Source: Gammaproteobacteria bacterium (GTDB lineage: Bacteria; Pseudomonadota; Gammaproteobacteria; Chromatiales; Chromatiaceae). Taken from it: DNA of 64,000 bases. The position numbers and the translations under genes are program-made. Position 1 is the first letter of the stretch, and each line of letters begins with the position of its first letter. The stretch covers positions 124,001 to 188,000 of the forward strand of contig JAJFJN010000038.1 of NCBI GenBank assembly GCA_021773975.1, written 5' to 3'. The notes below the pieces were generated by a model that was not told the origin of the DNA, searched no databases, and saw only the letters and a program-made list of their open reading frames with translations. This document shows, one piece after another, positions 1-64,000 of this stretch.

Positions 1-3000
1 CAGAAGCCTGGTTTTCCTGATCAAGCTGAAGGTCCTTCTCCTGCCCGCATGCCGTAAGGGCCTGGTACTCTTGCGTCCAGTCAAGAAGATGATCAAGAAA
101 GAGGGCTATCTCAGGTGTCTTTTCCCGGCAGGCCAGGAGAGCATCCCTTGAAATGCATTTCCCATCAGTGGCGAGTTGCTGGAAAGCTTCTGTCGCAAAT
201 TGGCCGCACAGGCTATCCAGCAGCGGCTCAACCTCTTCCATATAACGGTGGTTAGGACCTTGAAAGAGATTGCGCTTCACCATGTCGCTTATCGCAGCTT
301 GAATGGTGTCAAAACCAAGTGAAGCAAAGGCGGACGCTGTAAAAGGGTATGGTTTGGGTCTACCGTAATAGCTCAGGAAACTCAGATGATCCGTTGCGCC
401 TTTTTTCAGGCGAACCCCCCTGAAACGGGCCTCTTTGATCACTGCAATAGGATCACCATCCACATCAAAAATGACAAACTCAGCGGTCAGGGAGTGAGGT
501 GCACGGTGCAGCATCCTGGCCTGGACAAGATGGGGGCGGCCCATATTGGCACAAAAGGTGATTCTGCCAATTTTAGAGGGCACGAATACTATACCCTGGT
601 GAACATCCAGTTCATCTCGCAAGAGCTGAATGATCAGCTGAAATGTACAATCTAGAATAGCAGGGTGAAGGTGCATCTGTTCCAGATCAGAAACGATGAC
701 ATCAGGTATTCTTAGGATGGCTAATGCATTGTTGCCGTCAACCCAGCCGTGATCGATACATTGGAATGCCGGACCATAATCAAGGCCGACTGCATGGGTC
801 AGGGTTTCATGGCCACTCGCAACAAAATCAGGTTGGCGAGTGGGAACCGGGGGGGCACTCAGTAAGAGCGGAAGGTCATGAGGCTCTACCATAATCCGAC
901 CTTTAGCATGCAGAGCCCAGGGTTCCAAACCCGTATATTCCCGACCGATAACATGAAAACTGCCATCTTTCGGATCAATGCTTAAGCGAATTTCTTTTGC
1001 TAACTGCTCGTTGAGTAACAGCGGCAAGAGGATTTCAAGCTCTTCAATATCCGCCACCGTTTCTTCAGGAAGCCAAGCCTTGGCAGCTGCCAAAGCAAGC
1101 TCGGCATACCCTGTCCCCGGAAAGATTGCCGATTTATCGACCACATGGTCAGCCAACATGGCCGGGCGCTGGGTATCTATCCGGTTTTCCCAGGTAAGCT
1201 CCTGCTGTTTAAGGGCATAACCCAATAGTGGATGCACACTGCGCCGATCAATAAGTCCCAGGGATTCAGATGTTGCTTGAATCCAGTGGCGCTCACGTTG
1301 CCATGGGTAGTTAGGTAACTGGGTAAAGCTGGCGGATGAAGGAAATATTTGCCCCCAATCGATATTTGCACCCGTAATAACAGCTTGATTTGCAGCACTC
1401 CATACCTGCTGGGGCTGATCATCATCACGGCTGACTGTAGCTATAACACGACCATCAATATCAGCATCTCTCAGGCAGTCATTGATGTAGCCACTTAAAA
1501 CAGCATGCGGGCCAACCTCAATAAAGATATTGTTACCCTGCCCAATGATGCTGTTGATCGCTTGCTTGAACAGCACTGGCTTACGGATGTTATGCCACCA
1601 ATATGTTCCATCAAGCTCGCTGCCTTCCAGTTGCTCACCGGTCACTGTTGAGCAAAAAGGAATGGCAGCTGCTTTGGGCTGTAAAGACTCAAGTGCCGCC
1701 ACAACATCAGGTTGGATTGCATCCATTGCCGGACTGTGGAAGGCATAATCAAGATCCAGCCGTTTATGGCGAACATCCTCTCCAGAAAGGGCAGACTCCA
1801 GTCTGTCCAGTGCCTTGGCATCACCCGTGACCGTAACTCCACGTGAGCTGTTCACTCCGGCAACCACCAGCGGGCCATCAAGTTCCAGCTGCTCTAGCAG
1901 CGTTTGCACAGCACTTTCATTCAACGCCACAGCGGTCATTTGCCCATTGCCCTTGGTGGTACCCTGCGAGTGACTGCGATGGTAGATGACCTGGACAGCA
2001 TCAGCCAGCGTCAGAGCACCAGCGGCCCAAGCAGCGGCAACCTCCCCTACACTATGACCGGCAACAGCGGTTGGCTGGATACCGCGTTGGCGCAGCATAT
2101 TGGTGATGCCCACTTGCAGGGCAAAAAGCGCCGGTTGCGCAATCTCAGTGTATTCAAAACGGCCGTTACCATTAAGACCTGAAAGCTCTGATTCAAGTGA
2201 GTAATCAGCATACTGTTTAAATAGGGCGTCTACCTGTCGAATAGATTCCTTGAAGACGGCGTCCTTGAGCAGGCACTTGCCCATACCAAACCACTGTGAA
2301 CCATTGCCCGAATATATGAAGGCGGCTCCGTGAGGAGTGGCAGGTGCTATGCATGACTCTATCGGTGCATCAGTATTCTCAGTGAAATCCAGCAACATTT
2401 TGCTGATTTCTTCGGTAGATACCCCAGAAATGATTGCACGGTGTTCATGCCAGTCACGATTAAAAGCCGCACTGTAAGCCAGGTCACAATATTCTTCTGC
2501 CGACTGGTTTTGTAATAATGGGTAATAGCTTTGAGCAAGATCTACTAGCGCATTGGCACTTTTTGCTGACAGGATCAGGGGTGGAAGTGCGCCTTGATAT
2601 TGACCATCAGCCTTGGGAGCATCATGACTTTCCAGAATGACATGCGCGTTGGCACCACCAAAACCGAAGGAGTTGATACCAATAATGAGTTTTTTCTTTT
2701 TATCTAAGGCACGATTTTGGGTGACAACCTCAAGGTTCCAATCATCCAGCTTTATTTTTGGATTTGGTCTCTTAATCCCAATAGTGGCAGGCACTGTTCG
2801 ATGCTGAATACAGAGTAGCGCTTTCACCAACCCCGCGACCCCAGAAGCAGGTTCAAGGTGACCAAGATTACTCTTAACCGACCCAATGGGAAGTGGCCTC
2901 TCTTTAGGGCGCCGTTTGCCCAAGGCATCCCCAATAGCTTGCGTCTCTATTGGATCACCAACTGCCGTACCCGTGCCATGGGCTTCAATATAATCGATCG

Positions 3001-3898
3001 ATTCAGGGGGGATACCCGCTCGATCGTAGGTTTGTTTCAAAAGCGCTGCCTGGGCTTCTGAACTGGGAACCGTTATCCCTGTCTTGTGACCGTCAGTGTT
3101 GATAGCCGATGCGGCAACAACCGCCAGAATGGGATCACCATCAGCAACTGCCTGATCATAATCCTTAAGCACAAAAATACCGCCACCTTCAGAACGGACG
3201 TAACCATCTCCTGATGCATCGAAAACATTGCAGCGTCCACGCTCAGACAGCATGGTGGCTTTAGAAAAGATAATGAAGCTATAGGGATGCAAGTGAAGAC
3301 TGACGCCACCAGCTAACGCTAAGTCACTTTCGCCAGAGATTATCGAACGGCAAGCCTGATGAAAGGCGACCATGGATGAAGAGCAGGCGGTATCAATGGC
3401 CATGCTAGGGCCGTGCAGATCAAAAACATATGAGATACGATTGGCCGCAATGCTTGAAGTGGTACCCGTTGCTACCGATGAATCAATCGCGGCAAGGTCA
3501 TCCAGCAGACCAAAGGCATAATCTGAACTGGAAATACCAATATATACCCCGCTATTGCTGCCTCTAATAGCAGAAGGCCTGATTCCAGAATTTTCTAAGG
3601 CTTCCCAGCTTAGCTCCAGCAGCAGGCGCTGCTGAGGGTCCATTGAAGCAGCTTCTCGCGGGGAAATTCCAAAAAACTGCGCATCGAAGAGTGAGGCATC
3701 TCCGATCGACCCGGCTGCAAATGAATAGCTGTGCCCTGGTTGTTTCTTATTTGGATGACGGAATGTCTCTGTAGCCCACCGCTCAGGATCAACCTCCGTT
3801 ACAAGATCCTCACCATCAAGTAGATTTTGCCATAAATTGGCGTCATTCTGACCGGGAAACCTAAATGAATATCCTGTGATCGCTACTTTTTTTGTCAT
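1..3898 (-). CDS. Type I polyketide synthase, N-terminal part (KS-AT-DH), truncated by window edge
   Basis: The frame is open for 1299 codons from the ATG at 3898 to the window edge, so the C-terminus is missing. The protein starts MTKKVAITGYSFRFPG, a typical ketosynthase start. The KS domain has the active-site motif DTACSSSM with Cys172, the HGTGT motif and KSNLGHLEPASG. The acyltransferase begins near residue 522 and has GHSVGE with nucleophile Ser616 and a YAFHS motif at His721, which is malonyl-like. A dehydratase follows, with His918 in DHVVDKSAIFPG and Asp1083 in HPAILD. KR, ER and ACP domains would be expected further left. It is transcribed away from the glycan genes. The domain order suggests a reducing, possibly iterative synthase for a polyketide or lipid chain, but the product cannot be inferred. 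Confidence 0.95.
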   Translation of the reverse strand, partial: MTKKVAITGYSFRFPGQNDANLWQNLLDGEDLVTEVDPERWATETFRHPNKKQPGHSYSFAAGSIGDASLFDAQFFGISPREAASMDPQQRLLLELSWEALENSGIRPSAIRGSNSGVYIGISSSDYAFGLLDDLAAIDSSVATGTTSSIAANRISYVFDLHGPSMAIDTACSSSMVAFHQACRSIISGESDLALAGGVSLHLHPYSFIIFSKATMLSERGRCNVFDASGDGYVRSEGGGIFVLKDYDQAVADGDPILAVVAASAINTDGHKTGITVPSSEAQAALLKQTYDRAGIPPESIDYIEAHGTGTAVGDPIETQAIGDALGKRRPKERPLPIGSVKSNLGHLEPASGVAGLVKALLCIQHRTVPATIGIKRPNPKIKLDDWNLEVVTQNRALDKKKKLIIGINSFGFGGANAHVILESHDAPKADGQYQGALPPLILSAKSANALVDLAQSYYPLLQNQSAEEYCDLAYSAAFNRDWHEHRAIISGVSTEEISKMLLDFTENTDAPIESCIAPATPHGAAFIYSGNGSQWFGMGKCLLKDAVFKESIRQVDALFKQYADYSLESELSGLNGNGRFEYTEIAQPALFALQVGITNMLRQRGIQPTAVAGHSVGEVAAAWAAGALTLADAVQVIYHRSHSQGTTKGNGQMTAVALNESAVQTLLEQLELDGPLVVAGVNSSRGVTVTGDAKALDRLESALSGEDVRHKRLDLDYAFHSPAMDAIQPDVVAALESLQPKAAAIPFCSTVTGEQLEGSELDGTYWWHNIRKPVLFKQAINSIIGQGNNIFIEVGPHAVLSGYINDCLRDADIDGRVIATVSRDDDQPQQVWSAANQAVITGANIDWGQIFPSSASFTQLPNYPWQRERHWIQATSESLGLIDRRSVHPLLGYALKQQELTWENRIDTQRPAMLADHVVDKSAIFPGTGYAELALAAAKAWLPEETVADIEELEILLPLLLNEQLAKEIRLSIDPKDGSFHVIGREYTGLEPWALHAKGRIMVEPHDLPLLLSAPPVPTRQPDFVASGHETLTHAVGLDYGPAFQCIDHGWVDGNNALAILRIPDVIVSDLEQMHLHPAILDCTFQLIIQLLRDELDVHQGIVFVPSKIGRITFCANMGRPHLVQARMLHRAPHSLTAEFVIFDVDGDPIAVIKEARFRGVRLKKGATDHLSFLSYYGRPKPYPFTASAFASLGFDTIQAAISDMVKRNLFQGPNHRYMEEVEPLLDSLCGQFATEAFQQLATDGKCISRDALLACREKTPEIALFLDHLLDWTQEYQALTACGQEKDLQLDQENQAS

Positions 3899-4296
3899 TG
3901 AAATCTTGTACCGAGTTTTCGGAAAATCATGGCGTTTTATCTTGCTTTAGCGCTGGTAGGGTACGAGATTTTATTTTAATCTCTTGTAAGTCGAACAGCT
4001 CCCCCCAGAACATCTTGACACACGACAGACCGCCAATTTTAGCATTTAGCTTCATGTCACCCTCAGCAATCTGATACATACTGTCAGAGTCAATGGATAA
4101 TCATACCAGCTCTAACAATACTAGAGTAAGTGCTATGATTGCAGAAACAAGATTGGCCACCTGTATGACAATAGCTGAGTCCATGTTAGAACAGGCTAGA
4201 CTTTGAACTTCCGAAGCACCTGAATTCAAATAACATTAAAATCAAGCATAGATAAATTAGCAACTACCAACTTCAAGCGCCTTATAATACATCTTC
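3899..4296. other. Divergent intergenic region between PKS and glycosyltransferase
   Basis: About 400 AT-rich bases separate two divergent genes and must carry both promoters. A TATAAT at 4283-4288 lies only 8 bases before the 4297 start codon and has no clear -35. No convincing ORF, hairpin or repeat was seen. Confidence 0.5.
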
Positions 4297-6282
4297 ATGA
4301 GCAACCCGACAGATAACGCTAGAGCCGTGGCAAATAACCTCGAGACAATAGTTGGCTTTAGTGGAAACAAGCAAGAAGCACATGGCTTGCTTACCCCAAT
4401 CGCAATGCCCTTCCACCTGCCCACTCCAATCTACGGTGCCATGCTTGCAATTTGGCACTTACGCCCGTTTTTGCAGCAGCGCTTCCCACTCCACAAGGGG
4501 AAGCCAAAATACTTTGTACGATTTCTAGCTTGGTGTGCCATTGAAGGTCGGCGAAAATTTGCCATTTTGCAGTCAATACCTGAGTGGGATGCCGCCCTGG
4601 CACAACCACTCTCACTTCCTGCAATCAAGAATGACCAGTGGCCCAACGGCTTTTCAGTTGCCATGTTTCTCTACGGAGTCTCCCGCTATCGCTATTTCAC
4701 CGCCCCCATGATGAGGGATGCGCAAGCCAGACACAGTACTGCCCGTGCTTTTTGGCGTGGAGAACGACACAAGCTTATGCTGCCACCACCAAGTGTATGG
4801 CAAATAAAGTATATGGAGAAGCAATTTGGAACCATCGAATCGCTGATCGATACGCTCCAATTAAAAAAGAAAGATGCTAAAAAAGCCGTACAACAGCTAG
4901 CCGAAGAGTTTGATCTAAACGATATTTTTCAACCCCCAAAAGAACAAACCAGCAAGGCTGCACAATTAGCCATTAATGACAGCAGCACCACCACTGAACC
5001 TGACAAGGCGCTATTGCCAGCCGGGCTTGACCAATTCTATATACGCTTACCCATACCCGCGCTACGTGAGCTGGCATGGGTTAGAGAGCGACTCAAACAA
5101 AAGCCATCACAGCTTCAACTGGCCAACAAGACAGGTCAAATACCAGTCATTCAAAGGCCATTATTAAAATCGCTCTTTCCATTTGGTGTAAACCTCTTTG
5201 GCTACGCACAGGGTGAGCTTGGTATCGGAGAAGATGTCAGGCTGGTTGCACTTTCTCTACAGTCACAGAACATCCCCTTTTGCATTATCAACGTTAAACC
5301 CGGCGAGAATGTTTCACAAAAAGACAACAGCGCCAACCAATGGCTCATCGACAAACCGCTCTATGCCATCAATATTTTCTGCACCACTGGCATCGAACAA
5401 GTCCATTATGCCTGCGCACAGGGTCTCGCCGTATTTGAAAATCGCTATAACATCGGATTTTGGCCTTGGGAATTACCCGACTGGCCAACAAGCTGCTCCC
5501 ACGCATTCGGTATGGTTGACGAGATTTGGGGCATCAGTCGTTACACTGCAAATGCATACCGAAGGGCAAAATGCCCCATCTATACAATGTCACTCCCTGT
5601 CACCATCGATAACATTGCACCAATGGAGCGCAAAGATTTTGGCTTACCTAAAGATGAGTATCTCTTTGTCTTCTCATTTGACTTTAACTCTACACTTGCT
5701 CGTAAAAACCCAAAAGCAGTTATCCATGCATTTCAACGCGCCTTCCCTGCTTCTAAGGGGGATGGGGTTGGCCTGGTCGTTAAAGTAAGCCATATCAACA
5801 AAAGCAGTAAAGAGTGGAAACGGCTGAAGAGCCTCATTAACACAGATTCACGCATTCACCTCATTGACACAACATTGCGCCGACCTGAAGTATTAGCGCT
5901 ATACCAGTGCTGCGACTGCTATGTATCGTTACACCGCGCAGAAGGCTTTGGACGAGGACTCGCTGAAGCCTTAATGTTAGATTTACAACTTATTGCCACA
6001 AATTTTTCTGGAAATCTCGATTTTTGCACAGAAGAGCGCGTCGGATTGGTGCGATGTCAGCGCCAGAATGTGCGCAACAGAGAGTACTTTCATGCCGATG
6101 GCCAAAGCTGGGCTGATCCAGACATCGATCATGCTGCAGAGCTGATGCGAAACATCCTCACTAAGCCGAGACCCATAAAACCAAGAACATTTGATTTTAG
6201 CCCAGCCACCATGGGTGCTAGGTATGCAAAACGCCTGTATGAAATAAAACAACAACTCAGCTCAATAAAAACAGATCTATAA
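4297..6282 (+). CDS. GT4-type glycosyltransferase with long N-terminal extension
   Basis: A 661-residue protein. The first ~270 residues match no domain I recognise. From about residue 295 it has the GT-B layout: an N-terminal GYAQGELGIGEDVR segment, seen in group 1 glycosyltransferases, then a C-terminal domain with LFVFSFDFNSTLARKNP and the nucleotide-sugar-binding E-x7-E motif in HRAEGFGRGLAEAL near residue 550. It probably transfers a sugar from a nucleotide donor in the cytoplasm during surface glycan assembly. No signal peptide or membrane helix is evident. It stands alone, followed by a minus-strand gene, so it is probably monocistronic. Acceptor and donor are unknown. Confidence 0.88.
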   Translation: MSNPTDNARAVANNLETIVGFSGNKQEAHGLLTPIAMPFHLPTPIYGAMLAIWHLRPFLQQRFPLHKGKPKYFVRFLAWCAIEGRRKFAILQSIPEWDAALAQPLSLPAIKNDQWPNGFSVAMFLYGVSRYRYFTAPMMRDAQARHSTARAFWRGERHKLMLPPPSVWQIKYMEKQFGTIESLIDTLQLKKKDAKKAVQQLAEEFDLNDIFQPPKEQTSKAAQLAINDSSTTTEPDKALLPAGLDQFYIRLPIPALRELAWVRERLKQKPSQLQLANKTGQIPVIQRPLLKSLFPFGVNLFGYAQGELGIGEDVRLVALSLQSQNIPFCIINVKPGENVSQKDNSANQWLIDKPLYAINIFCTTGIEQVHYACAQGLAVFENRYNIGFWPWELPDWPTSCSHAFGMVDEIWGISRYTANAYRRAKCPIYTMSLPVTIDNIAPMERKDFGLPKDEYLFVFSFDFNSTLARKNPKAVIHAFQRAFPASKGDGVGLVVKVSHINKSSKEWKRLKSLINTDSRIHLIDTTLRRPEVLALYQCCDCYVSLHRAEGFGRGLAEALMLDLQLIATNFSGNLDFCTEERVGLVRCQRQNVRNREYFHADGQSWADPDIDHAAELMRNILTKPRPIKPRTFDFSPATMGARYAKRLYEIKQQLSSIKTDL

Positions 6283-6330
6283 TGATGCCTCTTTCTAACA
6301 AAAAACATGCATATCTAAGTTGCTCAGTTT

Positions 6331-6939
6331 TTAGAATGCCTCATCAGGAACAGGAATATATTCACCAATATTAATCACCTCTTCTGGCCCTCCCTGAACA
6401 GCATGAGACCCCCCTTCACTATCAACATCTATAAATGGCCCAATATGCTGTGGTGCCACTTCAGGCCCTGGCGCCATTAACGAAGCATCTGCGTCAGGGT
6501 CTATATACTCTCCGATATGTTGAACTTCCTCTTCAACACCAGAATGGGATGCCAAAGAATCCTCAGAATCTGGGTCAATATATTCACCTATATTAATGGG
6601 AACAACATCAGCCTCATACCCGCTCTGTTCAGCATCGGGGTCAAGCACCATATCTTCAGGTGGCAGCCCTGTTGGCAAACCACTTTCATCTAACGCCTCC
6701 TTTACTATAGAGAGCCGCTTAACTGTTTTAGTTTTTACATCATTTCTTAGAGAACCCTCCTGTCTGCTGACCTCCTTTGTTTCAGGCAGCTCTACATGAG
6801 AAGGAGCTACGGAAGAGTTAAGATCCACTGAATCTACTGGAGCAGTGCTTTGAACGCTTTTTTCCTGCTGAAAAGCATAACCAGCAGCCAGCAATACAAT
6901 AATCAATGCTGCCCAACCTATGGTATTACCACTTTGCAT
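6331..6939 (-). CDS. Small membrane-anchored acidic repeat protein (IGEYIDPD repeats)
   Basis: A 202-residue protein I do not recognise. Residues 8-23 are one hydrophobic helix (IGWAALIIVLLAAGYAF) that would anchor it in the inner membrane. A Ser/Thr/Glu-rich linker follows. The C-terminal half has four copies of an acidic motif, IGEYIDPDS, IGEYIDPDA, IGPFIDVDS and IGEYIPVPD, starting at residues 117, 142, 166 and 191 (period 24-25). The last copy ends almost exactly at the C-terminus. The gene is opposite in strand to both neighbours. A second protein of the same layout but different repeat lies at 20221-20901. The layout suggests a periplasm-facing adaptor or bait for a binding partner, which is inference only. 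Confidence 0.75.
   Translation of the reverse strand: MQSGNTIGWAALIIVLLAAGYAFQQEKSVQSTAPVDSVDLNSSVAPSHVELPETKEVSRQEGSLRNDVKTKTVKRLSIVKEALDESGLPTGLPPEDMVLDPDAEQSGYEADVVPINIGEYIDPDSEDSLASHSGVEEEVQHIGEYIDPDADASLMAPGPEVAPQHIGPFIDVDSEGGSHAVQGGPEEVINIGEYIPVPDEAF
6349..6597 (-). repeat. Four tandem copies encoding an IGEYIDPD-type motif
   Basis: Four roughly 75-base units encode the motif I-G-[EP]-[YF]-I-[DP]-x-[DP] followed by a Ser/Gly/Pro-rich spacer. The copies have diverged in DNA sequence while the motif is kept, which points to selection on the peptide rather than recent duplication. Confidence 0.75.
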
Positions 6940-7297
6940 TACACTTAAACCTTGAAGTAATCAACTTTGGATAGCCGCTGCCACTCGCTAAGCCATAATA
7001 TTATCTATGTTTGAATATTCCCTGTTTAAGGCCATAAAGATTATTACAAACTTTACAGTGACGTTTGCATCAAACCCCTAACCTTGAGGGTTTTAAACAT
7101 CTTCGCAACCCTTAGATGGCAGTCTATATCACTGCTTACATTTGTAATAGTGCCTACCTGTAAAAATGCGATCCAGCTCTCAGGTTACGCAGTGAACAGT
7201 TATCATCCGCTCGAATCCAGCGCCCATCAACCATACAGCTAACAGCAATATTTTTGAGCAAAGTGTACCTATACAACGAGGCAAAAATTTATAAAAA

Positions 7298-7306
7298 TGC
7301 TATAGT
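7298..7306 (+). promoter_or_regulatory. Possible extended -10 promoter before the 7398 gene
   Basis: The sequence TGC-TATAGT matches an extended -10 element (TGnTATAAT) with one mismatch. It lies about 90 bases before the preferred ATG at 7398. No good -35 is present, which extended -10 promoters can tolerate. Otherwise the 6940-7358 gap holds only a weak AAACCC/GGGTTT hairpin at 7072-7093 and no ORF. Confidence 0.3.
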
Positions 7307-7397
7307 CCATTGCAAAGATCAATGACCACCAGTAGGAACAGGGCAACCCGCAAAAAATATGGCACCACAACTGGCAATCAAACAAGACGACGCATAC

Positions 7398-9071
7398 ATG
7401 AACATAGTGATAACTACCGGTTGCCCACATAGCGGCTGGGAAACCTCATTGCCTGCCTTACGACAATTAGGGCTTGAAGAGACCGGAAATACTTTTACTA
7501 AATGGTGCGATGAGCTATTCCAAGAGAGCAATATAACAAATCAACTTCAGCTCAATCAGGCTATCCAACCCGATTCCAATCAGATCAAAAAGGCAGCATC
7601 CCTACTTCTGGACAAACTGAGTGTTCCTTTGCTGTGGGCAGATAGCAGAAACTTGTGGCTTCTTGATTTCTGGGCCTCAACGTTTCCCCAAGCTAATTTT
7701 CTGCTGTTCTACAATCGCTCAGAAAACGCCCTAGCTTACGCCCTTCAGCAAAAAGCAGATCCAGAGCAGTTTATTGAAGCTTGGCAGACAACCAACCAGC
7801 AGTTGCTGCGCTTTCAGCGTCGCAATCGGCACCGCAGCCTGTTACTTGATGCTGAAACAGCTGCCCAGCACCCGGAAGCATTGGCCAGTGCCTGCCAACA
7901 CATTGGACTCACACTACAATCAGCAACTCCATCACCCTCCCCCACAACTACCGCACCTGCTCTGGAACGCCTACTGGCCAGCCAGCTCCTGCATGAGCAG
8001 CTGGCTGTTCAGAACCTGCAAATGGAGCTAGAGGCAAGCGCCCAACCACTCGGTGAGACAGCCGCTCATAACCCCCCGCAGCCAATAGAGGCTTGCCATA
8101 GCTATCAGCAATGGCAAGTACAACTTGAACAGCTGACGCAGGCAAGAGACGAACAAACAAAGCTAGCAGCCGATCACCAGGCACAGCTCACTCAGACTAG
8201 GCACTCTCAGGAAAAACTAGAGGCAACCAATAAAGAAACAGCACAAGAAAATGAACTGCTGTTATTGCAGCTACACCAGGTACAAGAAGAACTCGAAGCA
8301 ATTTTCCTGCAAAAGCAACAGCTCGAACAGGCCCAGACTGAACACAAGACCAAGCTAAAGCAACTCCAGCAAGAAGTGAATGAGGCCAGACAAAAAACTC
8401 AAATAGAGGAAAAGAGATGCAAAAGGTTGGCTGATGAAAAGCAGCAACTTCGAAAACAGATTGAGCAGCTGACCAATGAAGGTGCGACCAACAAACACAT
8501 AGAGGAAAAGAGATGCAAAAGGTTAGCTGATGAACAGCAGCAACTTCGGACACAGATTGAGCAGCGGACCAAAGAAGATGCAGCCAACAAAGAGGCCGAG
8601 CAAGAAAACGAGCTACTACTTTTACAGCTGCATCAGGTACAAGAAGAGCTGGAACATTATTTCCTAAAATACCAGGAGTTCGAACAGCAATCTGAAAATA
8701 AACAGGCAACTGAAGAGCCCTGCCCAACTAAGCCCCAGAAAGCAAACAACTCTACCGGCATCTTTTCAAAACTTTTTAGGCCTATGAGCAAAACAAAAAA
8801 AAGAGTGGCAAAGCAGGTTCACCTACTCAAAGAGTCCAGTCTTTTCAACAACGAGTGGTATCTTGCTGAATATCCTGACGTAGCTCAAGCCGGTATTGAC
8901 CCCATCCAACACTACCTACTCTATGGCGCATCAGAAGGACGCAATCCATCACGGGAATTCAATACTGCATATTATCTAGCCACCAACCCTGATGTTGCTA
9001 CCACTGAAATCAATCCCCTGATTCATTATATCCAATACGGACAAGATGAGGGTCGGCAGCCATCACGCTGA
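7398..9071 (+). CDS. Sulfotransferase-like domain plus coiled coil plus two-repeat C-terminal tail
   Basis: A three-part protein of 557 residues from ATG 7398. ATG 7359 is an in-frame alternative. I prefer 7398 because the P-loop-like start MNIVITTGCPHSGWE then sits at the N-terminus, as in bacterial sulfotransferase domains. Neither start has a strong Shine-Dalgarno. Residues to about 190 resemble the sulfotransferase fold, including FLLFYNRSENALAYAL, but the loop GCPHSGW departs from the usual GxPRSGT, so activity is doubtful. A long Gln/Glu/Lys-rich coiled coil with internal duplications follows. The last 82 residues hold two copies of a YPDVA/HYLLYGASEGRNP-type repeat, also found at the end of the next protein. 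The role may be scaffolding rather than catalysis. Confidence 0.78.
   Translation: MNIVITTGCPHSGWETSLPALRQLGLEETGNTFTKWCDELFQESNITNQLQLNQAIQPDSNQIKKAASLLLDKLSVPLLWADSRNLWLLDFWASTFPQANFLLFYNRSENALAYALQQKADPEQFIEAWQTTNQQLLRFQRRNRHRSLLLDAETAAQHPEALASACQHIGLTLQSATPSPSPTTTAPALERLLASQLLHEQLAVQNLQMELEASAQPLGETAAHNPPQPIEACHSYQQWQVQLEQLTQARDEQTKLAADHQAQLTQTRHSQEKLEATNKETAQENELLLLQLHQVQEELEAIFLQKQQLEQAQTEHKTKLKQLQQEVNEARQKTQIEEKRCKRLADEKQQLRKQIEQLTNEGATNKHIEEKRCKRLADEQQQLRTQIEQRTKEDAANKEAEQENELLLLQLHQVQEELEHYFLKYQEFEQQSENKQATEEPCPTKPQKANNSTGIFSKLFRPMSKTKKRVAKQVHLLKESSLFNNEWYLAEYPDVAQAGIDPIQHYLLYGASEGRNPSREFNTAYYLATNPDVATTEINPLIHYIQYGQDEGRQPSR
8244..8657 (+). repeat. Internal duplications in the coiled-coil coding region
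   Basis: Two nested duplications are visible. A 96-base unit at 8403-8498 (starting ATAGAGGAAAAGAGATGCAA) recurs at 8499-8594. A segment encoding QENELLLLQLHQVQEELE at 8244-8300 recurs at 8601-8657. All spacings are multiples of three, so the coiled coil grew in frame. Confidence 0.85.
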
Positions 9072-9161
9072 TAAGTCATTATATAATCTCAAACCAATGT
9101 CAGCACTCCTCAACACAGCTTTACAGCGGGAAAAGCAGTTAGCAGCATACGGATCAATTGC

Positions 9162-10454
9162 ATGACTGAAATACCTCAACGCCTAGCCACAGTATCCGTG
9201 GTCATGCCATCATTCAATCAGGCTGCCTTTATAGAGCAGTCCATACGTAGCGTATTAACTCAATCAAGCTCACTATTAGAACTTATTGTCATGGATGGAG
9301 GTTCCACAGATGGCACCCAAACCATCCTGAGTCGCCTGACACAAGAAACCAATAGCCGACTACGCTGGTATTCAGAAGCAGATCAAGGGCCTGCCCACGC
9401 AGTCAACAAAGCAATAGCAATGGCTCAGGGTGACATTATTGGCTGGCTAAACAGTGATGACATCTACATGCCAGGCGCACTAGAGCGTGCTGTTCAGTCA
9501 CTAAATGCACACCCCGCATGGTTGATGGTATACGGGCACGGCCAGCACATCGATGAGCACAATCAGGCCATGGGATATTATCCAACCCAGCAGCCCGATA
9601 CCCCTCTTCAGGCATTTGCCGATGGCTGCTTTATCTGCCAGCCTACTGTGTTTCTACGCAAGGAAGTAATAAAAAAGCACGGAGGGTTGGACGAGAATCT
9701 AAAAACAGCTTTCGACCTCGAATGGTGGCTACGCATTTTCAGCCAACACCCAGATGCCATAGGCTTTGTTAATACACTACAAGCTAGCTCCCGATTACAT
9801 AGCAGCTGTATTACGTTAAATCAACGGGAAACCGTTATCCGCGAGAGTATGCAGGTGATAGCGCAATATCTAGGCAACTGCCCCCTACACTGGTTCAAAA
9901 CTTATGCTGATGAATTACTAACTCCCGCCCCTCAAAGGCAGCATTTTAATGATACCAAAGCGCATCTAGAAGAGTTTGCTCACAGCATCACAGGTTATCT
10001 CTCAACCACTGATAAACAAGAATTACACGATTTTTTAAAAGCTGTCACACACCTCAAACCGGAAATCACAGAGACAGAGACCAATCCAAAAGCAACACCT
10101 AGCTCATCTATAATCACAATAATTCAAGCTATTACCAAACCATTCAGACAAATGAGCAAAGCGTACAAAACAGAATGTTCACAGATCAAACTACTAAAAG
10201 AGTCCGGTCTTTTTGATGAAGAGTGGTATCTGGCTAAGTACCCTGACCTAGCCAAAAGAAATATAGATCCTATTAAACACTATCTGCACTACGGGGCAGA
10301 TGAAGGGCGCAACCCATCACCAAAATTTGATACTATATTCTACTTGGCTACCAACCCCGATATATCTACCACTGCAATCAACCCGCTAATCCACTACATT
10401 CAATTTGGACAAGAAAAAGGGTTATTGCCAACAAGCCAGAGTGTAACCATATAA
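9162..10454 (+). CDS. GT2 glycosyltransferase with two-repeat C-terminal tail
   Basis: A 430-residue protein. Residues 8-240 form a GT-A fold family 2 glycosyltransferase: VSVVMPSFNQAAFIEQSI, then MDGGSTDGT, then the metal-binding WLNSDDIYMPGAL, and later FDLEWWLRI. It should transfer a hexose-type residue in the cytoplasm. After a linker, residues 344-430 carry the same two-unit tail as the upstream protein: LFDEEWYLAKYPD...HYLHYGADEGRNP, then FYLATNPD...HYIQFGQ. Similar tails are known on glycosyltransferases of other proteobacteria, but their function is unsettled. The shared tail suggests the two adjacent proteins dock to the same partner. The gene follows its neighbour by 90 bases and probably belongs to the same transcription unit. 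Confidence 0.88.
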   Translation: MTEIPQRLATVSVVMPSFNQAAFIEQSIRSVLTQSSSLLELIVMDGGSTDGTQTILSRLTQETNSRLRWYSEADQGPAHAVNKAIAMAQGDIIGWLNSDDIYMPGALERAVQSLNAHPAWLMVYGHGQHIDEHNQAMGYYPTQQPDTPLQAFADGCFICQPTVFLRKEVIKKHGGLDENLKTAFDLEWWLRIFSQHPDAIGFVNTLQASSRLHSSCITLNQRETVIRESMQVIAQYLGNCPLHWFKTYADELLTPAPQRQHFNDTKAHLEEFAHSITGYLSTTDKQELHDFLKAVTHLKPEITETETNPKATPSSSIITIIQAITKPFRQMSKAYKTECSQIKLLKESGLFDEEWYLAKYPDLAKRNIDPIKHYLHYGADEGRNPSPKFDTIFYLATNPDISTTAINPLIHYIQFGQEKGLLPTSQSVTI

Positions 10455-10533
10455 CCCTTCGTCAAGAGAGAAGGCTAGAATGAGGCGGGCATAATTCCTC
10501 CTCAACCACTACTAAAATGAGCTAAGCGCATAT

Positions 10534-12087
10534 ATGCACCAAGAACCATGTAATCCTCATATACCGCACTCCACACCAGTGGATACCATCATCCATCTTG
10601 GTGCCGGTCGTTGTAGTGAACTGGAGGGTTATCTCGCCTCAAAGCCAACACACCTGCTACTAGTCGAGGCTGACCCACAGCTGACCAAAACACTTCAAGC
10701 ACGCACTAATGATTTCCCACACGTCAAAATCATCAACAAAGCAGTAGCAGGTCAACCCGGCTCTGCTATGTTTTACCGCTACAACCTGCCAGATGTTAGC
10801 GGCCTGCACCAGGCCAACTCCAACCTCTTAAAGCTTTTTCCTGGCCTCAAAACCGTACAGACCGTTCAAACAGAAGCCACCGCACCCTCTGCTCTACTTC
10901 AACCTCTAGAGCTACAGGCAGACCAGCATAACTGGCTGACTATCGACCTGCCAGGTGAGGAGCTTGCGGTACTTAAAGCGATCCAGCAAGCTGATCAGCT
11001 ACATCTTTTTGACCAACTACAACTCCACTGTGGCAACCAAGCTTTATACGAGGAAGGCGAGCCAGCAGCCACTATTCTCCAATGGCTCCAAGATCAAGGC
11101 TTTGATCTTTTTCAAGAAGACAATAGTCATGATTTAGACCGCCCCTGTTGGATGCTAAAACGTAATAAGCTGCAACTACGCCATCGCCAACTTAAACAGC
11201 AACTAACTCGACTAACTCAACTAACAAGTGATCATGATACACAGCTCAACCAACAGAAAACTCAGATAGAACAACTCACCAAAGCAAGGGATGAACAGGT
11301 AAAGCTGGTAGCTGAACATAAAGAGCAATTGGAAAAAGCCAACCAGGCCAAAGCTAACCAGGAAAAGCTGGCAAATGTCCGTCTAACTCAGATAGAGCAA
11401 CTCACCAAAGCAAGAGATGAGCAGGCAAAGCTGGTAGCTGAACATAAAGAACAATTGGAAAAAACCAACCAGACCAGAGCTAATCAGGAAAAGCTGGCAA
11501 ATGATCGCCTAACTCAGATAGAACAGCTCACCAAAGCAAGAGATGAGCAGACAAAGCTGGTAGCTGAACATAAAGAACAATTGGAAAAAGCCAACCAGAC
11601 CAGAGCTAATCAGGAAAAGCTGGCAAATGATCGCCTAACTCAGATTGAACAGCTCACCAAAGCAAGAGATGAGCAGGCAAAGCTGGTAGCTGAACATAAA
11701 GAACAATTGGAAAAAGCCAACCAGACCAGAGCCCATCAGGAAAAGCTGGCAAATGATCGCCTAATTCAGCTAGAACAACTCACCAAAGCAAGCGATGAGC
11801 AGGCAAAGCTCACAGCTGAAAATAAAGCACAGCTGGATAAGGCCAACCAGGCTAAGGCCGAGCAGACACAGCTTGCTACAGCTCACCACCAACAACGTGA
11901 CCAAGAAAAACAGCGCGCAGATAACAACCAGCAACAGCTAGCGCAAAAACAGGAAGAAGTAGAAAAGCTCGAACAGCAACTTGGGGAGCTCAACCATAGG
12001 CTGCCCATGCTAGACACCGAATTTGTAAAAGCAGAAGCACAGATTGAACTTATCAAGGATATCCTGATTCGTGAAAAAGCGTTCTAA
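10534..12087 (+). CDS. FkbM-like methyltransferase domain fused to a long repetitive coiled coil
   Basis: A 517-residue protein. Residues 15-210 look like an FkbM-family SAM-dependent methyltransferase: TIIHLGAGRCSELEGY, then LLLVEADPQL as the acidic loop for the SAM ribose, then WLTIDLPGEELAVLKAI, the family's conserved block. The rest is a long coiled coil that includes five 42-residue tandem units (residues 243-452), each six heptads long, beginning TQIEQLTKARDEQ. No membrane segment is seen. FkbM enzymes usually O-methylate a sugar or polyketide hydroxyl; the substrate here is unknown. The coiled coil could oligomerise the enzyme or link it to the coiled coil of the 7398 protein. The stop overlaps the next gene's GTG start by 17 bases, implying translational coupling. 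Confidence 0.82.
   Translation: MHQEPCNPHIPHSTPVDTIIHLGAGRCSELEGYLASKPTHLLLVEADPQLTKTLQARTNDFPHVKIINKAVAGQPGSAMFYRYNLPDVSGLHQANSNLLKLFPGLKTVQTVQTEATAPSALLQPLELQADQHNWLTIDLPGEELAVLKAIQQADQLHLFDQLQLHCGNQALYEEGEPAATILQWLQDQGFDLFQEDNSHDLDRPCWMLKRNKLQLRHRQLKQQLTRLTQLTSDHDTQLNQQKTQIEQLTKARDEQVKLVAEHKEQLEKANQAKANQEKLANVRLTQIEQLTKARDEQAKLVAEHKEQLEKTNQTRANQEKLANDRLTQIEQLTKARDEQTKLVAEHKEQLEKANQTRANQEKLANDRLTQIEQLTKARDEQAKLVAEHKEQLEKANQTRAHQEKLANDRLIQLEQLTKASDEQAKLTAENKAQLDKANQAKAEQTQLATAHHQQRDQEKQRADNNQQQLAQKQEEVEKLEQQLGELNHRLPMLDTEFVKAEAQIELIKDILIREKAF
11260..11889 (+). repeat. Five 126-bp tandem repeats (42-residue coiled-coil units)
   Basis: Units start at 11260, 11386, 11512, 11638 and 11764, each exactly 126 bases. 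Units 2-4 are nearly identical in DNA, unit 1 slightly different and unit 5 clearly diverged. The period equals six heptads, so units can be gained or lost without breaking coiled-coil register or reading frame. Confidence 0.93.
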
Positions 12088-13495
12088 AAAGAAAACAAAA
12101 AAGCGCCTGCACAAAGTGCGAAAAATCGAGCTTCGCCAGCAGACATCTTCAACAGATGTACAGCAGAACACCGAAACGCAACCGATAGATGTACAGCCTA
12201 CTCTGGAGCTAGCCGAGCAAGAGATGGCACCCATTCTAGAAGGAGCTGATGAAGCTACGCTTGCCCGCGCAAAAACACACTGGTTTTTTGGCGAATGGCA
12301 GCAGCTTACTGCATTGGATCTAGATTCACTGCGCACACATCCAGATCGCGACCGTTTCGCCCTCCTTATCGCCAGCGCCCACCAACAGCTGGGCGCACAT
12401 GAAAAGGCACGCACATATACACGTTTGTCTCTTAAATGGGGATGCCCACCCCGGGTCGTTGCGCAAGTTCTTATTGCAGGCGTGCACAATACATTAGGGA
12501 GAGCCGCCGCACTAAATCAAGATGAATCTCGTATCACGCACCACTTTGAAGCATCTGTAACGGCAATTGGCACAAAGGATACAGCACTAGTGAGCCATGC
12601 GCGTTCAGTACGCGAAATGGCTCGTATGGGATTGCTACCCCAGGCAGCTACACTTGTCGATAAACAACTACAAGTCACTCACAATCAAACACAAAAACCA
12701 CACCAGCAAGAAGCGCATTATAAAGTACTACAAACAGAAGTTGAGTTATTGAGCCATGAACTCTCCCTTGCCCAACAACGTCAGCAAATTTTTTCTGGCT
12801 CTACAGGCAACAATCACACTGAATCCAACATTGATCCAAATGACCCTGCACAGCTAGAAAGATTAAAAAAATGTGCAGTATCACAGCTTGGCCAAGATTT
12901 ATGGGTGCTAGAGCAAACCAACTATAAGCATAACGGGTTTTTTGTAGAATTTGGCGCAACAGACGGCATCCTTTTAAGTAACTCTTGGCTATTGGAAAAA
13001 AAGTTTAGTTGGAAGGGGATTTGTGCTGAACCAAATCCAAAGTTTTTCGCCCAACTTAAAGAGAATCGAAATTGCATTGTCAGCAACGCCTGTATTGGCG
13101 CAGCCACAGGTGAGGAAATTGAGTTTGTCTTTGCTGATGCCTATGGAGGCATGAAGAAACACATCAGCACCGATAATAATGCCCATCGCAGAGCGGGGTA
13201 TGCAGAACTAAGTGATGCCAACATGACTATCGAGACTATCTCACTCCACGATTTTTTACTGCAACACGATGCTCCAAAAACCATTGACTACCTGAGCATC
13301 GATACCGAAGGGAGTGAACTGGAAATTTTGGAGGCATTTCCATTTGAAAAATGGAACATCAAAATGTTAACTGTCGAGCATAACTTTACTGAACAACGGG
13401 CTGGGATTAGAGCTTTAATGGCGCATAACGGATATCATTGCATAGAAATGCAATGGGACGACTGGTTCAGCAAGAAAGCGAACAGCGCAAACTAA
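12071..13495 (+). CDS. FkbM family methyltransferase with basic N-terminus and helical-repeat domain
   Basis: A 474-residue protein from a GTG start inside the end of the previous gene. The first 20 residues are very basic (KKRSKKKTKKRLHK). Residues 60-200 look like helical TPR-type repeats. The C-terminal half is a clear FkbM methyltransferase: SQLGQDLWVLE, FFVEFGATDG (SAM motif I), GICAEPNP, then IDYLSIDTEGSELEILEAF, the family signature. It should methylate a hydroxyl on a glycan or precursor using SAM. It is translationally coupled to the preceding FkbM-coiled-coil gene, so the two methyltransferases are probably made together. The basic N-terminus might contact membrane phospholipid or a polyanionic (for example sulfated) glycan, which is inference. 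Confidence 0.88.
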   Translation: MKKRSKKKTKKRLHKVRKIELRQQTSSTDVQQNTETQPIDVQPTLELAEQEMAPILEGADEATLARAKTHWFFGEWQQLTALDLDSLRTHPDRDRFALLIASAHQQLGAHEKARTYTRLSLKWGCPPRVVAQVLIAGVHNTLGRAAALNQDESRITHHFEASVTAIGTKDTALVSHARSVREMARMGLLPQAATLVDKQLQVTHNQTQKPHQQEAHYKVLQTEVELLSHELSLAQQRQQIFSGSTGNNHTESNIDPNDPAQLERLKKCAVSQLGQDLWVLEQTNYKHNGFFVEFGATDGILLSNSWLLEKKFSWKGICAEPNPKFFAQLKENRNCIVSNACIGAATGEEIEFVFADAYGGMKKHISTDNNAHRRAGYAELSDANMTIETISLHDFLLQHDAPKTIDYLSIDTEGSELEILEAFPFEKWNIKMLTVEHNFTEQRAGIRALMAHNGYHCIEMQWDDWFSKKANSAN

Positions 13496-13595
13496 TTATT
13501 CTTCATTCTAATAAATACACAGCATGCATATCCCTATTAAAGCAAGTTCACATACAACATAGCCTTGCAACATATTATTCAAATAAACACGTCAC

Positions 13596-14354
13596 ATGAA
13601 AAACAACCCAAAGGTATCTGTAGTCACGATAGTACGAAATGACGCACAAGGACTCTTAATCACTGCAAGAAGCATTCTTGAGCAAAATTATTCAAACATT
13701 GAATGGATTGTCATCGATGGACTTTCCACCGATCTAACATCATATTATGTAAAAAAACTATCTAGTCAAATCGCAAAATACAAGATTGAGAAGGATAATG
13801 GCATCTATAACGCCATGAATAAAGGGATCAACATGGCTTCTGGAGAATGGCTGTTTTTTATGAATGCTGATGATATATTTTATTCCTACGATACTGTTTC
13901 TAAATATGTTCAACACTTAAATACTGGAGACGACTTCCTCTATTCAAATGTTGAAAGGAGAGAAGATAATCATTTACATCTCTATCGACCAAACCATCAG
14001 CACTGGCTGGGCATGAGCCTAGACCATCAATCTATATGTGGGCGTACAAGTATTTATAAAAAATTACAGTTTGATGAAACTTACCGCATTGCTGGAGACT
14101 ACGACCTCTTCTCTAAAGCCAAGGTAATGAATTATTCATTCCGAAAAATCCCCTGGCTAATTTGCTGCAGAAAGCCTTTCAATGTAGGTGCATCAGTAGG
14201 TTATGTAGAAAGACAGAAGGAGCGCATACGTGTCATAACAAAACATTACAGCGATACGCCATACAAGGCAGCGCTTACCAACGAGTACAATCGACAGGTT
14301 GAACTTGGGAATATCAATAAACAGGAGCATGCTCAGCTCCTTTTGCTTCTTTAG
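13596..14354 (+). CDS. GT2 glycosyltransferase (WcaA/WcaE-like)
   Basis: A 252-residue single-domain family 2 glycosyltransferase of ordinary length for the colanic-acid WcaE-like group. It has KVSVVTIVRNDAQGL at the N-terminus, VIDGLSTD, EKDNGIYNAMNKGI (a signature of this subgroup), the metal-binding FFMNADDIF, and IAGDYDLF towards the end. It should be cytoplasmic or peripherally membrane-bound and add one sugar to a lipid-linked intermediate. No good Shine-Dalgarno precedes the ATG. The next gene starts 7 bases after the stop, so the two are probably co-translated. It looks more AT-rich than the preceding coiled-coil genes, which fits an assembly of separately acquired genes. Confidence 0.92.
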   Translation: MKNNPKVSVVTIVRNDAQGLLITARSILEQNYSNIEWIVIDGLSTDLTSYYVKKLSSQIAKYKIEKDNGIYNAMNKGINMASGEWLFFMNADDIFYSYDTVSKYVQHLNTGDDFLYSNVERREDNHLHLYRPNHQHWLGMSLDHQSICGRTSIYKKLQFDETYRIAGDYDLFSKAKVMNYSFRKIPWLICCRKPFNVGASVGYVERQKERIRVITKHYSDTPYKAALTNEYNRQVELGNINKQEHAQLLLLL

Positions 14355-14361
14355 GTGGAAT

Positions 14362-16428
14362 ATGGCAATTTTAATTTCTGGAATTGGACGATCTGGGACA
14401 ACAACTCTGTATGAAATTATTGGTAAAGCACTTCTTGCTCAGCATGGTGGGGGGCGATGCGTTTATGAGCCTTACTTATGGAATATACCTGAGATTGAAT
14501 CAACCGCTGATACGCACGGACAGCCATTTAATGTTGGCCAGGTCGGCTTATTTAATATGACCGTTCACTGTAACACCCCACTTTTTTTATCAAACCATCA
14601 TATGCTGCATGATGCATGGTTGAAGCGTGTATTTGGGCCAGCACCAGCCGCCAGCCAGACCGCGCCTGACAATGTTATGGCCAAGGTCATTCGAGGTGCA
14701 GGAAGAATTGAGGCAGCACTAACGCGATTCGAGAATCTTAAGGTTATTGCGGTCACAAGAAACGTTATAGACACGGTAAACTCTGGACTAGGCCTATTCA
14801 CCTTCTACGGTGACGAGTTCCATCCTTCCGATAAGCATCGTTTCGTCAATGAAGTAAACAGCCTCTTCAACGCTAACTTGGACGCCAGTAAGATCAAAAA
14901 TGAAATGGAGTGGTCTGTCCTTTGGTGGCATTACTTTACCGAGGCTAGCATCCGGACGTATCAGAAATTCCCAGATCGAGTCATGCTTGTTCCTTATGAA
15001 AAATATATTAAGGACAATAGCGGCATAATGAAGCAGATCTTCAAGTTCTGCGGTATCAAGGATACACATCTTGATACAAAACTCTTCAGTAATGATGCGG
15101 GACCAAGGACATCAGTCTCCTATTTGGATAACAGATCCATCGAGCTGATGAATGATGAGCTTGAGTGGTATTTCACACGATTGAAAAATATCGATGTTTA
15201 TGCCCAAGACAGTAATCAGTTTCGTAATGCACTCCTACAAAAATACAACAAGCGCAAGTATGTACAGTCACTACTCCTGACTGAAAAACCTGACCACACG
15301 GCAGTGATGTGGCGAATCAAGCTGAAGAACTGCCTCGCTCATCAAGGGCGTGTTGGAAACGCTAGTGGCAAAGAAGCCGCTAAGCAGAAAATATTCACTG
15401 TAGCACAAGCAATGAGTGAGTTTGGTGCAAATGAAACAGCTCTTGCAGAAATGCGCAAAAAACAATTTATCAAAGCAACTCCACCTTCTAAAAAGCCAAC
15501 CCTCGGAGTGCTAATCACAAATTTCAACAATGTGAGCACCATCGAGGAATCAATTTGTTCCGTACTTTTGCAGTCAAAAAAACCTGATCTCATCGTTGTC
15601 GCTGACGACTGCTCCACCGATGGATCCCAAGCACTGCTTAAGAAACTAGCTGCTCGGCATAAAAATATTCAGCTTGTGCTACGTCCAGAGAATGTTGGTG
15701 TAGCAGCCAACCGTGACTTGGCCATTCGGGACATGAATACAGACTACATCACCACCCTGGACGGTGATGACCTCTTCTTACCCGGGAAACTAGAGCTGGA
15801 GTATTCAACCTTGGATGGTAGCACTGATAAAGTGGCCTTCAGCAATATAGCCCTGTTAAACAAGACCGAGAATTCGATCATGGACACATCTGCATATTCT
15901 GGCAAACCCACTGCCGCAATTCTCCAGATGCTTACATCACGCTCAGCGCCTGTACCTCGCGACATGATGTTCCCTAAATCCCTCTTCACTATTGCAGAAG
16001 GCTTCGATGTTGCCCTAAATATGTATGAAGACTGGGCATTCAAAATGCGACTAATGCTGGCTGCTAAAGGCGGTTGGATATGGTCTGGAGGCATAGGGAC
16101 AGTCTATGACCGCCGTAATCCAGGACTATCTGGTAAAGAGCCAATCTTTCATGCACATGGTCAGATGATCGCCCTAGCCCGGAATGTGCGGCTACTGAAG
16201 GCATACCCCACGGCTATCCTAGCTGGGCTTCGCACGGCCTCATCCCATCTCGGAAAAGAGAACAAAGAACGCATGTCTAGAATAATTACCAAGTATGAAC
16301 GTAAGGGAGATTTTGATAGATTGGTAGTGTGTCTAGAAGCTTTGTGGAATGGCGCTTATGTAGGCGAAGATGTTCAAAAAAGACGAGCGGATATCAACCA
16401 GTTTATTTTTAGTATAAACAAACAGTAA
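14362..16428 (+). CDS. Sulfotransferase-GT2 glycosyltransferase fusion
   Basis: I place the start at ATG 14362, after AGGTGG, giving MAILISGIGRSGTTTLYE; the longer frame from 14299 overlaps the upstream gene. Residues 3-300 form a sulfotransferase domain with the PAPS 5'-phosphosulfate loop GIGRSGTT and a 3'-phosphate-binding element VIAVTRNVIDTVNSGL. Residues 378-600 are a GT2 domain: LGVLITNFNNVSTIEESI, VADDCSTDGSQ, TTLDGDDLFLPGKL. At 688 residues it is about the sum of the two families. It probably adds a sugar and sulfates it or a neighbour in one polypeptide. PAPS-synthesis genes are not in the window, so PAPS must come from elsewhere. Confidence 0.9.
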   Translation: MAILISGIGRSGTTTLYEIIGKALLAQHGGGRCVYEPYLWNIPEIESTADTHGQPFNVGQVGLFNMTVHCNTPLFLSNHHMLHDAWLKRVFGPAPAASQTAPDNVMAKVIRGAGRIEAALTRFENLKVIAVTRNVIDTVNSGLGLFTFYGDEFHPSDKHRFVNEVNSLFNANLDASKIKNEMEWSVLWWHYFTEASIRTYQKFPDRVMLVPYEKYIKDNSGIMKQIFKFCGIKDTHLDTKLFSNDAGPRTSVSYLDNRSIELMNDELEWYFTRLKNIDVYAQDSNQFRNALLQKYNKRKYVQSLLLTEKPDHTAVMWRIKLKNCLAHQGRVGNASGKEAAKQKIFTVAQAMSEFGANETALAEMRKKQFIKATPPSKKPTLGVLITNFNNVSTIEESICSVLLQSKKPDLIVVADDCSTDGSQALLKKLAARHKNIQLVLRPENVGVAANRDLAIRDMNTDYITTLDGDDLFLPGKLELEYSTLDGSTDKVAFSNIALLNKTENSIMDTSAYSGKPTAAILQMLTSRSAPVPRDMMFPKSLFTIAEGFDVALNMYEDWAFKMRLMLAAKGGWIWSGGIGTVYDRRNPGLSGKEPIFHAHGQMIALARNVRLLKAYPTAILAGLRTASSHLGKENKERMSRIITKYERKGDFDRLVVCLEALWNGAYVGEDVQKRRADINQFIFSINKQ

Positions 16429-16553
16429 GCCACAGTTATCATGCCTCTATTGCAGCAGGAAAAACATTTACTAATGGTAACGCCTAAAATCTCAATGATG
16501 AGCCTTTTTATACCTCATGGCTTGCTGCAGCCGCCAATATTTAAGGTTTTGTT

Positions 16554-18305
16554 ATGATCTATGTTGTAACGCCGTGTCAGAATGCTATCAACACAATTGA
16601 ACAGACAATCTTGAGCATTGTCACCCAGGCTGGTAATTTTGATATCACCTATCATATTCAAGATGGTGATTCCCATGATGGAACCATCGAGTTACTTGAG
16701 CGATGGAAGTCTTTCATCGATAGCGGACAATTTCCTATCCAGTGCCAAAGCATTAACTTCACATACAGCAGCTCCGCAGACTCCGGGATGTACGACGCCA
16801 TCGTCACCGGATTTGATCATATGGCAATTGGTTCGACCTCCTTCATGACCTGGATTAATGCAGATGACATCTTGATGCCGGGGGCACTGGCCTTGATCGA
16901 TAAAATTGGCACAGGTTTTGGTAGCGAGCACGCATCATGGATAGGCGGTGCAACAAATATTGTGCGTGATGGCATTTCAATTACACAATTCCCCAGGCCA
17001 GCCCCTACCGATATCATCGCTTGCGGGTTGTGCGACGGCCAGCACTGGGGATTTGTACAACAAGAGGGTGTCTTTTTCCGCAGGTGGTTATGGGATAAAG
17101 TGGATGCACCCAATATGCTAAGAACGTTCAAGTATGCTGGTGACTGGAATTTATGGCGGCTGTTCGCAGCTTATGCAAAGTACATACAGTGCTCATACCC
17201 ACTTGGAGGCTTCAGAATTACCGAAGGACAATTATCACAGATCAATAAAGAAGCATATATCAACGAAATGGATGCATGTATCAGCTCAAATAAGCGAAAG
17301 AGCATACTACGCGCCTTGGGTGAAAGCACCTCAGTAAACCAGCGTCTATTAAAAATCAACTATTCAGATGGCAAGCTATCAATTATAGAGAAGAGCGCGT
17401 TAGGTTCAGTTAGGCATCACTATGTTGAAAATTTCCAGACGACACCTTCATGCAACTTACCTCCTACACCGCTTCTCAATAAAGAGCATGTTCTATTTAA
17501 CGCCACAACCAAACAAAAAGAGCATAGCCATAAGAAAACCCACCATGCCACTAACAATCCCACAGCACAAAATACTCAAAATGCACATAAAATAACACCC
17601 GACAATTTCAATAGCTTTACTTATGCTAAAAAAACCCACTGGGATTTCTTCAAATCAATTGATGTATCTCTCTTCGGCAGGCAAATGGATCAGCATGTTG
17701 AGCAATTAAAAGTCTACCAGGATTTGCTTGTTCTGAAATTCATTCAAGACAATATACCCGTAGGGTCAAGCATCCTTGATGTCGGCGGTGGACAATCACG
17801 AATCCTTGAGCACTTGGCAAACACCTATGAGTGCTGGGAAATCGACAAACTAGACGGTGTTGGTAATGGCCCAAAGGATATTGGCAAACAACCCTATCAT
17901 TTAGTTCGAGATTACATGGGAAATTTTAATCAAGAACTCCCAGATAAATACTTTGACTTTGTATTTTCTATTTCAGCCCTCGAGCATGTACCACAGCATG
18001 ATCCATCACTTTTCGATAACATCATTATGGATATACAACGCGTTCTGAAAACTGGAGGATACAGCCTACATCTATTTGATATAGTATTAAAAAAAGATCA
18101 TTTCTGGTCCAACAAAATCACCAATCACTTCTTTCAAAACATTACTACAATCAATAAAAATATAGACTTTAGGACTATGAACGCAGACAACGACCTCTAC
18201 GTGATGAGCGAGGCCGCCTATAACAAGACATGGCTGCATTCTATTAACAAAACCTACGAAGAGCATGGAGCACCCAGTAGTTTAAATATCCTTTGGTGCA
18301 AGTAA
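16554..18305 (+). CDS. GT2 glycosyltransferase-SAM methyltransferase fusion
   Basis: A 583-residue two-domain protein. Residues 1-240 form a GT2 domain: MIYVVTPCQNAINTIEQTI, QDGDSHDGT, the metal site WINADDILMPGAL, and YAGDWNLWRLF. A low-complexity linker rich in His, Asn, Thr and Lys (about residues 315-350) leads to a class I methyltransferase, with motif I SILDVGGGQSRILE at residue 405 and VFSISALEHVPQHDPSLF matching the Methyltransf_11 type. It should add a sugar and methylate it or the chain end. Terminal methylation can stop chain growth in ABC-exported polysaccharides, so a chain-capping role is possible but unproven. An AAGG lies before the ATG. The region is AT-rich. Confidence 0.9.
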   Translation: MIYVVTPCQNAINTIEQTILSIVTQAGNFDITYHIQDGDSHDGTIELLERWKSFIDSGQFPIQCQSINFTYSSSADSGMYDAIVTGFDHMAIGSTSFMTWINADDILMPGALALIDKIGTGFGSEHASWIGGATNIVRDGISITQFPRPAPTDIIACGLCDGQHWGFVQQEGVFFRRWLWDKVDAPNMLRTFKYAGDWNLWRLFAAYAKYIQCSYPLGGFRITEGQLSQINKEAYINEMDACISSNKRKSILRALGESTSVNQRLLKINYSDGKLSIIEKSALGSVRHHYVENFQTTPSCNLPPTPLLNKEHVLFNATTKQKEHSHKKTHHATNNPTAQNTQNAHKITPDNFNSFTYAKKTHWDFFKSIDVSLFGRQMDQHVEQLKVYQDLLVLKFIQDNIPVGSSILDVGGGQSRILEHLANTYECWEIDKLDGVGNGPKDIGKQPYHLVRDYMGNFNQELPDKYFDFVFSISALEHVPQHDPSLFDNIIMDIQRVLKTGGYSLHLFDIVLKKDHFWSNKITNHFFQNITTINKNIDFRTMNADNDLYVMSEAAYNKTWLHSINKTYEEHGAPSSLNILWCK

Positions 18306-18544
18306 ATGTGATGAAGGTACATAATAAACACTCTAAATTATAGCCGGGAGAGGGCGCCTAATGATTAATTAATCTGGGCAATTGTTCTAGCCATATATAT
18401 GTCACAGGGTTGCTGCGCAATCCTTCTAAACTACCACTAGCACTGCATTGAAATAACAACTGCCCTTAGCATTTGGTGGTATCATTCTGCTAAAGGTAAT
18501 TATTAATATTTATAGAATTATTAACTGAATTTGAGGTAAGTATA

Positions 18545-19435
18545 ATGTCTAGAAATTCATCTTTATTCTCTCCTGGTGGCAAACAAGCAGAGGACATTAA
18601 ACTCCTCCAGAGCCTTCTTCTTCATGTCGACAGCCTTTCCGGAACATACTACCCAACACAACAAGAAGACCAATCAACACCGGTACTGTATTCAGAAACA
18701 TCATCAGACAGCAATTGTCTACCAATTCCCCCAGAGAAATTTTGGCACTGGTACGACACAGAAAGCGAAGCTAAATACTTAGCCGGAGGAGAGATTCAAG
18801 CAAACAGATTCAGAAAGGCCGCATTAAGTGCCGGTTTTCAATTTAATCCTGGTGAAAAAGTTCTTGATTTTGGATGTTCAGGAGCAAGAGTTACTCGTTG
18901 GTTTGCCGAGGAAGCTAATAGAGGAGTAGATATTTGGGGTTGTGACATTGATGCAGCAGCAATCGAATGGTGTCAAAAAAACCTTATGCCACCTTTCAAG
19001 TTTTTTGCCAATACAACTTCACCACATCTTCCAGTAAAGGATGGTTTTTTTGATTTCATCTTTGCAGGATCAGTTTTTACTCACATAAAAGACATGAGCA
19101 CATCCTGGGTTCTTGAGCTACATAGATGCCTCTCCAACAATGGTCTTGCTATTTTTACTGCAACAACCGAGCTGAGCCTTGATCAACTCAACAAAGTTGC
19201 AAAGGAAGATGTCAATGGCATTAAAAAGGTTCCGAAATATATAAGGGACAACAATATAACTGACTCATATCTTCGAGAGAGGGGGTTTATTACAATTCAG
19301 TCCTCACCATGGTGGCTTGCCGCCATTTATCATTCTGAGTTCTTCTGCCGAAGACTGAATTTATGCTTTGACGTTGTTGATATCATTCCAAACCTAAAAG
19401 GCTACCAAACAGGCTTTGTTTTAAAGCCTAAATGA
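18545..19435 (+). CDS. Class I SAM-dependent methyltransferase
   Basis: A 296-residue protein with a good GAGGT Shine-Dalgarno 8 bases before the ATG. The methyltransferase fold starts near residue 105: KVLDFGCSGARVTRWF (motif I, SAM glycine-rich loop), WGCDIDAAAIEWCQKN (acidic residue for the SAM ribose), and FFDFIFAGSVFTHIKD (post-motif strand). The ~100-residue N-terminal extension contains FWHWYDTESEAKYLAGG, often seen in glycan-cluster methyltransferases. The substrate is unknown, probably a sugar or glycan. It is the last plus-strand gene of the island, lies 239 bases after its neighbour and may have its own promoter. A transposon remnant follows directly. Confidence 0.9.
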   Translation: MSRNSSLFSPGGKQAEDIKLLQSLLLHVDSLSGTYYPTQQEDQSTPVLYSETSSDSNCLPIPPEKFWHWYDTESEAKYLAGGEIQANRFRKAALSAGFQFNPGEKVLDFGCSGARVTRWFAEEANRGVDIWGCDIDAAAIEWCQKNLMPPFKFFANTTSPHLPVKDGFFDFIFAGSVFTHIKDMSTSWVLELHRCLSNNGLAIFTATTELSLDQLNKVAKEDVNGIKKVPKYIRDNNITDSYLRERGFITIQSSPWWLAAIYHSEFFCRRLNLCFDVVDIIPNLKGYQTGFVLKPK

Positions 19436-19450
19436 TAAATAAAACACCAT

Positions 19451-19475
19451 GAAACAAGAAACAAGAAACAAGAAA
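19451..19475 (+). repeat. Short tandem repeat (GAAACAA)3 plus GAAA
   Basis: Three perfect copies of GAAACAA at 19451, 19458 and 19465 are followed by GAAA. It lies just after the methyltransferase stop and before the IS200-type element. It may be a slippage product; no function is apparent. Confidence 0.85.
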
Positions 19476-19582
19476 TGGTGGGACTGAAATATATAGGATA
19501 AGTCCGCAAATACCATATAACACTCACCAAAAACTAATCTACAGCCAATCATAACCACCCGTAGAACGGGTGGTATGATGAA

Positions 19583-19605
19583 AGTCCCTGGAAGGGGCTA
19601 TTTTT
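19583..19605 (+). terminator. Rho-independent terminator-like hairpin in the IS end
   Basis: AGTCCCT-GGA-AGGGGCT forms a 7-bp stem (one G-U pair) followed by ATTTTT. It would stop plus-strand transcripts coming out of the methyltransferase gene. It may belong to the transposon end. Confidence 0.45.
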
Positions 19606-19606
19606 G

Positions 19607-20043
19607 TTAAACTCCTGCCAGTTTCATCTGCTCCAGGCATTTTTCTTCTGGCTCCTGGTTTTGAAAATACTTACGGTATCATCACCTCATCTAAGCCTAC
19701 CGTACTTACGCAGTAACCCCGAGCCAAAAAGTGTCTACCCGTGAAATTTTGCATCACTTGCAAATAATCCCTAAATGTTCGTATCGCTGAATTTCCTTTT
19801 AAAAACCCAATAGCATGAGCCACACTATGCTTAGGTGGGATCATCAAAAGCATATGCACATGATCACCCATTGCATGCCCCTCCCTCTAACTCAATGCCA
19901 TACTGACGACAGAGCTCTTTGAAAATACCTTCTATGTCTTTTCTTAGGGTTCCATATATCGATTTTCTGCGATACTTTGGAATAAATACAACATGATATC
20001 TGCAATAATGCTTAACGTGAGTTTGGCTTTGCCACCCTCTCAT
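19607..20043 (-). pseudogene. tnpA: IS200-type transposase TnpA, two frameshifts
   Basis: From ATG 20043 the frame reads MRGWQSQTHVKHYCRYHVVF with KYRRKSIYGTLRKDIEGIF, a clear IS200 TnpA start, but stops at a TGA after ELEGGACNG. Skipping one G in the GGGG run near 19877 restores HAMGDHVHMLLMIPPKHS, which carries the HxH metal site (HVH), and continues through the region with the nucleophile tyrosine (ARGYCVSTVGLDE). A second extra base near 19677 must be skipped to read RKYFQNQEPEEKCLEQMKL to the stop at 19607. The total, 437 bases, equals 145 codons plus two extra bases, close to a normal TnpA. The gene is therefore inactive unless these are sequencing errors. Confidence 0.88.
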
Positions 20044-20087
20044 AATGACCTCCTATAGAATTTGCCGGTTCAAAAGGAGGTCATTAT
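20042..20087 (-). promoter_or_regulatory. Hairpin sequestering the tnpA ribosome-binding site
   Basis: A perfect 13-bp inverted repeat (20042-20054 with 20075-20087, 20-base loop) includes the AGGAGGT Shine-Dalgarno and most of the ATG of tnpA. In mRNA this would bury the ribosome-binding site. IS200 elements are known to repress transposase translation with a leader hairpin of this kind. Confidence 0.75.
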
Positions 20088-20220
20088 CTTCAATGCACGC
20101 CGGAACGGCAGAGCCTTTTCGAGTCTCACCGCCAGAGGCGGTGGTTTACCTAAATTGAATTATAGAAGGGCTTACAGATGAGCGAGCTACTGAAATACTA
20201 GGAAGTTACGCACCATACTT

Positions 20221-20901
20221 TTAATGATAATCATCATCTGCAAAAACACCAGGGGAAATATCAGCGCTCAAAAACCCACCCATAGATAATATATCAACAT
20301 CACTTTCAGCTACTGAGGGAGTTAGCAGATGGTCTTCGGGGTCTGGCCCAAAACCTGCGTCATAATTAACAGGTTCATCATAAGCAGCGTCCGCAAAAAC
20401 ACCAGGGAAATTATCAGCACTTGCAAATTTACCAGCCGATATGCCAGCCGATATGCCAGCATCACTTTCGCCTGCCAAGGCAGTTAGCAAATGCTCTTCG
20501 GGATCTGGCCCAATATCCGCACCGTCGTAATTAACAGGCTCATCATAAGCAGCGTCTGCAAAAACACCCGGAGAGTCATCAGCATTCAAAGCCGTCTCTT
20601 CTTCTAAAGAAGCATCTAAGAGCGACATACCATCACCTTGCTCACGCTCCCTAGGCGGCAAAACAGAGGCCACCTTTTCTTGATGCTGCCGCTGCAGCGT
20701 TTTTTCTTGGCGCATCGCTCTGGCGGTCACGCCGCCTCGATGACTAGCCAAGTGGTTTGCTACATTATTGACCGATCCACCCTCGACCTTCATAACTTCT
20801 TGCAAGGCAGCATTTACTATCACATCATCATCCATAACATAATAGACACCTGCCCCAATAATAACCGCCAAGGCTACTCCAGTTAACTGAGGTGATATCA
20901 T
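20221..20901 (-). CDS. Small membrane-anchored acidic repeat protein (PGVFADAAYDEPVNYD repeats)
   Basis: A 226-residue protein I do not recognise. A hydrophobic stretch at residues 6-22 (LTGVALAVIIGAGVYYV) should anchor it in the inner membrane. A basic/Gln-rich stretch and PPREREQ follow. The C-terminal half holds repeats of PGVFADAAYDEPVNYD...GPDPE-HLLT starting at residues 107 and 162, plus a short third copy (213-226) that ends as PGVFADDDYH at the C-terminus. The design (single anchor, charged linker, acidic repeats, last copy at the very end) matches the 6331-6939 protein although the motif differs. The downstream gene in the same direction is a transposase remnant, and the upstream gene (20917) is only 15 bases away, so those two are probably co-transcribed. 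Confidence 0.72.
   Translation of the reverse strand: MISPQLTGVALAVIIGAGVYYVMDDDVIVNAALQEVMKVEGGSVNNVANHLASHRGGVTARAMRQEKTLQRQHQEKVASVLPPREREQGDGMSLLDASLEEETALNADDSPGVFADAAYDEPVNYDGADIGPDPEEHLLTALAGESDAGISAGISAGKFASADNFPGVFADAAYDEPVNYDAGFGPDPEDHLLTPSVAESDVDILSMGGFLSADISPGVFADDDYH
20224..20583 (-). repeat. Two and a quarter long repeats within the acidic repeat protein gene
   Basis: Repeat periods are 55 and 51 codons. DNA similarity between the first two copies is high around the segments encoding PGVFADAAYDEPVNYD and GPDPE-HLLT, suggesting fairly recent duplication. The third copy is truncated by the stop codon. Confidence 0.8.
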
Positions 20902-20916
20902 TTATAAATCAGCCCA

Positions 20917-21288
20917 TTACGGTGCAGCAGGTGCTGGCAACACCTCTATGAGAACACCGTAGCAGTATCCATCATGCTTTTTCGTATCATCCAATGTCAC
21001 ACCAACCTTGCGACTCAACGCTTGTGACATCTGCGCGGCATCAAACTTGCGATAGGCTATATCTTTCGCTGAATGTGTTCCTGTGCAGCTAAAGGCAACC
21101 CAACCACCAGGACAGCTTGGCAATGTTCCTGTAAAATCGACATCCATTTTTGCAATGCACCCACCCCATACGCCGTCTGTCACCATGGTTTTAACTATGG
21201 TTCCACGAAAATAACCTTTTGCCGCATGAACCGGGGCTGCTACAAGCATAAAAGCGACTATCCCAAATACCATCATTACTCGTTTCAT
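20917..21288 (-). CDS. Small secreted protein of unknown function
   Basis: A 123-residue protein with a clear Sec signal peptide: MKRVMMVFGIVAFMLVAAPVHA, cut likely after VHA. The mature part of about 101 residues has four cysteines (WGGCIAKM, TLPSCPGG, FSCTG, GYCYG), which could form two periplasmic disulfides. A Pro/Ala tail (LPAPAAP) ends it. I do not recognise a family; the compact size, cysteines and GYCYGVLIEV strand suggest a small beta-rich periplasmic or secreted domain. It lies 15 bases upstream of the acidic repeat protein gene on the same strand and about 230 bases downstream of the thrombospondin-repeat protein gene. This group of minus-strand envelope genes separates two plus-strand glycan blocks. 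Confidence 0.72.
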   Translation of the reverse strand: MKRVMMVFGIVAFMLVAAPVHAAKGYFRGTIVKTMVTDGVWGGCIAKMDVDFTGTLPSCPGGWVAFSCTGTHSAKDIAYRKFDAAQMSQALSRKVGVTLDDTKKHDGYCYGVLIEVLPAPAAP

Positions 21289-21514
21289 ATCTGCCTTCCT
21301 TATTTCATTTTCAATAAAATACTATTTGACTATGGAGTATAAAGCTAATGCTCAGTTTTTCGAATGCCTTTTATCGGCTATATCAGCCATTTATCAGTAC
21401 ATCCGCAGCGTCTTCGTAAATGTTATCGACCTTGCTATGGATATGCTTTAGTTCCAACCAGGTAAACTGTGAACTACCTCTCTTATTTGCACCGATTACG
21501 CGCAATTTATCAAA

Positions 21515-23533
21515 TCATTGTAATGATATTGCATGGCGCCAGCCTCCTGATCCGCCGCAAACCCATGCGGGGCAGATGCCATCTGTTGGATCAATATTAT
21601 TGTCAACTTCGTATTTATCTGACAAGCCATCATTGTCCGTATCTTTTTTTATTGGATCGGCACCAGCCTGATATTCTTGAAGATTTGTGAGGCCGTCACT
21701 GTCCTGGTCCTGAGTTGCATCGGTTGAATTAAGCGGATCAAGGAAGGCATAGCCGTTTTCATAAGTATCGGGCAGCCCATCATTATCATCGTCTGGATCA
21801 GACCTATCCTTTATTCCATCTCCATCTGTATCCATATCAAACCAAGCATTGATTATGGTATCAGATATTACGCCATCATACTTAATCATTGCACCAGTAA
21901 CCCATCCTGCTTTTCTAGCAATATAGGTCATCCAGTCCAGCCAATAATCAGCAGCAGTTGGGTTGTTCGTCATATTATTAGCTGCTGTGCCTGACGCATA
22001 ACCGCGGTGGAAGAGAATGGTGTGTCCATCATCACTAATGTATGCGTCTCGCAGCATACCATCCACAGTTAAAATAACTTTTTGATCCACTGAGCCATCT
22101 ATCGCGTAGGAGCAGCTTAGTGTTTGAACTGTACTAGAGTGATAATTATAAGCCCCATCATAATCAGTAGGTATCGTCTTCAACGTTGCACTACTCTTAT
22201 ATTCCTTCCAGGTACAGCTGGAGGCTCCATTAAATGTTACCGCAACTCTGGCGTTATAATGACTGGCTGCCCGCCTCTCCGTTGGGCACGGCAAATCTGA
22301 ATCCAGCATGCAGTCATCCCAATACGTGGAGCCTTTATAGTAGCCAAGATATGTGCCGCTATAGCTGGTGACCGAAGGATTCTGATTTACCTTCATGCCA
22401 GTAGCGGTGCCTCGAAAATAGTCCCACTCAACTCCAGCAGGAGTAGGCAGTGAACCTTTAAGTAGCCCCAAACCGCTTAAATAACGCTTACTTGCAGATG
22501 TCTTCAGGTCATAAATATCAGTTTCTGGGCCGTCACCCCAATCATACGTGACAGTTAAATGAATATTGTCCACACCACTTACCGTATAGCTACAGTTCGT
22601 GACATCAGTTGTTTCGTTTACATAGTCTTCGGAATAAACAGAGGCATCATCAATGGCTTGCCCGGTGTGCCCAATAGCCATTTCCCAACCCGCATCAAGC
22701 TGAACTGTACAACCCCCAGTGCCATTGAAGGTTACCAGCTGCTCCCAAATCTCCATCTCCTGCAGAGCGATAGATTTTTTACCATCGGCTGTGGTGCATA
22801 CCTCAGAATAGTCATTTAGATCACCATCAACATCCCCTTGGGCACATTCGACCCACGATCCCCTGTCCTGGATAAGATACATACCATTAACATCGGACAG
22901 CCCTAGGGCTACGGTGCCTTTTTTTAAACCTATGGTGGAAGTAACTTCAGACGCATCCTCATCTATATTGATGCCAGGGCTGCAAGAATAACACGACTCT
23001 ATCCCAGAGTAGATTTCAAACTCAGATGTGATATAGATATCAGCATCAGGGGTAAACATCAACAACCATTCAAATGGGTAGGTTTCACCGTCATCGATCT
23101 CAGTTATACCTGCTTCAACCAAATTATTGGTGACCGTATAATTACCGCTAAAAGACCAGTCGAGGGTTCCTGCAGCATGCGACATGTAGTCCTGATACAG
23201 GTCATGCCTAAAGACACTCTCTGACGGCAACGGCCCGTCCAACCAGTAATTGCTCCACTCCTCTGAATCCCAGTTCCAGCGGCTTCCGCCCACACCATCA
23301 TTGAAGTGAACAGAAGAATCAGCGGAGATAAAACCCACCTCAAACTCGTCTGATGCATGCCATACTTTTGAAACAAACGCTGATCCCGTCAGTGCGCCAT
23401 CAAAAATACCGGCTGATGCACCATGATCAGAGTCGATATTGATGTAGGTGCTGTTTAGAGCAACATTTGCTGCAGAGGCAGCTTCATAAGCCAATAAAAG
23501 ACTAAGAAATCCAATAACTTTCTTACCAACCAT
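21515..23533 (-). CDS. Large secreted protein with C-terminal thrombospondin type 3 calcium repeats
   Basis: A 672-residue protein. Residues 1-21 are a Sec signal peptide (MVGKKVIGFLSLLLAYEAASA). The 540-residue body is rich in Ser, Thr, Tyr, Trp and Gly, looks beta-rich and has several cysteine pairs (for example ESCYSCSPG); I recognise no catalytic motif. Residues 566-650 carry calcium-binding thrombospondin type 3 motifs: DTDGDGIKDRSDPDDDNDG, DQDSDGLTNLQEY and DTDNDGLSDKYE, known to form rigid calcium-loaded rods in surface proteins. The protein ends with CPAWVCGGSGG and a short hydrophilic tail, with no LPXTG or PEP-CTERM anchor. It could be a surface adhesin or glycan-binding protein, secreted or outer-membrane associated. 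Confidence 0.8.
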   Translation of the reverse strand: MVGKKVIGFLSLLLAYEAASAANVALNSTYINIDSDHGASAGIFDGALTGSAFVSKVWHASDEFEVGFISADSSVHFNDGVGGSRWNWDSEEWSNYWLDGPLPSESVFRHDLYQDYMSHAAGTLDWSFSGNYTVTNNLVEAGITEIDDGETYPFEWLLMFTPDADIYITSEFEIYSGIESCYSCSPGINIDEDASEVTSTIGLKKGTVALGLSDVNGMYLIQDRGSWVECAQGDVDGDLNDYSEVCTTADGKKSIALQEMEIWEQLVTFNGTGGCTVQLDAGWEMAIGHTGQAIDDASVYSEDYVNETTDVTNCSYTVSGVDNIHLTVTYDWGDGPETDIYDLKTSASKRYLSGLGLLKGSLPTPAGVEWDYFRGTATGMKVNQNPSVTSYSGTYLGYYKGSTYWDDCMLDSDLPCPTERRAASHYNARVAVTFNGASSCTWKEYKSSATLKTIPTDYDGAYNYHSSTVQTLSCSYAIDGSVDQKVILTVDGMLRDAYISDDGHTILFHRGYASGTAANNMTNNPTAADYWLDWMTYIARKAGWVTGAMIKYDGVISDTIINAWFDMDTDGDGIKDRSDPDDDNDGLPDTYENGYAFLDPLNSTDATQDQDSDGLTNLQEYQAGADPIKKDTDNDGLSDKYEVDNNIDPTDGICPAWVCGGSGGWRHAISLQ

Positions 23534-23844
23534 TTACTTCTCCATGCACTATGTTTTTGTACTTCGAAATATACAAAACAGGTAAGCATTTACAATATAT
23601 GCAACTCAAAAACTTAGAGCCTACATGAACTTTATTATTTACAAGCATTGCTGCAAACAAGCAGCAGGGCAACCCACTACGCCCACGCTTTTTTTGTCAA
23701 TCTATCAAATCTATAGCACGAAATCTACTTCTATAGCGCAAACTCAAGACCTAAACACCTAATATTTTAGGGGTTTTGTCATTTGCCATATTTGGCCACA
23801 TAAAATACTTTTTTCGAAATTTTAGGATCAGGAGTTTGAAATAC

Positions 23845-23863
23845 ATTCCTGCTTAGCAGGAAT
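23845..23863. promoter_or_regulatory. Perfect 8-bp inverted repeat, possible operator
   Basis: ATTCCTGC-TTA-GCAGGAAT is a perfect palindrome with a 3-base spacer, about 75 bases upstream of the predicted gmd -35 element. It has no U-tract on either strand, so a protein-binding site is more likely than a terminator. Confidence 0.4.
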
Positions 23864-23936
23864 AGAAAAATACAGCATCCTATCGGTTTAAGACCCAGCA
23901 CAACACTAATTGCATCTGCATAAACTCAAAAGCATA

Positions 23937-23963
23937 TTGACAATAATATCACTTCCTTATGAT
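23937..23963 (+). promoter_or_regulatory. Predicted sigma-70 promoter for gmd-fcl
   Basis: A perfect -35 TTGACA (23937-23942) and a -10 TATGAT (23958-23963, 5 of 6 matches) are separated by 15 bases, slightly short of the optimum. This would start transcription about 50 bases before the gmd ATG. Confidence 0.45.
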
Positions 23964-24022
23964 AGCTTTAGCGATTGAGCACAATTCGGTATAGTGTGAC
24001 CGCAATTAATAATGGGGTTCAC

Positions 24023-25141
24023 ATGAAAAAAGCACTTGTTACGGGAATTACTGGCCAAGATGGTTCCTATTTGGCTGAGTTTTTATTGGAAAAAGGCTAT
24101 GAGGTGCATGGCATTAAGCGTCGTGCATCATCCTTCAACACGCAACGCGTGGATCACATCTATCAGGATCCGCACGCTGGCAATCAGCGCTTTAAGCTCC
24201 ACTATGGTGATCTTACCGATAGTTCCAATCTGACCCGCATTCTTCAGGAGGTGCAGCCAGATGAAGTTTACAACCTGGCCGCGCAATCCCATGTAGCTGT
24301 AAGCTTCGAATCACCTGAATATACAGCCGATGTAGATGGTATTGGCACTCTCCGCCTACTTGAAGCCATTCGCTTACTGGGGCTAGAGAAGAAGACACGT
24401 TTTTATCAAGCATCTACCTCAGAGCTATTTGGCCTGGTTCAGGAAACACCCCAAAAAGAAACTACCCCCTTTTATCCGCGCAGCCCCTATGCCGCGGCAA
24501 AACTCTATGCTTACTGGATCACGATAAATTATCGCGAGGCATACAACATGTATGCCTGCAACGGAATTCTGTTTAATCATGAATCCCCACGCCGTGGGGA
24601 GACATTTGTCACCCGCAAGATCACACGCGGCTTATCTAATATTGCACAAGGGCTGGAAAAACGCCTATACATGGGCAACATGGATTCACTACGTGACTGG
24701 GGACATGCCAAGGATTACGTTCGTATGCAGTGGATGATGCTGCAACAAGAAGAGCCACAGGATTTTGTCATTGCAACTGGTCAGCAAATATCAGTTCGCG
24801 ACTTCATCAAAATGTCAGCACAGGAGTTAGGGCTAACACTCTCTTTCGAGGGCGAGGGTGTGAATGAAAAGGGCATTATTGAAGCTATAGAAGGTGACAA
24901 GGCACCAGCACTAACGGTGGGAGATGTAATTATTGCAGTTGACCCGCGTTACTTCCGCCCTGCTGAGGTAGAGACTCTCTTAGGTGATCCAACTAAAGCC
25001 AAGGAGGAGCTGGGCTGGGTGCCGGAAATTACGGTGCAGGAGATGTGCGCTGAAATGGTAGCCACCGACCTACATGAAGCGCGGCGTCATGCGCTACTGA
25101 AAGAGCATGGCTATGAGTTACCCATTCAGGCGGAACACTGA
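24023..25141 (+). CDS. gmd: GDP-mannose 4,6-dehydratase
   Basis: Converts GDP-D-mannose to GDP-4-keto-6-deoxy-D-mannose, the first step to GDP-L-fucose. The start at ATG 24023 gives [20 protein letters not shown], matching the family N-terminus; the longer frame from 23975 adds 16 unlikely residues. The 372 residues match the usual length. The Rossmann motif GITGQDGSY binds NADP. The catalytic Thr/Glu segment (ASTSELFG) and [10 protein letters not shown] (Tyr-x3-Lys) are present, and the family block [15 protein letters not shown] is intact. fcl starts 2 bases after the stop, so the two are an operon. mannose-1-phosphate guanylyltransferase is not in the window, so GDP-mannose must come from elsewhere. 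Confidence 0.98.
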
Positions 25142-25143
25142 CC

Positions 25144-26118
25144 ATGGCCTGTAATTTATCACAAACCATCTTTGTTGCTGGCCATCAAGGCATGGTTGGG
25201 TCTGCCATTATTCGGCACCTCCAGGAACTAGGATATACCAACATCATTACTCGCAGACGTGATGAGCTTAACCTGTTAGATCAGGCCGCCGTACACGCTT
25301 TTTTCGAGCATGAGGGCATCACTCAAGTCTATCTGGCAGCTGCAAAGGTAGGAGGTATCCACGCCAATAGCACCTATCCAGCTGAATTCATCTATGAGAA
25401 TCTGATGATTGAGGCCAACATCATTCATGCCGCACATTCAGTGGGCGTGCAGAAGCTGTTGTTCCTCGGCTCTTCCTGCATCTACCCCAAGATGGCCGAG
25501 CAACCAATGAAGGAAGAGGCATTGCTGACTGGCGTACTGGAACCCACCAACGAGCCCTATGCCATTGCCAAGATAGCTGGCATCAAACTGTGCGAAAGTT
25601 ATAACCGCCAGTATGGCCATGATTACCGTAGCGTAATGCCAACCAATCTCTATGGGCCAAATGACAACTTCCATCCAGAGAATAGTCATGTCATTCCTGC
25701 TCTACTGCGCCGCTTTCATGAGGCAGTACAATCCAAAGCAGATGAAGTGGTTATTTGGGGTAGCGGCAAGCCAATGAGGGAGTTCCTTCATGTGGATGAT
25801 ATGGCCGCTGCCAGTGTGCACGTGATGGAACTGGACAGTGAAACCTATCAGGCAAACACACTACCAATGCTATCTCATATCAACGTAGGCACAGGTGTAG
25901 ATTGCACAATTCGAGAGCTAGCCGAAACAGTTGCTCATGTCACAGGCTTCACCGGCAAACTGAGCTTTGATAGCAGCAAACCTGACGGTACACCACGAAA
26001 GTTGATGGATGTTTCCCGTCTAAAAGCACTGGGCTGGGAGGCATCAATCTCCCTTGAAGAAGGGCTGCAGAATGCCTATCAGTGGTTTTTAAGCAATTAC
26101 AACATGGCCAGAAAGTGA
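25144..26118 (+). CDS. fcl: GDP-L-fucose synthase
   Basis: Epimerises and reduces GDP-4-keto-6-deoxymannose to GDP-L-fucose with NADPH. The 324 residues match the family. Visible features are the nucleotide-binding [10 protein letters not shown], the catalytic serine region [11 protein letters not shown], the Tyr-x3-Lys pair in [11 protein letters not shown], and the family blocks [23 protein letters not shown] and FLHVDDMA split by substrate loops. It is placed 2 bases after gmd. Its last codons overlap the next gene, where the stop TGA shares bases with a GTG start (GTGA), linking GDP-fucose production to the following sulfotransferase. Together these point to a fucose-containing polymer. 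Confidence 0.98.
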
Positions 26119-26837
26119 GAATAAAAAAAGGATGGCTCTTTTGTGGCGGAATGCTGCGATCCGGCTCAACATTGCAGTATCAGATTGCATCTGAGCTAAT
26201 TGAGCACCTAAATATAGGCCAACGAACAACCTGGCATAATGCTTCAGAGCATCCCTTAATTCTAGTTGGTCGGCCAGAGACAGGCTTAAGCACTTTTAAA
26301 ACCCATCAGTTAACTGAGACAGTCAAAGAATTGTGTGTAAGTGGACAATCCACCTCCCTCTATATCTACCGAGACTTACGTGACGTTCTAAGCTCATACC
26401 AAGAAAAAAACTCAGTATGCCTTACAGGTAAAAAACTGGAAAGTTGGCTGACTGCTATTTTAGCAACAGACGCAAATTGGCGGACTTTACCTTCTATCTA
26501 TATATCAAGATATGAGGATGTCGTCCCATCAATAGCATCTGAAGTAGCTAACATCTCTAACTATCTTGGCATCAAGTGCGCAGATACCCTAGTTAATCAT
26601 ATTGCCGAATCACTTTCTTATGATGCCCAAAAAGACAGAATCAACTCCGCTTCATCAGCCTGGGTTAAAGCAAATGAAACAAACATCTATGATAAAATAT
26701 CTCTATTGCATAACAATCATCTTCAGTCTGGTGCGATAGGACGTTATCACAAGGATCTTCATAAAGAGCAGATTGCTGCCATTAATGATATAGCAGGAGC
26801 ATGGCTAGTAGAAATGGGCTATACGCTTACCCAATAA
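26115..26837 (+). CDS. Sulfotransferase family protein
   Basis: A sulfotransferase-fold protein of 240 residues from GTG 26115, which overlaps the fcl stop as GTGA; an in-frame alternative at 26082 would overlap fcl more deeply. The 5'-phosphosulfate loop is [16 protein letters not shown] near residue 10 and the 3'-phosphate-binding element is [17 protein letters not shown], with the Arg and Ser expected for PAPS binding. It probably sulfates a sugar of the glycan made here, and coupling to fcl hints at fucose, as in fucoidan-like polymers, though this is inference. No signal peptide is present, so it acts on cytoplasmic intermediates. Confidence 0.85.
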
Positions 26838-27141
26838 TTTGGGGTCTTACAAAACTGCACGCGTGGCTTATAAGGCCAGATCTGCACTATTAATTTAGTG
26901 GCTTAATAGAAATGCAGACACTACTAAATATACAAAAAGCTAGCTGACAAATCACATTAATCATGTATTACCACTCTTGGATGAGTGAGTCGCCAGATAA
27001 AATAGGAGTTGATTTTTACTTGGGAGCAATAAGCATATGCTGTTCATGCTTAAGCAAAAAAGAACTTAAATCACACAACATTAGTTTAATTCATATCTTA
27101 GTTGTATTTAGTAAAATCTCCTTGCTAACCAACAAAAAGCA
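26838..27141. other. AT-rich gap between two sulfotransferase genes
   Basis: About 300 AT-rich bases. A 75-codon open frame starting at 26963 overlaps the next gene, has no Shine-Dalgarno or recognisable domain and is probably chance. No clear promoter or hairpin terminator was found. Confidence 0.45.
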
Positions 27142-28467
27142 ATGCCCTTTTACAATGAGCAACTTGGAAGGAAAGCAATACACCCAATGAAATCATCTGG
27201 TAAGTTTCTGAACAAAATTGTTTCCAAGCTAGCAATGAAAAAGTTATGGCCAACACTTGAGCATAAGCTTGTAGAAGGTAAAAAGCTTATTGAGGACTGT
27301 AAAGCGGACGATGCCGATGATTATTTTCAGAAAATCATCTCTGAGTTTCCTGATTTTCCAGAAGCCTTTTTTCAATATGCAGAGGTTGCTACAAAGCTTA
27401 AAGACTTAGATGAGGCAATAAAACGGTGGGAGCTAGCCCGAGAAAAATTCCCAAATTATCCTAAAAGTTATATTCGGCAAGCATGGCTTAACATCGAATC
27501 TGGTGATGCGGTAGCTGCATTAAAGCTGCTTAAAGTTGCAGAGAAACAATTTCCAAAAAATATAAGTGTAGTGTTGCTTTTGCTAAAAGCGAGAATGTTG
27601 ACGGATGATCATGTAAATATCAGTTACCTACAGCAGGTAAGTGATAAACTCCATAAAACCAAAGACCATTTAAACAATAATGGTATTTATTTATTTAATA
27701 GGTCATTACCTAATGCGAATAAGAAATTTATTTTTATCAGTGGAACACCTCGTTCTGGTACCTCTGCTTTTAGCGACTTATTAAATAGCCATTCAAAGAT
27801 TGCCTTATTTCAAGAAAGATATGATATGTCTTATGGTTACCACCCTGATATGTTTTTACCTAACCACATATATAGTGGCAACTGGGAAAGCCGCCCAGCT
27901 GCTGATCGATGGCAAACATTGCGAGAAAAACTAAATGATGCAACCTACATAGGAGACAAACGGCCTAATTTCTTATGTTCTTGGGCTATAACAGAACAAA
28001 ATTTTACTCCAGATAAAATTCGTATTTTGCACATTTATCGAGATATTAATGATATCGCCCTGTCATATAACCAAAGACACAAAAATGCATTAATCGGCAA
28101 AGATCATACATGGCATAGACTGCATGATTTTAAAAAAGCTTGCATGGATTTTAATATCAATAATAGAAAATTACTAACCTTAATGGAAAATGAGGCCTAT
28201 AGAAGGTCAATAATGGTTATTGACTATGAAACATTATTATCAAGCAGCAGCAAGATACTCGAAATATTTACATGGTTGGGATTAAATATAGAGGAAGAAT
28301 TAAAGCAGGCAATGATGCCGATTTTCAATAGGTCAAAAAGGCTCATGCACAGGGACCGAGATACTATAAAAAATATTTCAGACTACATAGAAAACAATGT
28401 TGATCACGACCTCGCTAGAAAAGTTAAATTACTCGCTATTAGTGATAATAGACAAAACTTTCAGTGA
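27142..28467 (+). CDS. TPR-sulfotransferase protein
   Basis: A 441-residue protein combining tetratricopeptide-like repeats (about residues 50-165: ADDYFQKIISEFPDFPEAFF, DLDEAIKRWELAREKFPNYP, GDAVAALKLLKVAEKQFP) with a sulfotransferase domain. The PAPS loop is FISGTPRSGTSAFSDLL near residue 195 and the 3'-phosphate site is LHIYRDINDIALSYNQRH. This layout is like the bacterial TPR-sulfotransferase group and distantly like tyrosylprotein sulfotransferases, so protein as well as sugar acceptors should be considered. The start is uncertain: ATG 27187 (MKSSGKFL) is an alternative and neither has a clean Shine-Dalgarno. The gene is markedly AT-rich compared with gmd and fcl, a sign of separate acquisition. 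Confidence 0.87.
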   Translation: MPFYNEQLGRKAIHPMKSSGKFLNKIVSKLAMKKLWPTLEHKLVEGKKLIEDCKADDADDYFQKIISEFPDFPEAFFQYAEVATKLKDLDEAIKRWELAREKFPNYPKSYIRQAWLNIESGDAVAALKLLKVAEKQFPKNISVVLLLLKARMLTDDHVNISYLQQVSDKLHKTKDHLNNNGIYLFNRSLPNANKKFIFISGTPRSGTSAFSDLLNSHSKIALFQERYDMSYGYHPDMFLPNHIYSGNWESRPAADRWQTLREKLNDATYIGDKRPNFLCSWAITEQNFTPDKIRILHIYRDINDIALSYNQRHKNALIGKDHTWHRLHDFKKACMDFNINNRKLLTLMENEAYRRSIMVIDYETLLSSSSKILEIFTWLGLNIEEELKQAMMPIFNRSKRLMHRDRDTIKNISDYIENNVDHDLARKVKLLAISDNRQNFQ

Positions 28468-28584
28468 AACTGGCCCTGTAAATATTTCTGCAAAAAACTA
28501 ATTGCAATTCTCTTAAGTTATTACGAAGATGAACTTACATCTACAGCAATTGACCATTAATAGCAGCATAACTTTCTGCAGCTT

Positions 28585-30615
28585 ATGATTTTAATAATTA
28601 AGAGAATATTGTATCCACTACTACGAACTTTGTGCATATCAAAGCAATTCCACTATCTTCCTGCATCTCTGCAAGCACTCAACTTCAGACAGTCCGCATC
28701 ACAAAGAAAAACATCTAATCGTCACATCTACCATGCTTGGTTAACGCTCTTATTTTCGCAAAAACATCTGGCGCAACGACTAGCAAACATACACCACCTG
28801 TACCGGGACAATCAAAAGCATGAAATCATCAGCAAACTCAAGGCTGAAGCCCAAAATACGGGCATACACTGGCACAAAATCGCACTAACTCGATACAACG
28901 AAACCTTCATTAAGCATTCCATTGCACGAAACTATAACAGCTGGATCGAGCAGAGTGAAAAGCCAAACTTACCAAGCAGCAAAGCTATTGCACAAGCTCT
29001 GGAAGCCATGGCTCTGCAACCTCTGATCTCTGTGCTACTACCTATCTACAACGCCAATGAGAACCAGCTTCACCAGTGCATAGCATCCGTACTGAATCAG
29101 TCTTATCCCCACTGGCAGCTCTGCATCACATGTGATACCTCCACACTAGATCACACTAAAACTTTGCTGGAAAAATATGCTGCTGGGGACAAACGCATTG
29201 AGTTATTTTTTTGCAAGACAAATAAGGATATAACAGCCGCCAGTAAAGACGCCTTAGCCCTTGTGCATGGTGATTACGTCGCTCTACTAAATCACAACGG
29301 CCTGCTGGCTAAACACGCACTCTACCGAATCATAGAAGAATTAAACAAGTCACCTCAGGCAGCAATTTTCTATAGCGATGAAGACAAGATTGATATAAAC
29401 AGCAATCGCTTTGAACCTAACTTCAAACCGGACTGGAATCCGGATCTGTTGCTATCACAAAACTATATATCTCATCTTGCTATATATAAAGCCGAGCTGA
29501 TTAAAACTATCAACGGCTTCAGAGTCGAAGTAGAGGGCAATCAGAACCATGATCTTCTATTGCATTGCACCTCACAGTTGAAAGATGAGCAGATTGTTCA
29601 TATTCCTGAGATATTGTATCACTGGCGCTTCGTAGAAGGCTCAACCAGCTCATACTCTTCAGAAAACACCAACCCCAACAATACTGAAGTAAAGGCACTT
29701 GCCTATCGCTTTGGACACTCTGCAGCAGAAGTAAAGATAGAAGCAGGGATGCTGCCCAATACTTACCGAATTCGGTGGCCTATTCCACGCCCCCCCCCTC
29801 TCGTCAGCCTGATAATTCCAACACGGGATGGCTACCAAGTTCTCAAACAGTGTGTGGATTCCATTTTGGAAAAGACCACCTATGCTAACTACGAAATAAT
29901 CATTCTGAACAATCAAAGCAGCTGTCCTGATACTTTGAGCTATTTGCAATCAATCTCAGCTGACCACCGAGTCACTATTCACCCCTGGGATCATGAGTTT
30001 AACTATTCAGCTATCAATAATTTTGGCGCCACCCTTGCTAAAGGCAGCATTCTCGGTCTATTAAATAATGACATTAAAGTAATCAATGGTGGCTGGCTTG
30101 AAGAGATGGTATCCCATGCATGCCGTGATGATATCGGCTGTGTAGGTGCCAAACTCTATTACCTTAATGACACAATACAACATGCCGGCATTATTCTTGG
30201 TATCGGTGGTATAGCAGATCATGTCCATAAACACTTTTGCCGCAATGAGCCAGGTTATTGTTCACGCCTTAAGTTGGTGCAAAATCTATCTGCTGTAACT
30301 GGAGCCTGCCTGCTGGTACGCAAATCAGTATTTGAAGAAGTCAAAGGGCTTAATGAAAACTTAGCAATAGCATTCAATGATGTCGATTTCTGCCTCAAAG
30401 TGCGGGAAGCTGGGTATCGTAACCTGTGGACCCCTTACGCCGAACTGTATCACCACGAATCAGTTTCTCGTGGTGCAAATGATACTCGCAAAAAACGAAC
30501 TCGCCTGCGCAGAGAAGCCGACTACATGCGCAAGCACTGGGGAAGCGCGCTACATACTGATCCGGCCTACAATCCCAATCTAACGCTTATTCGCACCGAT
30601 TTTTCACCAAAGTAA
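28585..30615 (+). CDS. Tandem GT2 protein with degenerate first domain (RfbC-like)
   Basis: A 676-residue protein of the long O-antigen/rhamnan type with two GT2 domains. Domain 1 (about residues 145-375) keeps the fold (PLISVLLPIYNA, ASVLNQSYPHW, FYSDEDKID, FKPDWNPDLLLSQNYISHL). However, the usual ADDASTD reads TCDTSTL and the metal site LLDHDDLL reads LLNHNGLL, so the acidic residues are lost. Domain 2 (about residues 405-640) is closer to consensus: PLVSLIIPTRDG, LLNNDIKV, FNYSAINNFG, GACLLVRKSVFEEV, AFNDVDFCLKVREAGY, although the first Asp (VDNGS type) is Asn in LNNQSS. Activity probably rests in domain 2, with domain 1 serving for binding or structure. Confidence 0.93.
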   Translation: MILIIKRILYPLLRTLCISKQFHYLPASLQALNFRQSASQRKTSNRHIYHAWLTLLFSQKHLAQRLANIHHLYRDNQKHEIISKLKAEAQNTGIHWHKIALTRYNETFIKHSIARNYNSWIEQSEKPNLPSSKAIAQALEAMALQPLISVLLPIYNANENQLHQCIASVLNQSYPHWQLCITCDTSTLDHTKTLLEKYAAGDKRIELFFCKTNKDITAASKDALALVHGDYVALLNHNGLLAKHALYRIIEELNKSPQAAIFYSDEDKIDINSNRFEPNFKPDWNPDLLLSQNYISHLAIYKAELIKTINGFRVEVEGNQNHDLLLHCTSQLKDEQIVHIPEILYHWRFVEGSTSSYSSENTNPNNTEVKALAYRFGHSAAEVKIEAGMLPNTYRIRWPIPRPPPLVSLIIPTRDGYQVLKQCVDSILEKTTYANYEIIILNNQSSCPDTLSYLQSISADHRVTIHPWDHEFNYSAINNFGATLAKGSILGLLNNDIKVINGGWLEEMVSHACRDDIGCVGAKLYYLNDTIQHAGIILGIGGIADHVHKHFCRNEPGYCSRLKLVQNLSAVTGACLLVRKSVFEEVKGLNENLAIAFNDVDFCLKVREAGYRNLWTPYAELYHHESVSRGANDTRKKRTRLRREADYMRKHWGSALHTDPAYNPNLTLIRTDFSPK

Positions 30616-30628
30616 TGGCACCGCACTG

Positions 30629-31663
30629 ATGAGTGATTACCAACCATGGGTAATATTAAGCGACGGTGCTGAACCCACCGAAGATATCTACTTTTATGCT
30701 ACAGCCGCGCCATGGTTAGAGGCAGAGTTCTCAATCAGCTCAACCAAGTTACACACTAAGCACTGGTACTTGCCAAGGCGCATGGCACTATCAAAGCTGC
30801 GGGAAGCTAATATCCTCATTTGCCGCAGCCTGGCTCCCAAATGGCTCGACCTACTAGAATCCTCCCGCAATCAACTGGGAGGGATCTACTACCTGATTGA
30901 TGATGACCTGAGTGCAGCAGTCGCTGCTGAAGAGCTGCCTGAATCTTATCGTCAAAGACTGGTTAAAATCAGTGTTGAGCAACAACCCCGCATACTTGCT
31001 CTTGCAGATGAGGTGGTTGCCACCTCTCAGTACCTTGTTGAACACTTCAAACAACGACACGGTAGAGTCTCTCTACTGACCCCTCCTTTACTGACACCTC
31101 TACCCACATTGGAGCATTTTAAAACACAGCCACTCTGTGTTGGTTATTACGGTACACGCGCTCACTTGCAGGATCTCAATCAGATTGCGCCTGCCATTGA
31201 AATAGCACACCAGCATCACCCCAATCTACACTTTGAGGTGATGCTAGGAAAATATACACCTGAAAAACTCCAAAGTCTGGAACGCTTAACATCTGTGCCA
31301 CCATTACCATGGAATAAGTTCCAGACCTATCAAGGGCAGCGACGGATACATATCGGCCTGGCCCCACTTTGGGATTCAGCCTTCAACCGGGGTAAATCAC
31401 ACATTAAGTTTCTGGATATCAGTATTATGGGGGGCGTTGGAGTTTACAGCCGTCGATCACCCTACGAAGAGGTTGTTGAACACGGTGTTGATGGCATGTT
31501 AGCTGGAGATGACCCTGATGAATGGTATCAATGTATCAACTATTTGGTTAATCACCCAGAGGAGGCATTGGCGATGGCTTCTGCTGCAGCAAAAAAAGCC
31601 AACATGCTGGGTAACCCATCAAAAGTTTGTCAATTTTGGTTTGAACGAAGCAAGATTTACTAA
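30629..31663 (+). CDS. Putative GT-B glycosyltransferase
   Basis: A 344-residue protein that looks like a GT-B (group 1-like) glycosyltransferase. The N-terminal half has ILICRSLAPKWLDLL and YYLIDDDLSAAV, then LALADEVVATSQYLVEHFKQ, typical of the interdomain strand. The C-terminal half starts at CVGYYGTRAHLQDL and has HIGLAPLWDSAFNRGKSHIKFLDISIMGGVGVYSRRSPY in place of a clean E-x7-E, which resembles glycosyltransferases of glycan export loci whose donor motif is RGKSxIKxxE. It follows the tandem GT2 gene by 13 bases and ends the plus-strand block. Donor and acceptor are unknown. No signal or membrane helix was seen. Confidence 0.82.
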   Translation: MSDYQPWVILSDGAEPTEDIYFYATAAPWLEAEFSISSTKLHTKHWYLPRRMALSKLREANILICRSLAPKWLDLLESSRNQLGGIYYLIDDDLSAAVAAEELPESYRQRLVKISVEQQPRILALADEVVATSQYLVEHFKQRHGRVSLLTPPLLTPLPTLEHFKTQPLCVGYYGTRAHLQDLNQIAPAIEIAHQHHPNLHFEVMLGKYTPEKLQSLERLTSVPPLPWNKFQTYQGQRRIHIGLAPLWDSAFNRGKSHIKFLDISIMGGVGVYSRRSPYEEVVEHGVDGMLAGDDPDEWYQCINYLVNHPEEALAMASAAAKKANMLGNPSKVCQFWFERSKIY

Positions 31664-31695
31664 CCATAAAACTATACTCTGCGCAGCTTCGATAC

Positions 31696-32784
31696 TTAAT
31701 CCCTGTGATCTTTTATAATCAATACCAGCATATTAACGATAAAACCAAGAAAAATAGCGATAATGGCAAATACTACTGAATTGTAGAGTCTTGCCGGTTT
31801 TACTGGATATTCTGGAAAAGTTGGGCTTTGCAGTACGGATACCTGCTTAAGTTTTCTTGCTGCTTCGATGCGGGTATTTTCCAGTGCAGCCAAAGCGCTG
31901 GAATAAGTCTCAAGAGCAAACTGCGCCTTCAGCTCAAGCGTTTGATATTCAGAGGAAAGCCGGTTAAGAGCATTACCAGATTTTTGAGCCATACGTGCCT
32001 GCTCTTTATCAATCTGCCCACGCAAGGCATTGATTTCATTGTTAACACGAACCATCTCTGGGGACTGTGGCCCCTGATAGTTGCTTATTGCTGTCTTGCG
32101 CGCCCTTAATCTAGCCAACTCTCCTTCAAGGGCGCCTACCACCGCACTCAAGCTTTCAACTGTACCAGCTGGTGAAACTAGGCCACGCTCATTCTGGTAA
32201 TTCAACAGACTGGCACGAGAGGCATCCAGGCGACCACTCAATCGCTCAACCTGATCATCAAGGAAACGAACCTGCTCAGAAGCCAAGCGCTGCCCCATGG
32301 CATTCATATGCCCCTCTCCCTCTTTCAGTAACAGCGTAGCCATAGCATGCGCAGCTGCAGGATCAAATGCCTGCACTTGAATACGCAACACATTGGCATA
32401 ATCATCAAGTTCTACAATAAAGCGGGATAAGTAATACTCGTGCAACTCTTCAATAGGCGCATCTTTGTCAAGCAGGCGGCTGAAAATATCGATACCTGTC
32501 TGAGCATAGTGACCACGAATATCCAATTCAGCATCCAGCTTTTTTAACATATCAACAGATAGCATGTAGTCGCGCAGTAGCAATAGGTCAGCAGCGGATC
32601 CGCCACCACCAGAAATCAGAGACGAAAAATCAAAAATAGGTGCCGCAATCTGGGGGCTTTCCAATACAACATTGGCCTGCGATACATAGCGATCACTGGC
32701 CCATAGCCCCCAATAACCACTTACCGCAATAATAGCCACAACACATGCTAACCAATAGGGATTCTGCTTAAAAAATTGCTTCAT
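31696..32784 (-). CDS. kpsE: Capsule export inner-membrane protein, KpsE/CtrB family (PCP-3)
   Basis: A 362-residue polysaccharide co-polymerase of the ABC-capsule type. One transmembrane helix lies near the N-terminus (PYWLACVVAIIAVSGYWGLW) and one near the C-terminus (VVFAIIAIFLGFIVNMLVLI), with a long periplasmic helical region between them (residues 130-310). ASDRYVSQANVVLESP is typical of the KpsE/BexC/CtrB start and FPEYPVKPARLYN is the pre-TM2 motif. It bridges the KpsMT transporter and the outer-membrane channel. Its ATG overlaps the kpsT stop by one base, so it is the last gene of the export operon. It converges on the plus-strand gene 32 bases away with no evident hairpin terminator between. 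Confidence 0.95.
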   Translation of the reverse strand: MKQFFKQNPYWLACVVAIIAVSGYWGLWASDRYVSQANVVLESPQIAAPIFDFSSLISGGGGSAADLLLLRDYMLSVDMLKKLDAELDIRGHYAQTGIDIFSRLLDKDAPIEELHEYYLSRFIVELDDYANVLRIQVQAFDPAAAHAMATLLLKEGEGHMNAMGQRLASEQVRFLDDQVERLSGRLDASRASLLNYQNERGLVSPAGTVESLSAVVGALEGELARLRARKTAISNYQGPQSPEMVRVNNEINALRGQIDKEQARMAQKSGNALNRLSSEYQTLELKAQFALETYSSALAALENTRIEAARKLKQVSVLQSPTFPEYPVKPARLYNSVVFAIIAIFLGFIVNMLVLIIKDHRD

Positions 32785-33446
32785 TACTTTTTAGTGCTCT
32801 CATGGTAAACATTGATTGCATCTGTTATATCATCAAACCAAGTGGCCTCACCTTGGTGAAGAAAAATACCCGCCTGACAGAGTTCCTTGAGGATGGCCTC
32901 TCCATGGGAAACCATAATTAAGCTAGCTTGGCCAACTTTTTCCTTGAAAACTTTGGCTGCCTTTTTTTTGAATGCCACATCACCCACAGCAGTAGCCTCA
33001 TCCGAAAGATAAACATCAAAATCAAAAGCTAAAGATAATCCAAACGCCAAACGGGCACGCATACCAGCTGAGTAGGTTTTGATGGGTTCATCAAAGGCTG
33101 GGCCAATCTCGGCAAACGCTTCAACACAATCAATAATCCGTCCAATATCAATATCATTACCATGAATACGCGCAACAAACTTGACATTCTGCCGACCCGT
33201 CATGGAGCCCTGAAACCCACCCGTTAACCCAATGGGCCATGACATACGGCAGTTACACTCAATCTCACCCTTATCCGGTGAATCCATACCTCCCAGCAAC
33301 CGCAACAGAGTTGACTTACCAGCCCCATTGCTTCCTATCAGCCCAACATTAACCCCTCTAGGGATAGTGACATTAATATCACGTAGCACCCAATCACTGC
33401 CATGGTGATTATGATAGCGTTTATATAGATTACGAACTTCAATCAT
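32784..33446 (-). CDS. kpsT: Capsule ABC transporter ATPase, KpsT/CtrD family
   Basis: A 220-residue ATP-binding subunit, the size of KpsT/BexA/CtrD. Walker A is GSNGAGKSTLLRLLGG, the signature motif is KTYSAGMRARLAFGLS (the degenerate form typical of polysaccharide exporters), and Walker B is DVYLSDEATAVGD, with VSHGEAI as the switch histidine. It powers export of the finished, lipid-linked polysaccharide across the inner membrane with KpsM. It lacks the C-terminal carbohydrate-binding domain of Wzt-type O-antigen exporters, so recognition of a chain terminus by this subunit is not expected. Its start overlaps the kpsM stop by 4 bases. Confidence 0.97.
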   Translation of the reverse strand: MIEVRNLYKRYHNHHGSDWVLRDINVTIPRGVNVGLIGSNGAGKSTLLRLLGGMDSPDKGEIECNCRMSWPIGLTGGFQGSMTGRQNVKFVARIHGNDIDIGRIIDCVEAFAEIGPAFDEPIKTYSAGMRARLAFGLSLAFDFDVYLSDEATAVGDVAFKKKAAKVFKEKVGQASLIMVSHGEAILKELCQAGIFLHQGEATWFDDITDAINVYHESTKK

Positions 33447-34255
33447 TGTGCTTTCAGACGTTTTTCATATCGGATATGCAACATCAAACCAAAAGCGATA
33501 AGCGAAAGAGTACATAACCAGAGGTAGATCATGCTAATTCCATTCATTGATCTATATCCAACAAAAAAACTTAGACGCAGACTTTCAATACCATGCACGA
33601 TAGGGTTATATAACAGATACTGTAAAATATCGTACGATAAAAAATCCAGTGGGAACATTGCACCAGAGATAATTAAAAGAGGCAGCATAGCAATTCTCAC
33701 CACACGACCAATTTCAGGAATTAGAGCGTCGCTAGCTGAAATTACCAGCCCCGCCCCAACTCCCAATAGCCAAATTGACAACCAACTGGCAATAGCACTC
33801 AAAGGGTCATGAGGAATAATATCCATCCCCAACAGCGCACCACCAGCAATAAAAAGAAGGAAAATAAAAGTTTTTAGTACCCCTTCAAGAAAGCAACGCA
33901 CCAACACGGGATCAACAGGCTTAACCTGACGATAGGCAAAAAGCCCCTTATTAGCATCTATCGCTCCCAGGGACCTCATTAAACCCTCTCGAAATAAAAA
34001 AAAAGCAAGCAACCCAGTGATCATCCATGGCACAAACTCAGCTCCAGTCACAAATTTTGCATTTCCAACAAAGGTTCGAAGCAGCACCATCACTGCAACA
34101 TGCGCAGCTGGTTCAACTATCATCCAAAACCAGGCAAACCTATCAACTGTTGTACGAGCTAATGCCTCACGCATAAACATGGCATGCCAAACACTTCTTG
34201 TTACTTGCCAAGAAGTGCGCGCAGGCTTCGTAGTTATTCCATCAGACAATATCAA
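33443..34255 (-). CDS. kpsM: Capsule ABC transporter permease, KpsM/CtrC family
   Basis: A 270-residue ABC-2 permease with about six membrane helices. The N-terminal WQVTRSVWHAMFMREALARTTVDRF is the family's cytoplasmic start (a continuous block at residues 16-40), followed by WFWMIVEPAAHVAVMVLL and a run of hydrophobic segments ending MIYLWLCTLSLIAFGLMLHI. It forms the inner-membrane path for the polysaccharide with KpsT. It lies 41 bases after the kpsD-like gene and overlaps kpsT by 4 bases, in the usual operon. No kpsC or kpsS (Kdo-linker transferases) appears in the window, so the lipid anchor of the exported chain is unresolved. Confidence 0.96.
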   Translation of the reverse strand: MILSDGITTKPARTSWQVTRSVWHAMFMREALARTTVDRFAWFWMIVEPAAHVAVMVLLRTFVGNAKFVTGAEFVPWMITGLLAFFLFREGLMRSLGAIDANKGLFAYRQVKPVDPVLVRCFLEGVLKTFIFLLFIAGGALLGMDIIPHDPLSAIASWLSIWLLGVGAGLVISASDALIPEIGRVVRIAMLPLLIISGAMFPLDFLSYDILQYLLYNPIVHGIESLRLSFFVGYRSMNGISMIYLWLCTLSLIAFGLMLHIRYEKRLKAQ

Positions 34256-34296
34256 GGTAATACAAGCACTGGCGCAGAGCTGTGTACAACCATCAC

Positions 34297-35994
34297 TTAA
34301 AGATCTATTGCTACTTTTGCAGCAATCGCAAGCTGATACAAAATCTGGCTTATGCTTGTTGCCAATTGTAGGTTTTTAGTGGGAACTTCAGGCAACACCA
34401 GTATTTCATCGCCTGGCTTTAACTCCATTCCAGTAGCCTCGCTAACTTCGCCACTTTGACGAACGATTAAAATCCGTTCCTTATCAGCATGCTGTGAAAA
34501 TCCACCCGATTTTTTGATGTAATCAGCGACTTCCATTTTTGAGGAGTAGACAATTGATTGCGCCATCAATACTTCACCGCTAACCAAAAGTGAATCTGAT
34601 CGCTCTGGGATAGTAATGACATCCCCATCTTGTAATCGGGTATTAAAAATAGCGCCATTTTGTGAAACAACCAGTCGACCAGTGGGCTGAATGTTAGAGA
34701 CTCGAGAAACAAAATCATTAATCAGTTCTGCTTCACGAACTCTGATCTGAGCTTCATCTGGAGTAGAAGAAGGCGCACCCAGGTAGGTGGTTTCGAGTCG
34801 GCGCAGGCTCTCTGTAAGTGATTTCTTTTGGCGTTCAGCAATGCTTACTCGTCGAATAGAGATACTGTTTACATCGGTGAGTGATTCAGGCACTTCGATA
34901 GAATCCAGCAGCTCATGCAGCATTGCATCTTTTGGCAGCACATACCTTGATGGACCAAAAAAACTTCCCTCAAGTTGAACCACGATGGATTTCTCTCGTT
35001 GATCTGCGCTAAATAGAACCTCATCACCATCATGTAAAAGAGCCGATGAGAAGTCGGCTAATGGATAGTAAACAGATATTGGCCCTGTAGTACGAACACC
35101 GCGAAGCAGTACATGCGAAACATCGGCTCGAAGCCTCGCTAATTTCAATAAGGCCCCACTCTGTAATTCATCAGAGTGAAGCTCATAATGATGAGTGCGC
35201 TCTACATCTCCCACAACAGTTACTTTCAGTCCACGCTCCTCAACAATGACTGTGTCACCATCCCGAAACTGTATGCGTGAGAGACTACCAGATAACAGAA
35301 AATCATAGAGATCAACATGTGCAATAGTCTTACTATTTCTAACTATCCGGATTTTACGATAACTCCCAAGCTTGCTATCTACCCCTCCAGCTTGATCAAG
35401 AAAATAGAGTATCGAGTCATTCGGCGTACCTGCATATCGACCAGGCATTTTAACGTAGCCAGTTACAAAAACAGCTACTGGCTGCACCCCTTGCAAATTG
35501 GTGTACACATATACATTTTCAGGGTAGATGGTTTGCACTGCACGGCGAACCGTAGCATCCAGTTGACTATGAGTAACACCTTGTACTTTCACAGGGCCCA
35601 CAGACGGAATAAACACATTGCCTTGGGCATCCACCGGCATCACTCGGTTAACATCTATGGAGCCCCAGATCCGTAGCGTAATTCGGTCGCCTGGTGCAAT
35701 AAGATAGGTTGGGTTCAACCCATCAGCACGCACACCCCTGAAGCCACCTGCAAACAGATATGCTCCAAACGGTGTGATCTCTTCCTCTGAATCATCAGTA
35801 GCCTTTGGGCCATATGTGCCTGTAGTCCAGATGGTTTGGGCGGCCGGTTCCAACTTGTCAGGGATAGCTTCTGCTTCCTGATCAGAGGGAACATTTCCAC
35901 CTTCAATACCCAGTGCAAAACTGTATTGAGCAAAAAACATCAGAAAAGTGGCAGCTACTGCTATTTTAAGGTGCGTGCTTACTTTATACATCAT
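34297..35994 (-). CDS. kpsD: Polysaccharide export outer-membrane protein, KpsD/Wza family
   Basis: A 565-residue protein close to KpsD length. The N-terminus is a Sec signal peptide (LKIAVAATFLMFFAQYSFA) with no lipobox cysteine, which resembles KpsD rather than lipoprotein Wza. The polysaccharide export (Poly_export) domain begins at YLIAPGDRITLRIWGSIDV near residue 100, and SLBB-type beta-grasp repeats follow (VTGYVKMPGRYAG, VVGDVERTHHYEL, LVSGEVLMAQSIVYSSKM). A C-terminal hydrophobic segment, LATSISQILYQLAIAAKVAI, could insert in the outer membrane. It forms the outer-membrane exit of the exporter. It follows the small lipoprotein gene by 33 bases. Confidence 0.94.
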   Translation of the reverse strand: MMYKVSTHLKIAVAATFLMFFAQYSFALGIEGGNVPSDQEAEAIPDKLEPAAQTIWTTGTYGPKATDDSEEEITPFGAYLFAGGFRGVRADGLNPTYLIAPGDRITLRIWGSIDVNRVMPVDAQGNVFIPSVGPVKVQGVTHSQLDATVRRAVQTIYPENVYVYTNLQGVQPVAVFVTGYVKMPGRYAGTPNDSILYFLDQAGGVDSKLGSYRKIRIVRNSKTIAHVDLYDFLLSGSLSRIQFRDGDTVIVEERGLKVTVVGDVERTHHYELHSDELQSGALLKLARLRADVSHVLLRGVRTTGPISVYYPLADFSSALLHDGDEVLFSADQREKSIVVQLEGSFFGPSRYVLPKDAMLHELLDSIEVPESLTDVNSISIRRVSIAERQKKSLTESLRRLETTYLGAPSSTPDEAQIRVREAELINDFVSRVSNIQPTGRLVVSQNGAIFNTRLQDGDVITIPERSDSLLVSGEVLMAQSIVYSSKMEVADYIKKSGGFSQHADKERILIVRQSGEVSEATGMELKPGDEILVLPEVPTKNLQLATSISQILYQLAIAAKVAIDL

Positions 35995-36027
35995 GATTAT
36001 GAACCATCATTAATTAACTGAATAAAT

Positions 36028-36456
36028 CTATAGCGTTTCTTTATGGTGAGTAACCGCACGAACCGGAATCCAGTAACCAGAAGCTGTATCGCATACCAAC
36101 TCATCCCGCATTTGCTTTGAGGCAACCAACTTAACCTTCAATCCACGGCACTTACGTCCGCTTGCAGCATAATAAGGGGCAGATACCACTATCTCGGCAC
36201 GCTCTCCCCACGGGGTTTTATCAAGTTTCTTTTCTGCACCCGCCGGGGCATCATTGAAAAACTGATCAAGCTCGCCAAAAAGGCTTTCTTTCGGCTCGAC
36301 AACAGCTTCAGCTGCATAATCTTCCGTGCTGGAAGTTAGTCTAAGAAATTCAGCCACACGATTAACACTGTCTGACACCGGCATGCTTTTACAACCAATC
36401 GCAGCTCCCGAAACTACGAGTATGGCTGTTATTCTAAAAATATTACGGATATTCAA
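36028..36456 (-). CDS. Small lipoprotein at the head of the capsule export operon
   Basis: I choose the TTG start at 36456, which has GGAG seven bases upstream and gives MNIRNIFRITAILVVSGAAIGC, a lipoprotein signal with the lipobox AIGC and acylated Cys22. A longer frame from 36546 adds 30 residues that spoil the signal. The mature protein is about 121 residues, with a Glu-rich linker and a C-terminal domain carrying YYAASGRKCRGL, LVCDTASGYWIPVRAV and two cysteines that may form a disulfide. I know no function. Position suggests an outer-membrane accessory of the export channel. Similar short lipoproteins accompany polysaccharide export genes elsewhere, in my recollection. Confidence 0.75.
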   Translation of the reverse strand: MNIRNIFRITAILVVSGAAIGCKSMPVSDSVNRVAEFLRLTSSTEDYAAEAVVEPKESLFGELDQFFNDAPAGAEKKLDKTPWGERAEIVVSAPYYAASGRKCRGLKVKLVASKQMRDELVCDTASGYWIPVRAVTHHKETL

Positions 36457-36656
36457 TGCTAAACTCCAGATAATCAGCTTATTAATCAGTAAGATACCTG
36501 CTAAGCTGCAATCGCATAAGAGGCTAATGATACTGCATACTGCCATATCTATACAATGAAACAGATGGAAGCATATCTACTGCCCTTTTTATGATAACTT
36601 CAGCTGCACCAAAAAACCCATCTAATGCATCTGCACCTTCTTTCTAAAGCTTCACA

Positions 36657-37430
36657 TTAGCTAATAATCGCTCTCAGTATCTCAATATTAGATTTTAAGT
36701 GAATCGGGTTAATCGTACCCACAATAGCACCACTCACTCCAGGCTGAGCAAAGATGAATCTCATAGTCTTTTCGACATCTCCTGCCTCAACATGGCCGCT
36801 CTGTAGTGCTTTTTTAATCAACACGCCTCTGCTGCGAAAATCAGCTGCTCGTACTACTGGCAGCTCTTCTTGATAGGCAAGGTTGCAGGTGACCATAACG
36901 ATATCCGTATCCACGACGGCAAGCAGGCCACCGACCAAGGTTTTGGTAGACATGCCGTGAGCGCGAATCAGGCCTTTCTCTTTTAATGTGCGCAGAGCAT
37001 CCAGTACACCTTCTTGTTTCAGAACACGGTAGTCATCACCATCCGAGTGGATCAGCACCGCATCCAGATAGTCAGTCTTTAGGTTACGAAGGCTCTGCTC
37101 TACGGTGCGGATGGTGGTGTCGTAAGAGAAATCAAAGTGTGACTTGCCGCCTTCAAAAAACTCTCCCACTTTGGAGACGATGACCCACTCATCTCTGGAG
37201 CCTGGCAGTAGTTGCCCCAGGCGTTCCTCGCTATTGCCGTAGGCTGGCGCGGTATCCAGCAGATTGATGCCCAGTTCGCGAGCAAGGGATAGCAAATCAA
37301 TAACGGCCTTGTCATCCGGAATCTCAAACGGCTGAGGATATTTCACCTGTTGGTTTCGCCCCAGTTTGACGGTACCCAACCCCAGTGGGCTGACCATAAT
37401 GCCCGTATCACCAAGCGGCCTTAACTCCAT
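36657..37430 (-). CDS. Aldo/keto reductase
   Basis: A 257-residue aldo/keto reductase, a little shorter than the usual 280-330. The N-terminus MELRPLGDTGIMVSPLGLGT is typical. The catalytic tetrad is visible: Asp in LLDTAPAYGNSEERLG (with Tyr), Lys in WVIVSKVG and His in AVLIHSDG. The C-terminal nucleotide-binding segment is SGAIVGTINPIHLKSNIE. It should reduce a carbonyl with NADPH; the substrate is unknown. A good GAGGTG precedes the ATG, and the gene overlaps the end of the FAD oxidoreductase gene by 10 bases, so the pair is co-translated and may act on the same compound. A link to glycans is not evident. Confidence 0.93.
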   Translation of the reverse strand: MELRPLGDTGIMVSPLGLGTVKLGRNQQVKYPQPFEIPDDKAVIDLLSLARELGINLLDTAPAYGNSEERLGQLLPGSRDEWVIVSKVGEFFEGGKSHFDFSYDTTIRTVEQSLRNLKTDYLDAVLIHSDGDDYRVLKQEGVLDALRTLKEKGLIRAHGMSTKTLVGGLLAVVDTDIVMVTCNLAYQEELPVVRAADFRSRGVLIKKALQSGHVEAGDVEKTMRFIFAQPGVSGAIVGTINPIHLKSNIEILRAIIS

Positions 37431-38611
37431 CTTTTCACCTCATTCCAGGGCGGTTGTGCGAGAGGCGCACAAGGTAGATCTATCGATACTGTTCCGTCAC
37501 CACTTGGGCGAACTCCATCCTGCTCCAGGCAATGTAATACATCGGCTGCCAGGCAGGGGGCGAATGCAAGCTTGGTGGGCCAGGCGGTGATTACATCCCG
37601 CTCGCTATGAACAAGCCAGCTATCCGGGCGTTTGCCGCCAGGGGTGGCAATTTCGGCACGATCAATTCGGCGTGTTGCCCAATGAATATCTGTCAAATCA
37701 AGCCAGGGAAGCAGTGCCGCAAGTTCAGCTTGGCCTGCCGCAATATGCTCTTTTTCATCACTCGCCACACCACTCTCTGCAACCTGGCCGCCAAGGTGCC
37801 AAACAATCTCACCCTCTGCGAGTGGATAACTGGTTATGGTAAGACGTGGATTCGCACTGGCGCCCAAGCAGTGGGCATAGAGTAAAGGTAACGGTCCGCG
37901 GGCCATCAACATATGCAGTGGCCGTCGTTGCATCTGTGGGGTTTCACGGTCAAGTTGTTTTAATAGCGACTCATTACCTGCACCAGCAGCAAGCACCAGC
38001 TGCTGTGCCTGTATTGAGACACTGCCCGCTGAAGTAGCGATCTTCACACAACCCGGTTGCGCAGCATCAAGCTGCACCGCATCAGGTTCAATCTGGAAAC
38101 AGGCATCGCCCTGCTGGCGCACCAGCTCCGCTACTAAAGAGGGCACATCCAGCACAGGTTCTTCCAGCCGGTAGACGTTGCCTTTAAAGGCGGTAGACTG
38201 AAGTAGTTTTGGTCGATCCACACCTTCAACAGCAGCCATGCGGCTGCGCATAAGCTTGCTGGCAAAAAAGCCTGTCATGCGTGAACCGATGCTTTCGGTA
38301 GACCAAAGATATTGATGCTGGGACAACACCCGAACCCGACTGAGATCCAGTTCGCCCTCCCCCGCCAAACAGGCTCGCCAACGTTGCGGCATATCACCTA
38401 TAGCCTGAGTCGCATCACTGGCACTGCCTGTTAACGCATACTTGGCGCCGCCGTGGATGATGCCTTGGGCAGCAATTGTCTGAAGACCACCGAGTGTTTT
38501 TGTTTCAAGCAAAATGGCGGCATATCCAGCCTGACGCAACCTTGCTAACGCCCAAAGTCCGGCAATTCCACCACCAAAGATAACAACATCAACCGAGACT
38601 AGTTTGCTCAT
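37421..38611 (-). CDS. FAD-dependent oxidoreductase (DAO family)
   Basis: A 396-residue flavoprotein of the glycine/D-amino-acid oxidase fold. The N-terminal FAD motif is VDVVIFGGGIAGLWALARL, followed by ILLETKTLGGLQTIAAQGIIHGG, where the histidine-glycine loop approaches the flavin. A second FAD-contacting block, QQLVLAAGAGNESLLKQL, lies near residue 210. No signal or membrane segment is visible, and the enzyme should be cytosolic. The substrate is unknown; members oxidise amines, glycerol-3-phosphate or hydroxy acids. It sits 9 bases after hldE on the same strand and overlaps the aldo/keto reductase gene, so all three probably share a transcript. Confidence 0.9.
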   Translation of the reverse strand: MSKLVSVDVVIFGGGIAGLWALARLRQAGYAAILLETKTLGGLQTIAAQGIIHGGAKYALTGSASDATQAIGDMPQRWRACLAGEGELDLSRVRVLSQHQYLWSTESIGSRMTGFFASKLMRSRMAAVEGVDRPKLLQSTAFKGNVYRLEEPVLDVPSLVAELVRQQGDACFQIEPDAVQLDAAQPGCVKIATSAGSVSIQAQQLVLAAGAGNESLLKQLDRETPQMQRRPLHMLMARGPLPLLYAHCLGASANPRLTITSYPLAEGEIVWHLGGQVAESGVASDEKEHIAAGQAELAALLPWLDLTDIHWATRRIDRAEIATPGGKRPDSWLVHSERDVITAWPTKLAFAPCLAADVLHCLEQDGVRPSGDGTVSIDLPCAPLAQPPWNEVKRWS

Positions 38612-38620
38612 TAAGTTTTA

Positions 38621-40054
38621 CTACGATTTATCCCGCTCACGGATCTCTGCAATCAGGCCGGTGGTTGAACAGTTATCGACATAACTCATCACCAGCACCT
38701 CACCACCTGCCTCTCTCACACAGCGCGCACCCGGGATATCATCCGGGTTGTTGTCACCGCCTTTTATTAGATAATCCGGCACAAGATTGCAGATCAACCG
38801 CTCTGGTGTCTCTTCTGAAAAAGGGACGACCCAATCGACACAGGCCAGAGCCGCCAGTACCGTCATGCGTCTTGCCAGAATATTAACCGGACGATCTGCC
38901 CCTTTAAGCGCACGTACCGTCTCATCCACATTCACCGCAACAATCAGCCGATCACCCATACGACTGGCCTGCTCCAGATAGGTGACATGCCCGGCATGTA
39001 GGATATCAAAACAGCCATTGGTAAAGACGATACGCTCACCGCGTGCCTTACAGGTGGCCATCGCCTCTACTAGCTGCTCTTCAGTGACCACACCGCGATG
39101 CACCACTTGGTGTTCATGCAGCGCCCATTTGAGCTCATCCACCGTAACCGATGCCGTTCCCAACTTGCCAACCACAATACCCGCCGCCAGATTGGAGAGC
39201 TGGGTGGCCGACTCCAGTGGCAGGCCCGCCGCCAGTCCAGCAGCCAATGCGGAGATCACCGTATCGCCTGCACCCGTCACATCAAAGACCTCACGGGCAT
39301 GGGTGGGAAGATGCCGGGGTTCAGCCTGGCGCTGTAGCAGCGTCATCCCTTTTTCACCACGGGTAATCAGCAACGCACCCAAATCATGCTGTTCCAGCAG
39401 TGCCTGCCCTCGCTCAACCAGCATTTCATCATTTTCACAACGCCCGACAACCGCCTCAAACTCCTGCATGTTGGGGGTGATCAGAGTTGCACCTTTATAG
39501 TGGGCAAAATCTTTAAGCTTGGGGTCAACCAACACTGACTTTCCAGCCGCACGAGCACGCTGAATATACTCCCCAATATTGCACAGCGTGCCTTTGCCAT
39601 AATCAGAGAGCACGACCACATCATGCGAAGCCAGCTGTTTCTCAAATTCCAGCAGCAGATTGCCAGAATCAAAGCCAGGAAAACCATCTTCAAAATCCAT
39701 GCGGATAAGCTGCTGATGGCGACTGATCACACGTAGTTTGGTAATGGTAGGAAATTGATGAAGCTGTTCAAAACAGCACTCGACCCCCGCTTTACTGAGC
39801 GTGGAATTCAGCGCACGTCCAGGCTCGTCATCACCAACCAACCCCATCAGGGTCACCTGCCCGCCCAGCACCGCAATATTGAGCGCCACGTTGCCTGCGC
39901 CACCAGGGCGCTCTTCATTTTCACCCACATGCACCACCGGCACCGGGGCCTCGGGTGAGATGCGATTAGTACTGCCGTGCCAGTAGCGATCAAGCATTAC
40001 ATCACCAACCACCAAAATTCTTGCCTGGTCAAATTCGGGAATATCAACGGCCAT
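38621..40054 (-). CDS. hldE: Bifunctional heptose 7-phosphate kinase / heptose 1-phosphate adenylyltransferase
   Basis: Makes ADP-heptose for the LPS inner core: it phosphorylates D-glycero-beta-D-manno-heptose 7-phosphate at C1 and, after dephosphorylation, adds AMP. The 477 residues equal the usual length. The ribokinase-type domain (1-315) has ILVVGDVMLDRYWHGS, RPGGAGNVALNIA and the catalytic DVTGAGDTVISALA. The nucleotidyltransferase domain (340-477) has FTNGCFDILHAGHVTYL (HxGH) and LIKGGDNNPDDIPG. Its place beside an LPS kinase and msbA fits the core-lipid A block found in several gammaproteobacteria. Confidence 0.98.
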   Translation of the reverse strand: MAVDIPEFDQARILVVGDVMLDRYWHGSTNRISPEAPVPVVHVGENEERPGGAGNVALNIAVLGGQVTLMGLVGDDEPGRALNSTLSKAGVECCFEQLHQFPTITKLRVISRHQQLIRMDFEDGFPGFDSGNLLLEFEKQLASHDVVVLSDYGKGTLCNIGEYIQRARAAGKSVLVDPKLKDFAHYKGATLITPNMQEFEAVVGRCENDEMLVERGQALLEQHDLGALLITRGEKGMTLLQRQAEPRHLPTHAREVFDVTGAGDTVISALAAGLAAGLPLESATQLSNLAAGIVVGKLGTASVTVDELKWALHEHQVVHRGVVTEEQLVEAMATCKARGERIVFTNGCFDILHAGHVTYLEQASRMGDRLIVAVNVDETVRALKGADRPVNILARRMTVLAALACVDWVVPFSEETPERLICNLVPDYLIKGGDNNPDDIPGARCVREAGGEVLVMSYVDNCSTTGLIAEIRERDKS

Positions 40055-40076
40055 AGTCGTTCTTTAAAACCTTAAA

Positions 40077-40715
40077 TTAGAGAGACTGAAATTCAGCTCT
40101 TTTTTGCTGCGGAATATTAGCCGCATACAGATAGTATTCGATGAATCGCTCAAGACCAAATTGCTCAAACAGCGCCCTGTGTTCAGGGCGCCGAAGCAGG
40201 TGACGAAAATTACGCCGCCGCTGCCAGAGCGTCAGTGGAAAACGATTAAAACTGAGATCGGCCACATCGATTAACCCCAATCTGCCATCCAGCAGTTGCA
40301 GTATATTCCCCAGATGCAACGAGCGAAAATAGATTTTTTTACGATGCAGCTCGGCGATAAATTGGGCCAGCTGGTGCATTAACTCATCTTTATTCTGCTC
40401 ACTCTCCAGCAGATGATTCAATGTTTCACCTTGCAGTAGCGGGTAGACAACCCCATGCCGGCGAAAGGATGAACAGTAAAAGAGCTGCTCCACCTCTACC
40501 GATGGCACACCCAGTTTGTTGAGCTGTCGGGCATTTTGGGAAAACCTCAGTGAGTAGGGATAGATAAACGAGAGGCTCAGCAGCCGCTTGATACGAAACA
40601 ACTTAATAATCCGATCATCCTTTCGTCGCAACACCTTATCGCCAAAGGTGTCACGCTCCAACACCTTGGCATCCTGTATCAATACCTGGTATTCATCACC
40701 AGAGATAAATCTCAT
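40077..40715 (-). CDS. LPS kinase-like protein ('toluene tolerance' type)
   Basis: A 212-residue member of the small LPS kinase family related to KdkA/WaaP, found next to msbA and hldE in Pseudomonas. The kinase core is recognisable: KVLRRKDDRIIKLFRIKR (ATP-binding Lys), then IAELHRKKIYFRSLHLGNIL in place of HxD-type catalytic loops, then LGLIDVADLSF in place of DFG. The Asp of the normal H-x-D loop is replaced (FRSLHLGN), which appears typical of this group, so it may be a divergent kinase or a pseudokinase. It probably acts on the core heptose or Kdo, or assists LPS assembly. Its ATG overlaps the msbA stop by 4 bases. Confidence 0.85.
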   Translation of the reverse strand: MRFISGDEYQVLIQDAKVLERDTFGDKVLRRKDDRIIKLFRIKRLLSLSFIYPYSLRFSQNARQLNKLGVPSVEVEQLFYCSSFRRHGVVYPLLQGETLNHLLESEQNKDELMHQLAQFIAELHRKKIYFRSLHLGNILQLLDGRLGLIDVADLSFNRFPLTLWQRRRNFRHLLRRPEHRALFEQFGLERFIEYYLYAANIPQQKRAEFQSL

Positions 40716-42484
40716 GGCGTTGCAACCGGTGCCGCCTGATCATCTTCAGTAGCATCCGACTGGAACTGATTGCGGTAAAGCTTGGTGTATTCACCCTCCT
40801 CCGCCAATAGCTCAGCATGTTTGCCCTGCTCGATAATCTGTCCCTCTTTGACTACCAAAATCAGATCCGCATGCTCAATGGTTGAGAGTCGATGTGCAAT
40901 AACAAGTGTTGTTCGATTGGCTGTCAGGCTATGCAGTGCTGCCTGCACATGACGCTCCGACTCTGTATCCAGTGCCGAAGTGGCTTCATCCAGAATCAAC
41001 ACGGGCGCATCCTTGAGTAACGCACGCGCAATGGCGATGCGTTGACGCTGCCCACCTGAGAGGCGTACACCATCTTCACCCACCATGGTATCAAACCCCT
41101 GTGGCAGGCCTTGAATAAACTCCAGCGCGTGGGCTGATTTGGCTATTTTTTCCAGTTCCTGTTGATCCAGCTCGCGCTTCTGCCCAAACGCAATATTGGC
41201 TTTGATCGTATCATTAAAGAGCGTGGGATCCTGCCCAACGTAAGAGAGATTGTCACGCAGATTGGGCAGTTGTAATGCCTGAATATCAACTCCATCCAGC
41301 AAGATCTGCCCTTGTGATGGGTTATAGAAACGGGGGATCAGACTGGCAATGGTGGTTTTGCCACCACCCGACGGGCCGACCAGCGCCACTGTGGTTCCCG
41401 GCTCCACGGTAAAACTGACATTGCTCAGCGCGTCCTTGCAGGCCTGATCATAACGAAAGGTAATTGCACTAAATTCAAGCCTGCCGGTTGCTCGCTCAAT
41501 CTGTTGGCGACCACTGTCCAGCTCAGCTGGTTCATCAATTAGCCCAAACACAGACTCTGCTGCTGCCAAGCCACGTTGCAGTGGATGATTGATGCCGGTA
41601 ATCCGTTTGATCGGTGGGAACAGTAGACCCATTGCCGTCAGAAATGAGACAAAGGCTCCAACCGTCATATCCTCCGCTGAGGCAATGAGAATAGTCAGCA
41701 TCAATGCCCCCACCGCCTCAACAACCGGGGCGTTAGCAGAGCCTGCAACCTTGGCTTTCAGATTGTAGCGTCGCACCCAATTGGCCAAGCTGTCAAAGCG
41801 CTGCTTTTCTGTTTTCTGACCACCAAAGACCTTGATGACCTTGTGACCACGTGAAGCCTCTTCTAGGGCATGCGTCATCTCACCCATGGTGGCCTGCAGC
41901 TTTCGGCTGATTTTGCGCAACCGCACAGCCAATATCTTTACCATCAGGCCTATTATTGGTATCAGAATAAATACCATCAGCGTGAGCTGCCAATCCAGGT
42001 AGAGCATCCAGCCAATCAACCCGATAATGGCCACAGTATCCTTTACCATAATGACCAACACACGCGTCGCCGCTGTCGTCACCTGGCTGACATTGAAGGT
42101 CGCCTTGTTGATCAGATTACCGGTGGCGTTGGCATCAAAATAGGCGGTTGGGAAGCCAAGGATCCGCTCAAACATCAAGCGGCGCAGGTCATAGACCAGC
42201 TTGCCCGACACCCACTCAAACGCCACACTGCTGCAAAAGCTCATCACACCCCGCACAAGAAACAGAGCGACCAGCGCTATAGGCGTCCAGAGCATATAAT
42301 CTGGATCTTTATCAACGAAGGTTCCATCCAGCAGTGGTTTGAGTAGCGCAGGAATGCCTGCTTCAGAAACACCCAAAACAACGGTAGCCAGAATGGCACT
42401 GCCAAACTGCCGCCAGTAGGGCTTGACGTGACCCAGCAGCCGGAAATAGAGTTCCCGGCTCGACATTGTGATTGGCTCAGACAT
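40712..42484 (-). CDS. msbA: Lipid A-core flippase MsbA
   Basis: Flips core-lipid A across the inner membrane using ATP. From ATG 42484 the protein has 590 residues, near the usual 582; an upstream TTG at 42499 is the alternative. The first 310 residues hold the six-helix exporter domain (YWRQFGSAILATVVLGVSEA, WTPIALVALFLVRGVMSF and more). The C-terminal ABC domain has Walker A GPSGGGKTTIASLIPRFY, signature RLSGGQRQRIAIARALLKDA and Walker B PVLILDEATSALD. It is part of the core/lipid A block with hldE, the kinase and the acyltransferase. Confidence 0.97.
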   Translation of the reverse strand: MSEPITMSSRELYFRLLGHVKPYWRQFGSAILATVVLGVSEAGIPALLKPLLDGTFVDKDPDYMLWTPIALVALFLVRGVMSFCSSVAFEWVSGKLVYDLRRLMFERILGFPTAYFDANATGNLINKATFNVSQVTTAATRVLVIMVKDTVAIIGLIGWMLYLDWQLTLMVFILIPIIGLMVKILAVRLRKISRKLQATMGEMTHALEEASRGHKVIKVFGGQKTEKQRFDSLANWVRRYNLKAKVAGSANAPVVEAVGALMLTILIASAEDMTVGAFVSFLTAMGLLFPPIKRITGINHPLQRGLAAAESVFGLIDEPAELDSGRQQIERATGRLEFSAITFRYDQACKDALSNVSFTVEPGTTVALVGPSGGGKTTIASLIPRFYNPSQGQILLDGVDIQALQLPNLRDNLSYVGQDPTLFNDTIKANIAFGQKRELDQQELEKIAKSAHALEFIQGLPQGFDTMVGEDGVRLSGGQRQRIAIARALLKDAPVLILDEATSALDTESERHVQAALHSLTANRTTLVIAHRLSTIEHADLILVVKEGQIIEQGKHAELLAEEGEYTKLYRNQFQSDATEDDQAAPVATP

Positions 42485-42532
42485 GGTGGAATTAGGCAAA
42501 TGAAAAGGGGCGATTATACAGCAAGCTTGTAG

Positions 42533-43468
42533 CTAGATGTTGTCGTAGGGTGTGGGGTCGCCTCTTGTGGGGCGCGTGCGAAAACGCCGGTGAATCCAGA
42601 GGTACTGCGCCGGATTTTTTCTGACCCAACCTTCAATAAGGTCATTCACCCGCTGTGTGTCTGCCTCAAGGTCTTCGGTGGGAAAATCATTCAATGCAGG
42701 CTCCAGCACTATATTGTAACCACTGCCATCCTCACGCCTTACAATGGAGTATGGGACCACAGCTGCTTTTGTCAGTTTTGCCAGCCGCGCCGTTCCCGTG
42801 CTGGTTGAAGCAACTTGACCAAAAAAATCGACAAACACCGCGGTCTTGCGCTGGGCATTTTGATCAGGCGCATACCAGATCGCATGGTTGCCTTTAAGGC
42901 TGCGAATTACACTGCGCACATCATCCCGCGGGATGGCCTTCTCCAACCATCTGATGCGGTTGCGAGCCATAATCTTTTCAACCACCGGATTATCATGCTG
43001 ACGATACATCGTATGGAAGGGGGCATGATATGAGAGCAGGCGTCCACCCAGCTCAAGTGAGGTAAAGTGGGCAGTGAGCATAATAACGCCATTGCCCTTC
43101 TGCTTTGCATTTTCCATATGCTCCAACCCTTCGATACGCACCAGTTTCTGTAACCGACTTGATGGCATCCACCAGCCCATCGGGATCTCAAACAACCCCA
43201 TGCCCAGTGCTTCAAAATGCTCTTTTAAAATCTGCTGCCGCTGGCTTTCATCCCATTCTGGGAAGCAGTGTTGGAGATTAATATCAGCAATAGATCGCCG
43301 CTTCTTTGCAAAACGAAAGCCCAGTCGACCGATAGCACGGCCCAGCGCCATCACCCAGGAAAAAGGCAACAGGATAGTGAGCCAAAGCAGAAAGATGCCA
43401 AACCAGGCAGGCCAGTATTGCGGCAGAAGCAGTGATAGAGCAGATGGTTGTTCTTTTTGTTTTCCCAT
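42533..43468 (-). CDS. lpxL: Lipid A biosynthesis lauroyl/myristoyl acyltransferase
   Basis: A 311-residue LpxL/LpxM-family acyltransferase, the normal length. A hydrophobic N-terminal segment (YWPAWFGIFLLWLTILLPFSWVMAL) anchors it in the inner membrane. The catalytic H-x4-E motif is in MLTAHFTSLELGGRL, followed by the binding block FHTMYRQHDNPVVEKIM and WYAPDQNAQRKTAVFVDFFG. It adds a secondary acyl chain to Kdo2-lipid A before MsbA transport. The final part, PAQYLWIHRRFRTRP, is conserved. LpxL and LpxM cannot be told apart by eye; the symbol is the more common family name. It lies 48 bases upstream of msbA and 6 after the dehydratase gene. Confidence 0.93.
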   Translation of the reverse strand: MGKQKEQPSALSLLLPQYWPAWFGIFLLWLTILLPFSWVMALGRAIGRLGFRFAKKRRSIADINLQHCFPEWDESQRQQILKEHFEALGMGLFEIPMGWWMPSSRLQKLVRIEGLEHMENAKQKGNGVIMLTAHFTSLELGGRLLSYHAPFHTMYRQHDNPVVEKIMARNRIRWLEKAIPRDDVRSVIRSLKGNHAIWYAPDQNAQRKTAVFVDFFGQVASTSTGTARLAKLTKAAVVPYSIVRREDGSGYNIVLEPALNDFPTEDLEADTQRVNDLIEGWVRKNPAQYLWIHRRFRTRPTRGDPTPYDNI

Positions 43469-43474
43469 TTGAAC

Positions 43475-45325
43475 TCAGTCAGCTCGGCCTATACGGTTTT
43501 CTGGCACAAGCTGCTGTAGCTGTTGCATCAAGCAGGCATTATCAAACTGCTGGCAAGCTTGCTCCATTTCAGCCATAGCGCCACTCAACATCTCCCAATC
43601 TACTTTACGGTGCTGAGCCAGCAGAATCTTCTCATGGCCTGTCTGCTGCAGCTTTTCTTGTTCATGAAACAGCTCTTCATAGAGCTTTTCACCCGGCCGC
43701 AGCCCAATGTACTTGATCTCGATATCTTCACCCAACGTTTTGCCTGACAACCGAATCATCTGCTCTGCCAAGTAGCTGATTTTTACTGGTTCATTCATGT
43801 CCAGCACAAAGATCTCACCTCCATCTCCAATAGCAGCTGCCTGCATAATAAGTTGGGAGGCTTCAGGAATGGTCATAAAGTAGCGCTCCATATCTGGGTG
43901 AGTGACCGTCACCGGGCCACCCGCCTCGATCTGTTTACGAAACAGAGGAACTACGCTACCCGCAGAATCCAAGACATTACCAAAGCGCACTGTTATAAAA
44001 CGGGTTGTTGAACGGGCATCCAGATTCTGGCAAAAAAGCTCAGCTAATCTTTTTGTAGACCCCATCACATTTGCCGGATTTACTGCTTTATCAGTGGAGA
44101 TAAGTACAAATTCAGAACAGTTATGCCTATCTGCAGCCTCTGCAACATTGCGTGTTCCAAGCACATTATTATTCACAGCTTCACGCACCTGATGCTCAAG
44201 CAGCGGAACATGTTTATAAGCCGCCGCATGAAAAACAATATCAGGAGTATGCCTGGAAAACAGCTGCTCAACAGTCGCCCTATCCTCAACATCACCGATA
44301 TAAGCATACAGTTGCAGTACTGGAAACTGCTCTTTCAGTTCCATTTCAACGGAATATAGATTGAATTCTGATTGATCTAATAACAGCAGGCTTGCCGGTT
44401 CCAACTGAGCAATCTGTCGGCATAATTCAGCGCCAATAGAACCACCACCACCTGTGACTAGTATAGTTTTCCCTGCCAATCCGGTGCGGATGCCACCCCA
44501 ATCCAGTGCAACAGGATCACGCCCCAGCAGATCCTCAATCGAAACCTCGCGTAACTGATTGATACTCACGCGACCTGACATTAGTTCATCCAATTCAGGC
44601 ACAGTACGAAAGGGCACTCCACTTTGCTCACATAACTCTACCAATCGCCTTCTTTGTACTGATTTTGCCGATGGCACCGCTAACATTACACAATCAATCG
44701 TATACTTTTCCACCACCTGTGGAATAGCCTCACAATCATCCACCACGGGCACTCCATGTATCTCTTGCCCTTGCCACCTTTTTTTATTATCAACGAAAGC
44801 TACCGGTAGATAAGAGTGATCTCTCTTACGCAACAAATCTCGCACCAACAGTTCACCCGCCTTACCCGCACCGACAACCAGGACTCGCTCGCCTACTCGT
44901 AAATCAATATGATGATCCTTCAACCAGCGATAAAAGAAGCGGGGGCCGGTGAGCAGCATTACCAGCAGCACACCATAGAAAATAGGAACTGAACGCGGGA
45001 TATCTTCCATACGTAAAAAGAGAAACAACAATCCAAACCCTATAGCAAGACCAATGGCTACAGCTTGTAGGATTCGAATCAAATCTGGAATTGAGGCATA
45101 TCGCCACATCCCACGATAGAGCCCATAAAACCAGTTAACCCCCGCATGAACAATAATCAAAAGCGGTAATACTTCAACCGCACGATCAAAAAATTCATCG
45201 GGAATTACATCCAAATTAAAGCGCAACCAATAAGCACCAAACCAAGCAATAGGCACCATTAATAGATCATGTATAAAAACCGTCAATCTATGGCGAATAT
45301 TATTTATCAGAATTTTCATCTGCAT
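43475..45325 (-). CDS. Membrane UDP-GlcNAc 4,6-dehydratase (PglF/WbpM/CapD family)
   Basis: A 616-residue protein of the long membrane-bound class. Four hydrophobic segments (about residues 13-125) precede a nucleotide-binding region (RVLVVGAGKAGELLVRDLL) and the SDR domain starting KTILVTGGGGSIGAELCRQI near residue 285. The catalytic region reads FVLISTDKAVNPANVMGSTKR, with the Asp/Lys pair seen in PglF and WbpM, where Met replaces the usual SDR tyrosine. The expected product is UDP-2-acetamido-2,6-dideoxy-4-hexulose. The following aminotransferase and acetyltransferase genes make the bacillosamine route most likely (PglF role). Its ATG pair (MQMK) leaves the exact start open by two codons. 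Confidence 0.95.
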   Translation of the reverse strand: MQMKILINNIRHRLTVFIHDLLMVPIAWFGAYWLRFNLDVIPDEFFDRAVEVLPLLIIVHAGVNWFYGLYRGMWRYASIPDLIRILQAVAIGLAIGFGLLFLFLRMEDIPRSVPIFYGVLLVMLLTGPRFFYRWLKDHHIDLRVGERVLVVGAGKAGELLVRDLLRKRDHSYLPVAFVDNKKRWQGQEIHGVPVVDDCEAIPQVVEKYTIDCVMLAVPSAKSVQRRRLVELCEQSGVPFRTVPELDELMSGRVSINQLREVSIEDLLGRDPVALDWGGIRTGLAGKTILVTGGGGSIGAELCRQIAQLEPASLLLLDQSEFNLYSVEMELKEQFPVLQLYAYIGDVEDRATVEQLFSRHTPDIVFHAAAYKHVPLLEHQVREAVNNNVLGTRNVAEAADRHNCSEFVLISTDKAVNPANVMGSTKRLAELFCQNLDARSTTRFITVRFGNVLDSAGSVVPLFRKQIEAGGPVTVTHPDMERYFMTIPEASQLIMQAAAIGDGGEIFVLDMNEPVKISYLAEQMIRLSGKTLGEDIEIKYIGLRPGEKLYEELFHEQEKLQQTGHEKILLAQHRKVDWEMLSGAMAEMEQACQQFDNACLMQQLQQLVPENRIGRAD

Positions 45326-45412
45326 TACTAAAAAATGCCTCTAACACAATCATCTTTGCTTAAAAACAACTCTACATGGTATTTAAACACTTAAAATTTA
45401 CGCAAAAAAAAA

Positions 45413-46600
45413 TCAAACTGAAGCTGCAGCAAATACTTTTTCAACGGCCATGCAGATTTTATCTATATTTGCTGCTGTCAAGGTAGGATGTACTGGGAAC
45501 ATTAAACTGGTTTCCCCCAATTCTTTTGTAACAGGAAAGGACTTTGGTAGTTCAAAACCAGCCTCAATAAAAGCTTTTTCTCGATAAACTTCACTGCAAC
45601 TACCACTAAAACAAGGCGCTCCTTCAGCATTAATAGCGGTAATAATATCATTATGATCCCACCCTATTTTTAAACACTCAGGGCGCATGAAAACATAAAA
45701 TTTATAATAAGCAGGTACAATATCACTGCTAGGTATTGGCACACGCAAAGCTGAAATTAGAGACAAGCGGTCTATAAATATTTTAGCATTCACTCGTCGT
45801 ATTTTTACCCAGCCATCAAGCTTAGACAGTTGTATCCGTCCAATTGCAGCCTGCATCTCCGTCATGCGCCAATTAGTACCAAATGATTCATGCAACCAGC
45901 GAAACATTACCCCAGGTGAACTAACATGTTGATAAACTGCATCATAACTCTTGCCATGATCCTTATAAGCCCAAGCACGCTTCCAAGCAGACTCATCTCT
46001 AAGAATTAACATGCCACCTTCACCACCAGTAGACATGATCTTATCTTGGCAAAAAGAAAAAGCTGCCGCATCACCAAAAGTGCCTACAAAGCGCCCCTTA
46101 TAAGTTGCAGCGTGTGCCTGTGCACAATCTTCAATTACTTTAAGATTATACTCTGCGGCCAACGCCAATATAGAATCCATACAACAAGGCCAACCAGCAT
46201 GGTGAACTAAGATTATTGCGCGAGTTTTAGACGTAATATGAGGATAGATAGTGTCCGCAGTAATATTTTGGCTATCTGAATTTACATCTGCAAATACCGG
46301 TGTTGCCCCACACATAACAATACTACTAGCAGATGCAATAAAAGTGCGTGATGTGACGATTACTTCATCACCAACCCCAATACCCAAAGCATGCAATGCC
46401 AACTCTAATGCCACGCTACCATTTGCAAGAGCAACAGCATGCTCTACACCAAAATACTGAGCAAATTCTCTTTCAAAAGCCTTACCTTCAGCCCCTGTCC
46501 AGTAATTTACCTGCCCAGATTGCAACACATGAGTAACTGCTTCTATTTCATCATGCTCATATACTGGCCAAGGTGGTATCTTCATTGAATCATAAGCCAT
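45413..46600 (-). CDS. DegT/DnrJ/EryC1-type aminotransferase (PglE-like)
   Basis: A PLP-dependent sugar aminotransferase of 395 residues. The N-terminal IPPWPVYEHDEIEAVTHVL is family-typical, suggesting that ATG 46585 is a credible alternative start. EHAVALANGSVALELALHAL is the cofactor-phosphate site. The PLP lysine lies in AFSFCQDKIMSTGGEGGML, with aspartate in VIEDCAQAHAATYKG. It should convert the 4-keto sugar of the neighbouring dehydratase to a 4-amino sugar, the PglE role in bacillosamine synthesis. It lies 87 bases upstream of the dehydratase gene and 123 downstream of the acetyltransferase gene; that gap is AT-rich and might hold an internal promoter. Confidence 0.94.
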   Translation of the reverse strand: MAYDSMKIPPWPVYEHDEIEAVTHVLQSGQVNYWTGAEGKAFEREFAQYFGVEHAVALANGSVALELALHALGIGVGDEVIVTSRTFIASASSIVMCGATPVFADVNSDSQNITADTIYPHITSKTRAIILVHHAGWPCCMDSILALAAEYNLKVIEDCAQAHAATYKGRFVGTFGDAAAFSFCQDKIMSTGGEGGMLILRDESAWKRAWAYKDHGKSYDAVYQHVSSPGVMFRWLHESFGTNWRMTEMQAAIGRIQLSKLDGWVKIRRVNAKIFIDRLSLISALRVPIPSSDIVPAYYKFYVFMRPECLKIGWDHNDIITAINAEGAPCFSGSCSEVYREKAFIEAGFELPKSFPVTKELGETSLMFPVHPTLTAANIDKICMAVEKVFAAASV

Positions 46601-46723
46601 CGTTTATAGAGAAATAATGGCGCATTGTGGTACTGTATTCGGCATTTCAAATAATGCATTAATTAATTTACATCCTATTAAAAACAACTGTTTTTGCATC
46701 TACTTATATATAATTTAATAACT

Positions 46724-47359
46724 TTACTTTTTAGCTATTGCATAAGCAGGCATTCCTACAACTACCTCACAATCAAAAACAGGAGCAATTACCACCGCCC
46801 CCGCACCAACTACTACATTTTTACCTATTGTAATACCAGGAATAATTGTACTTCCAACCCCTACTAATGAAGCCTCTCCAATACTAACATTCCCACAAAT
46901 ACTGCACCCAGGAGCCACATGTGCTCCATTCTCAATAGTGCAGTCATGATCTATAGTTGACCCAGTATTTATTACAACATTATCGCCTATCCAAGTACCT
47001 GAATTAATTACAGCTCCAGCCATTACAACTGTACCCACTCCAATATGTACATTACGACCAATTTGTGCACTTGGGTGAATTGCGCTACACAAAACAAAGC
47101 CTTGCTTCATAAGCCAATTAGCAACAAGCAAGCGTGCTTTATTATTTCCAATGGCAACAATGCCAAAAGCAGCACTCAAAACCACCTCATCCAACAGTTG
47201 TTGTCGGCCACCAATTACAGGATAACTAAAAAAATCTTTCCCCCAAAGAGCATCATCATCATCAACCAACGCCAACACCCGATAGCCACCCATATGCTCA
47301 AGAATATCAATAACCACTTTAGAATGACCACTAGCCCCAAAAACAAACATATCATTCAT
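46724..47359 (-). CDS. NeuD/PglD-type sugar O/N-acetyltransferase
   Basis: A 211-residue acetyltransferase. The N-terminal Rossmann-like sugar-nucleotide domain starts MFVFGASGHSKVVIDILEHMGG, and VDDDDALWGKDFFSYPVIGG follows. From residue 95 it has a left-handed beta-helix of hexapeptide repeats (AQIGRNVHIGVGTVVMAGAV, GTWIGDNVVINTGSTIDHDC, with the catalytic histidine in DHDC, then ENGAHVAPGCSICG). In PglD the analogous His activates the 4-amino group for acetyl-CoA. Context makes UDP-4-amino-6-deoxy-GlcNAc the likely substrate, yielding UDP-diNAc-bacillosamine. The start overlaps the end of its downstream partner as ATGA coupling with the sugar transferase gene. Confidence 0.94.
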   Translation of the reverse strand: MNDMFVFGASGHSKVVIDILEHMGGYRVLALVDDDDALWGKDFFSYPVIGGRQQLLDEVVLSAAFGIVAIGNNKARLLVANWLMKQGFVLCSAIHPSAQIGRNVHIGVGTVVMAGAVINSGTWIGDNVVINTGSTIDHDCTIENGAHVAPGCSICGNVSIGEASLVGVGSTIIPGITIGKNVVVGAGAVVIAPVFDCEVVVGMPAYAIAKK

Positions 47360-47967
47360 GATGAATCCTTTGTATTTGTGGCGCTCCCCATAAATTTACT
47401 CATTGTTGCCTGACCAGCCTCACTAACACCCTCTTTACACAAAACTTTAGCTACAGTCATCCAAAGGATTTTCAAATCCAACCAAAAATTTTGGTGCTGA
47501 ACATACCAAACATCAAGCGCAAAACGCTCTTCCCAGCTAATTGCATTTCTTCCGTTAACCTGAGCCCATCCGGTAATACCAGGTCTTACCTCATGACGTC
47601 GCGCCTGCTCAGAAGAGTACAAAGACATATACTCCATCAACAGCGCTCTTGGACCAACTAGACTCAGATCACCTTTAAGCACATTATACAGCTGCGGCAA
47701 CTCATCAAGGCTAGATCCTCGCAAAAAACGCCCGAATGGCAGTAAACGTTCTACATCAGGCAACAGCACTCCCTTAGCATCCTGTGCATCACTCATACTA
47801 CGGAATTTATAAATATAAAATGGCTTACCATGAAAACCTGGTCGCTGCTGCCTAAACAAGATAGGTGAACCCAGCTTTACACGCACCAGCAATGCCACCA
47901 ATAGCAACACTGGCCATAGCAGGCATAGACCACTTATCGCAGCAGTAAAATCAAACAATCGTTTCAT
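47356..47967 (-). CDS. Small monotopic phosphoglycosyl transferase (PglC-like)
   Basis: A 203-residue initiating transferase, the minimal PglC size. The re-entrant N-terminal helix is MKRLFDFTAAISGLCLLWP, followed by FRQQRPGFHGKPFYIYKFRSM split by a loop. The catalytic Asp-Glu dyad is in RGSSLDELPQLYNV, and SLVGPRALLMEY and RHEVRPGITGWAQVNGRN are family blocks. It transfers a phospho-sugar, here probably phospho-diNAc-bacillosamine, from UDP to undecaprenyl phosphate, which starts the repeat unit on the cytoplasmic face. Overlaps of 4 bases on both sides tie it to the acetyltransferase and GT4 genes. Confidence 0.95.
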   Translation of the reverse strand: MKRLFDFTAAISGLCLLWPVLLLVALLVRVKLGSPILFRQQRPGFHGKPFYIYKFRSMSDAQDAKGVLLPDVERLLPFGRFLRGSSLDELPQLYNVLKGDLSLVGPRALLMEYMSLYSSEQARRHEVRPGITGWAQVNGRNAISWEERFALDVWYVQHQNFWLDLKILWMTVAKVLCKEGVSEAGQATMSKFMGSATNTKDSS

Positions 47968-49100
47968 TGTAAGCGATCATAATAATCCAACCAGGCATCA
48001 ACCAGTCGCTTTACAGAAAAATCATTTCTCACCCGCATCAGTGCAGCTTCCCCCATATCATGCCTGCACTCTGGCTGTGAAACCATCTGATTTATAGCTG
48101 CAGCCAATTTACCACTATCACCCGCCGGAACAAGCAACCCCGTTTCTCCATTCTTAATAGCATCTGAAATACCATAAATATCTGAGCCAATTGCCGGTAC
48201 AGCACAGGCTGCCGCCTCAATAATCACGCTGCCAAATCCCTCTCTGTAACTTGGCAAACAGAATATATCTGCTGCGGCAAGCCAAGACTCCGGCTTATCA
48301 GAATAATCAACAAAATGGAGTCGATCAGCATATACACCCACTATCTGCTTAATCTCATTTTTTAATCCGCCTTCATCTGGCCCTACAAGCAATAAATGAA
48401 CCTTATGTGAAGCAACATCAGCAAAAGCAACAGCCAGATCAAGCACCCCTTTATCCTGATTTAATCTCCCCAGAAATAACAGCAGGACATCATCATCGCT
48501 GATACCCAGCTCGGCCCTGATCTCAGTACCAACTGCATTATTCGGCCTGAACCGATCTAGATCCACACCACTAATTGATCCATCAGCCAGAACACTCAAC
48601 TTCGCCCCATGAGTAATACCCTGATCAATTAAAAACTGGCGCTGCGAACTACTATCCGCCAGCAGATGTGTAGCCAATGCAGCAAGCAAGCGATCCATAT
48701 TTTTCAGTAATAGGCGCAAAAACCCATGCTGGGTTACCCATACCTGCCCAGTAAAGGTGTGAATGCGAAAAGGGGCATCAGTTATCCATCCAGCCAACAT
48801 GGCAAGCAGTCCAGCTTTTGGTGTGACAGAGTGGATAATAGTAAAGCGATGTCGACGAAATATCTGGATCAAACAAAACAATGCTCGCATATCAGCAACA
48901 GGATTAATTGCTCGTTCAATAGCAAGAGGAGCCACTTTAACAGGCAAACCATTCTGTCCTGCGAAATCAGCGAGTTCAGTATTAACAACCAGCGTCACTT
49001 CATACTGTTTAGACAGCGCCTTGATTTGTTCTTTCAAAAACGCTTTAACAGTCATCTCACTGGATACCACTATGCATATTCTACCTTTCAATGGGTTCAT
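47964..49100 (-). CDS. GT4 glycosyltransferase (PglA-like)
   Basis: A GT-B family 4 glycosyltransferase of 378 residues from ATG 49100; an upstream TTG at 49115 is possible. The N-terminal strand is GRICIVVSSEMTVKAFLKEQ, with HSVTPKAGLLAMLAGW typical of the PglA/WbpY-like group. The C-terminal domain has LLLFLGRLNQDKGVLDL and the E-x7-E motif in CLPSYREGFGSVIIEAA near residue 295. It should add the second sugar onto the lipid-linked bacillosamine (GalNAc in Campylobacter PglA), though the donor here is unknown. It overlaps the phosphoglycosyl transferase gene by 4 bases. Confidence 0.93.
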   Translation of the reverse strand: MNPLKGRICIVVSSEMTVKAFLKEQIKALSKQYEVTLVVNTELADFAGQNGLPVKVAPLAIERAINPVADMRALFCLIQIFRRHRFTIIHSVTPKAGLLAMLAGWITDAPFRIHTFTGQVWVTQHGFLRLLLKNMDRLLAALATHLLADSSSQRQFLIDQGITHGAKLSVLADGSISGVDLDRFRPNNAVGTEIRAELGISDDDVLLLFLGRLNQDKGVLDLAVAFADVASHKVHLLLVGPDEGGLKNEIKQIVGVYADRLHFVDYSDKPESWLAAADIFCLPSYREGFGSVIIEAAACAVPAIGSDIYGISDAIKNGETGLLVPAGDSGKLAAAINQMVSQPECRHDMGEAALMRVRNDFSVKRLVDAWLDYYDRLQ

Positions 49101-49120
49101 CCCGTGACCAATCAAAATAG

Positions 49121-52012
49121 CTATTCAAGCATAGCCGTCTTCTCAGAGTTCAATATATAGATCGCTAGAATCATCGCGATGACTGATACAATGACTCCAG
49201 AATAACTTTGAAAGTGTATACATAGCATCATGGTCAAGAACAGCAACCAGATTAGTCCAGAAAAAAGGACATCCAGCCATGACATATTCCCCTGGCGATG
49301 CACCATCCATAATAATACAGAGGCACTGCAGAACATGGAGAGCGAGGTTGCGGCAGCAATTCCTGCAACACCCATCCTTTGCATCAACACGTAGTTTAGT
49401 ACGATGTTAATAATCATGCCAACAACAGAAGCCATCAGAATGGCTTTGTTATCGTGCGATGCAGTTGCATATTTTATCAAGATCAACTGGCAGGCAAAAA
49501 ATGGAATTTGAAGAATTCCCATATGGATCACGCGTATCACCACATCAATATCCCCAGCATCGACACTTCCTTCAGCAAAAAAGAGATGTATCAGTGGTGA
49601 AGATGCATAATAAACAATAACGCTGACAAAAATGCCCAGCAATGTCGCTATAGAGACAAGAAGCGATAGCTCGCGGTTTGCAGAGACCATATCTCGTTTC
49701 ACGACAAAACCGACAAAATAGGGTAATAAAGCCATGGACACCCCGGTTCCAATAACTCCTGTTACAAAGAAAATGACTTTGTATCCCAACCCAAGCACCG
49801 CAACGCTACCAGGCACTAGGCTGGCAGCCATCCCATTATCAATGAGCAATGACACCTGTAGGAATATTGAAGTCAAAACCAGTGAGGCAAACTGTTTTTT
49901 ATTACTTTTAGAGATTCCAGCAAAGCCACTATTGCTTTTTGGCATTACGCTTAATCGTTCCCGCTTCAAGTAATACTGTACAAGCCCCAGATTAACAAGC
50001 TGCCCTACAACCATACCTAGAATAGCAGCAGACACGCCCCATTGATCACTAGCAACCAATAGAAACGCAATGGCAAACAGCGGTACAACTGCCTGCGACC
50101 ATGCAGGAGCAGTAAAATTCATCCGCGCACTGAGAATGGCATTTCCCAATATAATCATGCCGCTAAAAATAAGAAGCGGTAATACTTGATATAACAAAGA
50201 CTGGGTCTGCTTAAGCGTCTCAGGAGTGAATTCCCACCCCAGAAGTGGGACTAAAATAGGAGCCAGAATAGCTATAATAAGGCTCAATGCGAGCAAAAAC
50301 AGGGTTACTTTATATGCAAGATACTGAGCAACAGCAGCCCCATGTGCTTCACTGCGTTGGCGCTCATGCATATAAACTGAAACACTTGTTGAACCAAATG
50401 ATTGCCCAAAAACGTTGACAAAAAACATCGGGATCAGCATGGCTATATAAAAGGCATCCATCTGACCACCAAAGCCAAATGTATTCGCCAGAATTACATC
50501 TCTGAAAAAGAAGCCGATAAATGACAGAACGGTGATTAATGATACAAAAACACCACCACCAACAGCTGTTTTTCTCAGCGCCCCAAGCTCTTTGTTCTTT
50601 TTGTCAGCACTATCACTTGATAAGAGTGCATCAGCCTGCACGTGAACTATAGGCATGCGCGTAAACCGGCGTACTACCCTCGATCTGAAAAAGCTATTTT
50701 TAGAAAATGCGTAGACCCAACCCAGTACACCTACACCCATAAAAATAAACAGAAATGGATATCGCAGCCTATGCAATGTCCCCATATTTCCAATCGTGAA
50801 TCCATAAATAGCCAGATAACAGAGTGCAAATGCTAGACAAAGCATCAACCCATTGGCTCGCAATCTGTACAGCGCTAATAAAAAGCCCGGTATAAGCAGA
50901 TACCAGATAAAAATTTCCAGGCCGCCTATAAGACGCGACATGCTGGACGGATGCAGCCACATATCGGGAAAAGGGCCAAGCAAGGCTATTTCAAGTGCTC
51001 TAGGCATATAGGAAACAACCCCTACAATACTGTTCGGCAATTGTTCCCGATCTACATTGGAGCCAGCATCATAGCTAGAACATATCAACCCCGCCCTAGT
51101 TCTAGCGGCTTTCTCTGCAAGTTTTTCGATGCCTCTGGGTAGAAAATTGCTCGGTTCCCAGGTCCAATCAGAGCATACTTGAGTAGCTTGAGGAGCCTGA
51201 GAACCTGCCCATGTATCATAAGTATTAGATCCGGTTGTTGCCTTCATACCCACAGAAATTGCAACCAGCGCAATGAAGAGCCACATACATGCAGCAGTGA
51301 ACAGGTATCGCCAATTACTCTTCCATTGTCTCTGGAAAATTGACAGACATGCCACGGATACCAACCATACTCCCGTTGCCACAGTTAAAAACATCAGATT
51401 GTATGGTCGGACAAAAGCTATGAGGGCCATTCCAGCCAAGCTTCCCACTGCGAATAATACAACCGCATGTTTATCGGTTTGTTGATGCAAATACTTCAAC
51501 CACGAATAGAGGACCAGATAGGTACCTGCTATGGCATAGCCATCTTTGTGAACTTGAGCATACCAGTTGATACTTGATGGAAAGGTGACAAACAATGCTG
51601 CAGAAATAACCCCCGCTGTCTGTCCAACTCGTCCCGGCCATAACAACTGCACAATTAAATACAGCAGTACGCCTGATGTCGCATGAAAAGCTGCATTGAT
51701 TGGTAGGACCAGCGAAGGATCCGGACCGAACAAGGCATACAAGATCGCAAGAACTGTTACATTACCCCTGGATCCAGGACTACTCGACCATAATGCATCC
51801 CAGGACCATCCAAAAGACAGGATATGAGCCGCCATTGCCTCTGCGACCTGGTGAAAATAAATAGCATCATTACTCATCAATCCATGGCCTGCATGGAGGG
51901 ATGGAATACCGGGTAAAAGAAGCTTCTGAAAGAGTAGCCCAATGACGGTAGAGTAGCAAAAAAGCGCTACCCATAGAGGTAACGATAAATTGTTCATGCC
52001 GCTACGCTTCAT
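49121..52012 (-). CDS. Fusion of GT-C-like membrane protein and MurJ/MVF-type flippase
   Basis: The ATG at 52012 follows AGGGA and the GT2 stop, giving 963 residues. Residues 1-455 resemble polytopic GT-C/PMT-type transferases: many helices and a first periplasmic loop MSNDAIYFHQVAEAMA, where Asp often serves catalysis, plus FPSSINWYAQVHKDGYAIAG and FVRPYNLMFLTV. After a hydrophilic linker (about 455-475), residues 477-963 match the MurJ/MVF flippase family: FRDVILANTFGFGGQMDAFYIA, FGQSFGSTSVSVYM, GNAILSARMNFTAPAW, then helices to the end. The reading frame is continuous across the join. The protein probably moves a lipid-linked glycan and may transfer sugars on the outer face. Confidence 0.82.
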   Translation of the reverse strand: MKRSGMNNLSLPLWVALFCYSTVIGLLFQKLLLPGIPSLHAGHGLMSNDAIYFHQVAEAMAAHILSFGWSWDALWSSSPGSRGNVTVLAILYALFGPDPSLVLPINAAFHATSGVLLYLIVQLLWPGRVGQTAGVISAALFVTFPSSINWYAQVHKDGYAIAGTYLVLYSWLKYLHQQTDKHAVVLFAVGSLAGMALIAFVRPYNLMFLTVATGVWLVSVACLSIFQRQWKSNWRYLFTAACMWLFIALVAISVGMKATTGSNTYDTWAGSQAPQATQVCSDWTWEPSNFLPRGIEKLAEKAARTRAGLICSSYDAGSNVDREQLPNSIVGVVSYMPRALEIALLGPFPDMWLHPSSMSRLIGGLEIFIWYLLIPGFLLALYRLRANGLMLCLAFALCYLAIYGFTIGNMGTLHRLRYPFLFIFMGVGVLGWVYAFSKNSFFRSRVVRRFTRMPIVHVQADALLSSDSADKKNKELGALRKTAVGGGVFVSLITVLSFIGFFFRDVILANTFGFGGQMDAFYIAMLIPMFFVNVFGQSFGSTSVSVYMHERQRSEAHGAAVAQYLAYKVTLFLLALSLIIAILAPILVPLLGWEFTPETLKQTQSLLYQVLPLLIFSGMIILGNAILSARMNFTAPAWSQAVVPLFAIAFLLVASDQWGVSAAILGMVVGQLVNLGLVQYYLKRERLSVMPKSNSGFAGISKSNKKQFASLVLTSIFLQVSLLIDNGMAASLVPGSVAVLGLGYKVIFFVTGVIGTGVSMALLPYFVGFVVKRDMVSANRELSLLVSIATLLGIFVSVIVYYASSPLIHLFFAEGSVDAGDIDVVIRVIHMGILQIPFFACQLILIKYATASHDNKAILMASVVGMIINIVLNYVLMQRMGVAGIAAATSLSMFCSASVLLWMVHRQGNMSWLDVLFSGLIWLLFLTMMLCIHFQSYSGVIVSVIAMILAIYILNSEKTAMLE

Positions 52013-52016
52013 GACA

Positions 52017-52901
52017 TTAGTCCCTGAGTTCATCAAACAGCCTTGTAAGTGTTTGCTCTTCACCGTTCTGTAGCATCAGCAGTTTTCTCTCACATCCCGG
52101 CATACCTGTCGACGCGAGTAAATCCCCGCAACTTTTCACGAGCTGTGTAAAAATTATTCTAGTTTTTAGAAAACGGATATCACTTCGTACATCGGTCCGA
52201 AGCGCTGCTTTAGCAAAGATCAGTCTAGCCCGGAAAGTCTTCATTAAAGGGCGCTTGTTCTGCCTGTAACACAAAAGCACCGTGTTCAAGCATGCAAAGC
52301 GGCTGTCATAATAACTGCGTAATAATAGGTTCTGGTCTTCAGCCCCATCAGATAATGAAAGATAACGATGGGCCTTGAACCAATTTACTCTTCCCATCCA
52401 TGTAGGGTGTGGAAGATAAAAACCTCCCCAAGGTTTTGCGCAAATATCTTCATGCTTCTCACAGATAGATAGCTTCCCTTGCAAACTATATAAATCATCA
52501 AATACTGCTATATTCGTCCCTAGCAGGTCTATCTCAGGATGTAATTGTAAAAACTCCAGTTGCATTTCTATGCGTTCATGGAAACTAATATCATCCTGAT
52601 CCATGCGGGCAAAATATGTGCCCTTCGACATGCCCACTGCCATATTCAGGCGTGCAGAAAGCCCAATATTTTCTTCACCCGCAACCAGGCGAATACGCGG
52701 ATCAGCGAAAGAACGCATCACCTCCAGGCCATGGTCAGTGGAAGCGTCATCCAGAATAATCAATTCCCAGTCCTGGAAACTCTGTTGCAGGATAGAACGG
52801 ATAGCCATAGCCAGCGTAGCTGCACCGTTGTATACCGGTAATGCAATTGTTACCAGCGGCTGCACTAATGCCTTGCTGTCTGTTTCAGATGCTTTCCTCA
52901 T
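52017..52901 (-). CDS. GT2 glycosyltransferase
   Basis: The ATG at 52901 overlaps the epimerase stop as TGATG and is preceded by AAGGGG, so I prefer it to the GTG at 52919. The 294-residue protein is a family 2 glycosyltransferase: LVTIALPVYNGAATLAMAI, then LIILDDASTDHGLEVM, FARMDQDDISFHERI (metal-binding DxD region), and later DGAEDQNLLLRSYY. It should add one sugar from a nucleotide donor on the cytoplasmic side. It sits within the long minus-strand operon between an epimerase and the GT-C/MurJ fusion, starting within one base of its neighbour. The acceptor is unknown. Confidence 0.93.
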   Translation of the reverse strand: MRKASETDSKALVQPLVTIALPVYNGAATLAMAIRSILQQSFQDWELIILDDASTDHGLEVMRSFADPRIRLVAGEENIGLSARLNMAVGMSKGTYFARMDQDDISFHERIEMQLEFLQLHPEIDLLGTNIAVFDDLYSLQGKLSICEKHEDICAKPWGGFYLPHPTWMGRVNWFKAHRYLSLSDGAEDQNLLLRSYYDSRFACLNTVLLCYRQNKRPLMKTFRARLIFAKAALRTDVRSDIRFLKTRIIFTQLVKSCGDLLASTGMPGCERKLLMLQNGEEQTLTRLFDELRD

Positions 52902-53812
52902 CACAGCCCCTTCAGCCACTCCATCTGGTCTCTGATGCCATTGGGCAATGCCACGGTAGGCTTCCAGCCAAATTGAGCCGTAGCCATGCTGATATCAAGC
53001 ACTATCTCTTTTACGTCAAGTGATCTACCTTCACGGTAGGTTACCTGCAGCTCCTTATCTGCAACCTCACCAATCAATTTAATAACCTCATTAATTGAAT
53101 AACCTACACCGCTACCCGCATTGAATACACCACATGTGTTACTCGCTAACGCACTGACACAAAGGCGGGCAAGATCGCTTACATGCATGTAATCACGCAC
53201 AATGGAACCGTCGCCCCATATTTCAAGCGTCTCACCTGCCAGCATCCTGGCAAGCAATGTTCCAATCAGACCTTGGACGCCTACATGTCCCTGCCTAGGC
53301 CCATAAGGGTTGGATGGGCGCAATATAATTGGTTGCAAGCCATAAAGCTGCTGATACATCTTCAAATATTTTTCAATTGCCAGCTTCACAACGCCATAGG
53401 AACTGATTGGATTCAGTGGAAAGTTTTCACTAACCGGTGAAGATTTAGGATTACCATACACAGCACCACCAGAGGAGAGATACAATATCCTACGTAAATC
53501 CTTTTTTCGCATCTGCTCCAGCAGGTTCAATGTATTGATCAGATTGCTTTTAACATCAGTAACTGGATCAAGGTTAGAGGTGCTCGGAACTGTTGTGCTA
53601 ATCAGATGGCAAACTGCATCCATTCCCTGCAATGCCTCGGCTATCTGGAATGTGTCGTCAAAGCTGCCAAGCCGGTATTCAACCTGTTTTACTGGCCCAC
53701 GGTAGTGTTCAGGTGAGCGATCAAACACGCGCACTTTTTGGCCGGCTGCAAGCAACAGATCCACCACATGTGAACCAATAAAACCGTTGCCACCTAATAC
53801 CAAGACCTTCAT
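52901..53812 (-). CDS. NAD-dependent epimerase/dehydratase
   Basis: Start ATG 53812 (AGGA upstream) gives MKVLVLGGNGFIGSHVVDLL, a canonical extended SDR start; a longer frame adds 25 residues overlapping the preceding gene. The protein has 303 residues. The catalytic serine region is LYLSSGGAVYGNP and the Tyr-x3-Lys pair is in ISSYGVVKLAIEKYL, followed by LRPSNPYGPRQGHVGVQGLIG (GalE-like). It should interconvert a nucleotide sugar at C4; UDP-glucose 4-epimerase-like activity is the first guess but the substrate is not decided by sequence. It overlaps the next gene by one base. Confidence 0.93.
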   Translation of the reverse strand: MKVLVLGGNGFIGSHVVDLLLAAGQKVRVFDRSPEHYRGPVKQVEYRLGSFDDTFQIAEALQGMDAVCHLISTTVPSTSNLDPVTDVKSNLINTLNLLEQMRKKDLRRILYLSSGGAVYGNPKSSPVSENFPLNPISSYGVVKLAIEKYLKMYQQLYGLQPIILRPSNPYGPRQGHVGVQGLIGTLLARMLAGETLEIWGDGSIVRDYMHVSDLARLCVSALASNTCGVFNAGSGVGYSINEVIKLIGEVADKELQVTYREGRSLDVKEIVLDISMATAQFGWKPTVALPNGIRDQMEWLKGL

Positions 53813-53853
53813 AGCATTTCCTGTCTTAACTGCCGGGATAAAACACAAATCAT

Positions 53854-55074
53854 TTAACTGTGCGTGTAAAATATACGACCGGGCCAATTCGTTGCAGAAT
53901 AGGTCTTCTTACCCAGATATCGCCAGCTGAATTCAAACAGAAAACGTCTGGCTGCCCTTGGCCCTCTCCGTTTGCCCCAGATCAACAGGCATGGTAGTAA
54001 CAGCAGGATCTTGAGTAGCGACAACAGCAGATGCGGTCGATGTGATTTTGCGATCTTTTCAAACAACTCAAAATCAATATCATGCACTGCAGAAATACGT
54101 GTTTGCCTACGCTTAAGCACCTGCTCAATTAACGGCACAAAGCGCGCCTCATAACTATGTTCTGCTTTTGTTCTGGCGTATCCCGCCTGTGCAACAACAT
54201 CGCGTTTTTCGGGGTGCGAGAGTAGATATTCAATCTTTTCAACCAGCTCATCAATACCCTCAAACACGATGATCTCTTCATCAGGTATATAGTACTCATC
54301 CAGATATTCAGTGCTTTCGGTGGCCAGTAGTCCACCTGCTCCTGGCACTTCAAATATCCGTGCCTTGATCTGCCTGCTACGCACAGGTTTACCATTTTCA
54401 ATGATAATGCCCGAGTCACCAAAATTCAGGCTGACCTGTGATCCACGCATTATACTGGCAATATCTTCAGCCGCCACCGGCCCGTTTGGCCAACCGAAAC
54501 CAAATGTATCAACCGATACTCCTCGCTGCTTTAGATCCTTCACCCACTGCTTACGATTGCCATAACCAGAACCTACAAAACTAACCTGATATTGGCATTG
54601 ATCTGCATTCAGCGGAGGCAACATCCGTGCGCTGTCCGCTGCCCATTGAGTCAACATAAAATTATCCAGGCCTTCTGCAGCCGCCTTAGCGATTGCAGAA
54701 GGATAGGTGGTTGCATGAAGATCAAATGAGGGTGCGATAAACCGCGAGCACTGCTCATATTTCCATGAATCATCCGTTGCCCAATGGATCAAAGCCGCAT
54801 TGCTTCCCTCACGAATGAGCTGCAGTGTCTCTAGCCATATCTCGTAGGTCATCAGTACACAGAAAATAACATCTGGTTTTTCCCGCTCAACCGTTTGCAG
54901 CAACTGCCTATTCATATCGGCAAAGTCGTTGTAACAGGTCTTATTCAGGCTTTCAAAAAAAAGAATCTCGTGTCCAAGTTTCTTCAATGCCGGAATAAAG
55001 TTGGTATATTCGTAACCCAGTCCGCGCTTAGGATCACCGTAATTATGCTGCCCAAAAACGCAGAGTATTTTCAC
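53854..55074 (-). CDS. CgeB-type glycosyltransferase (Glyco_trans_1_2)
   Basis: A 406-residue GT-B enzyme of the CgeB-like type. It begins MKILCVFGQHNYGDPKRGLG, has DVIFCVLMTYEIWLETLQLI and HWATDDSWKYEQ in the N-terminal half, and the C-terminal VSFVGSGYGNRKQWVKDLKQ, then SLNFGDSGIIIENGKPVRSR and RIFEVPGAGGLLATE, the donor-binding block of this group. A hydrophobic stretch near the end (LLSLLKILLLLPCLLIWG) may dock it to the membrane, unusual for the family. The donor is unknown. It overlaps the upstream methyltransferase by 4 bases and precedes the epimerase by 41. Confidence 0.87.
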   Translation of the reverse strand: MKILCVFGQHNYGDPKRGLGYEYTNFIPALKKLGHEILFFESLNKTCYNDFADMNRQLLQTVEREKPDVIFCVLMTYEIWLETLQLIREGSNAALIHWATDDSWKYEQCSRFIAPSFDLHATTYPSAIAKAAAEGLDNFMLTQWAADSARMLPPLNADQCQYQVSFVGSGYGNRKQWVKDLKQRGVSVDTFGFGWPNGPVAAEDIASIMRGSQVSLNFGDSGIIIENGKPVRSRQIKARIFEVPGAGGLLATESTEYLDEYYIPDEEIIVFEGIDELVEKIEYLLSHPEKRDVVAQAGYARTKAEHSYEARFVPLIEQVLKRRQTRISAVHDIDFELFEKIAKSHRPHLLLSLLKILLLLPCLLIWGKRRGPRAARRFLFEFSWRYLGKKTYSATNWPGRIFYTHS

Positions 55075-55832
55075 CGTCCAGTTTCACTAGCATGCTTTGT
55101 TGCCGTCACATGGTAGCCAATTGTAAACCGTTTATCCCGGTCATAATTATTGAGCACCATACTGCTGAATGGGGCAATTACAGCCATGAAAGGCAACAAT
55201 AACAACCATACAGGTATCCATAGCAACTCCATCCAGAGCGGCATACCAAGCTTGAGGGGGCGTGATAGTTGAATAAAGCGCAGTGATTCCTGTGCGCAAG
55301 ATCTTAGGGAGCCCGCATTCTCTTCAACGCAAATTGACCCAAAGCCGGATTCACTCAAAAACTGTTCATACCAGAACGGTGTATAACCGCCATAGTAGTG
55401 ATAAGGGTCTTGATGAATGCCTGATCCCAGCGGCGCTGTGATAATGATTTTACCACCTGGTTTGAGGATTCTTGCGAACTCACGGATTACTTTTATTGGC
55501 TGCGGCAAATGCTCTAGAACTTCTGAACAAAGAATAGCGTCAAATGATGCGTCAGGTACAGGGATGGATGTTATATCGCAGACATAATCAATCTGTCCGT
55601 ATTCTCCACCACTGAGTTGCTCGCCATTCAGACTTGCAAAATCCTGAGCTTTGTATTCGCAATGCGCAAAGCAGGCTCTATATGGACAAGAGCCAGCGCC
55701 GGCATCCAATACCCTGCTTCCTTCGGGAAGCAATTCTGCCTGCCGTGCAATCCATGCATCGCGATTTACTACATTGAAGTTAAAAATTGCCGACGATTTA
55801 ATCCGGCTGAGCAAAACCTGTTTAATACTCAC
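55071..55832 (-). CDS. SAM-dependent methyltransferase (Methyltransf_11 type)
   Basis: A 253-residue class I methyltransferase. Motif I is SRVLDAGAGSCPYRACF near residue 38, CDITSIPVPDASFDAILCSEVLEHLPQP (split here by its role as the motif II-III region) follows, and GGKIIITAPLGSGIHQDPYHYYG is the C-terminal block typical of glycan-locus members. Near residues 195-225 a hydrophobic stretch (LWIPVWLLLLPFMAVIAPF) may form a membrane hairpin, so it may act on lipid-linked substrates at the membrane. The substrate is unknown. It overlaps both neighbours by 4 bases, so expression is tightly coupled. Confidence 0.91.
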   Translation of the reverse strand: MSIKQVLLSRIKSSAIFNFNVVNRDAWIARQAELLPEGSRVLDAGAGSCPYRACFAHCEYKAQDFASLNGEQLSGGEYGQIDYVCDITSIPVPDASFDAILCSEVLEHLPQPIKVIREFARILKPGGKIIITAPLGSGIHQDPYHYYGGYTPFWYEQFLSESGFGSICVEENAGSLRSCAQESLRFIQLSRPLKLGMPLWMELLWIPVWLLLLPFMAVIAPFSSMVLNNYDRDKRFTIGYHVTATKHASETGR

Positions 55833-56659
55833 TGCAAAACCCTTTTGATTTCATGACAAAAGAATAGCGATATCACTACACAAATCAGCTTGAGCATCAC
55901 GGAAACTTTCTCGTGTATTTTTATGGGAGATGAAATGATCTGACGAACACTCTTAAACAATAGTGGCGAATATTGTAACCGGGTGAAACGATGTTTCTTG
56001 GCCGGTTTTACTTGGTAGGTAGGTGCATCGACACCGGCAGTGTAAAGGCAGGGTTCAATTACAGCTACCCGACCTGTCAAAGTGAGTCGAAACATGAAAT
56101 AGCAGTCATAAAAGTCAAAAAAATCGTCCTGTAAAAAAAAGCCTATGCTGCTACGTTTATGCAGACCATAAAAAAGACTGGGGGTGACACAGGAAAGAAA
56201 TGCCAATGCATTTTGCGCCTTTGTATTTTCAATCGACAGACGTGGCACGCGGCCCGATTCTCGCCTGTCATCAAAACGGTAGGCAATATCAAAATGGCTC
56301 ATGACAGAGACGACGCCATCCTGCTGCAATATCTTTAGGCACTGTTCAATAAAATCTGCTGACCATTCATCATCATCTGCAGCCCACATGAAGTAATCAC
56401 CAGTCGCCTTTCCCAACACAAACTTAAAGTTTCCAGCAATACCCAGCGATTCATTCTGTCTGAAATAAGTGATCCGCTTATCATGCTGCAATAAAGTTTC
56501 AGCGATATGCTTCACTTCATTTCCGGGCGAACAGTTATCAGAAACTATGATTTCGATATTGCGATATGTTTGACCAGAAATGCAGGCCAGTGTGCGCCTT
56601 AAGCCTTCTGCCCTATTGAAGGTTGGAATCCCTATGCTCACCAATGGCTGTTGCAACAT
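55829..56659 (-). CDS. GT2 glycosyltransferase (abequosyltransferase-like group)
   Basis: I prefer ATG 56659, which gives MLQQPLVSIGIPTFNRAEGL; the frame can extend to 56725 but would overlap the FkbM gene. It has IIVSDNCSPGNEVKHIA, YFRQNESLGIAGNFKFVLGK (the family's asparagine-rich block), and FMWAADDDEWSADFIEQCL with the metal-binding DDD. The C-terminal 80 residues are basic with hydrophobic VMLKLICVVISLFFC, likely for membrane association. WbaV-type abequosyltransferases are close by pattern, which fits a deoxysugar donor from the CDP-sugar genes upstream, although this is inference. Length is 276 residues. Confidence 0.9.
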   Translation of the reverse strand: MLQQPLVSIGIPTFNRAEGLRRTLACISGQTYRNIEIIVSDNCSPGNEVKHIAETLLQHDKRITYFRQNESLGIAGNFKFVLGKATGDYFMWAADDDEWSADFIEQCLKILQQDGVVSVMSHFDIAYRFDDRRESGRVPRLSIENTKAQNALAFLSCVTPSLFYGLHKRSSIGFFLQDDFFDFYDCYFMFRLTLTGRVAVIEPCLYTAGVDAPTYQVKPAKKHRFTRLQYSPLLFKSVRQIISSPIKIHEKVSVMLKLICVVISLFFCHEIKRVLQ

Positions 56660-56663
56660 GGTC

Positions 56664-57488
56664 TTATGTCTGTCCAAGCCAGCGATCTCGTCTAACATAT
56701 ATCGTGTTGATATAGGTATCGGCATACTTTAAGTAGCCTCGGTCGGCCATGACATCATCAATCAATGTCAATTTCTTGCCTTCACCGCCACGGGAATATG
56801 TGATCGTTTCAATACAGAAAACTGTTGGTTGATAACGGGAAAAGTCTATGGACTGCAGAATCTCCATATCCATCCCTTCTACATCCAGGGAAACAAAATC
56901 AGGCGGACTCTCAAAGTGTTGGTTCATAACATCATCAAATGTAATCACATCAACCTTATGTGAAGCAACCAGCTCATGACCCTGATCCACATACTTGTTC
57001 GCTTCTTCTTCTGAAAAAGTATTCAGTGTCCGGCTTGAAAATACGTGTAGATTCAAGATGCCACGCTCAGCAGCCATCCCAACGTTGAGGTTCACATCCC
57101 TGCTTCTGGCTCTATTGATCTTCCTAAACAGAAATGGGTCAGGCTCAATACTTACGCCACGGCTTCCTTGACAATAAAACAGGTAGGTATTACTAAGAAA
57201 ACGCGGATGATGAGCGCCAATATCCAGATAGCTTGGGTGCGCCATCTTTAGCGTATTAAAGATGTAATTAACAATTAGATCTTCACCGCATTGCGAATAT
57301 GATTTTTGATAAAATATACCTGCCTTTCTACGGATATAGTTAACCATGCGGCGAAAAAACATGGCATCATATTTATGTTTTTTGTCGTTCATATGCTCTC
57401 TGTATGTATGGATAAATGCATCCATTTGCTTGCACAAAGCCTTAGGGTAAGGAGCGTGTTCTAATCTATTCTCACAGGAGAAATTCAT
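56664..57488 (-). CDS. FkbM family methyltransferase
   Basis: A 274-residue FkbM enzyme. It has KSYSQCGEDLIVNYIF, SYLDIGAHHPRFLSNTYLFY (SAM motif I; His-Pro variant common in the family), GVSIEPDPFLFRKI and DFVSLDVEGMDMEILQSIDF, the signature block. It should O-methylate a sugar hydroxyl in the glycan or precursor. The N-terminal 55 residues are helical and basic. It is the third FkbM-type gene in the window and the only one without a coiled-coil or TPR extension. It follows the wzx gene by 5 bases and precedes the GT2 gene by 4. Confidence 0.92.
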   Translation of the reverse strand: MNFSCENRLEHAPYPKALCKQMDAFIHTYREHMNDKKHKYDAMFFRRMVNYIRRKAGIFYQKSYSQCGEDLIVNYIFNTLKMAHPSYLDIGAHHPRFLSNTYLFYCQGSRGVSIEPDPFLFRKINRARSRDVNLNVGMAAERGILNLHVFSSRTLNTFSEEEANKYVDQGHELVASHKVDVITFDDVMNQHFESPPDFVSLDVEGMDMEILQSIDFSRYQPTVFCIETITYSRGGEGKKLTLIDDVMADRGYLKYADTYINTIYVRRDRWLGQT

Positions 57489-57493
57489 TCAGC

Positions 57494-58993
57494 CTATCTC
57501 CAAATCTGCACTCGCTGCAAAAGCTCCAGCCTGATGGCAGGTGCCGTCCATGCGGCAATACAGCAAGACACCAAGCCTGTTATAAGAATCCAAAGCAATT
57601 GGCCGAACGTACCCATATCTTTGGGCAATAATAACCAAAAACATATAATTACGCCCATGGAGGTCAAAAAAGGCAAACCAAAATCAAATATGAGCCAATA
57701 CCTTAATTCACCTCTGAATATCTTTCGATGCATTAAGGTTAATCCAAAAATAATATAACCGACGTTCAATAACAGCCAGATCACTGCTGCTCCAGACGCC
57801 CCATAAGACGCTACAGCCAGAATCAGCGCCGGTAAAAGAACTATAATCGCTACTATATTCATGCCGATGGCTAGCCTGGTCCAACCGTGGGCCAGTTGCA
57901 GTGCAAACGGAAGCGTCATCATTCCGTTAAGTGCAGTGCCTATAATAAGCACACTCAAAATTGGAGCCGCATGCCCAGCAAGCACCTCGTCTTGAGTCCA
58001 TAAACGTAAAAGCTCGCTCGAAAAACAACTGATCACCAAGGCCAGGGGCATAACCAGCACCGTCATCAACTGACAGCTTTTATGGTATAAACCTTTTAAC
58101 ACTGACTCTTCATTATTTGCCAATAGCTGGGTAAACCGTGGATAAACCGCAGAAAACAGAGGCCCAATGATCACCGCAAGACATACCGCAACAGTGGAGG
58201 CGAAAGCGTAATATGCAAATGCCTCCAGTGACAGCATCTTACTCAAAATAACCTTGTCCATCTGGATGAGAATTGCAGAGAGTAACGAAATAACACTCAT
58301 TCCGGCTGCAAAACGCCACAAACGTCGAATAATAGCGCCCTGGTATACCGTCTTCGCTGCTGACGCTGGCAGGCTGCTCCAGAGGGCCATAGCCATCATA
58401 GCTGCCCCCAGCGCAGATATTATCAACTGCCAAAGAAAGAAAGCCGTAATTTCAGGTGAAACCCACCAGAGAATAAGCACTACCCCACCACTCCTTAATG
58501 TCTCTGCAACTACCTTGATGACATTAAGCAGCACCTGCTGTTGCAAACCGAGAAGTCCACCACTATAGAACCCGTAAGGCATGCGTAGGCCAATCATCAT
58601 GCCCATCAGGATGATTGAAATGTGCACTGTTTCTTCAGAAAGCGCACTGGCATTTAACCATTGAGTTGCAATCCATGGGGCAAGCAGCGTAACCACAACC
58701 ATGACCACAATTGCAACACACCAATATACAATCTCCAGGGTACGCACCAGACTGCGCATTTCCTGCGCCTTTCCCTGTAAAGCAGACAGCCGCGCAAGCT
58801 CCCGGGAAATAGTTGCTGTCAAACCCATATCCAGCACAGCGAACAGGGCCTGAAGTGTCAGGTAAAAACCTATCAGTCCATAGGACTCCACGCCCATAAA
58901 ATGGATGTAGAGAGGAATAAAAGCAATTGAAATCAAGGCCACCCAACCACTTCCAATCAGGTTGGCAATGATGTTCTTCCTAACTAGGGACAT
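57494..58993 (-). CDS. wzx: Wzx-type oligosaccharide flippase
   Basis: A 499-residue polytopic membrane protein with about 12-14 helices in the polysaccharide-transport/MOP superfamily. It starts SLVRKNIIANLIGSGWVALI, continues with FYLTLQALFAVLDMGLTATI and SRELARLSALQ, matching the Wzx/RfbX start, and has LSKMLSLEAFAYYAFASTVA further on. It should flip undecaprenyl-linked repeat units to the periplasm. A Wzy polymerase and chain-length regulator of the Wzx/Wzy type are not seen in this window. It lies 9 bases after the CmcI-like gene and 5 before the FkbM gene. Confidence 0.93.
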   Translation of the reverse strand: MSLVRKNIIANLIGSGWVALISIAFIPLYIHFMGVESYGLIGFYLTLQALFAVLDMGLTATISRELARLSALQGKAQEMRSLVRTLEIVYWCVAIVVMVVVTLLAPWIATQWLNASALSEETVHISIILMGMMIGLRMPYGFYSGGLLGLQQQVLLNVIKVVAETLRSGGVVLILWWVSPEITAFFLWQLIISALGAAMMAMALWSSLPASAAKTVYQGAIIRRLWRFAAGMSVISLLSAILIQMDKVILSKMLSLEAFAYYAFASTVAVCLAVIIGPLFSAVYPRFTQLLANNEESVLKGLYHKSCQLMTVLVMPLALVISCFSSELLRLWTQDEVLAGHAAPILSVLIIGTALNGMMTLPFALQLAHGWTRLAIGMNIVAIIVLLPALILAVASYGASGAAVIWLLLNVGYIIFGLTLMHRKIFRGELRYWLIFDFGLPFLTSMGVIICFWLLLPKDMGTFGQLLWILITGLVSCCIAAWTAPAIRLELLQRVQIWR

Positions 58994-59002
58994 GCGAGGT
59001 AC

Positions 59003-59767
59003 TTACCTCTTGCGCAGCCAGGCTCCCGGCCAATGTGTGATGTTTTCTGAGAGTTCACTTTCATTGAATGGCCACACAGGCTGCTCAACTACAAAATCAG
59101 AATGTGCCGCAGCAAATTCTGTTGCGGCATCTGTAGGGTGGTTCCAGGTCCAGTCGGCCTCACCGCGCGGAACATCAGCCAAATCGTTCATAATGCCGTC
59201 AGTTGCCACGATATAGGAACCCGGCGTCACCAAATCGTGGTATGCCTCAAGTTCATCAGCCACATGTTGTTTTGTATGGTTGGAATCCAGAATGACCAGT
59301 ACCGTCTCGCCTGGTTTCACCAATGATTTAACCTTGCTGACAATGTCAGGTGCCGTTGAACTCCCTTCAATCATGGTAATCAGTTCTGCCATTGGATGCG
59401 CTTCAACTGCTGCCCGGTTATGTGGACGAATTTCGATATCCACACCGATGACGCGCCCTTTCCCCATGGCCTTACATAAGCTGGCGTTATAGATCAGTGA
59501 GCCACCATGAGCGATACCTGTTTCAATAATTACATCTGGTTTCACTCGCCAGATTACCTCCTGTGTGCGGATCATATCTTCCGGTAACTGAATAATCGGC
59601 CTACCCATCCAACTAAAGCTGTACTGGTATTTCTCATTCCAGCCCACCCGTACCCACTGGCGGCTAATTTCTTCAAAGGATTTTTTGCTATACAACGGTA
59701 ACTCTACGGAGTTGCCGTTTTCTTCGCGCGTCAATGTTTTATTATCAGTATCAATGATTAGCTTCAT
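59003..59767 (-). CDS. CmcI-family hydroxylase/methyltransferase
   Basis: A 254-residue protein of the cephalosporin hydroxylase CmcI fold, a SAM-type Rossmann enzyme. Motifs include WMGRPIIQLPEDMIRTQEVI, PDVIIETGIAHGGSLIYNAS (SAM-binding), VIGVDIEIRPHNRAAVEAH, VLVILDSNHTKQHVADELE and GSYIVATDGIMNDLADVPRG. Relatives in glycan loci act as sugar O-methyltransferases, and Rhamnosyl O-methyltransferase is a common annotation. The D-x-H pattern (LDSNHT) is the metal-type site. Substrate is unknown but the operon suggests a deoxysugar. It is placed between the C-methyltransferase and wzx genes. Confidence 0.9.
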   Translation of the reverse strand: MKLIIDTDNKTLTREENGNSVELPLYSKKSFEEISRQWVRVGWNEKYQYSFSWMGRPIIQLPEDMIRTQEVIWRVKPDVIIETGIAHGGSLIYNASLCKAMGKGRVIGVDIEIRPHNRAAVEAHPMAELITMIEGSSTAPDIVSKVKSLVKPGETVLVILDSNHTKQHVADELEAYHDLVTPGSYIVATDGIMNDLADVPRGEADWTWNHPTDAATEFAAAHSDFVVEQPVWPFNESELSENITHWPGAWLRKR

Positions 59768-59773
59768 AACAAC

Positions 59774-60925
59774 CTACTCTATTAGATTTGTAGCAATTCC
59801 AGCATGCTTTAAAATGGTTTCGTTTTCCTGCCGATAATTTGGATTCATCAGTACTGCATGGGTCACTCTGCGCTCTCCTAACTGGAGTGGACCAACAATC
59901 GCGTGCCCGGTTCCCGCCACATATTTTCCTTGCTTATTAGGATTCAGATCCACCAGACAATCAATCAACTCACATTGGGGATCAATAAGGTTCGCAAATG
60001 TAGCGCCTTTTGCACCCGCCCCCCACAATGCCACGCGACCATCCTCGGCAAGTTGTGATATACGGTCTTGCCAATACTTAAATAATGCTGTCTCACGTTT
60101 TGAAAAGGTAACTGCCAATTCGGAAACCCTTGCGCCATCTAAATTTACTTGTGAGTCAATGGGGCTTGCTTCCAACCACAGATACTGGTCGCCAAAAATA
60201 TGTTTGACCTCATCCACTCTAAAACCAGCCAGTTGAACGGCAGTGGAAAGTGACGAGGCAGTAAACAGCGAACAATGCTCATAAAAAAAGTCCCACACCA
60301 CACCATTTTTTAGTATCCATTCAACACAGGGTGTTTCAAAAAACACCTTTGCATTTGCTCTTGTTCCGATTGCAGATCGAACAGACTTAAGCAGGCCCAC
60401 CGGGTCAGGGACATGTTCGATCACATGCCTGCAAATCACCACATCGGCTGGCACTGCTGTACAGTTTTCATCATAGTAGCGTGACTCAAAATGCATGCGC
60501 CCACTCATCACTTCCCGTGGCCCCGTATAACTTGGATCAAACCCCGTACCGTAATTATCACCCTCTTCTACAAGGCGCTGCAAAAACTGACCCTGACCAC
60601 ATCCCACCTCAACAACCTGGCTACCTCTGACCCCTTTTTCATTAATCAATAATGCAATCAGATCATCCAGATGATGCTGGAAGCTTGATGAGTAACCTTG
60701 ATTATTATCGTAACTCTCCCCATAGCTGATCAATTCAGGGGCAAATGCTGCATTAAACACAAATCCACAATCAGCACAGACAGTCATCACCAAATCACCA
60801 CGCACAATGGCTCTAGCCTGATCGCGGTTTTGCATAAGAAGGTTCTGATGTACAGGTACGGATGGACGATGCAAAAACGCTGAAAGTCGCTGCCCTTTAC
60901 ACAATGGACAGGCATCAACAGGCAC
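59774..60925 (-). CDS. SAM-dependent C-methyltransferase (Zn-finger N-terminus)
   Basis: GTG 60925, seven bases after GGAG and overlapping the end of the SDR gene by 11 bases, gives 383 residues; the longer frame from 60982 would overlap by 68. The N-terminal zinc ribbon is visible as CPLCKG and CADCG. The SAM motif is VVEVGCGQGQFLQRLVEEG, followed by VICRHVIEHVPDPVGLL. The C-terminal nucleotide-sugar-binding segment ALWGAGAKGATFANLI with CLVDLNPNKQGKY matches the Methyltransf_14 C-terminal domain of sugar C-methyltransferases such as TylC3 and NovU. It probably methylates a keto-sugar nucleotide at carbon. Confidence 0.9.
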   Translation of the reverse strand: MPVDACPLCKGQRLSAFLHRPSVPVHQNLLMQNRDQARAIVRGDLVMTVCADCGFVFNAAFAPELISYGESYDNNQGYSSSFQHHLDDLIALLINEKGVRGSQVVEVGCGQGQFLQRLVEEGDNYGTGFDPSYTGPREVMSGRMHFESRYYDENCTAVPADVVICRHVIEHVPDPVGLLKSVRSAIGTRANAKVFFETPCVEWILKNGVVWDFFYEHCSLFTASSLSTAVQLAGFRVDEVKHIFGDQYLWLEASPIDSQVNLDGARVSELAVTFSKRETALFKYWQDRISQLAEDGRVALWGAGAKGATFANLIDPQCELIDCLVDLNPNKQGKYVAGTGHAIVGPLQLGERRVTHAVLMNPNYRQENETILKHAGIATNLIE

Positions 60926-61835
60926 GGCTGTTCTCCGGTTGCTGTTTCCACCACTCAATTGTTTCTGCCAAGCCATCTTCAAGAGAATACTCAGGTCTCC
61001 AGCTTAACTCGTCAGAGAGGCGTGTGATATCCGCTGTCAAAGCTGCGGGATCTCCTTGACGATCTGGCAACGCGCCAAATTCAACCCGGCCATCTCCCTT
61101 GATTTGGTGCATGATCATTTCACCGATCCTCCTGAGCGTACATGACTCTCCGGAAGCAATATTGACAGCACCCGTCAGATTACTTGCTAGTAAGGTAGCG
61201 AAGGCGGAGGCCACATCTGCGACATACATAAAATCCCGCAACTGGCCTCCGTTTGAACATGGCACCTTTTCCTGCCGCAACATACCATTGATGACAGCTG
61301 GTACAAATCGATCTATTGCTTCTCCCGGCCCATAGAGAAAAAAAATACGCCCCCAGGCAAAGCTGATATTGGTTTGCGCGCAATATGCTTCTGCAATCAG
61401 ATGCAGGGCATGCTTGCTGGTTCCATACAGGGTGCCTGGAATACATTCCGTGCCTTGCTCAAGGCAGTGACCTTTGCTCCAGTCATATTCCGCGCAACTG
61501 CCAGCCATAAGCACACGTCTGCCGCCGTGGATGACAAATCCTTTGAGGAGATTCAGGCTACAGGCAACCCAATCCAGATTCTCAGTCGCATGCCAGAACT
61601 TGCCATGCTCGGTATACCAAGCTAGATGTAAAAGATGTGTAGCTTGCAAATCACGCAGCAAGGTATCAACCGCGCTGTCATCCATCAAATCAATCTTATG
61701 CCAGTTTACCCCGTCTACCCGGGTAGTCTCTCCGGGTCGGCTCAGGGCATGCACATCGAATCCTTCCTTGAGCAACAATGGTAATGTGTAACGCCCGATA
61801 AAGCCGTTTGCGCCACTCACGATCACCCGTTTCAT
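60915..61835 (-). CDS. NAD-dependent sugar epimerase/reductase (SDR)
   Basis: A 306-residue extended SDR. It starts MKRVIVSGANGFIGRYTLPL, has DLQATHLLHLAWYTEHGKFW and VLMAGSCAEYDWSKGHC, and Tyr-x3-Lys appears as GTLYGTSKHALHLIA. Later FAWGRIFFLYGPGEAIDRF and LRDFMYVADVASAFATLLAS occur. This is the pattern of 4-ketoreductases in deoxysugar pathways. It should finish the modified CDP-sugar by reducing the C4 ketone. The start overlaps the RmlC-like gene by 4 bases (ATGA). It is one of two SDR genes in the operon, the other at 52901, which looks more like an epimerase. Confidence 0.91.
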   Translation of the reverse strand: MKRVIVSGANGFIGRYTLPLLLKEGFDVHALSRPGETTRVDGVNWHKIDLMDDSAVDTLLRDLQATHLLHLAWYTEHGKFWHATENLDWVACSLNLLKGFVIHGGRRVLMAGSCAEYDWSKGHCLEQGTECIPGTLYGTSKHALHLIAEAYCAQTNISFAWGRIFFLYGPGEAIDRFVPAVINGMLRQEKVPCSNGGQLRDFMYVADVASAFATLLASNLTGAVNIASGESCTLRRIGEMIMHQIKGDGRVEFGALPDRQGDPAALTADITRLSDELSWRPEYSLEDGLAETIEWWKQQPENSRAC

Positions 61836-62362
61836 ACCGCCAGATCCGGATAGGTCTGGTCTTTCTCAGAGATGCACTGCGGTTGTATTGGCCAGTTGAT
61901 CGCAATTGCCGGGTCATCCCAGCGAATACCGGCAGCACTGCTGGGAACAAAGCATGAGGACATCTGATAAAAAACCTCAGCATCGTTTGTCATCGTCAGA
62001 AAACCATGCGCAAACCCCTCTGGAATGTATACAGCTCGTCGGTTTGTTTCACTCAACTCCAGGCCTTGCCAGCAAAGAAAAGTAGCAGAGTCTGGACGCA
62101 AATCAACGATAACATCAAAAATAGCGCCGCGCACACAGCGCACCAGTTTGGCCTCTTCATGAGGAGAAAGCTGGAAATGCATCCCTCGCAACGTGCCCAT
62201 CTTTTTGTTATAGGAAATATTGCACTGCGCCAGCCTGGGATTCAGCCCATGCGCCTTAAATTCATTGCGGCACCAACTGCGGGTAAAAAATCCGCGTTCA
62301 TCCTCAATCAGTTCAACATCAATAACAAAGGCGCCAGCGAGTCCAGTCTCTGTAAAAATCAA
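61832..62362 (-). CDS. dTDP-4-dehydrorhamnose 3,5-epimerase-like protein (RmlC family)
   Basis: A 176-residue cupin-fold epimerase, the RmlC size. The start is TTG 62362 with GAGGT seven bases upstream, overlapping the C-methyltransferase stop (TTGA). Motifs: DERGFFTRSWCRNEF, GTLRGMHFQLSPHEEAKLVR with the catalytic His in RGMH, VFDVIVDLRP-like IFDVIVDLRPDSATF and YIPEGFAHGFLTMTNDAEVF. No rmlA, rmlB or rmlD is present, whereas a CDP-glucose dehydratase is, so the substrate is probably a CDP-4-keto sugar. It should epimerise C3 and/or C5 before or after C-methylation. Confidence 0.93.
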   Translation of the reverse strand: MIFTETGLAGAFVIDVELIEDERGFFTRSWCRNEFKAHGLNPRLAQCNISYNKKMGTLRGMHFQLSPHEEAKLVRCVRGAIFDVIVDLRPDSATFLCWQGLELSETNRRAVYIPEGFAHGFLTMTNDAEVFYQMSSCFVPSSAAGIRWDDPAIAINWPIQPQCISEKDQTYPDLAV

Positions 62363-63594
62363 TCGATAACCTCAACTCGCGGAATTGGCAGCACGAATTT
62401 TGCTCCCCACTCCCTTGCATAGGAGAGCTGCCCTATCAGCTCTTCCTTTAAATTCCATGGCAGGATGAGAATATAATCTGGTTTTGTCTCAGCTATGCGC
62501 TCGGGGTGATGGATTGGTATATGCGTACCTGGCAGGAACGTTCCCTGCTTATGCGGGCTGCGATCCACGGTGTAATCAATAAAATCACTGCGTACGCCGC
62601 AGTAATTCAGCAAGGTGTTGCCTTTGGCTGGCGCACCGTATCCAACAATCGATTTTCCGTTGCGCTTGGCTTCAATAAGAAACTCCAGCAAGCCACGCTT
62701 GGTTTCGCGCACCTGTTCTGCAAAAGAGCTGTAAACCGCCGCTTCATTGAGTCCTGCTTCTACCTCTTTGAGCTTCAAAGCTGTCACCGCATCTGTAACC
62801 GGTTTTGTCTTGTCCTCTTTATGTTTGGCGTAAATGCGCAGAGAACCACCGTGTGTAGACAATTCCTCAACGTCGAACAGCGTCAGGCCGTGCGCTGCAA
62901 ACACTTGTTCAACTGTTATAAACGAAAGATAGGAGAAATGTTCGTGATAGATGGTGTCGAACTGGTTATTACGAATAAGTTGTAACAGATGCGGGAATTC
63001 CATGGTGATTACGCCATCACCTTTAAGCAGTATTTTCATGCCACCAACAAAATCATTCAAATTAGGTACATGCGCCAACACATTGTTGCCCAACAATAGA
63101 TCGGCATATTTGCCTTCGTTAGCCAATTCGGTCGCAGTTGCCACACCGAAGAATTTTTCCAGCGTGGGCACGTTTTTAGCTCGTGCCACACTTGCGGTGT
63201 TCGCTGTCGGCTCCACACCCAGCACGGGGATGCCTTGCGCAACAAAATATTGCAACAGATAGCCGTCGTTACTGGCAATTTCAACTACATGGCTATTGTC
63301 ATCCAACTGCCAGCGTCGGGTCATTTGTTCTACATAAGCGTTTGCATGCGCTAGCCAGCTATCAGAATAGGATGAAAAATAGGCGTAATCAGCATCAAAG
63401 ATATGATCCGGCGCCTCAAATGAATCAAGCTGTACCAGCCAGCACTTGTTGCATACATAGGCATGCAGCGGATAGAAGCGCTCCATCTGATTCATCTGCT
63501 CAGGCTGGATATTGGCATTCGATAACGGTGACATGCCCAGGTCACAAAAACTCTGTGTCAGCGGTGTGTTGCAGAAACGACAATGTAAACTCAT
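62359..63594 (-). CDS. SAM-dependent sugar C-methyltransferase (TylC3/NovU type)
   Basis: Start ATG 63594 overlaps the rfbG stop (ATGA) and gives 411 residues; the frame can extend to 63690 but without support. The N-terminus has a zinc ribbon (CRFCNTPL and CNKCWLVQLD). The methyltransferase core has HVVEIASNDGYLLQYF, then GVEPTANTASVARAKNV and HEHFSYLSFITVEQVF, the catalytic histidine region of this family. The C-terminal sugar-nucleotide domain has IVGYGAPAKGNTLLNYCG and YTVDRSPHKQGTFLPG. It should place a methyl group on C3 of a CDP-4-keto-6-deoxy sugar. A second C-methyltransferase of the same plan lies at 59774. Confidence 0.95.
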   Translation of the reverse strand: MSLHCRFCNTPLTQSFCDLGMSPLSNANIQPEQMNQMERFYPLHAYVCNKCWLVQLDSFEAPDHIFDADYAYFSSYSDSWLAHANAYVEQMTRRWQLDDNSHVVEIASNDGYLLQYFVAQGIPVLGVEPTANTASVARAKNVPTLEKFFGVATATELANEGKYADLLLGNNVLAHVPNLNDFVGGMKILLKGDGVITMEFPHLLQLIRNNQFDTIYHEHFSYLSFITVEQVFAAHGLTLFDVEELSTHGGSLRIYAKHKEDKTKPVTDAVTALKLKEVEAGLNEAAVYSSFAEQVRETKRGLLEFLIEAKRNGKSIVGYGAPAKGNTLLNYCGVRSDFIDYTVDRSPHKQGTFLPGTHIPIHHPERIAETKPDYILILPWNLKEELIGQLSYAREWGAKFVLPIPRVEVID

Positions 63595-64000
63595 ATTGCT
63601 ACCATCTTCTGAAATTCTTCCAGTTGCTGCTGCGAAAGCAACACCACATCCTCTTTGGCATAGTAGCCGCAATACCAGTCTGCAATCCATTTCAGCGCAA
63701 GCTCAAGATCGACAACCGGTCGCCAATTCAATTCCCGCCTAGCCTTATTACAGTTCAGTCGCAGGGTGTGTGCTTCATGCAGCTCTTCAGCATCACGTAT
63801 AATATTCCAGTCGGCATCACCCCATCCTGCAACAAAATGCTTAACAATCCATGCCACATCCTGTGCACCCGCATCTTCTGGGCCGAAATTCCACCCTTGC
63901 GCAAAGGCTTGCGTATTTTCTGCCATTTTTTCTAGCAACAAGAGATAACCGTGCAATGCCTCGAATACATGCTGCCACGGGCGCACCGCATCGGGATTAC
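63591..64000 (-). CDS. rfbG: CDP-glucose 4,6-dehydratase, C-terminal part (cut by window edge)
   Basis: The last ~135 residues of an SDR dehydratase, open to the edge of the window. The frame reads NPDAVRPWQHVFEALHGYLLLLEKM, a family-specific block of RfbG (shown in two pieces: NPDAVRPWQHVFEALHGY and LLLLEKM), then WNFGPEDAGAQDVAWIV, HEAHTLRLNCNKARRELNWRP and the normal C-terminus. Full length is normally about 357 residues. It converts CDP-glucose to CDP-4-keto-6-deoxyglucose. The cytidylyltransferase rfbF is expected just right of the window. It overlaps the C-methyltransferase by 4 bases. Confidence 0.94.
   Translation of the reverse strand, partial: NPDAVRPWQHVFEALHGYLLLLEKMAENTQAFAQGWNFGPEDAGAQDVAWIVKHFVAGWGDADWNIIRDAEELHEAHTLRLNCNKARRELNWRPVVDLELALKWIADWYCGYYAKEDVVLLSQQQLEEFQKMVAI

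Follow-up and report, generated by a model that had tools for sequence, protein, structure and literature searches.

The two membrane-anchored acidic repeat proteins that flank a glycan island in the 64,000-nucleotide stretch of Chromatiaceae DNA analysed here (the window), P1 and P2, are probably the membrane-anchored component, R, of a system that sorts proteins or anchors them at the cell surface by means of a C-terminal tag; we put the probability of this reading at about 0.6. The system has three parts, R, a small secreted protein (S) and secreted proteins carrying the tag (W). The parts themselves are established, as are the adjacency of their genes, their co-occurrence across genomes, the many-to-few ratio of tagged proteins to R and S, one natural fusion and selection on the R motifs. 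The features of the window on which the argument draws are as follows.

6331..6939, minus strand: P1, an R-family protein with one membrane helix, a linker and four IG[EP][YF]I[DP] motifs (open reading frame, ortholog, profile, selection, model)
6862..6924, minus strand: membrane helix of P1, residues 6-26 (hydropathy, model)
6334..6597, minus strand: repeat arm of P1, residues 115-202, with motifs at 117, 142, 166 and 191 (repeat and motif analysis)
20221..20901, minus strand: P2, a protein in the R position with one membrane helix, a linker and diverged repeats (hydropathy, motif matrix, module position)
20224..20604, minus strand: repeat arm of P2, residues 100-226, with degenerate R motifs at 100, 155 and 206, each followed by PGVFAD (motif matrix)
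20917..21288, minus strand: S, small and secreted, with conserved Cys and modelled as an OB fold; lies 15 bp upstream of P2 (signature, profile, model)
21515..23533, minus strand: W, a secreted protein with a TSP3 repeat and a C-terminal GGWR tag (domain search, tail profile)
21518..21571, minus strand: GGWR tag of W, the last 18 residues, PAWVCGGSGGWRHAISLQ (tail comparison, profile, hydropathy)

Both repeat-protein genes are present on the minus strand as an earlier note on this DNA had described them, and the plan it gave for their products, a single membrane helix near the N-terminus and acidic repeats that extend to the C-terminus, is borne out. Each has a single N-terminal hydrophobic stretch with no second (KD17 2.23 near residues 7-23 in P1, 2.02 in P2) and an acidic C-terminal half, with 28 D/E and no K/R in P1 and 32 D/E and one K/R in P2; their internal repeats score 85 and 102, higher than in any of 1000 shuffles (maxima 51 and 56 respectively). 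The single helix and the acidic C-terminal half are characteristics of the R family, and the disorder expected of its arm is seen in the AlphaFold model of P1, which predicts one clear helix (residues 6-26) and low-confidence coil for the rest (mean pLDDT 53.7). P1 also carries the defining motif of the family, [IVT]G[EP]xx[LI]DAD, of which members have two to five copies about 24 residues apart; the spacing (median 24 residues, interquartile range 22-24) is constant from genus to genus, and the final copy is found at the C-terminus or close to it.

An ortholog of P1, 56% identical and with the same neighbours, is found in a congener (G003), where it lies tail to tail with a glycosyltransferase gene and divergent from a coiled-coil gene. 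The motif copies are individually kept in both species (copy 3 as IGxFIDVD, copy 4 as GEYIPVPD), and dN/dS between the orthologs is approximately 0.06 in the motifs and 0.49 in the linkers, values drawn from two sequences with synonymous sites near saturation. Judged by these comparisons P1 is a real gene under selection and, since its motif copies are conserved and dN/dS is low within them, the view that the repeats are non-conserved, drifting low-complexity sequence, which the earlier note had set out as fatal to its own interpretation, is rejected. Conserved motifs, drifting linkers, the spacing of about 24 residues and the terminal position of the last copy together leave multivalent docking, the role first proposed for these arms, as the best guess; what docks there is another matter, to which we return below.

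Homologs of the same plan were recovered from 11 of 210 genomes of the family, in four genera, by a weak R profile that was built from three sequences and missed R-type proteins adjoining S in two genomes (G040 and G205). All hosts in the genome-collection scan are Chromatiaceae (Thiocapsa, Thiodictyon, Lamprocystis, Thiohalocapsa and Lamprobacter). Further R-type proteins are encoded next to S genes in a Competibacteraceae MAG, in a Pseudomonadales MAG with motifs very close to those of P1 (IGPFIDADD, VGEYLDPDAE) and in Methylococcaceae (DTGPFIDADPGK), with degenerate forms in Rhodocyclales and Porticoccaceae. A weak match to P1 in G028 is a protein of the same plan whose HIGEPLDADDP repeats reach its C-terminus; weak matches from the initial search with P1 were mostly to unrelated proteins and were discarded, as were weak matches of P1 to AcrF31 and of P2 to DUF5853, both below cut-off. 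P1, P2, S and the tag have no match at curated cut-offs in Pfam or NCBIfam, and none above cut-off in a sequence search of the PDB; a scan of IMG/VR with P1 returned no relative, and the plasmid collection yielded one weak match (E 0.1). In a Thiodictyon MAG (G199, L068 3434-4285) an R tail and the N-terminal portion of a subtilase-like protein appear to be joined, possibly a fusion of gene remnants.

P2 is assigned to R mainly by its position and plan, with moderate support from its sequence. It had been described as built on a 16-residue motif and unrelated in sequence to P1. The gene does not stand by itself at the island edge; it lies 15 bp downstream of S and, with the GGWR-tagged W gene, forms a three-gene module, and for this reason we place it in the R position. 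Its repeat unit is about 51-55 residues rather than 16, and to call the two sequences unrelated is too strong, for P2 holds three degenerate motifs of the P1 family (EEETALNADD, SAGKFASADN and SMGGFLSADI), 51-55 residues apart and each directly ahead of PGVFAD, a match with p = 0.002 (2000 shuffles) under a position-specific matrix built without P1 and P2. This is no better than p = 0.002, and P2 alone as a query finds no sequence relative in 92 genomes, both of which would suit a P2 that is unrelated to R, a chance neighbour of S and W with repeats that arose independently. We think this unlikely, as P2 shares both the plan and the position of R, as its three motif copies each precede the same PGVFAD, and as a Thiohalocapsa R protein (G205) has an intermediate motif, VEIGAFLSADI, to set beside SMGGFLSADI. 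Between the glycan island and the P2 module, at 19900-20150 on the minus strand, the sequence, judged by eye, resembles an IS200/IS605 TnpA transposase in its N-terminal part and has a palindrome next to it; this may be a mobile boundary.

S adjoins most R genes and is recognised by the signature GGCMAxLS...WVxFSC...LDQAQLALA...DDxxxHNGYCFxxRID; the window copy matches other S proteins at E ~1e-23. Many S/R pairs in turn adjoin a W gene, whose secreted product ends in CWxCLPxxGGWRxxLR, and all three genes are neighbours in the window as well as in Thiocapsa, Thiodictyon, Thiohalocapsa and Competibacteraceae; cultured species with the module include Thiocapsa roseopersicina (laboratory strain DSM 217, L077). 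In Porticoccaceae S occurs with no clear R or GGWR tag nearby. The AlphaFold model of S is an OB fold (pLDDT 88), and its nearest folds in the PDB are AB5-type B subunits and SilF (Z 9-10 over 77-91 residues at 2.6-3.6 A), with Foldseek E-values of 8e-3 or above. The OB fold is a common one, so that the modelled likeness would argue only weakly for membership of the AB5-type B subunits; we take it as a hint that S may bind peptide or glycan, with no assignment, and beyond the fold nothing else points to S as a toxin. Multi-helix proteins that by eye resemble O-antigen ligases or polymerases directly adjoin S in two genomes (L043 7313-8527 in G200, L071 7103-7879 in G040) and are candidates for a part in glycan attachment.

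The window W ends in CPAWVCGGSGGWRHAISLQ. A profile of 17 residues of W tails was run on 35 genomes, and tagged proteins were counted by this search. The genome to which the window belongs has seven tag-bearing open reading frames, four of them about 1000 residues or longer, and two whose E-values are weak although a C-terminal tag is plain when the sequence is read. Counts are higher elsewhere, with 43 matches at E <= 1 in the Thiodictyon MAG G199, most below 0.01 (about 40 tagged proteins), 20 in G040 and 15 in G200. Among tagged frames that were read out, the C-terminus falls within about 10 residues of GGWR, and there is no transmembrane helix in the tag (maximum KD17 1.37 over the last 45 residues of 19 tagged proteins). 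The tag varies by lineage (CWxCLPxxGGWR, CPxWVCGGxGGWR, KKHRPAWRKLLG), and the proteins that bear it have only the tail in common, their domains including TSP3, RCC1, PKD, thermolysin M4, subtilase and PhoPQ-type, and in some cases choice-of-anchor D or Q domains above NCBIfam cut-offs. We found nothing relevant on a GGWR-type tag in the open-access literature that was searched. It might be supposed that W, S and R make up a local effector set, a hydrolase with its inhibitor or membrane-bound immunity protein, of which the GGWR tail is merely a class hallmark; S is small and secreted, and W partners include a subtilase and a PhoPQ-type hydrolase. Against this, the majority of tagged proteins have repeats and no enzymatic character, their genes lie at a distance from S and R, and a genome may hold up to about 40 of them; we regard an effector set as very improbable indeed.

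The phyletic distribution argues for a connection among the three parts. S is present in 15 of the 210 family genomes and occurs together with R in 10 (Fisher p = 9e-13 with related genomes counted as independent, which is optimistic, and ~1e-5 at genus level). At E <= 1e-3 the GGWR profile matches in 14 of the 15 genomes with S against one of 20 others, and that one match is a 28-residue frame; every genome with an intact S has tagged open reading frames at this threshold. The 19 relatives that lack both S and R show background tag matches only, in short frames, and four congeners without R and S have no tag above background. The exceptional genome is a Thiocapsa MAG (G171, L089) in which the S reading frame contains a stop and no R or tag was found, as if R, S and tag had decayed together. 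In the congener G003 the P1 ortholog is kept and there are at least two tagged open reading frames, with no S detectable in what is a fragmented MAG. Several facts weigh against reading these parts as one system: the genome of the window has one S but two R, neither S nor W neighbours P1, and the same may be said of the absence of a detectable S from G003, of the Porticoccaceae S without a clear R or tag nearby and of the differences in the tag between lineages.

The natural fusion, found in Lamprobacter (G116), is an 865-residue subtilase with a signal peptide that continues through LPSRGGWRAAV and a linker into four IG motifs, encoded beside S. Since they are fused to an exported, tagged subtilase, the R motifs of this protein should lie outside the cytoplasm. 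Basic residues precede the helix in most R proteins other than P1 and P2, and from this and the fusion we infer that the R arm is generally extracytoplasmic. P1 and P2 have no basic residues ahead of the helix, and their topology is consequently uncertain by the positive-inside rule.

On balance we read R and S as partners of a tag at the C-terminus that sorts or anchors the proteins bearing it and that, in contrast to PEP-CTERM or GlyGly-CTERM, lacks both a transmembrane helix and a linked sortase. Tagged W proteins would leave the cytoplasm through an N-terminal signal sequence and would present, at the other end, some 15-20 residues such as CWxCLPxxGGWRxILR or CPxWVCGGxGGWRHAI. R, held in the membrane by its N-terminal helix, would display on the extracytoplasmic side a disordered acidic arm with two to five short motifs at steps of about 24 residues, and S would be a small secreted, cysteine-containing OB-fold protein. 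Most likely the arm would serve as a multivalent strap for S, or for the basic aromatic tag directly; tagged proteins might in this way be gathered at the membrane and then passed on for export or retained at the cell surface. The side of the membrane on which single R proteins display their arms, direct binding, whether of the tag or of S to the R motifs, and the fate of the tagged proteins are, unlike the parts themselves, inferred. Hand-over to type II secretion is possible, as a secretin is present in every genome tested; the GspD model matches in 34 of 34 genomes and its distribution is thus not informative.

The glycan island invites another view of the docking arms. P1 sits within a glycan cluster in two species and the P2 module borders one, and the earlier note had proposed that the arms could recruit enzymes or export components of the glycan machinery to the inner membrane. 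Docking as such we retain; its purpose is better explained by service to the C-terminal tag of exported proteins, on the extracytoplasmic side, because R co-occurs with S and the tag and is fused to a tagged protease in Lamprobacter. That R is a scaffold for its neighbours, with motifs that recruit glycosyltransferases, sulfotransferases or parts of the capsule exporter, we consider improbable: S/R loci in G040, G200, G116 and the Pseudomonadales MAG do have polysaccharide-type neighbours, but there are none at many R loci (Thiocapsa, G201, G205), the distribution of R follows that of S and the tag, and the Lamprobacter fusion places the motifs outside the cytoplasm, away from glycosyltransferase active sites. 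Polysaccharide genes lie alongside about half of the module loci and are absent at the other half, a rough count by inspection, and the scattering of homologues away from glycan loci, which would have told against the original proposal, is partly seen. As a lead, the glycan link appears local and not general. A second possibility is that tagged proteins become linked to surface polysaccharide, similar in effect to T9SS or exosortase-type attachment, with S binding glycan through its OB fold, R holding the complex and the tag as the attachment point. The many glycan-binding members among the AB5-type B subunits nearest to S, the polysaccharide genes near half of the loci and the O-antigen-ligase-like proteins beside S in two genomes would fit; OB folds bind many things, however, no attachment enzyme was found and several loci have no glycan genes, and we hold this idea to be doubtful, though not far-fetched.

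The island and its surroundings have further features of their own. A 126-bp tandem repeat (11259-11850; 4.7 copies, 92% match) encodes a 42-residue coiled-coil unit in the protein at 10534-12087, and two fusion proteins join a sulfotransferase to a GT2 domain (14299-16428) and a GT2 domain to a methyltransferase (16554-18305). Facing the island, at 31696-35994, are a GNVR-domain protein, an ABC ATPase, an ABC-2 permease and an SLBB polysaccharide export protein, which together make up a set for capsule export of the Kps type. In G003 (contig C172, L020 4617-10934) a large polyketide synthase gene is divergent from the glycosyltransferase gene that adjoins the P1 ortholog.

PEP-CTERM and GlyGly-CTERM were recognised (PMC1569441, PMC3237569) by behaviour of the kind that GGWR shows, as a suffix on unrelated exported proteins, many in a genome, that is present or absent jointly with partner genes. 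With PEP-CTERM and its exosortase (EpsH) the GGWR tag shares a short C-terminal region on many unrelated exported proteins, a sporadic distribution in Gram-negative genomes and many-to-few pairing with dedicated partners (PMC1569441), and some GGWR-tagged proteins have partial matches to a PEP-CTERM family (ScyF) or contain choice-of-anchor domains; the GGWR tag, however, has no transmembrane helix, and it is paired with an OB-fold protein and a disordered strap in the membrane rather than with an eight-helix enzyme. GlyGly-CTERM and rhombosortase offer a glycine-containing C-terminal tag, many-to-one pairing and gammaproteobacterial hosts with a type II secretion system (PMC3237569), but the tripartite structure of motif, helix and basic residues is not that of the GGWR tag, in which the helix is missing. 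MYXO-CTERM and myxosortase are alike in a cysteine-containing tag on surface proteins, including TSP3-type proteins partly resembling MtsC and MtsD (PMC11980579), and differ in that the GGWR tag lacks a transmembrane helix and that no intramembrane protease was found linked to it. Many GGWR tags have LPxxGG and C-terminal basic residues, as in LPXTG and sortase, although LPxxG is not universal and a helix is again lacking.

As linked enzymes, exosortase and sortase are both ruled out by phyletic pattern: exosortase does not track the tag, being present in relatives without it and undetected in tagged genomes (G166, G172, G173), and sortase (PF04203) was found in none of 15 tag-carrying genomes tested, G003 included. 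Sortase-family genes (PF04203) do occur in relatives without the GGWR system (G008, G012, G015, G021, G025, G041 and G047). The polar hub proteins FimV and HubP are likewise membrane-anchored with acidic repeats, but R is much smaller, has no recognised domain and has repeats that are likely to lie outside the cytoplasm.

C-terminal sorting tags have earlier led to sortase, exosortase, rhombosortase, myxosortase and surface-attachment pathways. The GGWR system has a different build, and it is found in purple sulfur bacteria and several other lineages, where in some genomes it would handle dozens of large exported proteins. We suggest, at somewhat less than even odds, that it is a kind of sorting not described before, in which a soluble tag with neither transmembrane helix nor dedicated enzyme would be recognised at the membrane by a disordered R strap, with its evenly spaced motifs, and a secreted OB-fold S, on up to about 40 surface proteins per genome. 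Protein families without any Pfam or NCBIfam model now have a hypothesis for their function.

Follow-up and report, generated by a model that had tools for sequence, protein, structure and literature searches.

A MurJ/MVF-type flippase fused to a predicted GT-C glycosyltransferase fold in a bacterial membrane protein encoded beside a PglC/GT4 cassette

Background

In the pgl pathways of Campylobacter and Neisseria the late steps are carried out by a flippase and a transferase, which are separate proteins of other families than those considered here. The GT-C enzyme ArnT is likewise encoded beside a flippase, ArnE/ArnF, which is made of separate proteins and is not of the MOP type. MprF acts on aminoacyl-phospholipids, synthesis preceding flipping, and its folds differ from those of the protein presented here. 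MprF is reported to be a transferase and a flippase in a single polypeptide (PMC8131360), an arrangement that it shares with the present protein. The three-component systems of extracytoplasmic glycosylation (GtrA/GtrB/GT-C, a MATE flippase with GT136, GacK/GacL) combine a flippase, sometimes of the MOP superfamily, with a GT-C enzyme acting on lipid-linked sugars at the outer face of the membrane (PMC11127046, PMC8035078). Their proteins are separate and their donor is an Und-P-sugar, whereas in the locus described below a GT-C enzyme and a dedicated flippase are fused and accompanied by a PglC/GT4 cassette that should make an Und-PP-glycan.

In this work we analysed a window, by which we mean the whole stretch of 64,000 nucleotides of a gammaproteobacterial contig, and found that it encodes a membrane protein in which a predicted GT-C fold is joined to a MurJ/MVF-type flippase. 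GT-C and MOP-flippase partners are already known as separate proteins, and MprF is a transferase-flippase fusion of another kind; the single-chain GT-C/MOP version appears new, no earlier report of such a fusion having been found in the mostly open-access literature searched. Little is understood of how a lipid-linked glycan passes from its flippase to the enzyme acting on it, and assigning substrates to flippases is difficult. A covalent flippase/GT-C pair that occurs in nature and also has split relatives makes such a coupling directly testable. Our main reading, to which we give a probability of about one half, is that PglC and GT4 together make an Und-PP-linked product, which the C-terminal half (C-half) flips and the N-terminal half (N-half) then uses on the outer face.

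Results and discussion

The fusion gene lies on the minus strand at 49121..52012 and was delimited by its uninterrupted frame, Pfam and AF2/structure matches. It is read from 52012 to 49121 as 963 codons with zero internal stops, in agreement with an earlier note on this DNA, which had described one unbroken frame of that length. An AGGGA-like ribosome site stands about 9 nt before the ATG at 52012, which lies 4 nt after the stop codon of the GT2 gene; an in-frame GTG at 52063 is a less likely start. The full-length model (pLDDT 74.9, pTM 0.72) and the charge pattern place a hydrophilic, basic linker at about residues 439-487 (50552..50698, minus strand). By charge count this segment, which corresponds to the short hydrophilic linker of the earlier note, contains 10 K/R, and its basic residues favour a cytoplasmic location. 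With helix limits set by hand from the predicted model, the charge pattern also favours a periplasmic side for the motifs of the N-half and an even helix count in that half, in keeping with an N-in start of the flippase.

The N-half (residues 1-438; 50699..52012, minus strand) was defined from the AlphaFold2 model, structure matches and the charge pattern as a GT-C_A module with, by the model, about 10 TM helices. Profile searches yielded neither a Pfam match above threshold nor an NCBIfam match, and its profile had no significant match among PDB sequences. A model computed from 11 related sequences (pLDDT 79.9, pTM 0.81) was compared with the PDB using Foldseek, and the top 20 matches were all GT-C enzymes or complexes containing them; the GT-C matches included OST, ArnT, DPY19, Pmt4, ALG12 and ALG9. 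VIA-align superposed it on yeast OST with Z 20.1 (355 residues, 4.7 A), on ArnT with Z 19.8 (314 residues, 4.4 A) and on PglB with Z 18.4 (334 residues, 4.0 A). By AlphaFold2, Foldseek and VIA-align it has the TM core of GT-C_A enzymes with juxtamembrane (JM) helices between TM1 and TM2, and by its predicted structure the N-half is a GT-C glycosyltransferase, of a family that the Pfam and NCBIfam libraries searched do not cover. The GT-C core expected by the earlier note is thus present in the model. Its assignment to the PMT/GT39 type did not hold at the sequence level: against Pfam PMT_2/PMT (PMT/GT39/ArnT) the window N-half had no match and the best relative (L013) reached 22.3 bits, below the cut-off of 26.1, and in the modelled fold OST and ArnT appear to fit equally well. 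HMM comparison with ArnT/PMT was weak (32% with a small reference set of 3 sequences), and with E. coli ArnT alone it gave no significant match. Since OST uses an Und-PP donor and ArnT an Und-P donor, and both match equally, fold comparison does not choose between the two kinds of donor.

In GT-C_A enzymes the tip of JM helix 1 carries a shared catalytic Asp (PMC12041299). A conserved Asp occupies this place in the N-half: Asp49 (51866..51868, minus strand) is kept in every N-half that extends to that region of the alignments, and in the AlphaFold2 model it stands after TM1, at the start of helix 47-67. Conservation, the model and an STT3 alignment make it the candidate catalytic residue. HMM comparison with STT3 proteins of bacteria (probability 91.7, E 7.9e-7 for a single target; 1.3 for a flippase-set negative control) aligns Asp49 with the loop-1 Asp of STT3, and H155-K156-D157 (51542..51550, minus strand), a motif of the second periplasmic loop, with the DxD/E motif of STT3. 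The K/R-D/E part of this motif is common to the entire N-half family. His155 is found in part of it only, position 155 being H, L, Q or N in relatives (x-K-D/E), and we dropped H155 and D157 as OST-like metal ligands. An OST-type metal site is not supported, because the first acid of DxD/E is not conserved. The N-half thus resembles the oligosaccharyltransferases (STT3/PglB/AglB) in its GT-C_A fold and in the two aligned motifs; it differs from them in this acid and in having no C-terminal periplasmic domain, in place of which stand the basic linker and the flippase, and membership of the OST family was rejected on both points.

The C-half (about residues 488-963; 49124..50551, minus strand) is a MurJ/MVF-type MOP flippase according to Pfam, NCBIfam, PDB sequences and the model, which shows 14 helices. 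Its Pfam MurJ match covers residues 508-956 (E 6.5e-51; 173.8 bits against a cut-off of 27.4), it also matches solved MurJ chains in sequence searches, Foldseek returns MurJ first (E 1.4e-13), and WzxE gives a target-normalised TM-score of up to 0.81. Both the family score and the fold with its 14 TM helices place the C-half in the MOP superfamily.

The score far above the cut-off of a Pfam family named 'Lipid II flippase MurJ' would suit a second lipid II flippase, that is a true MurJ with an accessory domain. Three cavity arginines, R18, R24 and R270 in E. coli numbering, are reported to be essential in MurJ (PMC9973255). Alignment with MurJ shows that R24-D25 is kept as R504-D505 (50498..50503, minus strand), but R18 is lost and R270 is replaced by Lys in all fused and split members, K745 (49778..49780, minus strand) being the residue at this place in the window. 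The C-half also falls short of the NCBIfam MurJ equivalog TIGR01695 (169.4 against 235.55 bits), its neighbours are surface-glycan genes, and a separate canonical MurJ is encoded in 5/5 genomes checked, the own genome and four others. Because it lacks two of the three essential arginines and a separate MurJ exists in those five genomes, the C-half probably does not serve as the lipid II flippase, although its family and fold are of the MurJ type; a true MurJ is very improbable, and lipid II flipping was rejected as its function. The earlier note was right about the MurJ/MVF type of this half, a label that should not be taken to mean lipid II flipping. From MurJ itself the C-half further differs in having a GT-C fusion partner.

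The 'MurJ' annotation can mislead outside peptidoglycan synthesis. A gene annotated murJ in an exopolysaccharide cluster on a Nostoc plasmid (L093:7944-9317) carries Lys in place of both R18 and R24 and is probably a further MVF flippase that does not serve peptidoglycan. For phages the C-half was the only query; three records that are phage by label (H21, H22 and H24, under the names Acinetobacter phage MD-2021a and Microcystis phage MaAM05) contain MurJ/MviN-like genes about 24% identical to it. No fused relative was found in viral contigs with the N-half as query or in plasmids with the whole protein.

The genes around the fusion were assigned by Pfam, together with comparison of neighbours (GT2) or of the relatives' loci (GT4 to PglF) and with NCBIfam for PglD and DegT. 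All are on the minus strand. In the order of transcription they are a GT2 glycosyltransferase gene directly upstream (52017..52919), the fusion, a GT4 glycosyltransferase gene directly after it (47964..49106), a PglC-type initiating phosphoglycosyl transferase (Bac_transf; 47356..47967), a PglD/NeuD-type sugar acetyltransferase (46724..47359), a DegT/PglE-type aminotransferase (45413..46600) and a PglF-type nucleotide-sugar 4,6-dehydratase (43475..45325). From its spacing, the stretch from GT2 to PglF looks like part of an operon. PglF-, PglE-, PglD- and PglC-type genes are thus found together in the window, and this bacillosamine-type cassette is conserved in relatives; with the GT4 gene and the flippase and transferase as late steps it resembles the Campylobacter and Neisseria pathways, the families being those given by Pfam and NCBIfam. 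The earlier note had recognised the adjoining set and placed it before the fusion; with the fusion gene read from the minus strand, the set in fact follows it in transcription.

Of the 17 informative fused loci, 14 have PglC less than about 3 kb from the fusion, and both split loci have it as well. In L088, L089 and L091 the stretch fetched contains none, which counts against the main reading; L090 ends at a contig edge. The loci with PglC nearly always have PglD too, and usually GT4 and DegT. In one relative (L082) GT4, the N-half and PglC follow in a row without a flippase of the C-half type, an order that ties the N-half to PglC-initiated glycans. The fusion also connects a GT-C family without earlier assignment to a defined PglC/GT4 cassette.

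The same junction was found in one open frame in 18 genomes of Gamma-, Zeta-, Beta- and 'Deltaproteobacteria', and a frameshift, an assembly artefact or chance was ruled out as its origin for this reason. They comprise five Zetaproteobacteria, five genomes from the class to which a 'deltaproteobacterial' MAG belongs, five from the order of a betaproteobacterial MAG and, besides the window itself, a relative of the same genus (75% identical) and one more gammaproteobacterium (43%); 3/18 genes are cut by contig ends, with the junction present in all three. In two more genomes the halves are encoded by neighbouring genes, about 210 nt apart (L080) or with a 4 nt overlap (L081), and these form a Rosetta-stone pair with the fusion. 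The possibility left by the earlier note, that homologues are always split with a frameshift at this point, is answered by 18 fused genes against two split ones. An N-half gene without an adjacent flippase of the C-half type occurs in five relatives (L024, L082, L083, L084 and L085). The occurrence is patchy, with 1/143 genomes in the class sample and 5 clear cases among 78 Zetaproteobacteria. Between gammaproteobacterial and Zetaproteobacterial loci the fusion is 64% identical and neighbour genes are up to 92% identical, and this high identity suggests horizontal transfer. In L010 (L010:9965-12838) the N-half is of the window/Zeta type (55-61%), and the C-half is closer to that of L087 (50%) than to that of the window (35%); these different ancestries suggest that one half was exchanged by recombination at or near the linker, the protein still being fused. 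The trees, whose branches are long, support no particular order of fusion and splitting. Conservation of the junction in at least 18 genomes makes it probable that flipping and sugar transfer are linked steps.

Apart from the fusion, the polytopic proteins of the window cluster are MsbA and one separate Wzx-type flippase (57494..58993, minus strand; Pfam), and Wzx genes also occur in the relatives L005, L006 and L088. The C-half may have another cargo because of this separate Wzx. The halves might also act in the same pathway and yet independently, the fusion fixing stoichiometry or placement only and the C-half duplicating the nearby Wzx, as the Wzx genes, the two split pairs and the N-halves standing alone would allow. 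We consider this quite unlikely, however, with the fusion kept in 18 genomes and even after the half exchange in L010, and with some loci having no other flippase in the stretch fetched; in L081, L086 and L087 the fusion or the split pair is the sole large polytopic protein in the roughly 19 kb fetched.

The main reading thus draws on the 18 fused and two adjacent-split genomes, the PglC linkage, the gene order of L082, the persistence of the fusion in L010 and the three loci without another large polytopic protein, besides the two folds, the topology pattern and the loss of MurJ residues, all of which were computed. It would proceed as follows. The PglF/DegT/PglD-type enzymes would make a diNAcBac-type nucleotide sugar, whose sugar PglC would load onto undecaprenyl phosphate, and the conserved GT4 would add the next sugar at the cytoplasmic face. 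The C-half, a MOP flippase seemingly no longer fitted for lipid II, would move the short Und-PP-linked glycan across the membrane. The N-half, with a putative periplasmic-side active site, would then take the Und-PP glycan either as donor, for transfer to core lipid or protein, or as acceptor of a sugar from a lipid-phosphate donor. The split homologues, together with the conserved cassette, lend weight to the coupling of flipping and transfer put forward in the earlier note; we infer the substrate, the direction of transfer and any direct hand-over between the halves.

A further-reaching version, in which the protein is a self-contained flip-and-transfer machine whose flippase half hands an Und-PP-linked bacillosamine-type glycan directly to a GT-C domain of a new family, for ligation at its active site to the final acceptor without a separate Wzx, Wzy or WaaL/PglL, seems to us rather improbable. 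No Wzy/WaaL-like protein was seen in the window cluster; O-antigen-ligase-domain proteins are encoded elsewhere in the own genome, and an O-antigen-ligase-like gene near the fusions of L006 and L012 could provide the final transferase, which counts against the main reading as well.

The protein could also be the fused pair of a three-component system. The C-half would then flip an Und-P-monosaccharide made elsewhere, and an ArnT/GT39-like, metal-independent N-half would add the sugar to an O-unit or the LPS core, PglC being linked only because the acceptor is PglC-initiated. Separate MATE- or Wzx-type flippases paired with GT-C enzymes have been assigned to Und-P-sugar donors (PMC11127046, PMC8035078), which counts against an Und-PP donor, and the equal fit of ArnT and the missing OST-type metal motif point the same way. 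The E. coli arn operon, too, has GT-C and flippase genes as neighbours; ArnT shares with the N-half the GT-C_A fold and the flippase encoded alongside, and differs in sequence. The recurring partners, however, are PglC, PglD and GT4, and no Und-P-sugar synthase was recognised in the conserved cassette. We regard an Und-P donor as possible, and as clearly less probable than flipping and use of the PglC/GT4 product.

On the next contig stretch, past the window, heptosyltransferase-like and kinase-like genes were noticed by eye, and on this account the glycan product may be part of LPS, which we offer as a lead only. Close to these genes, on the same contig, lies a polytopic, GT-C-like-looking protein of 518 aa with an RDGTVYIRAA motif (L102:8630-10186). 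Two related-looking proteins of 813-818 aa with about 19 predicted TM stretches (L012:8879-11335 and L091:14157-16598) are encoded in clusters like that of the fusion; neither has a Pfam match, and that of L012 also has no NCBIfam or PDB-sequence match. In L011 two similar polytopic proteins are encoded close together beside the fusion cassette (L011:18980-20407 and 21776-22783), an apparent duplication. Elsewhere in the window, at 10534-12087, a methyltransferase-like N-terminal part is followed by near-identical tandem coiled-coil repeats (EQLTKARDEQ..KLVAEHKEQLEKANQ).
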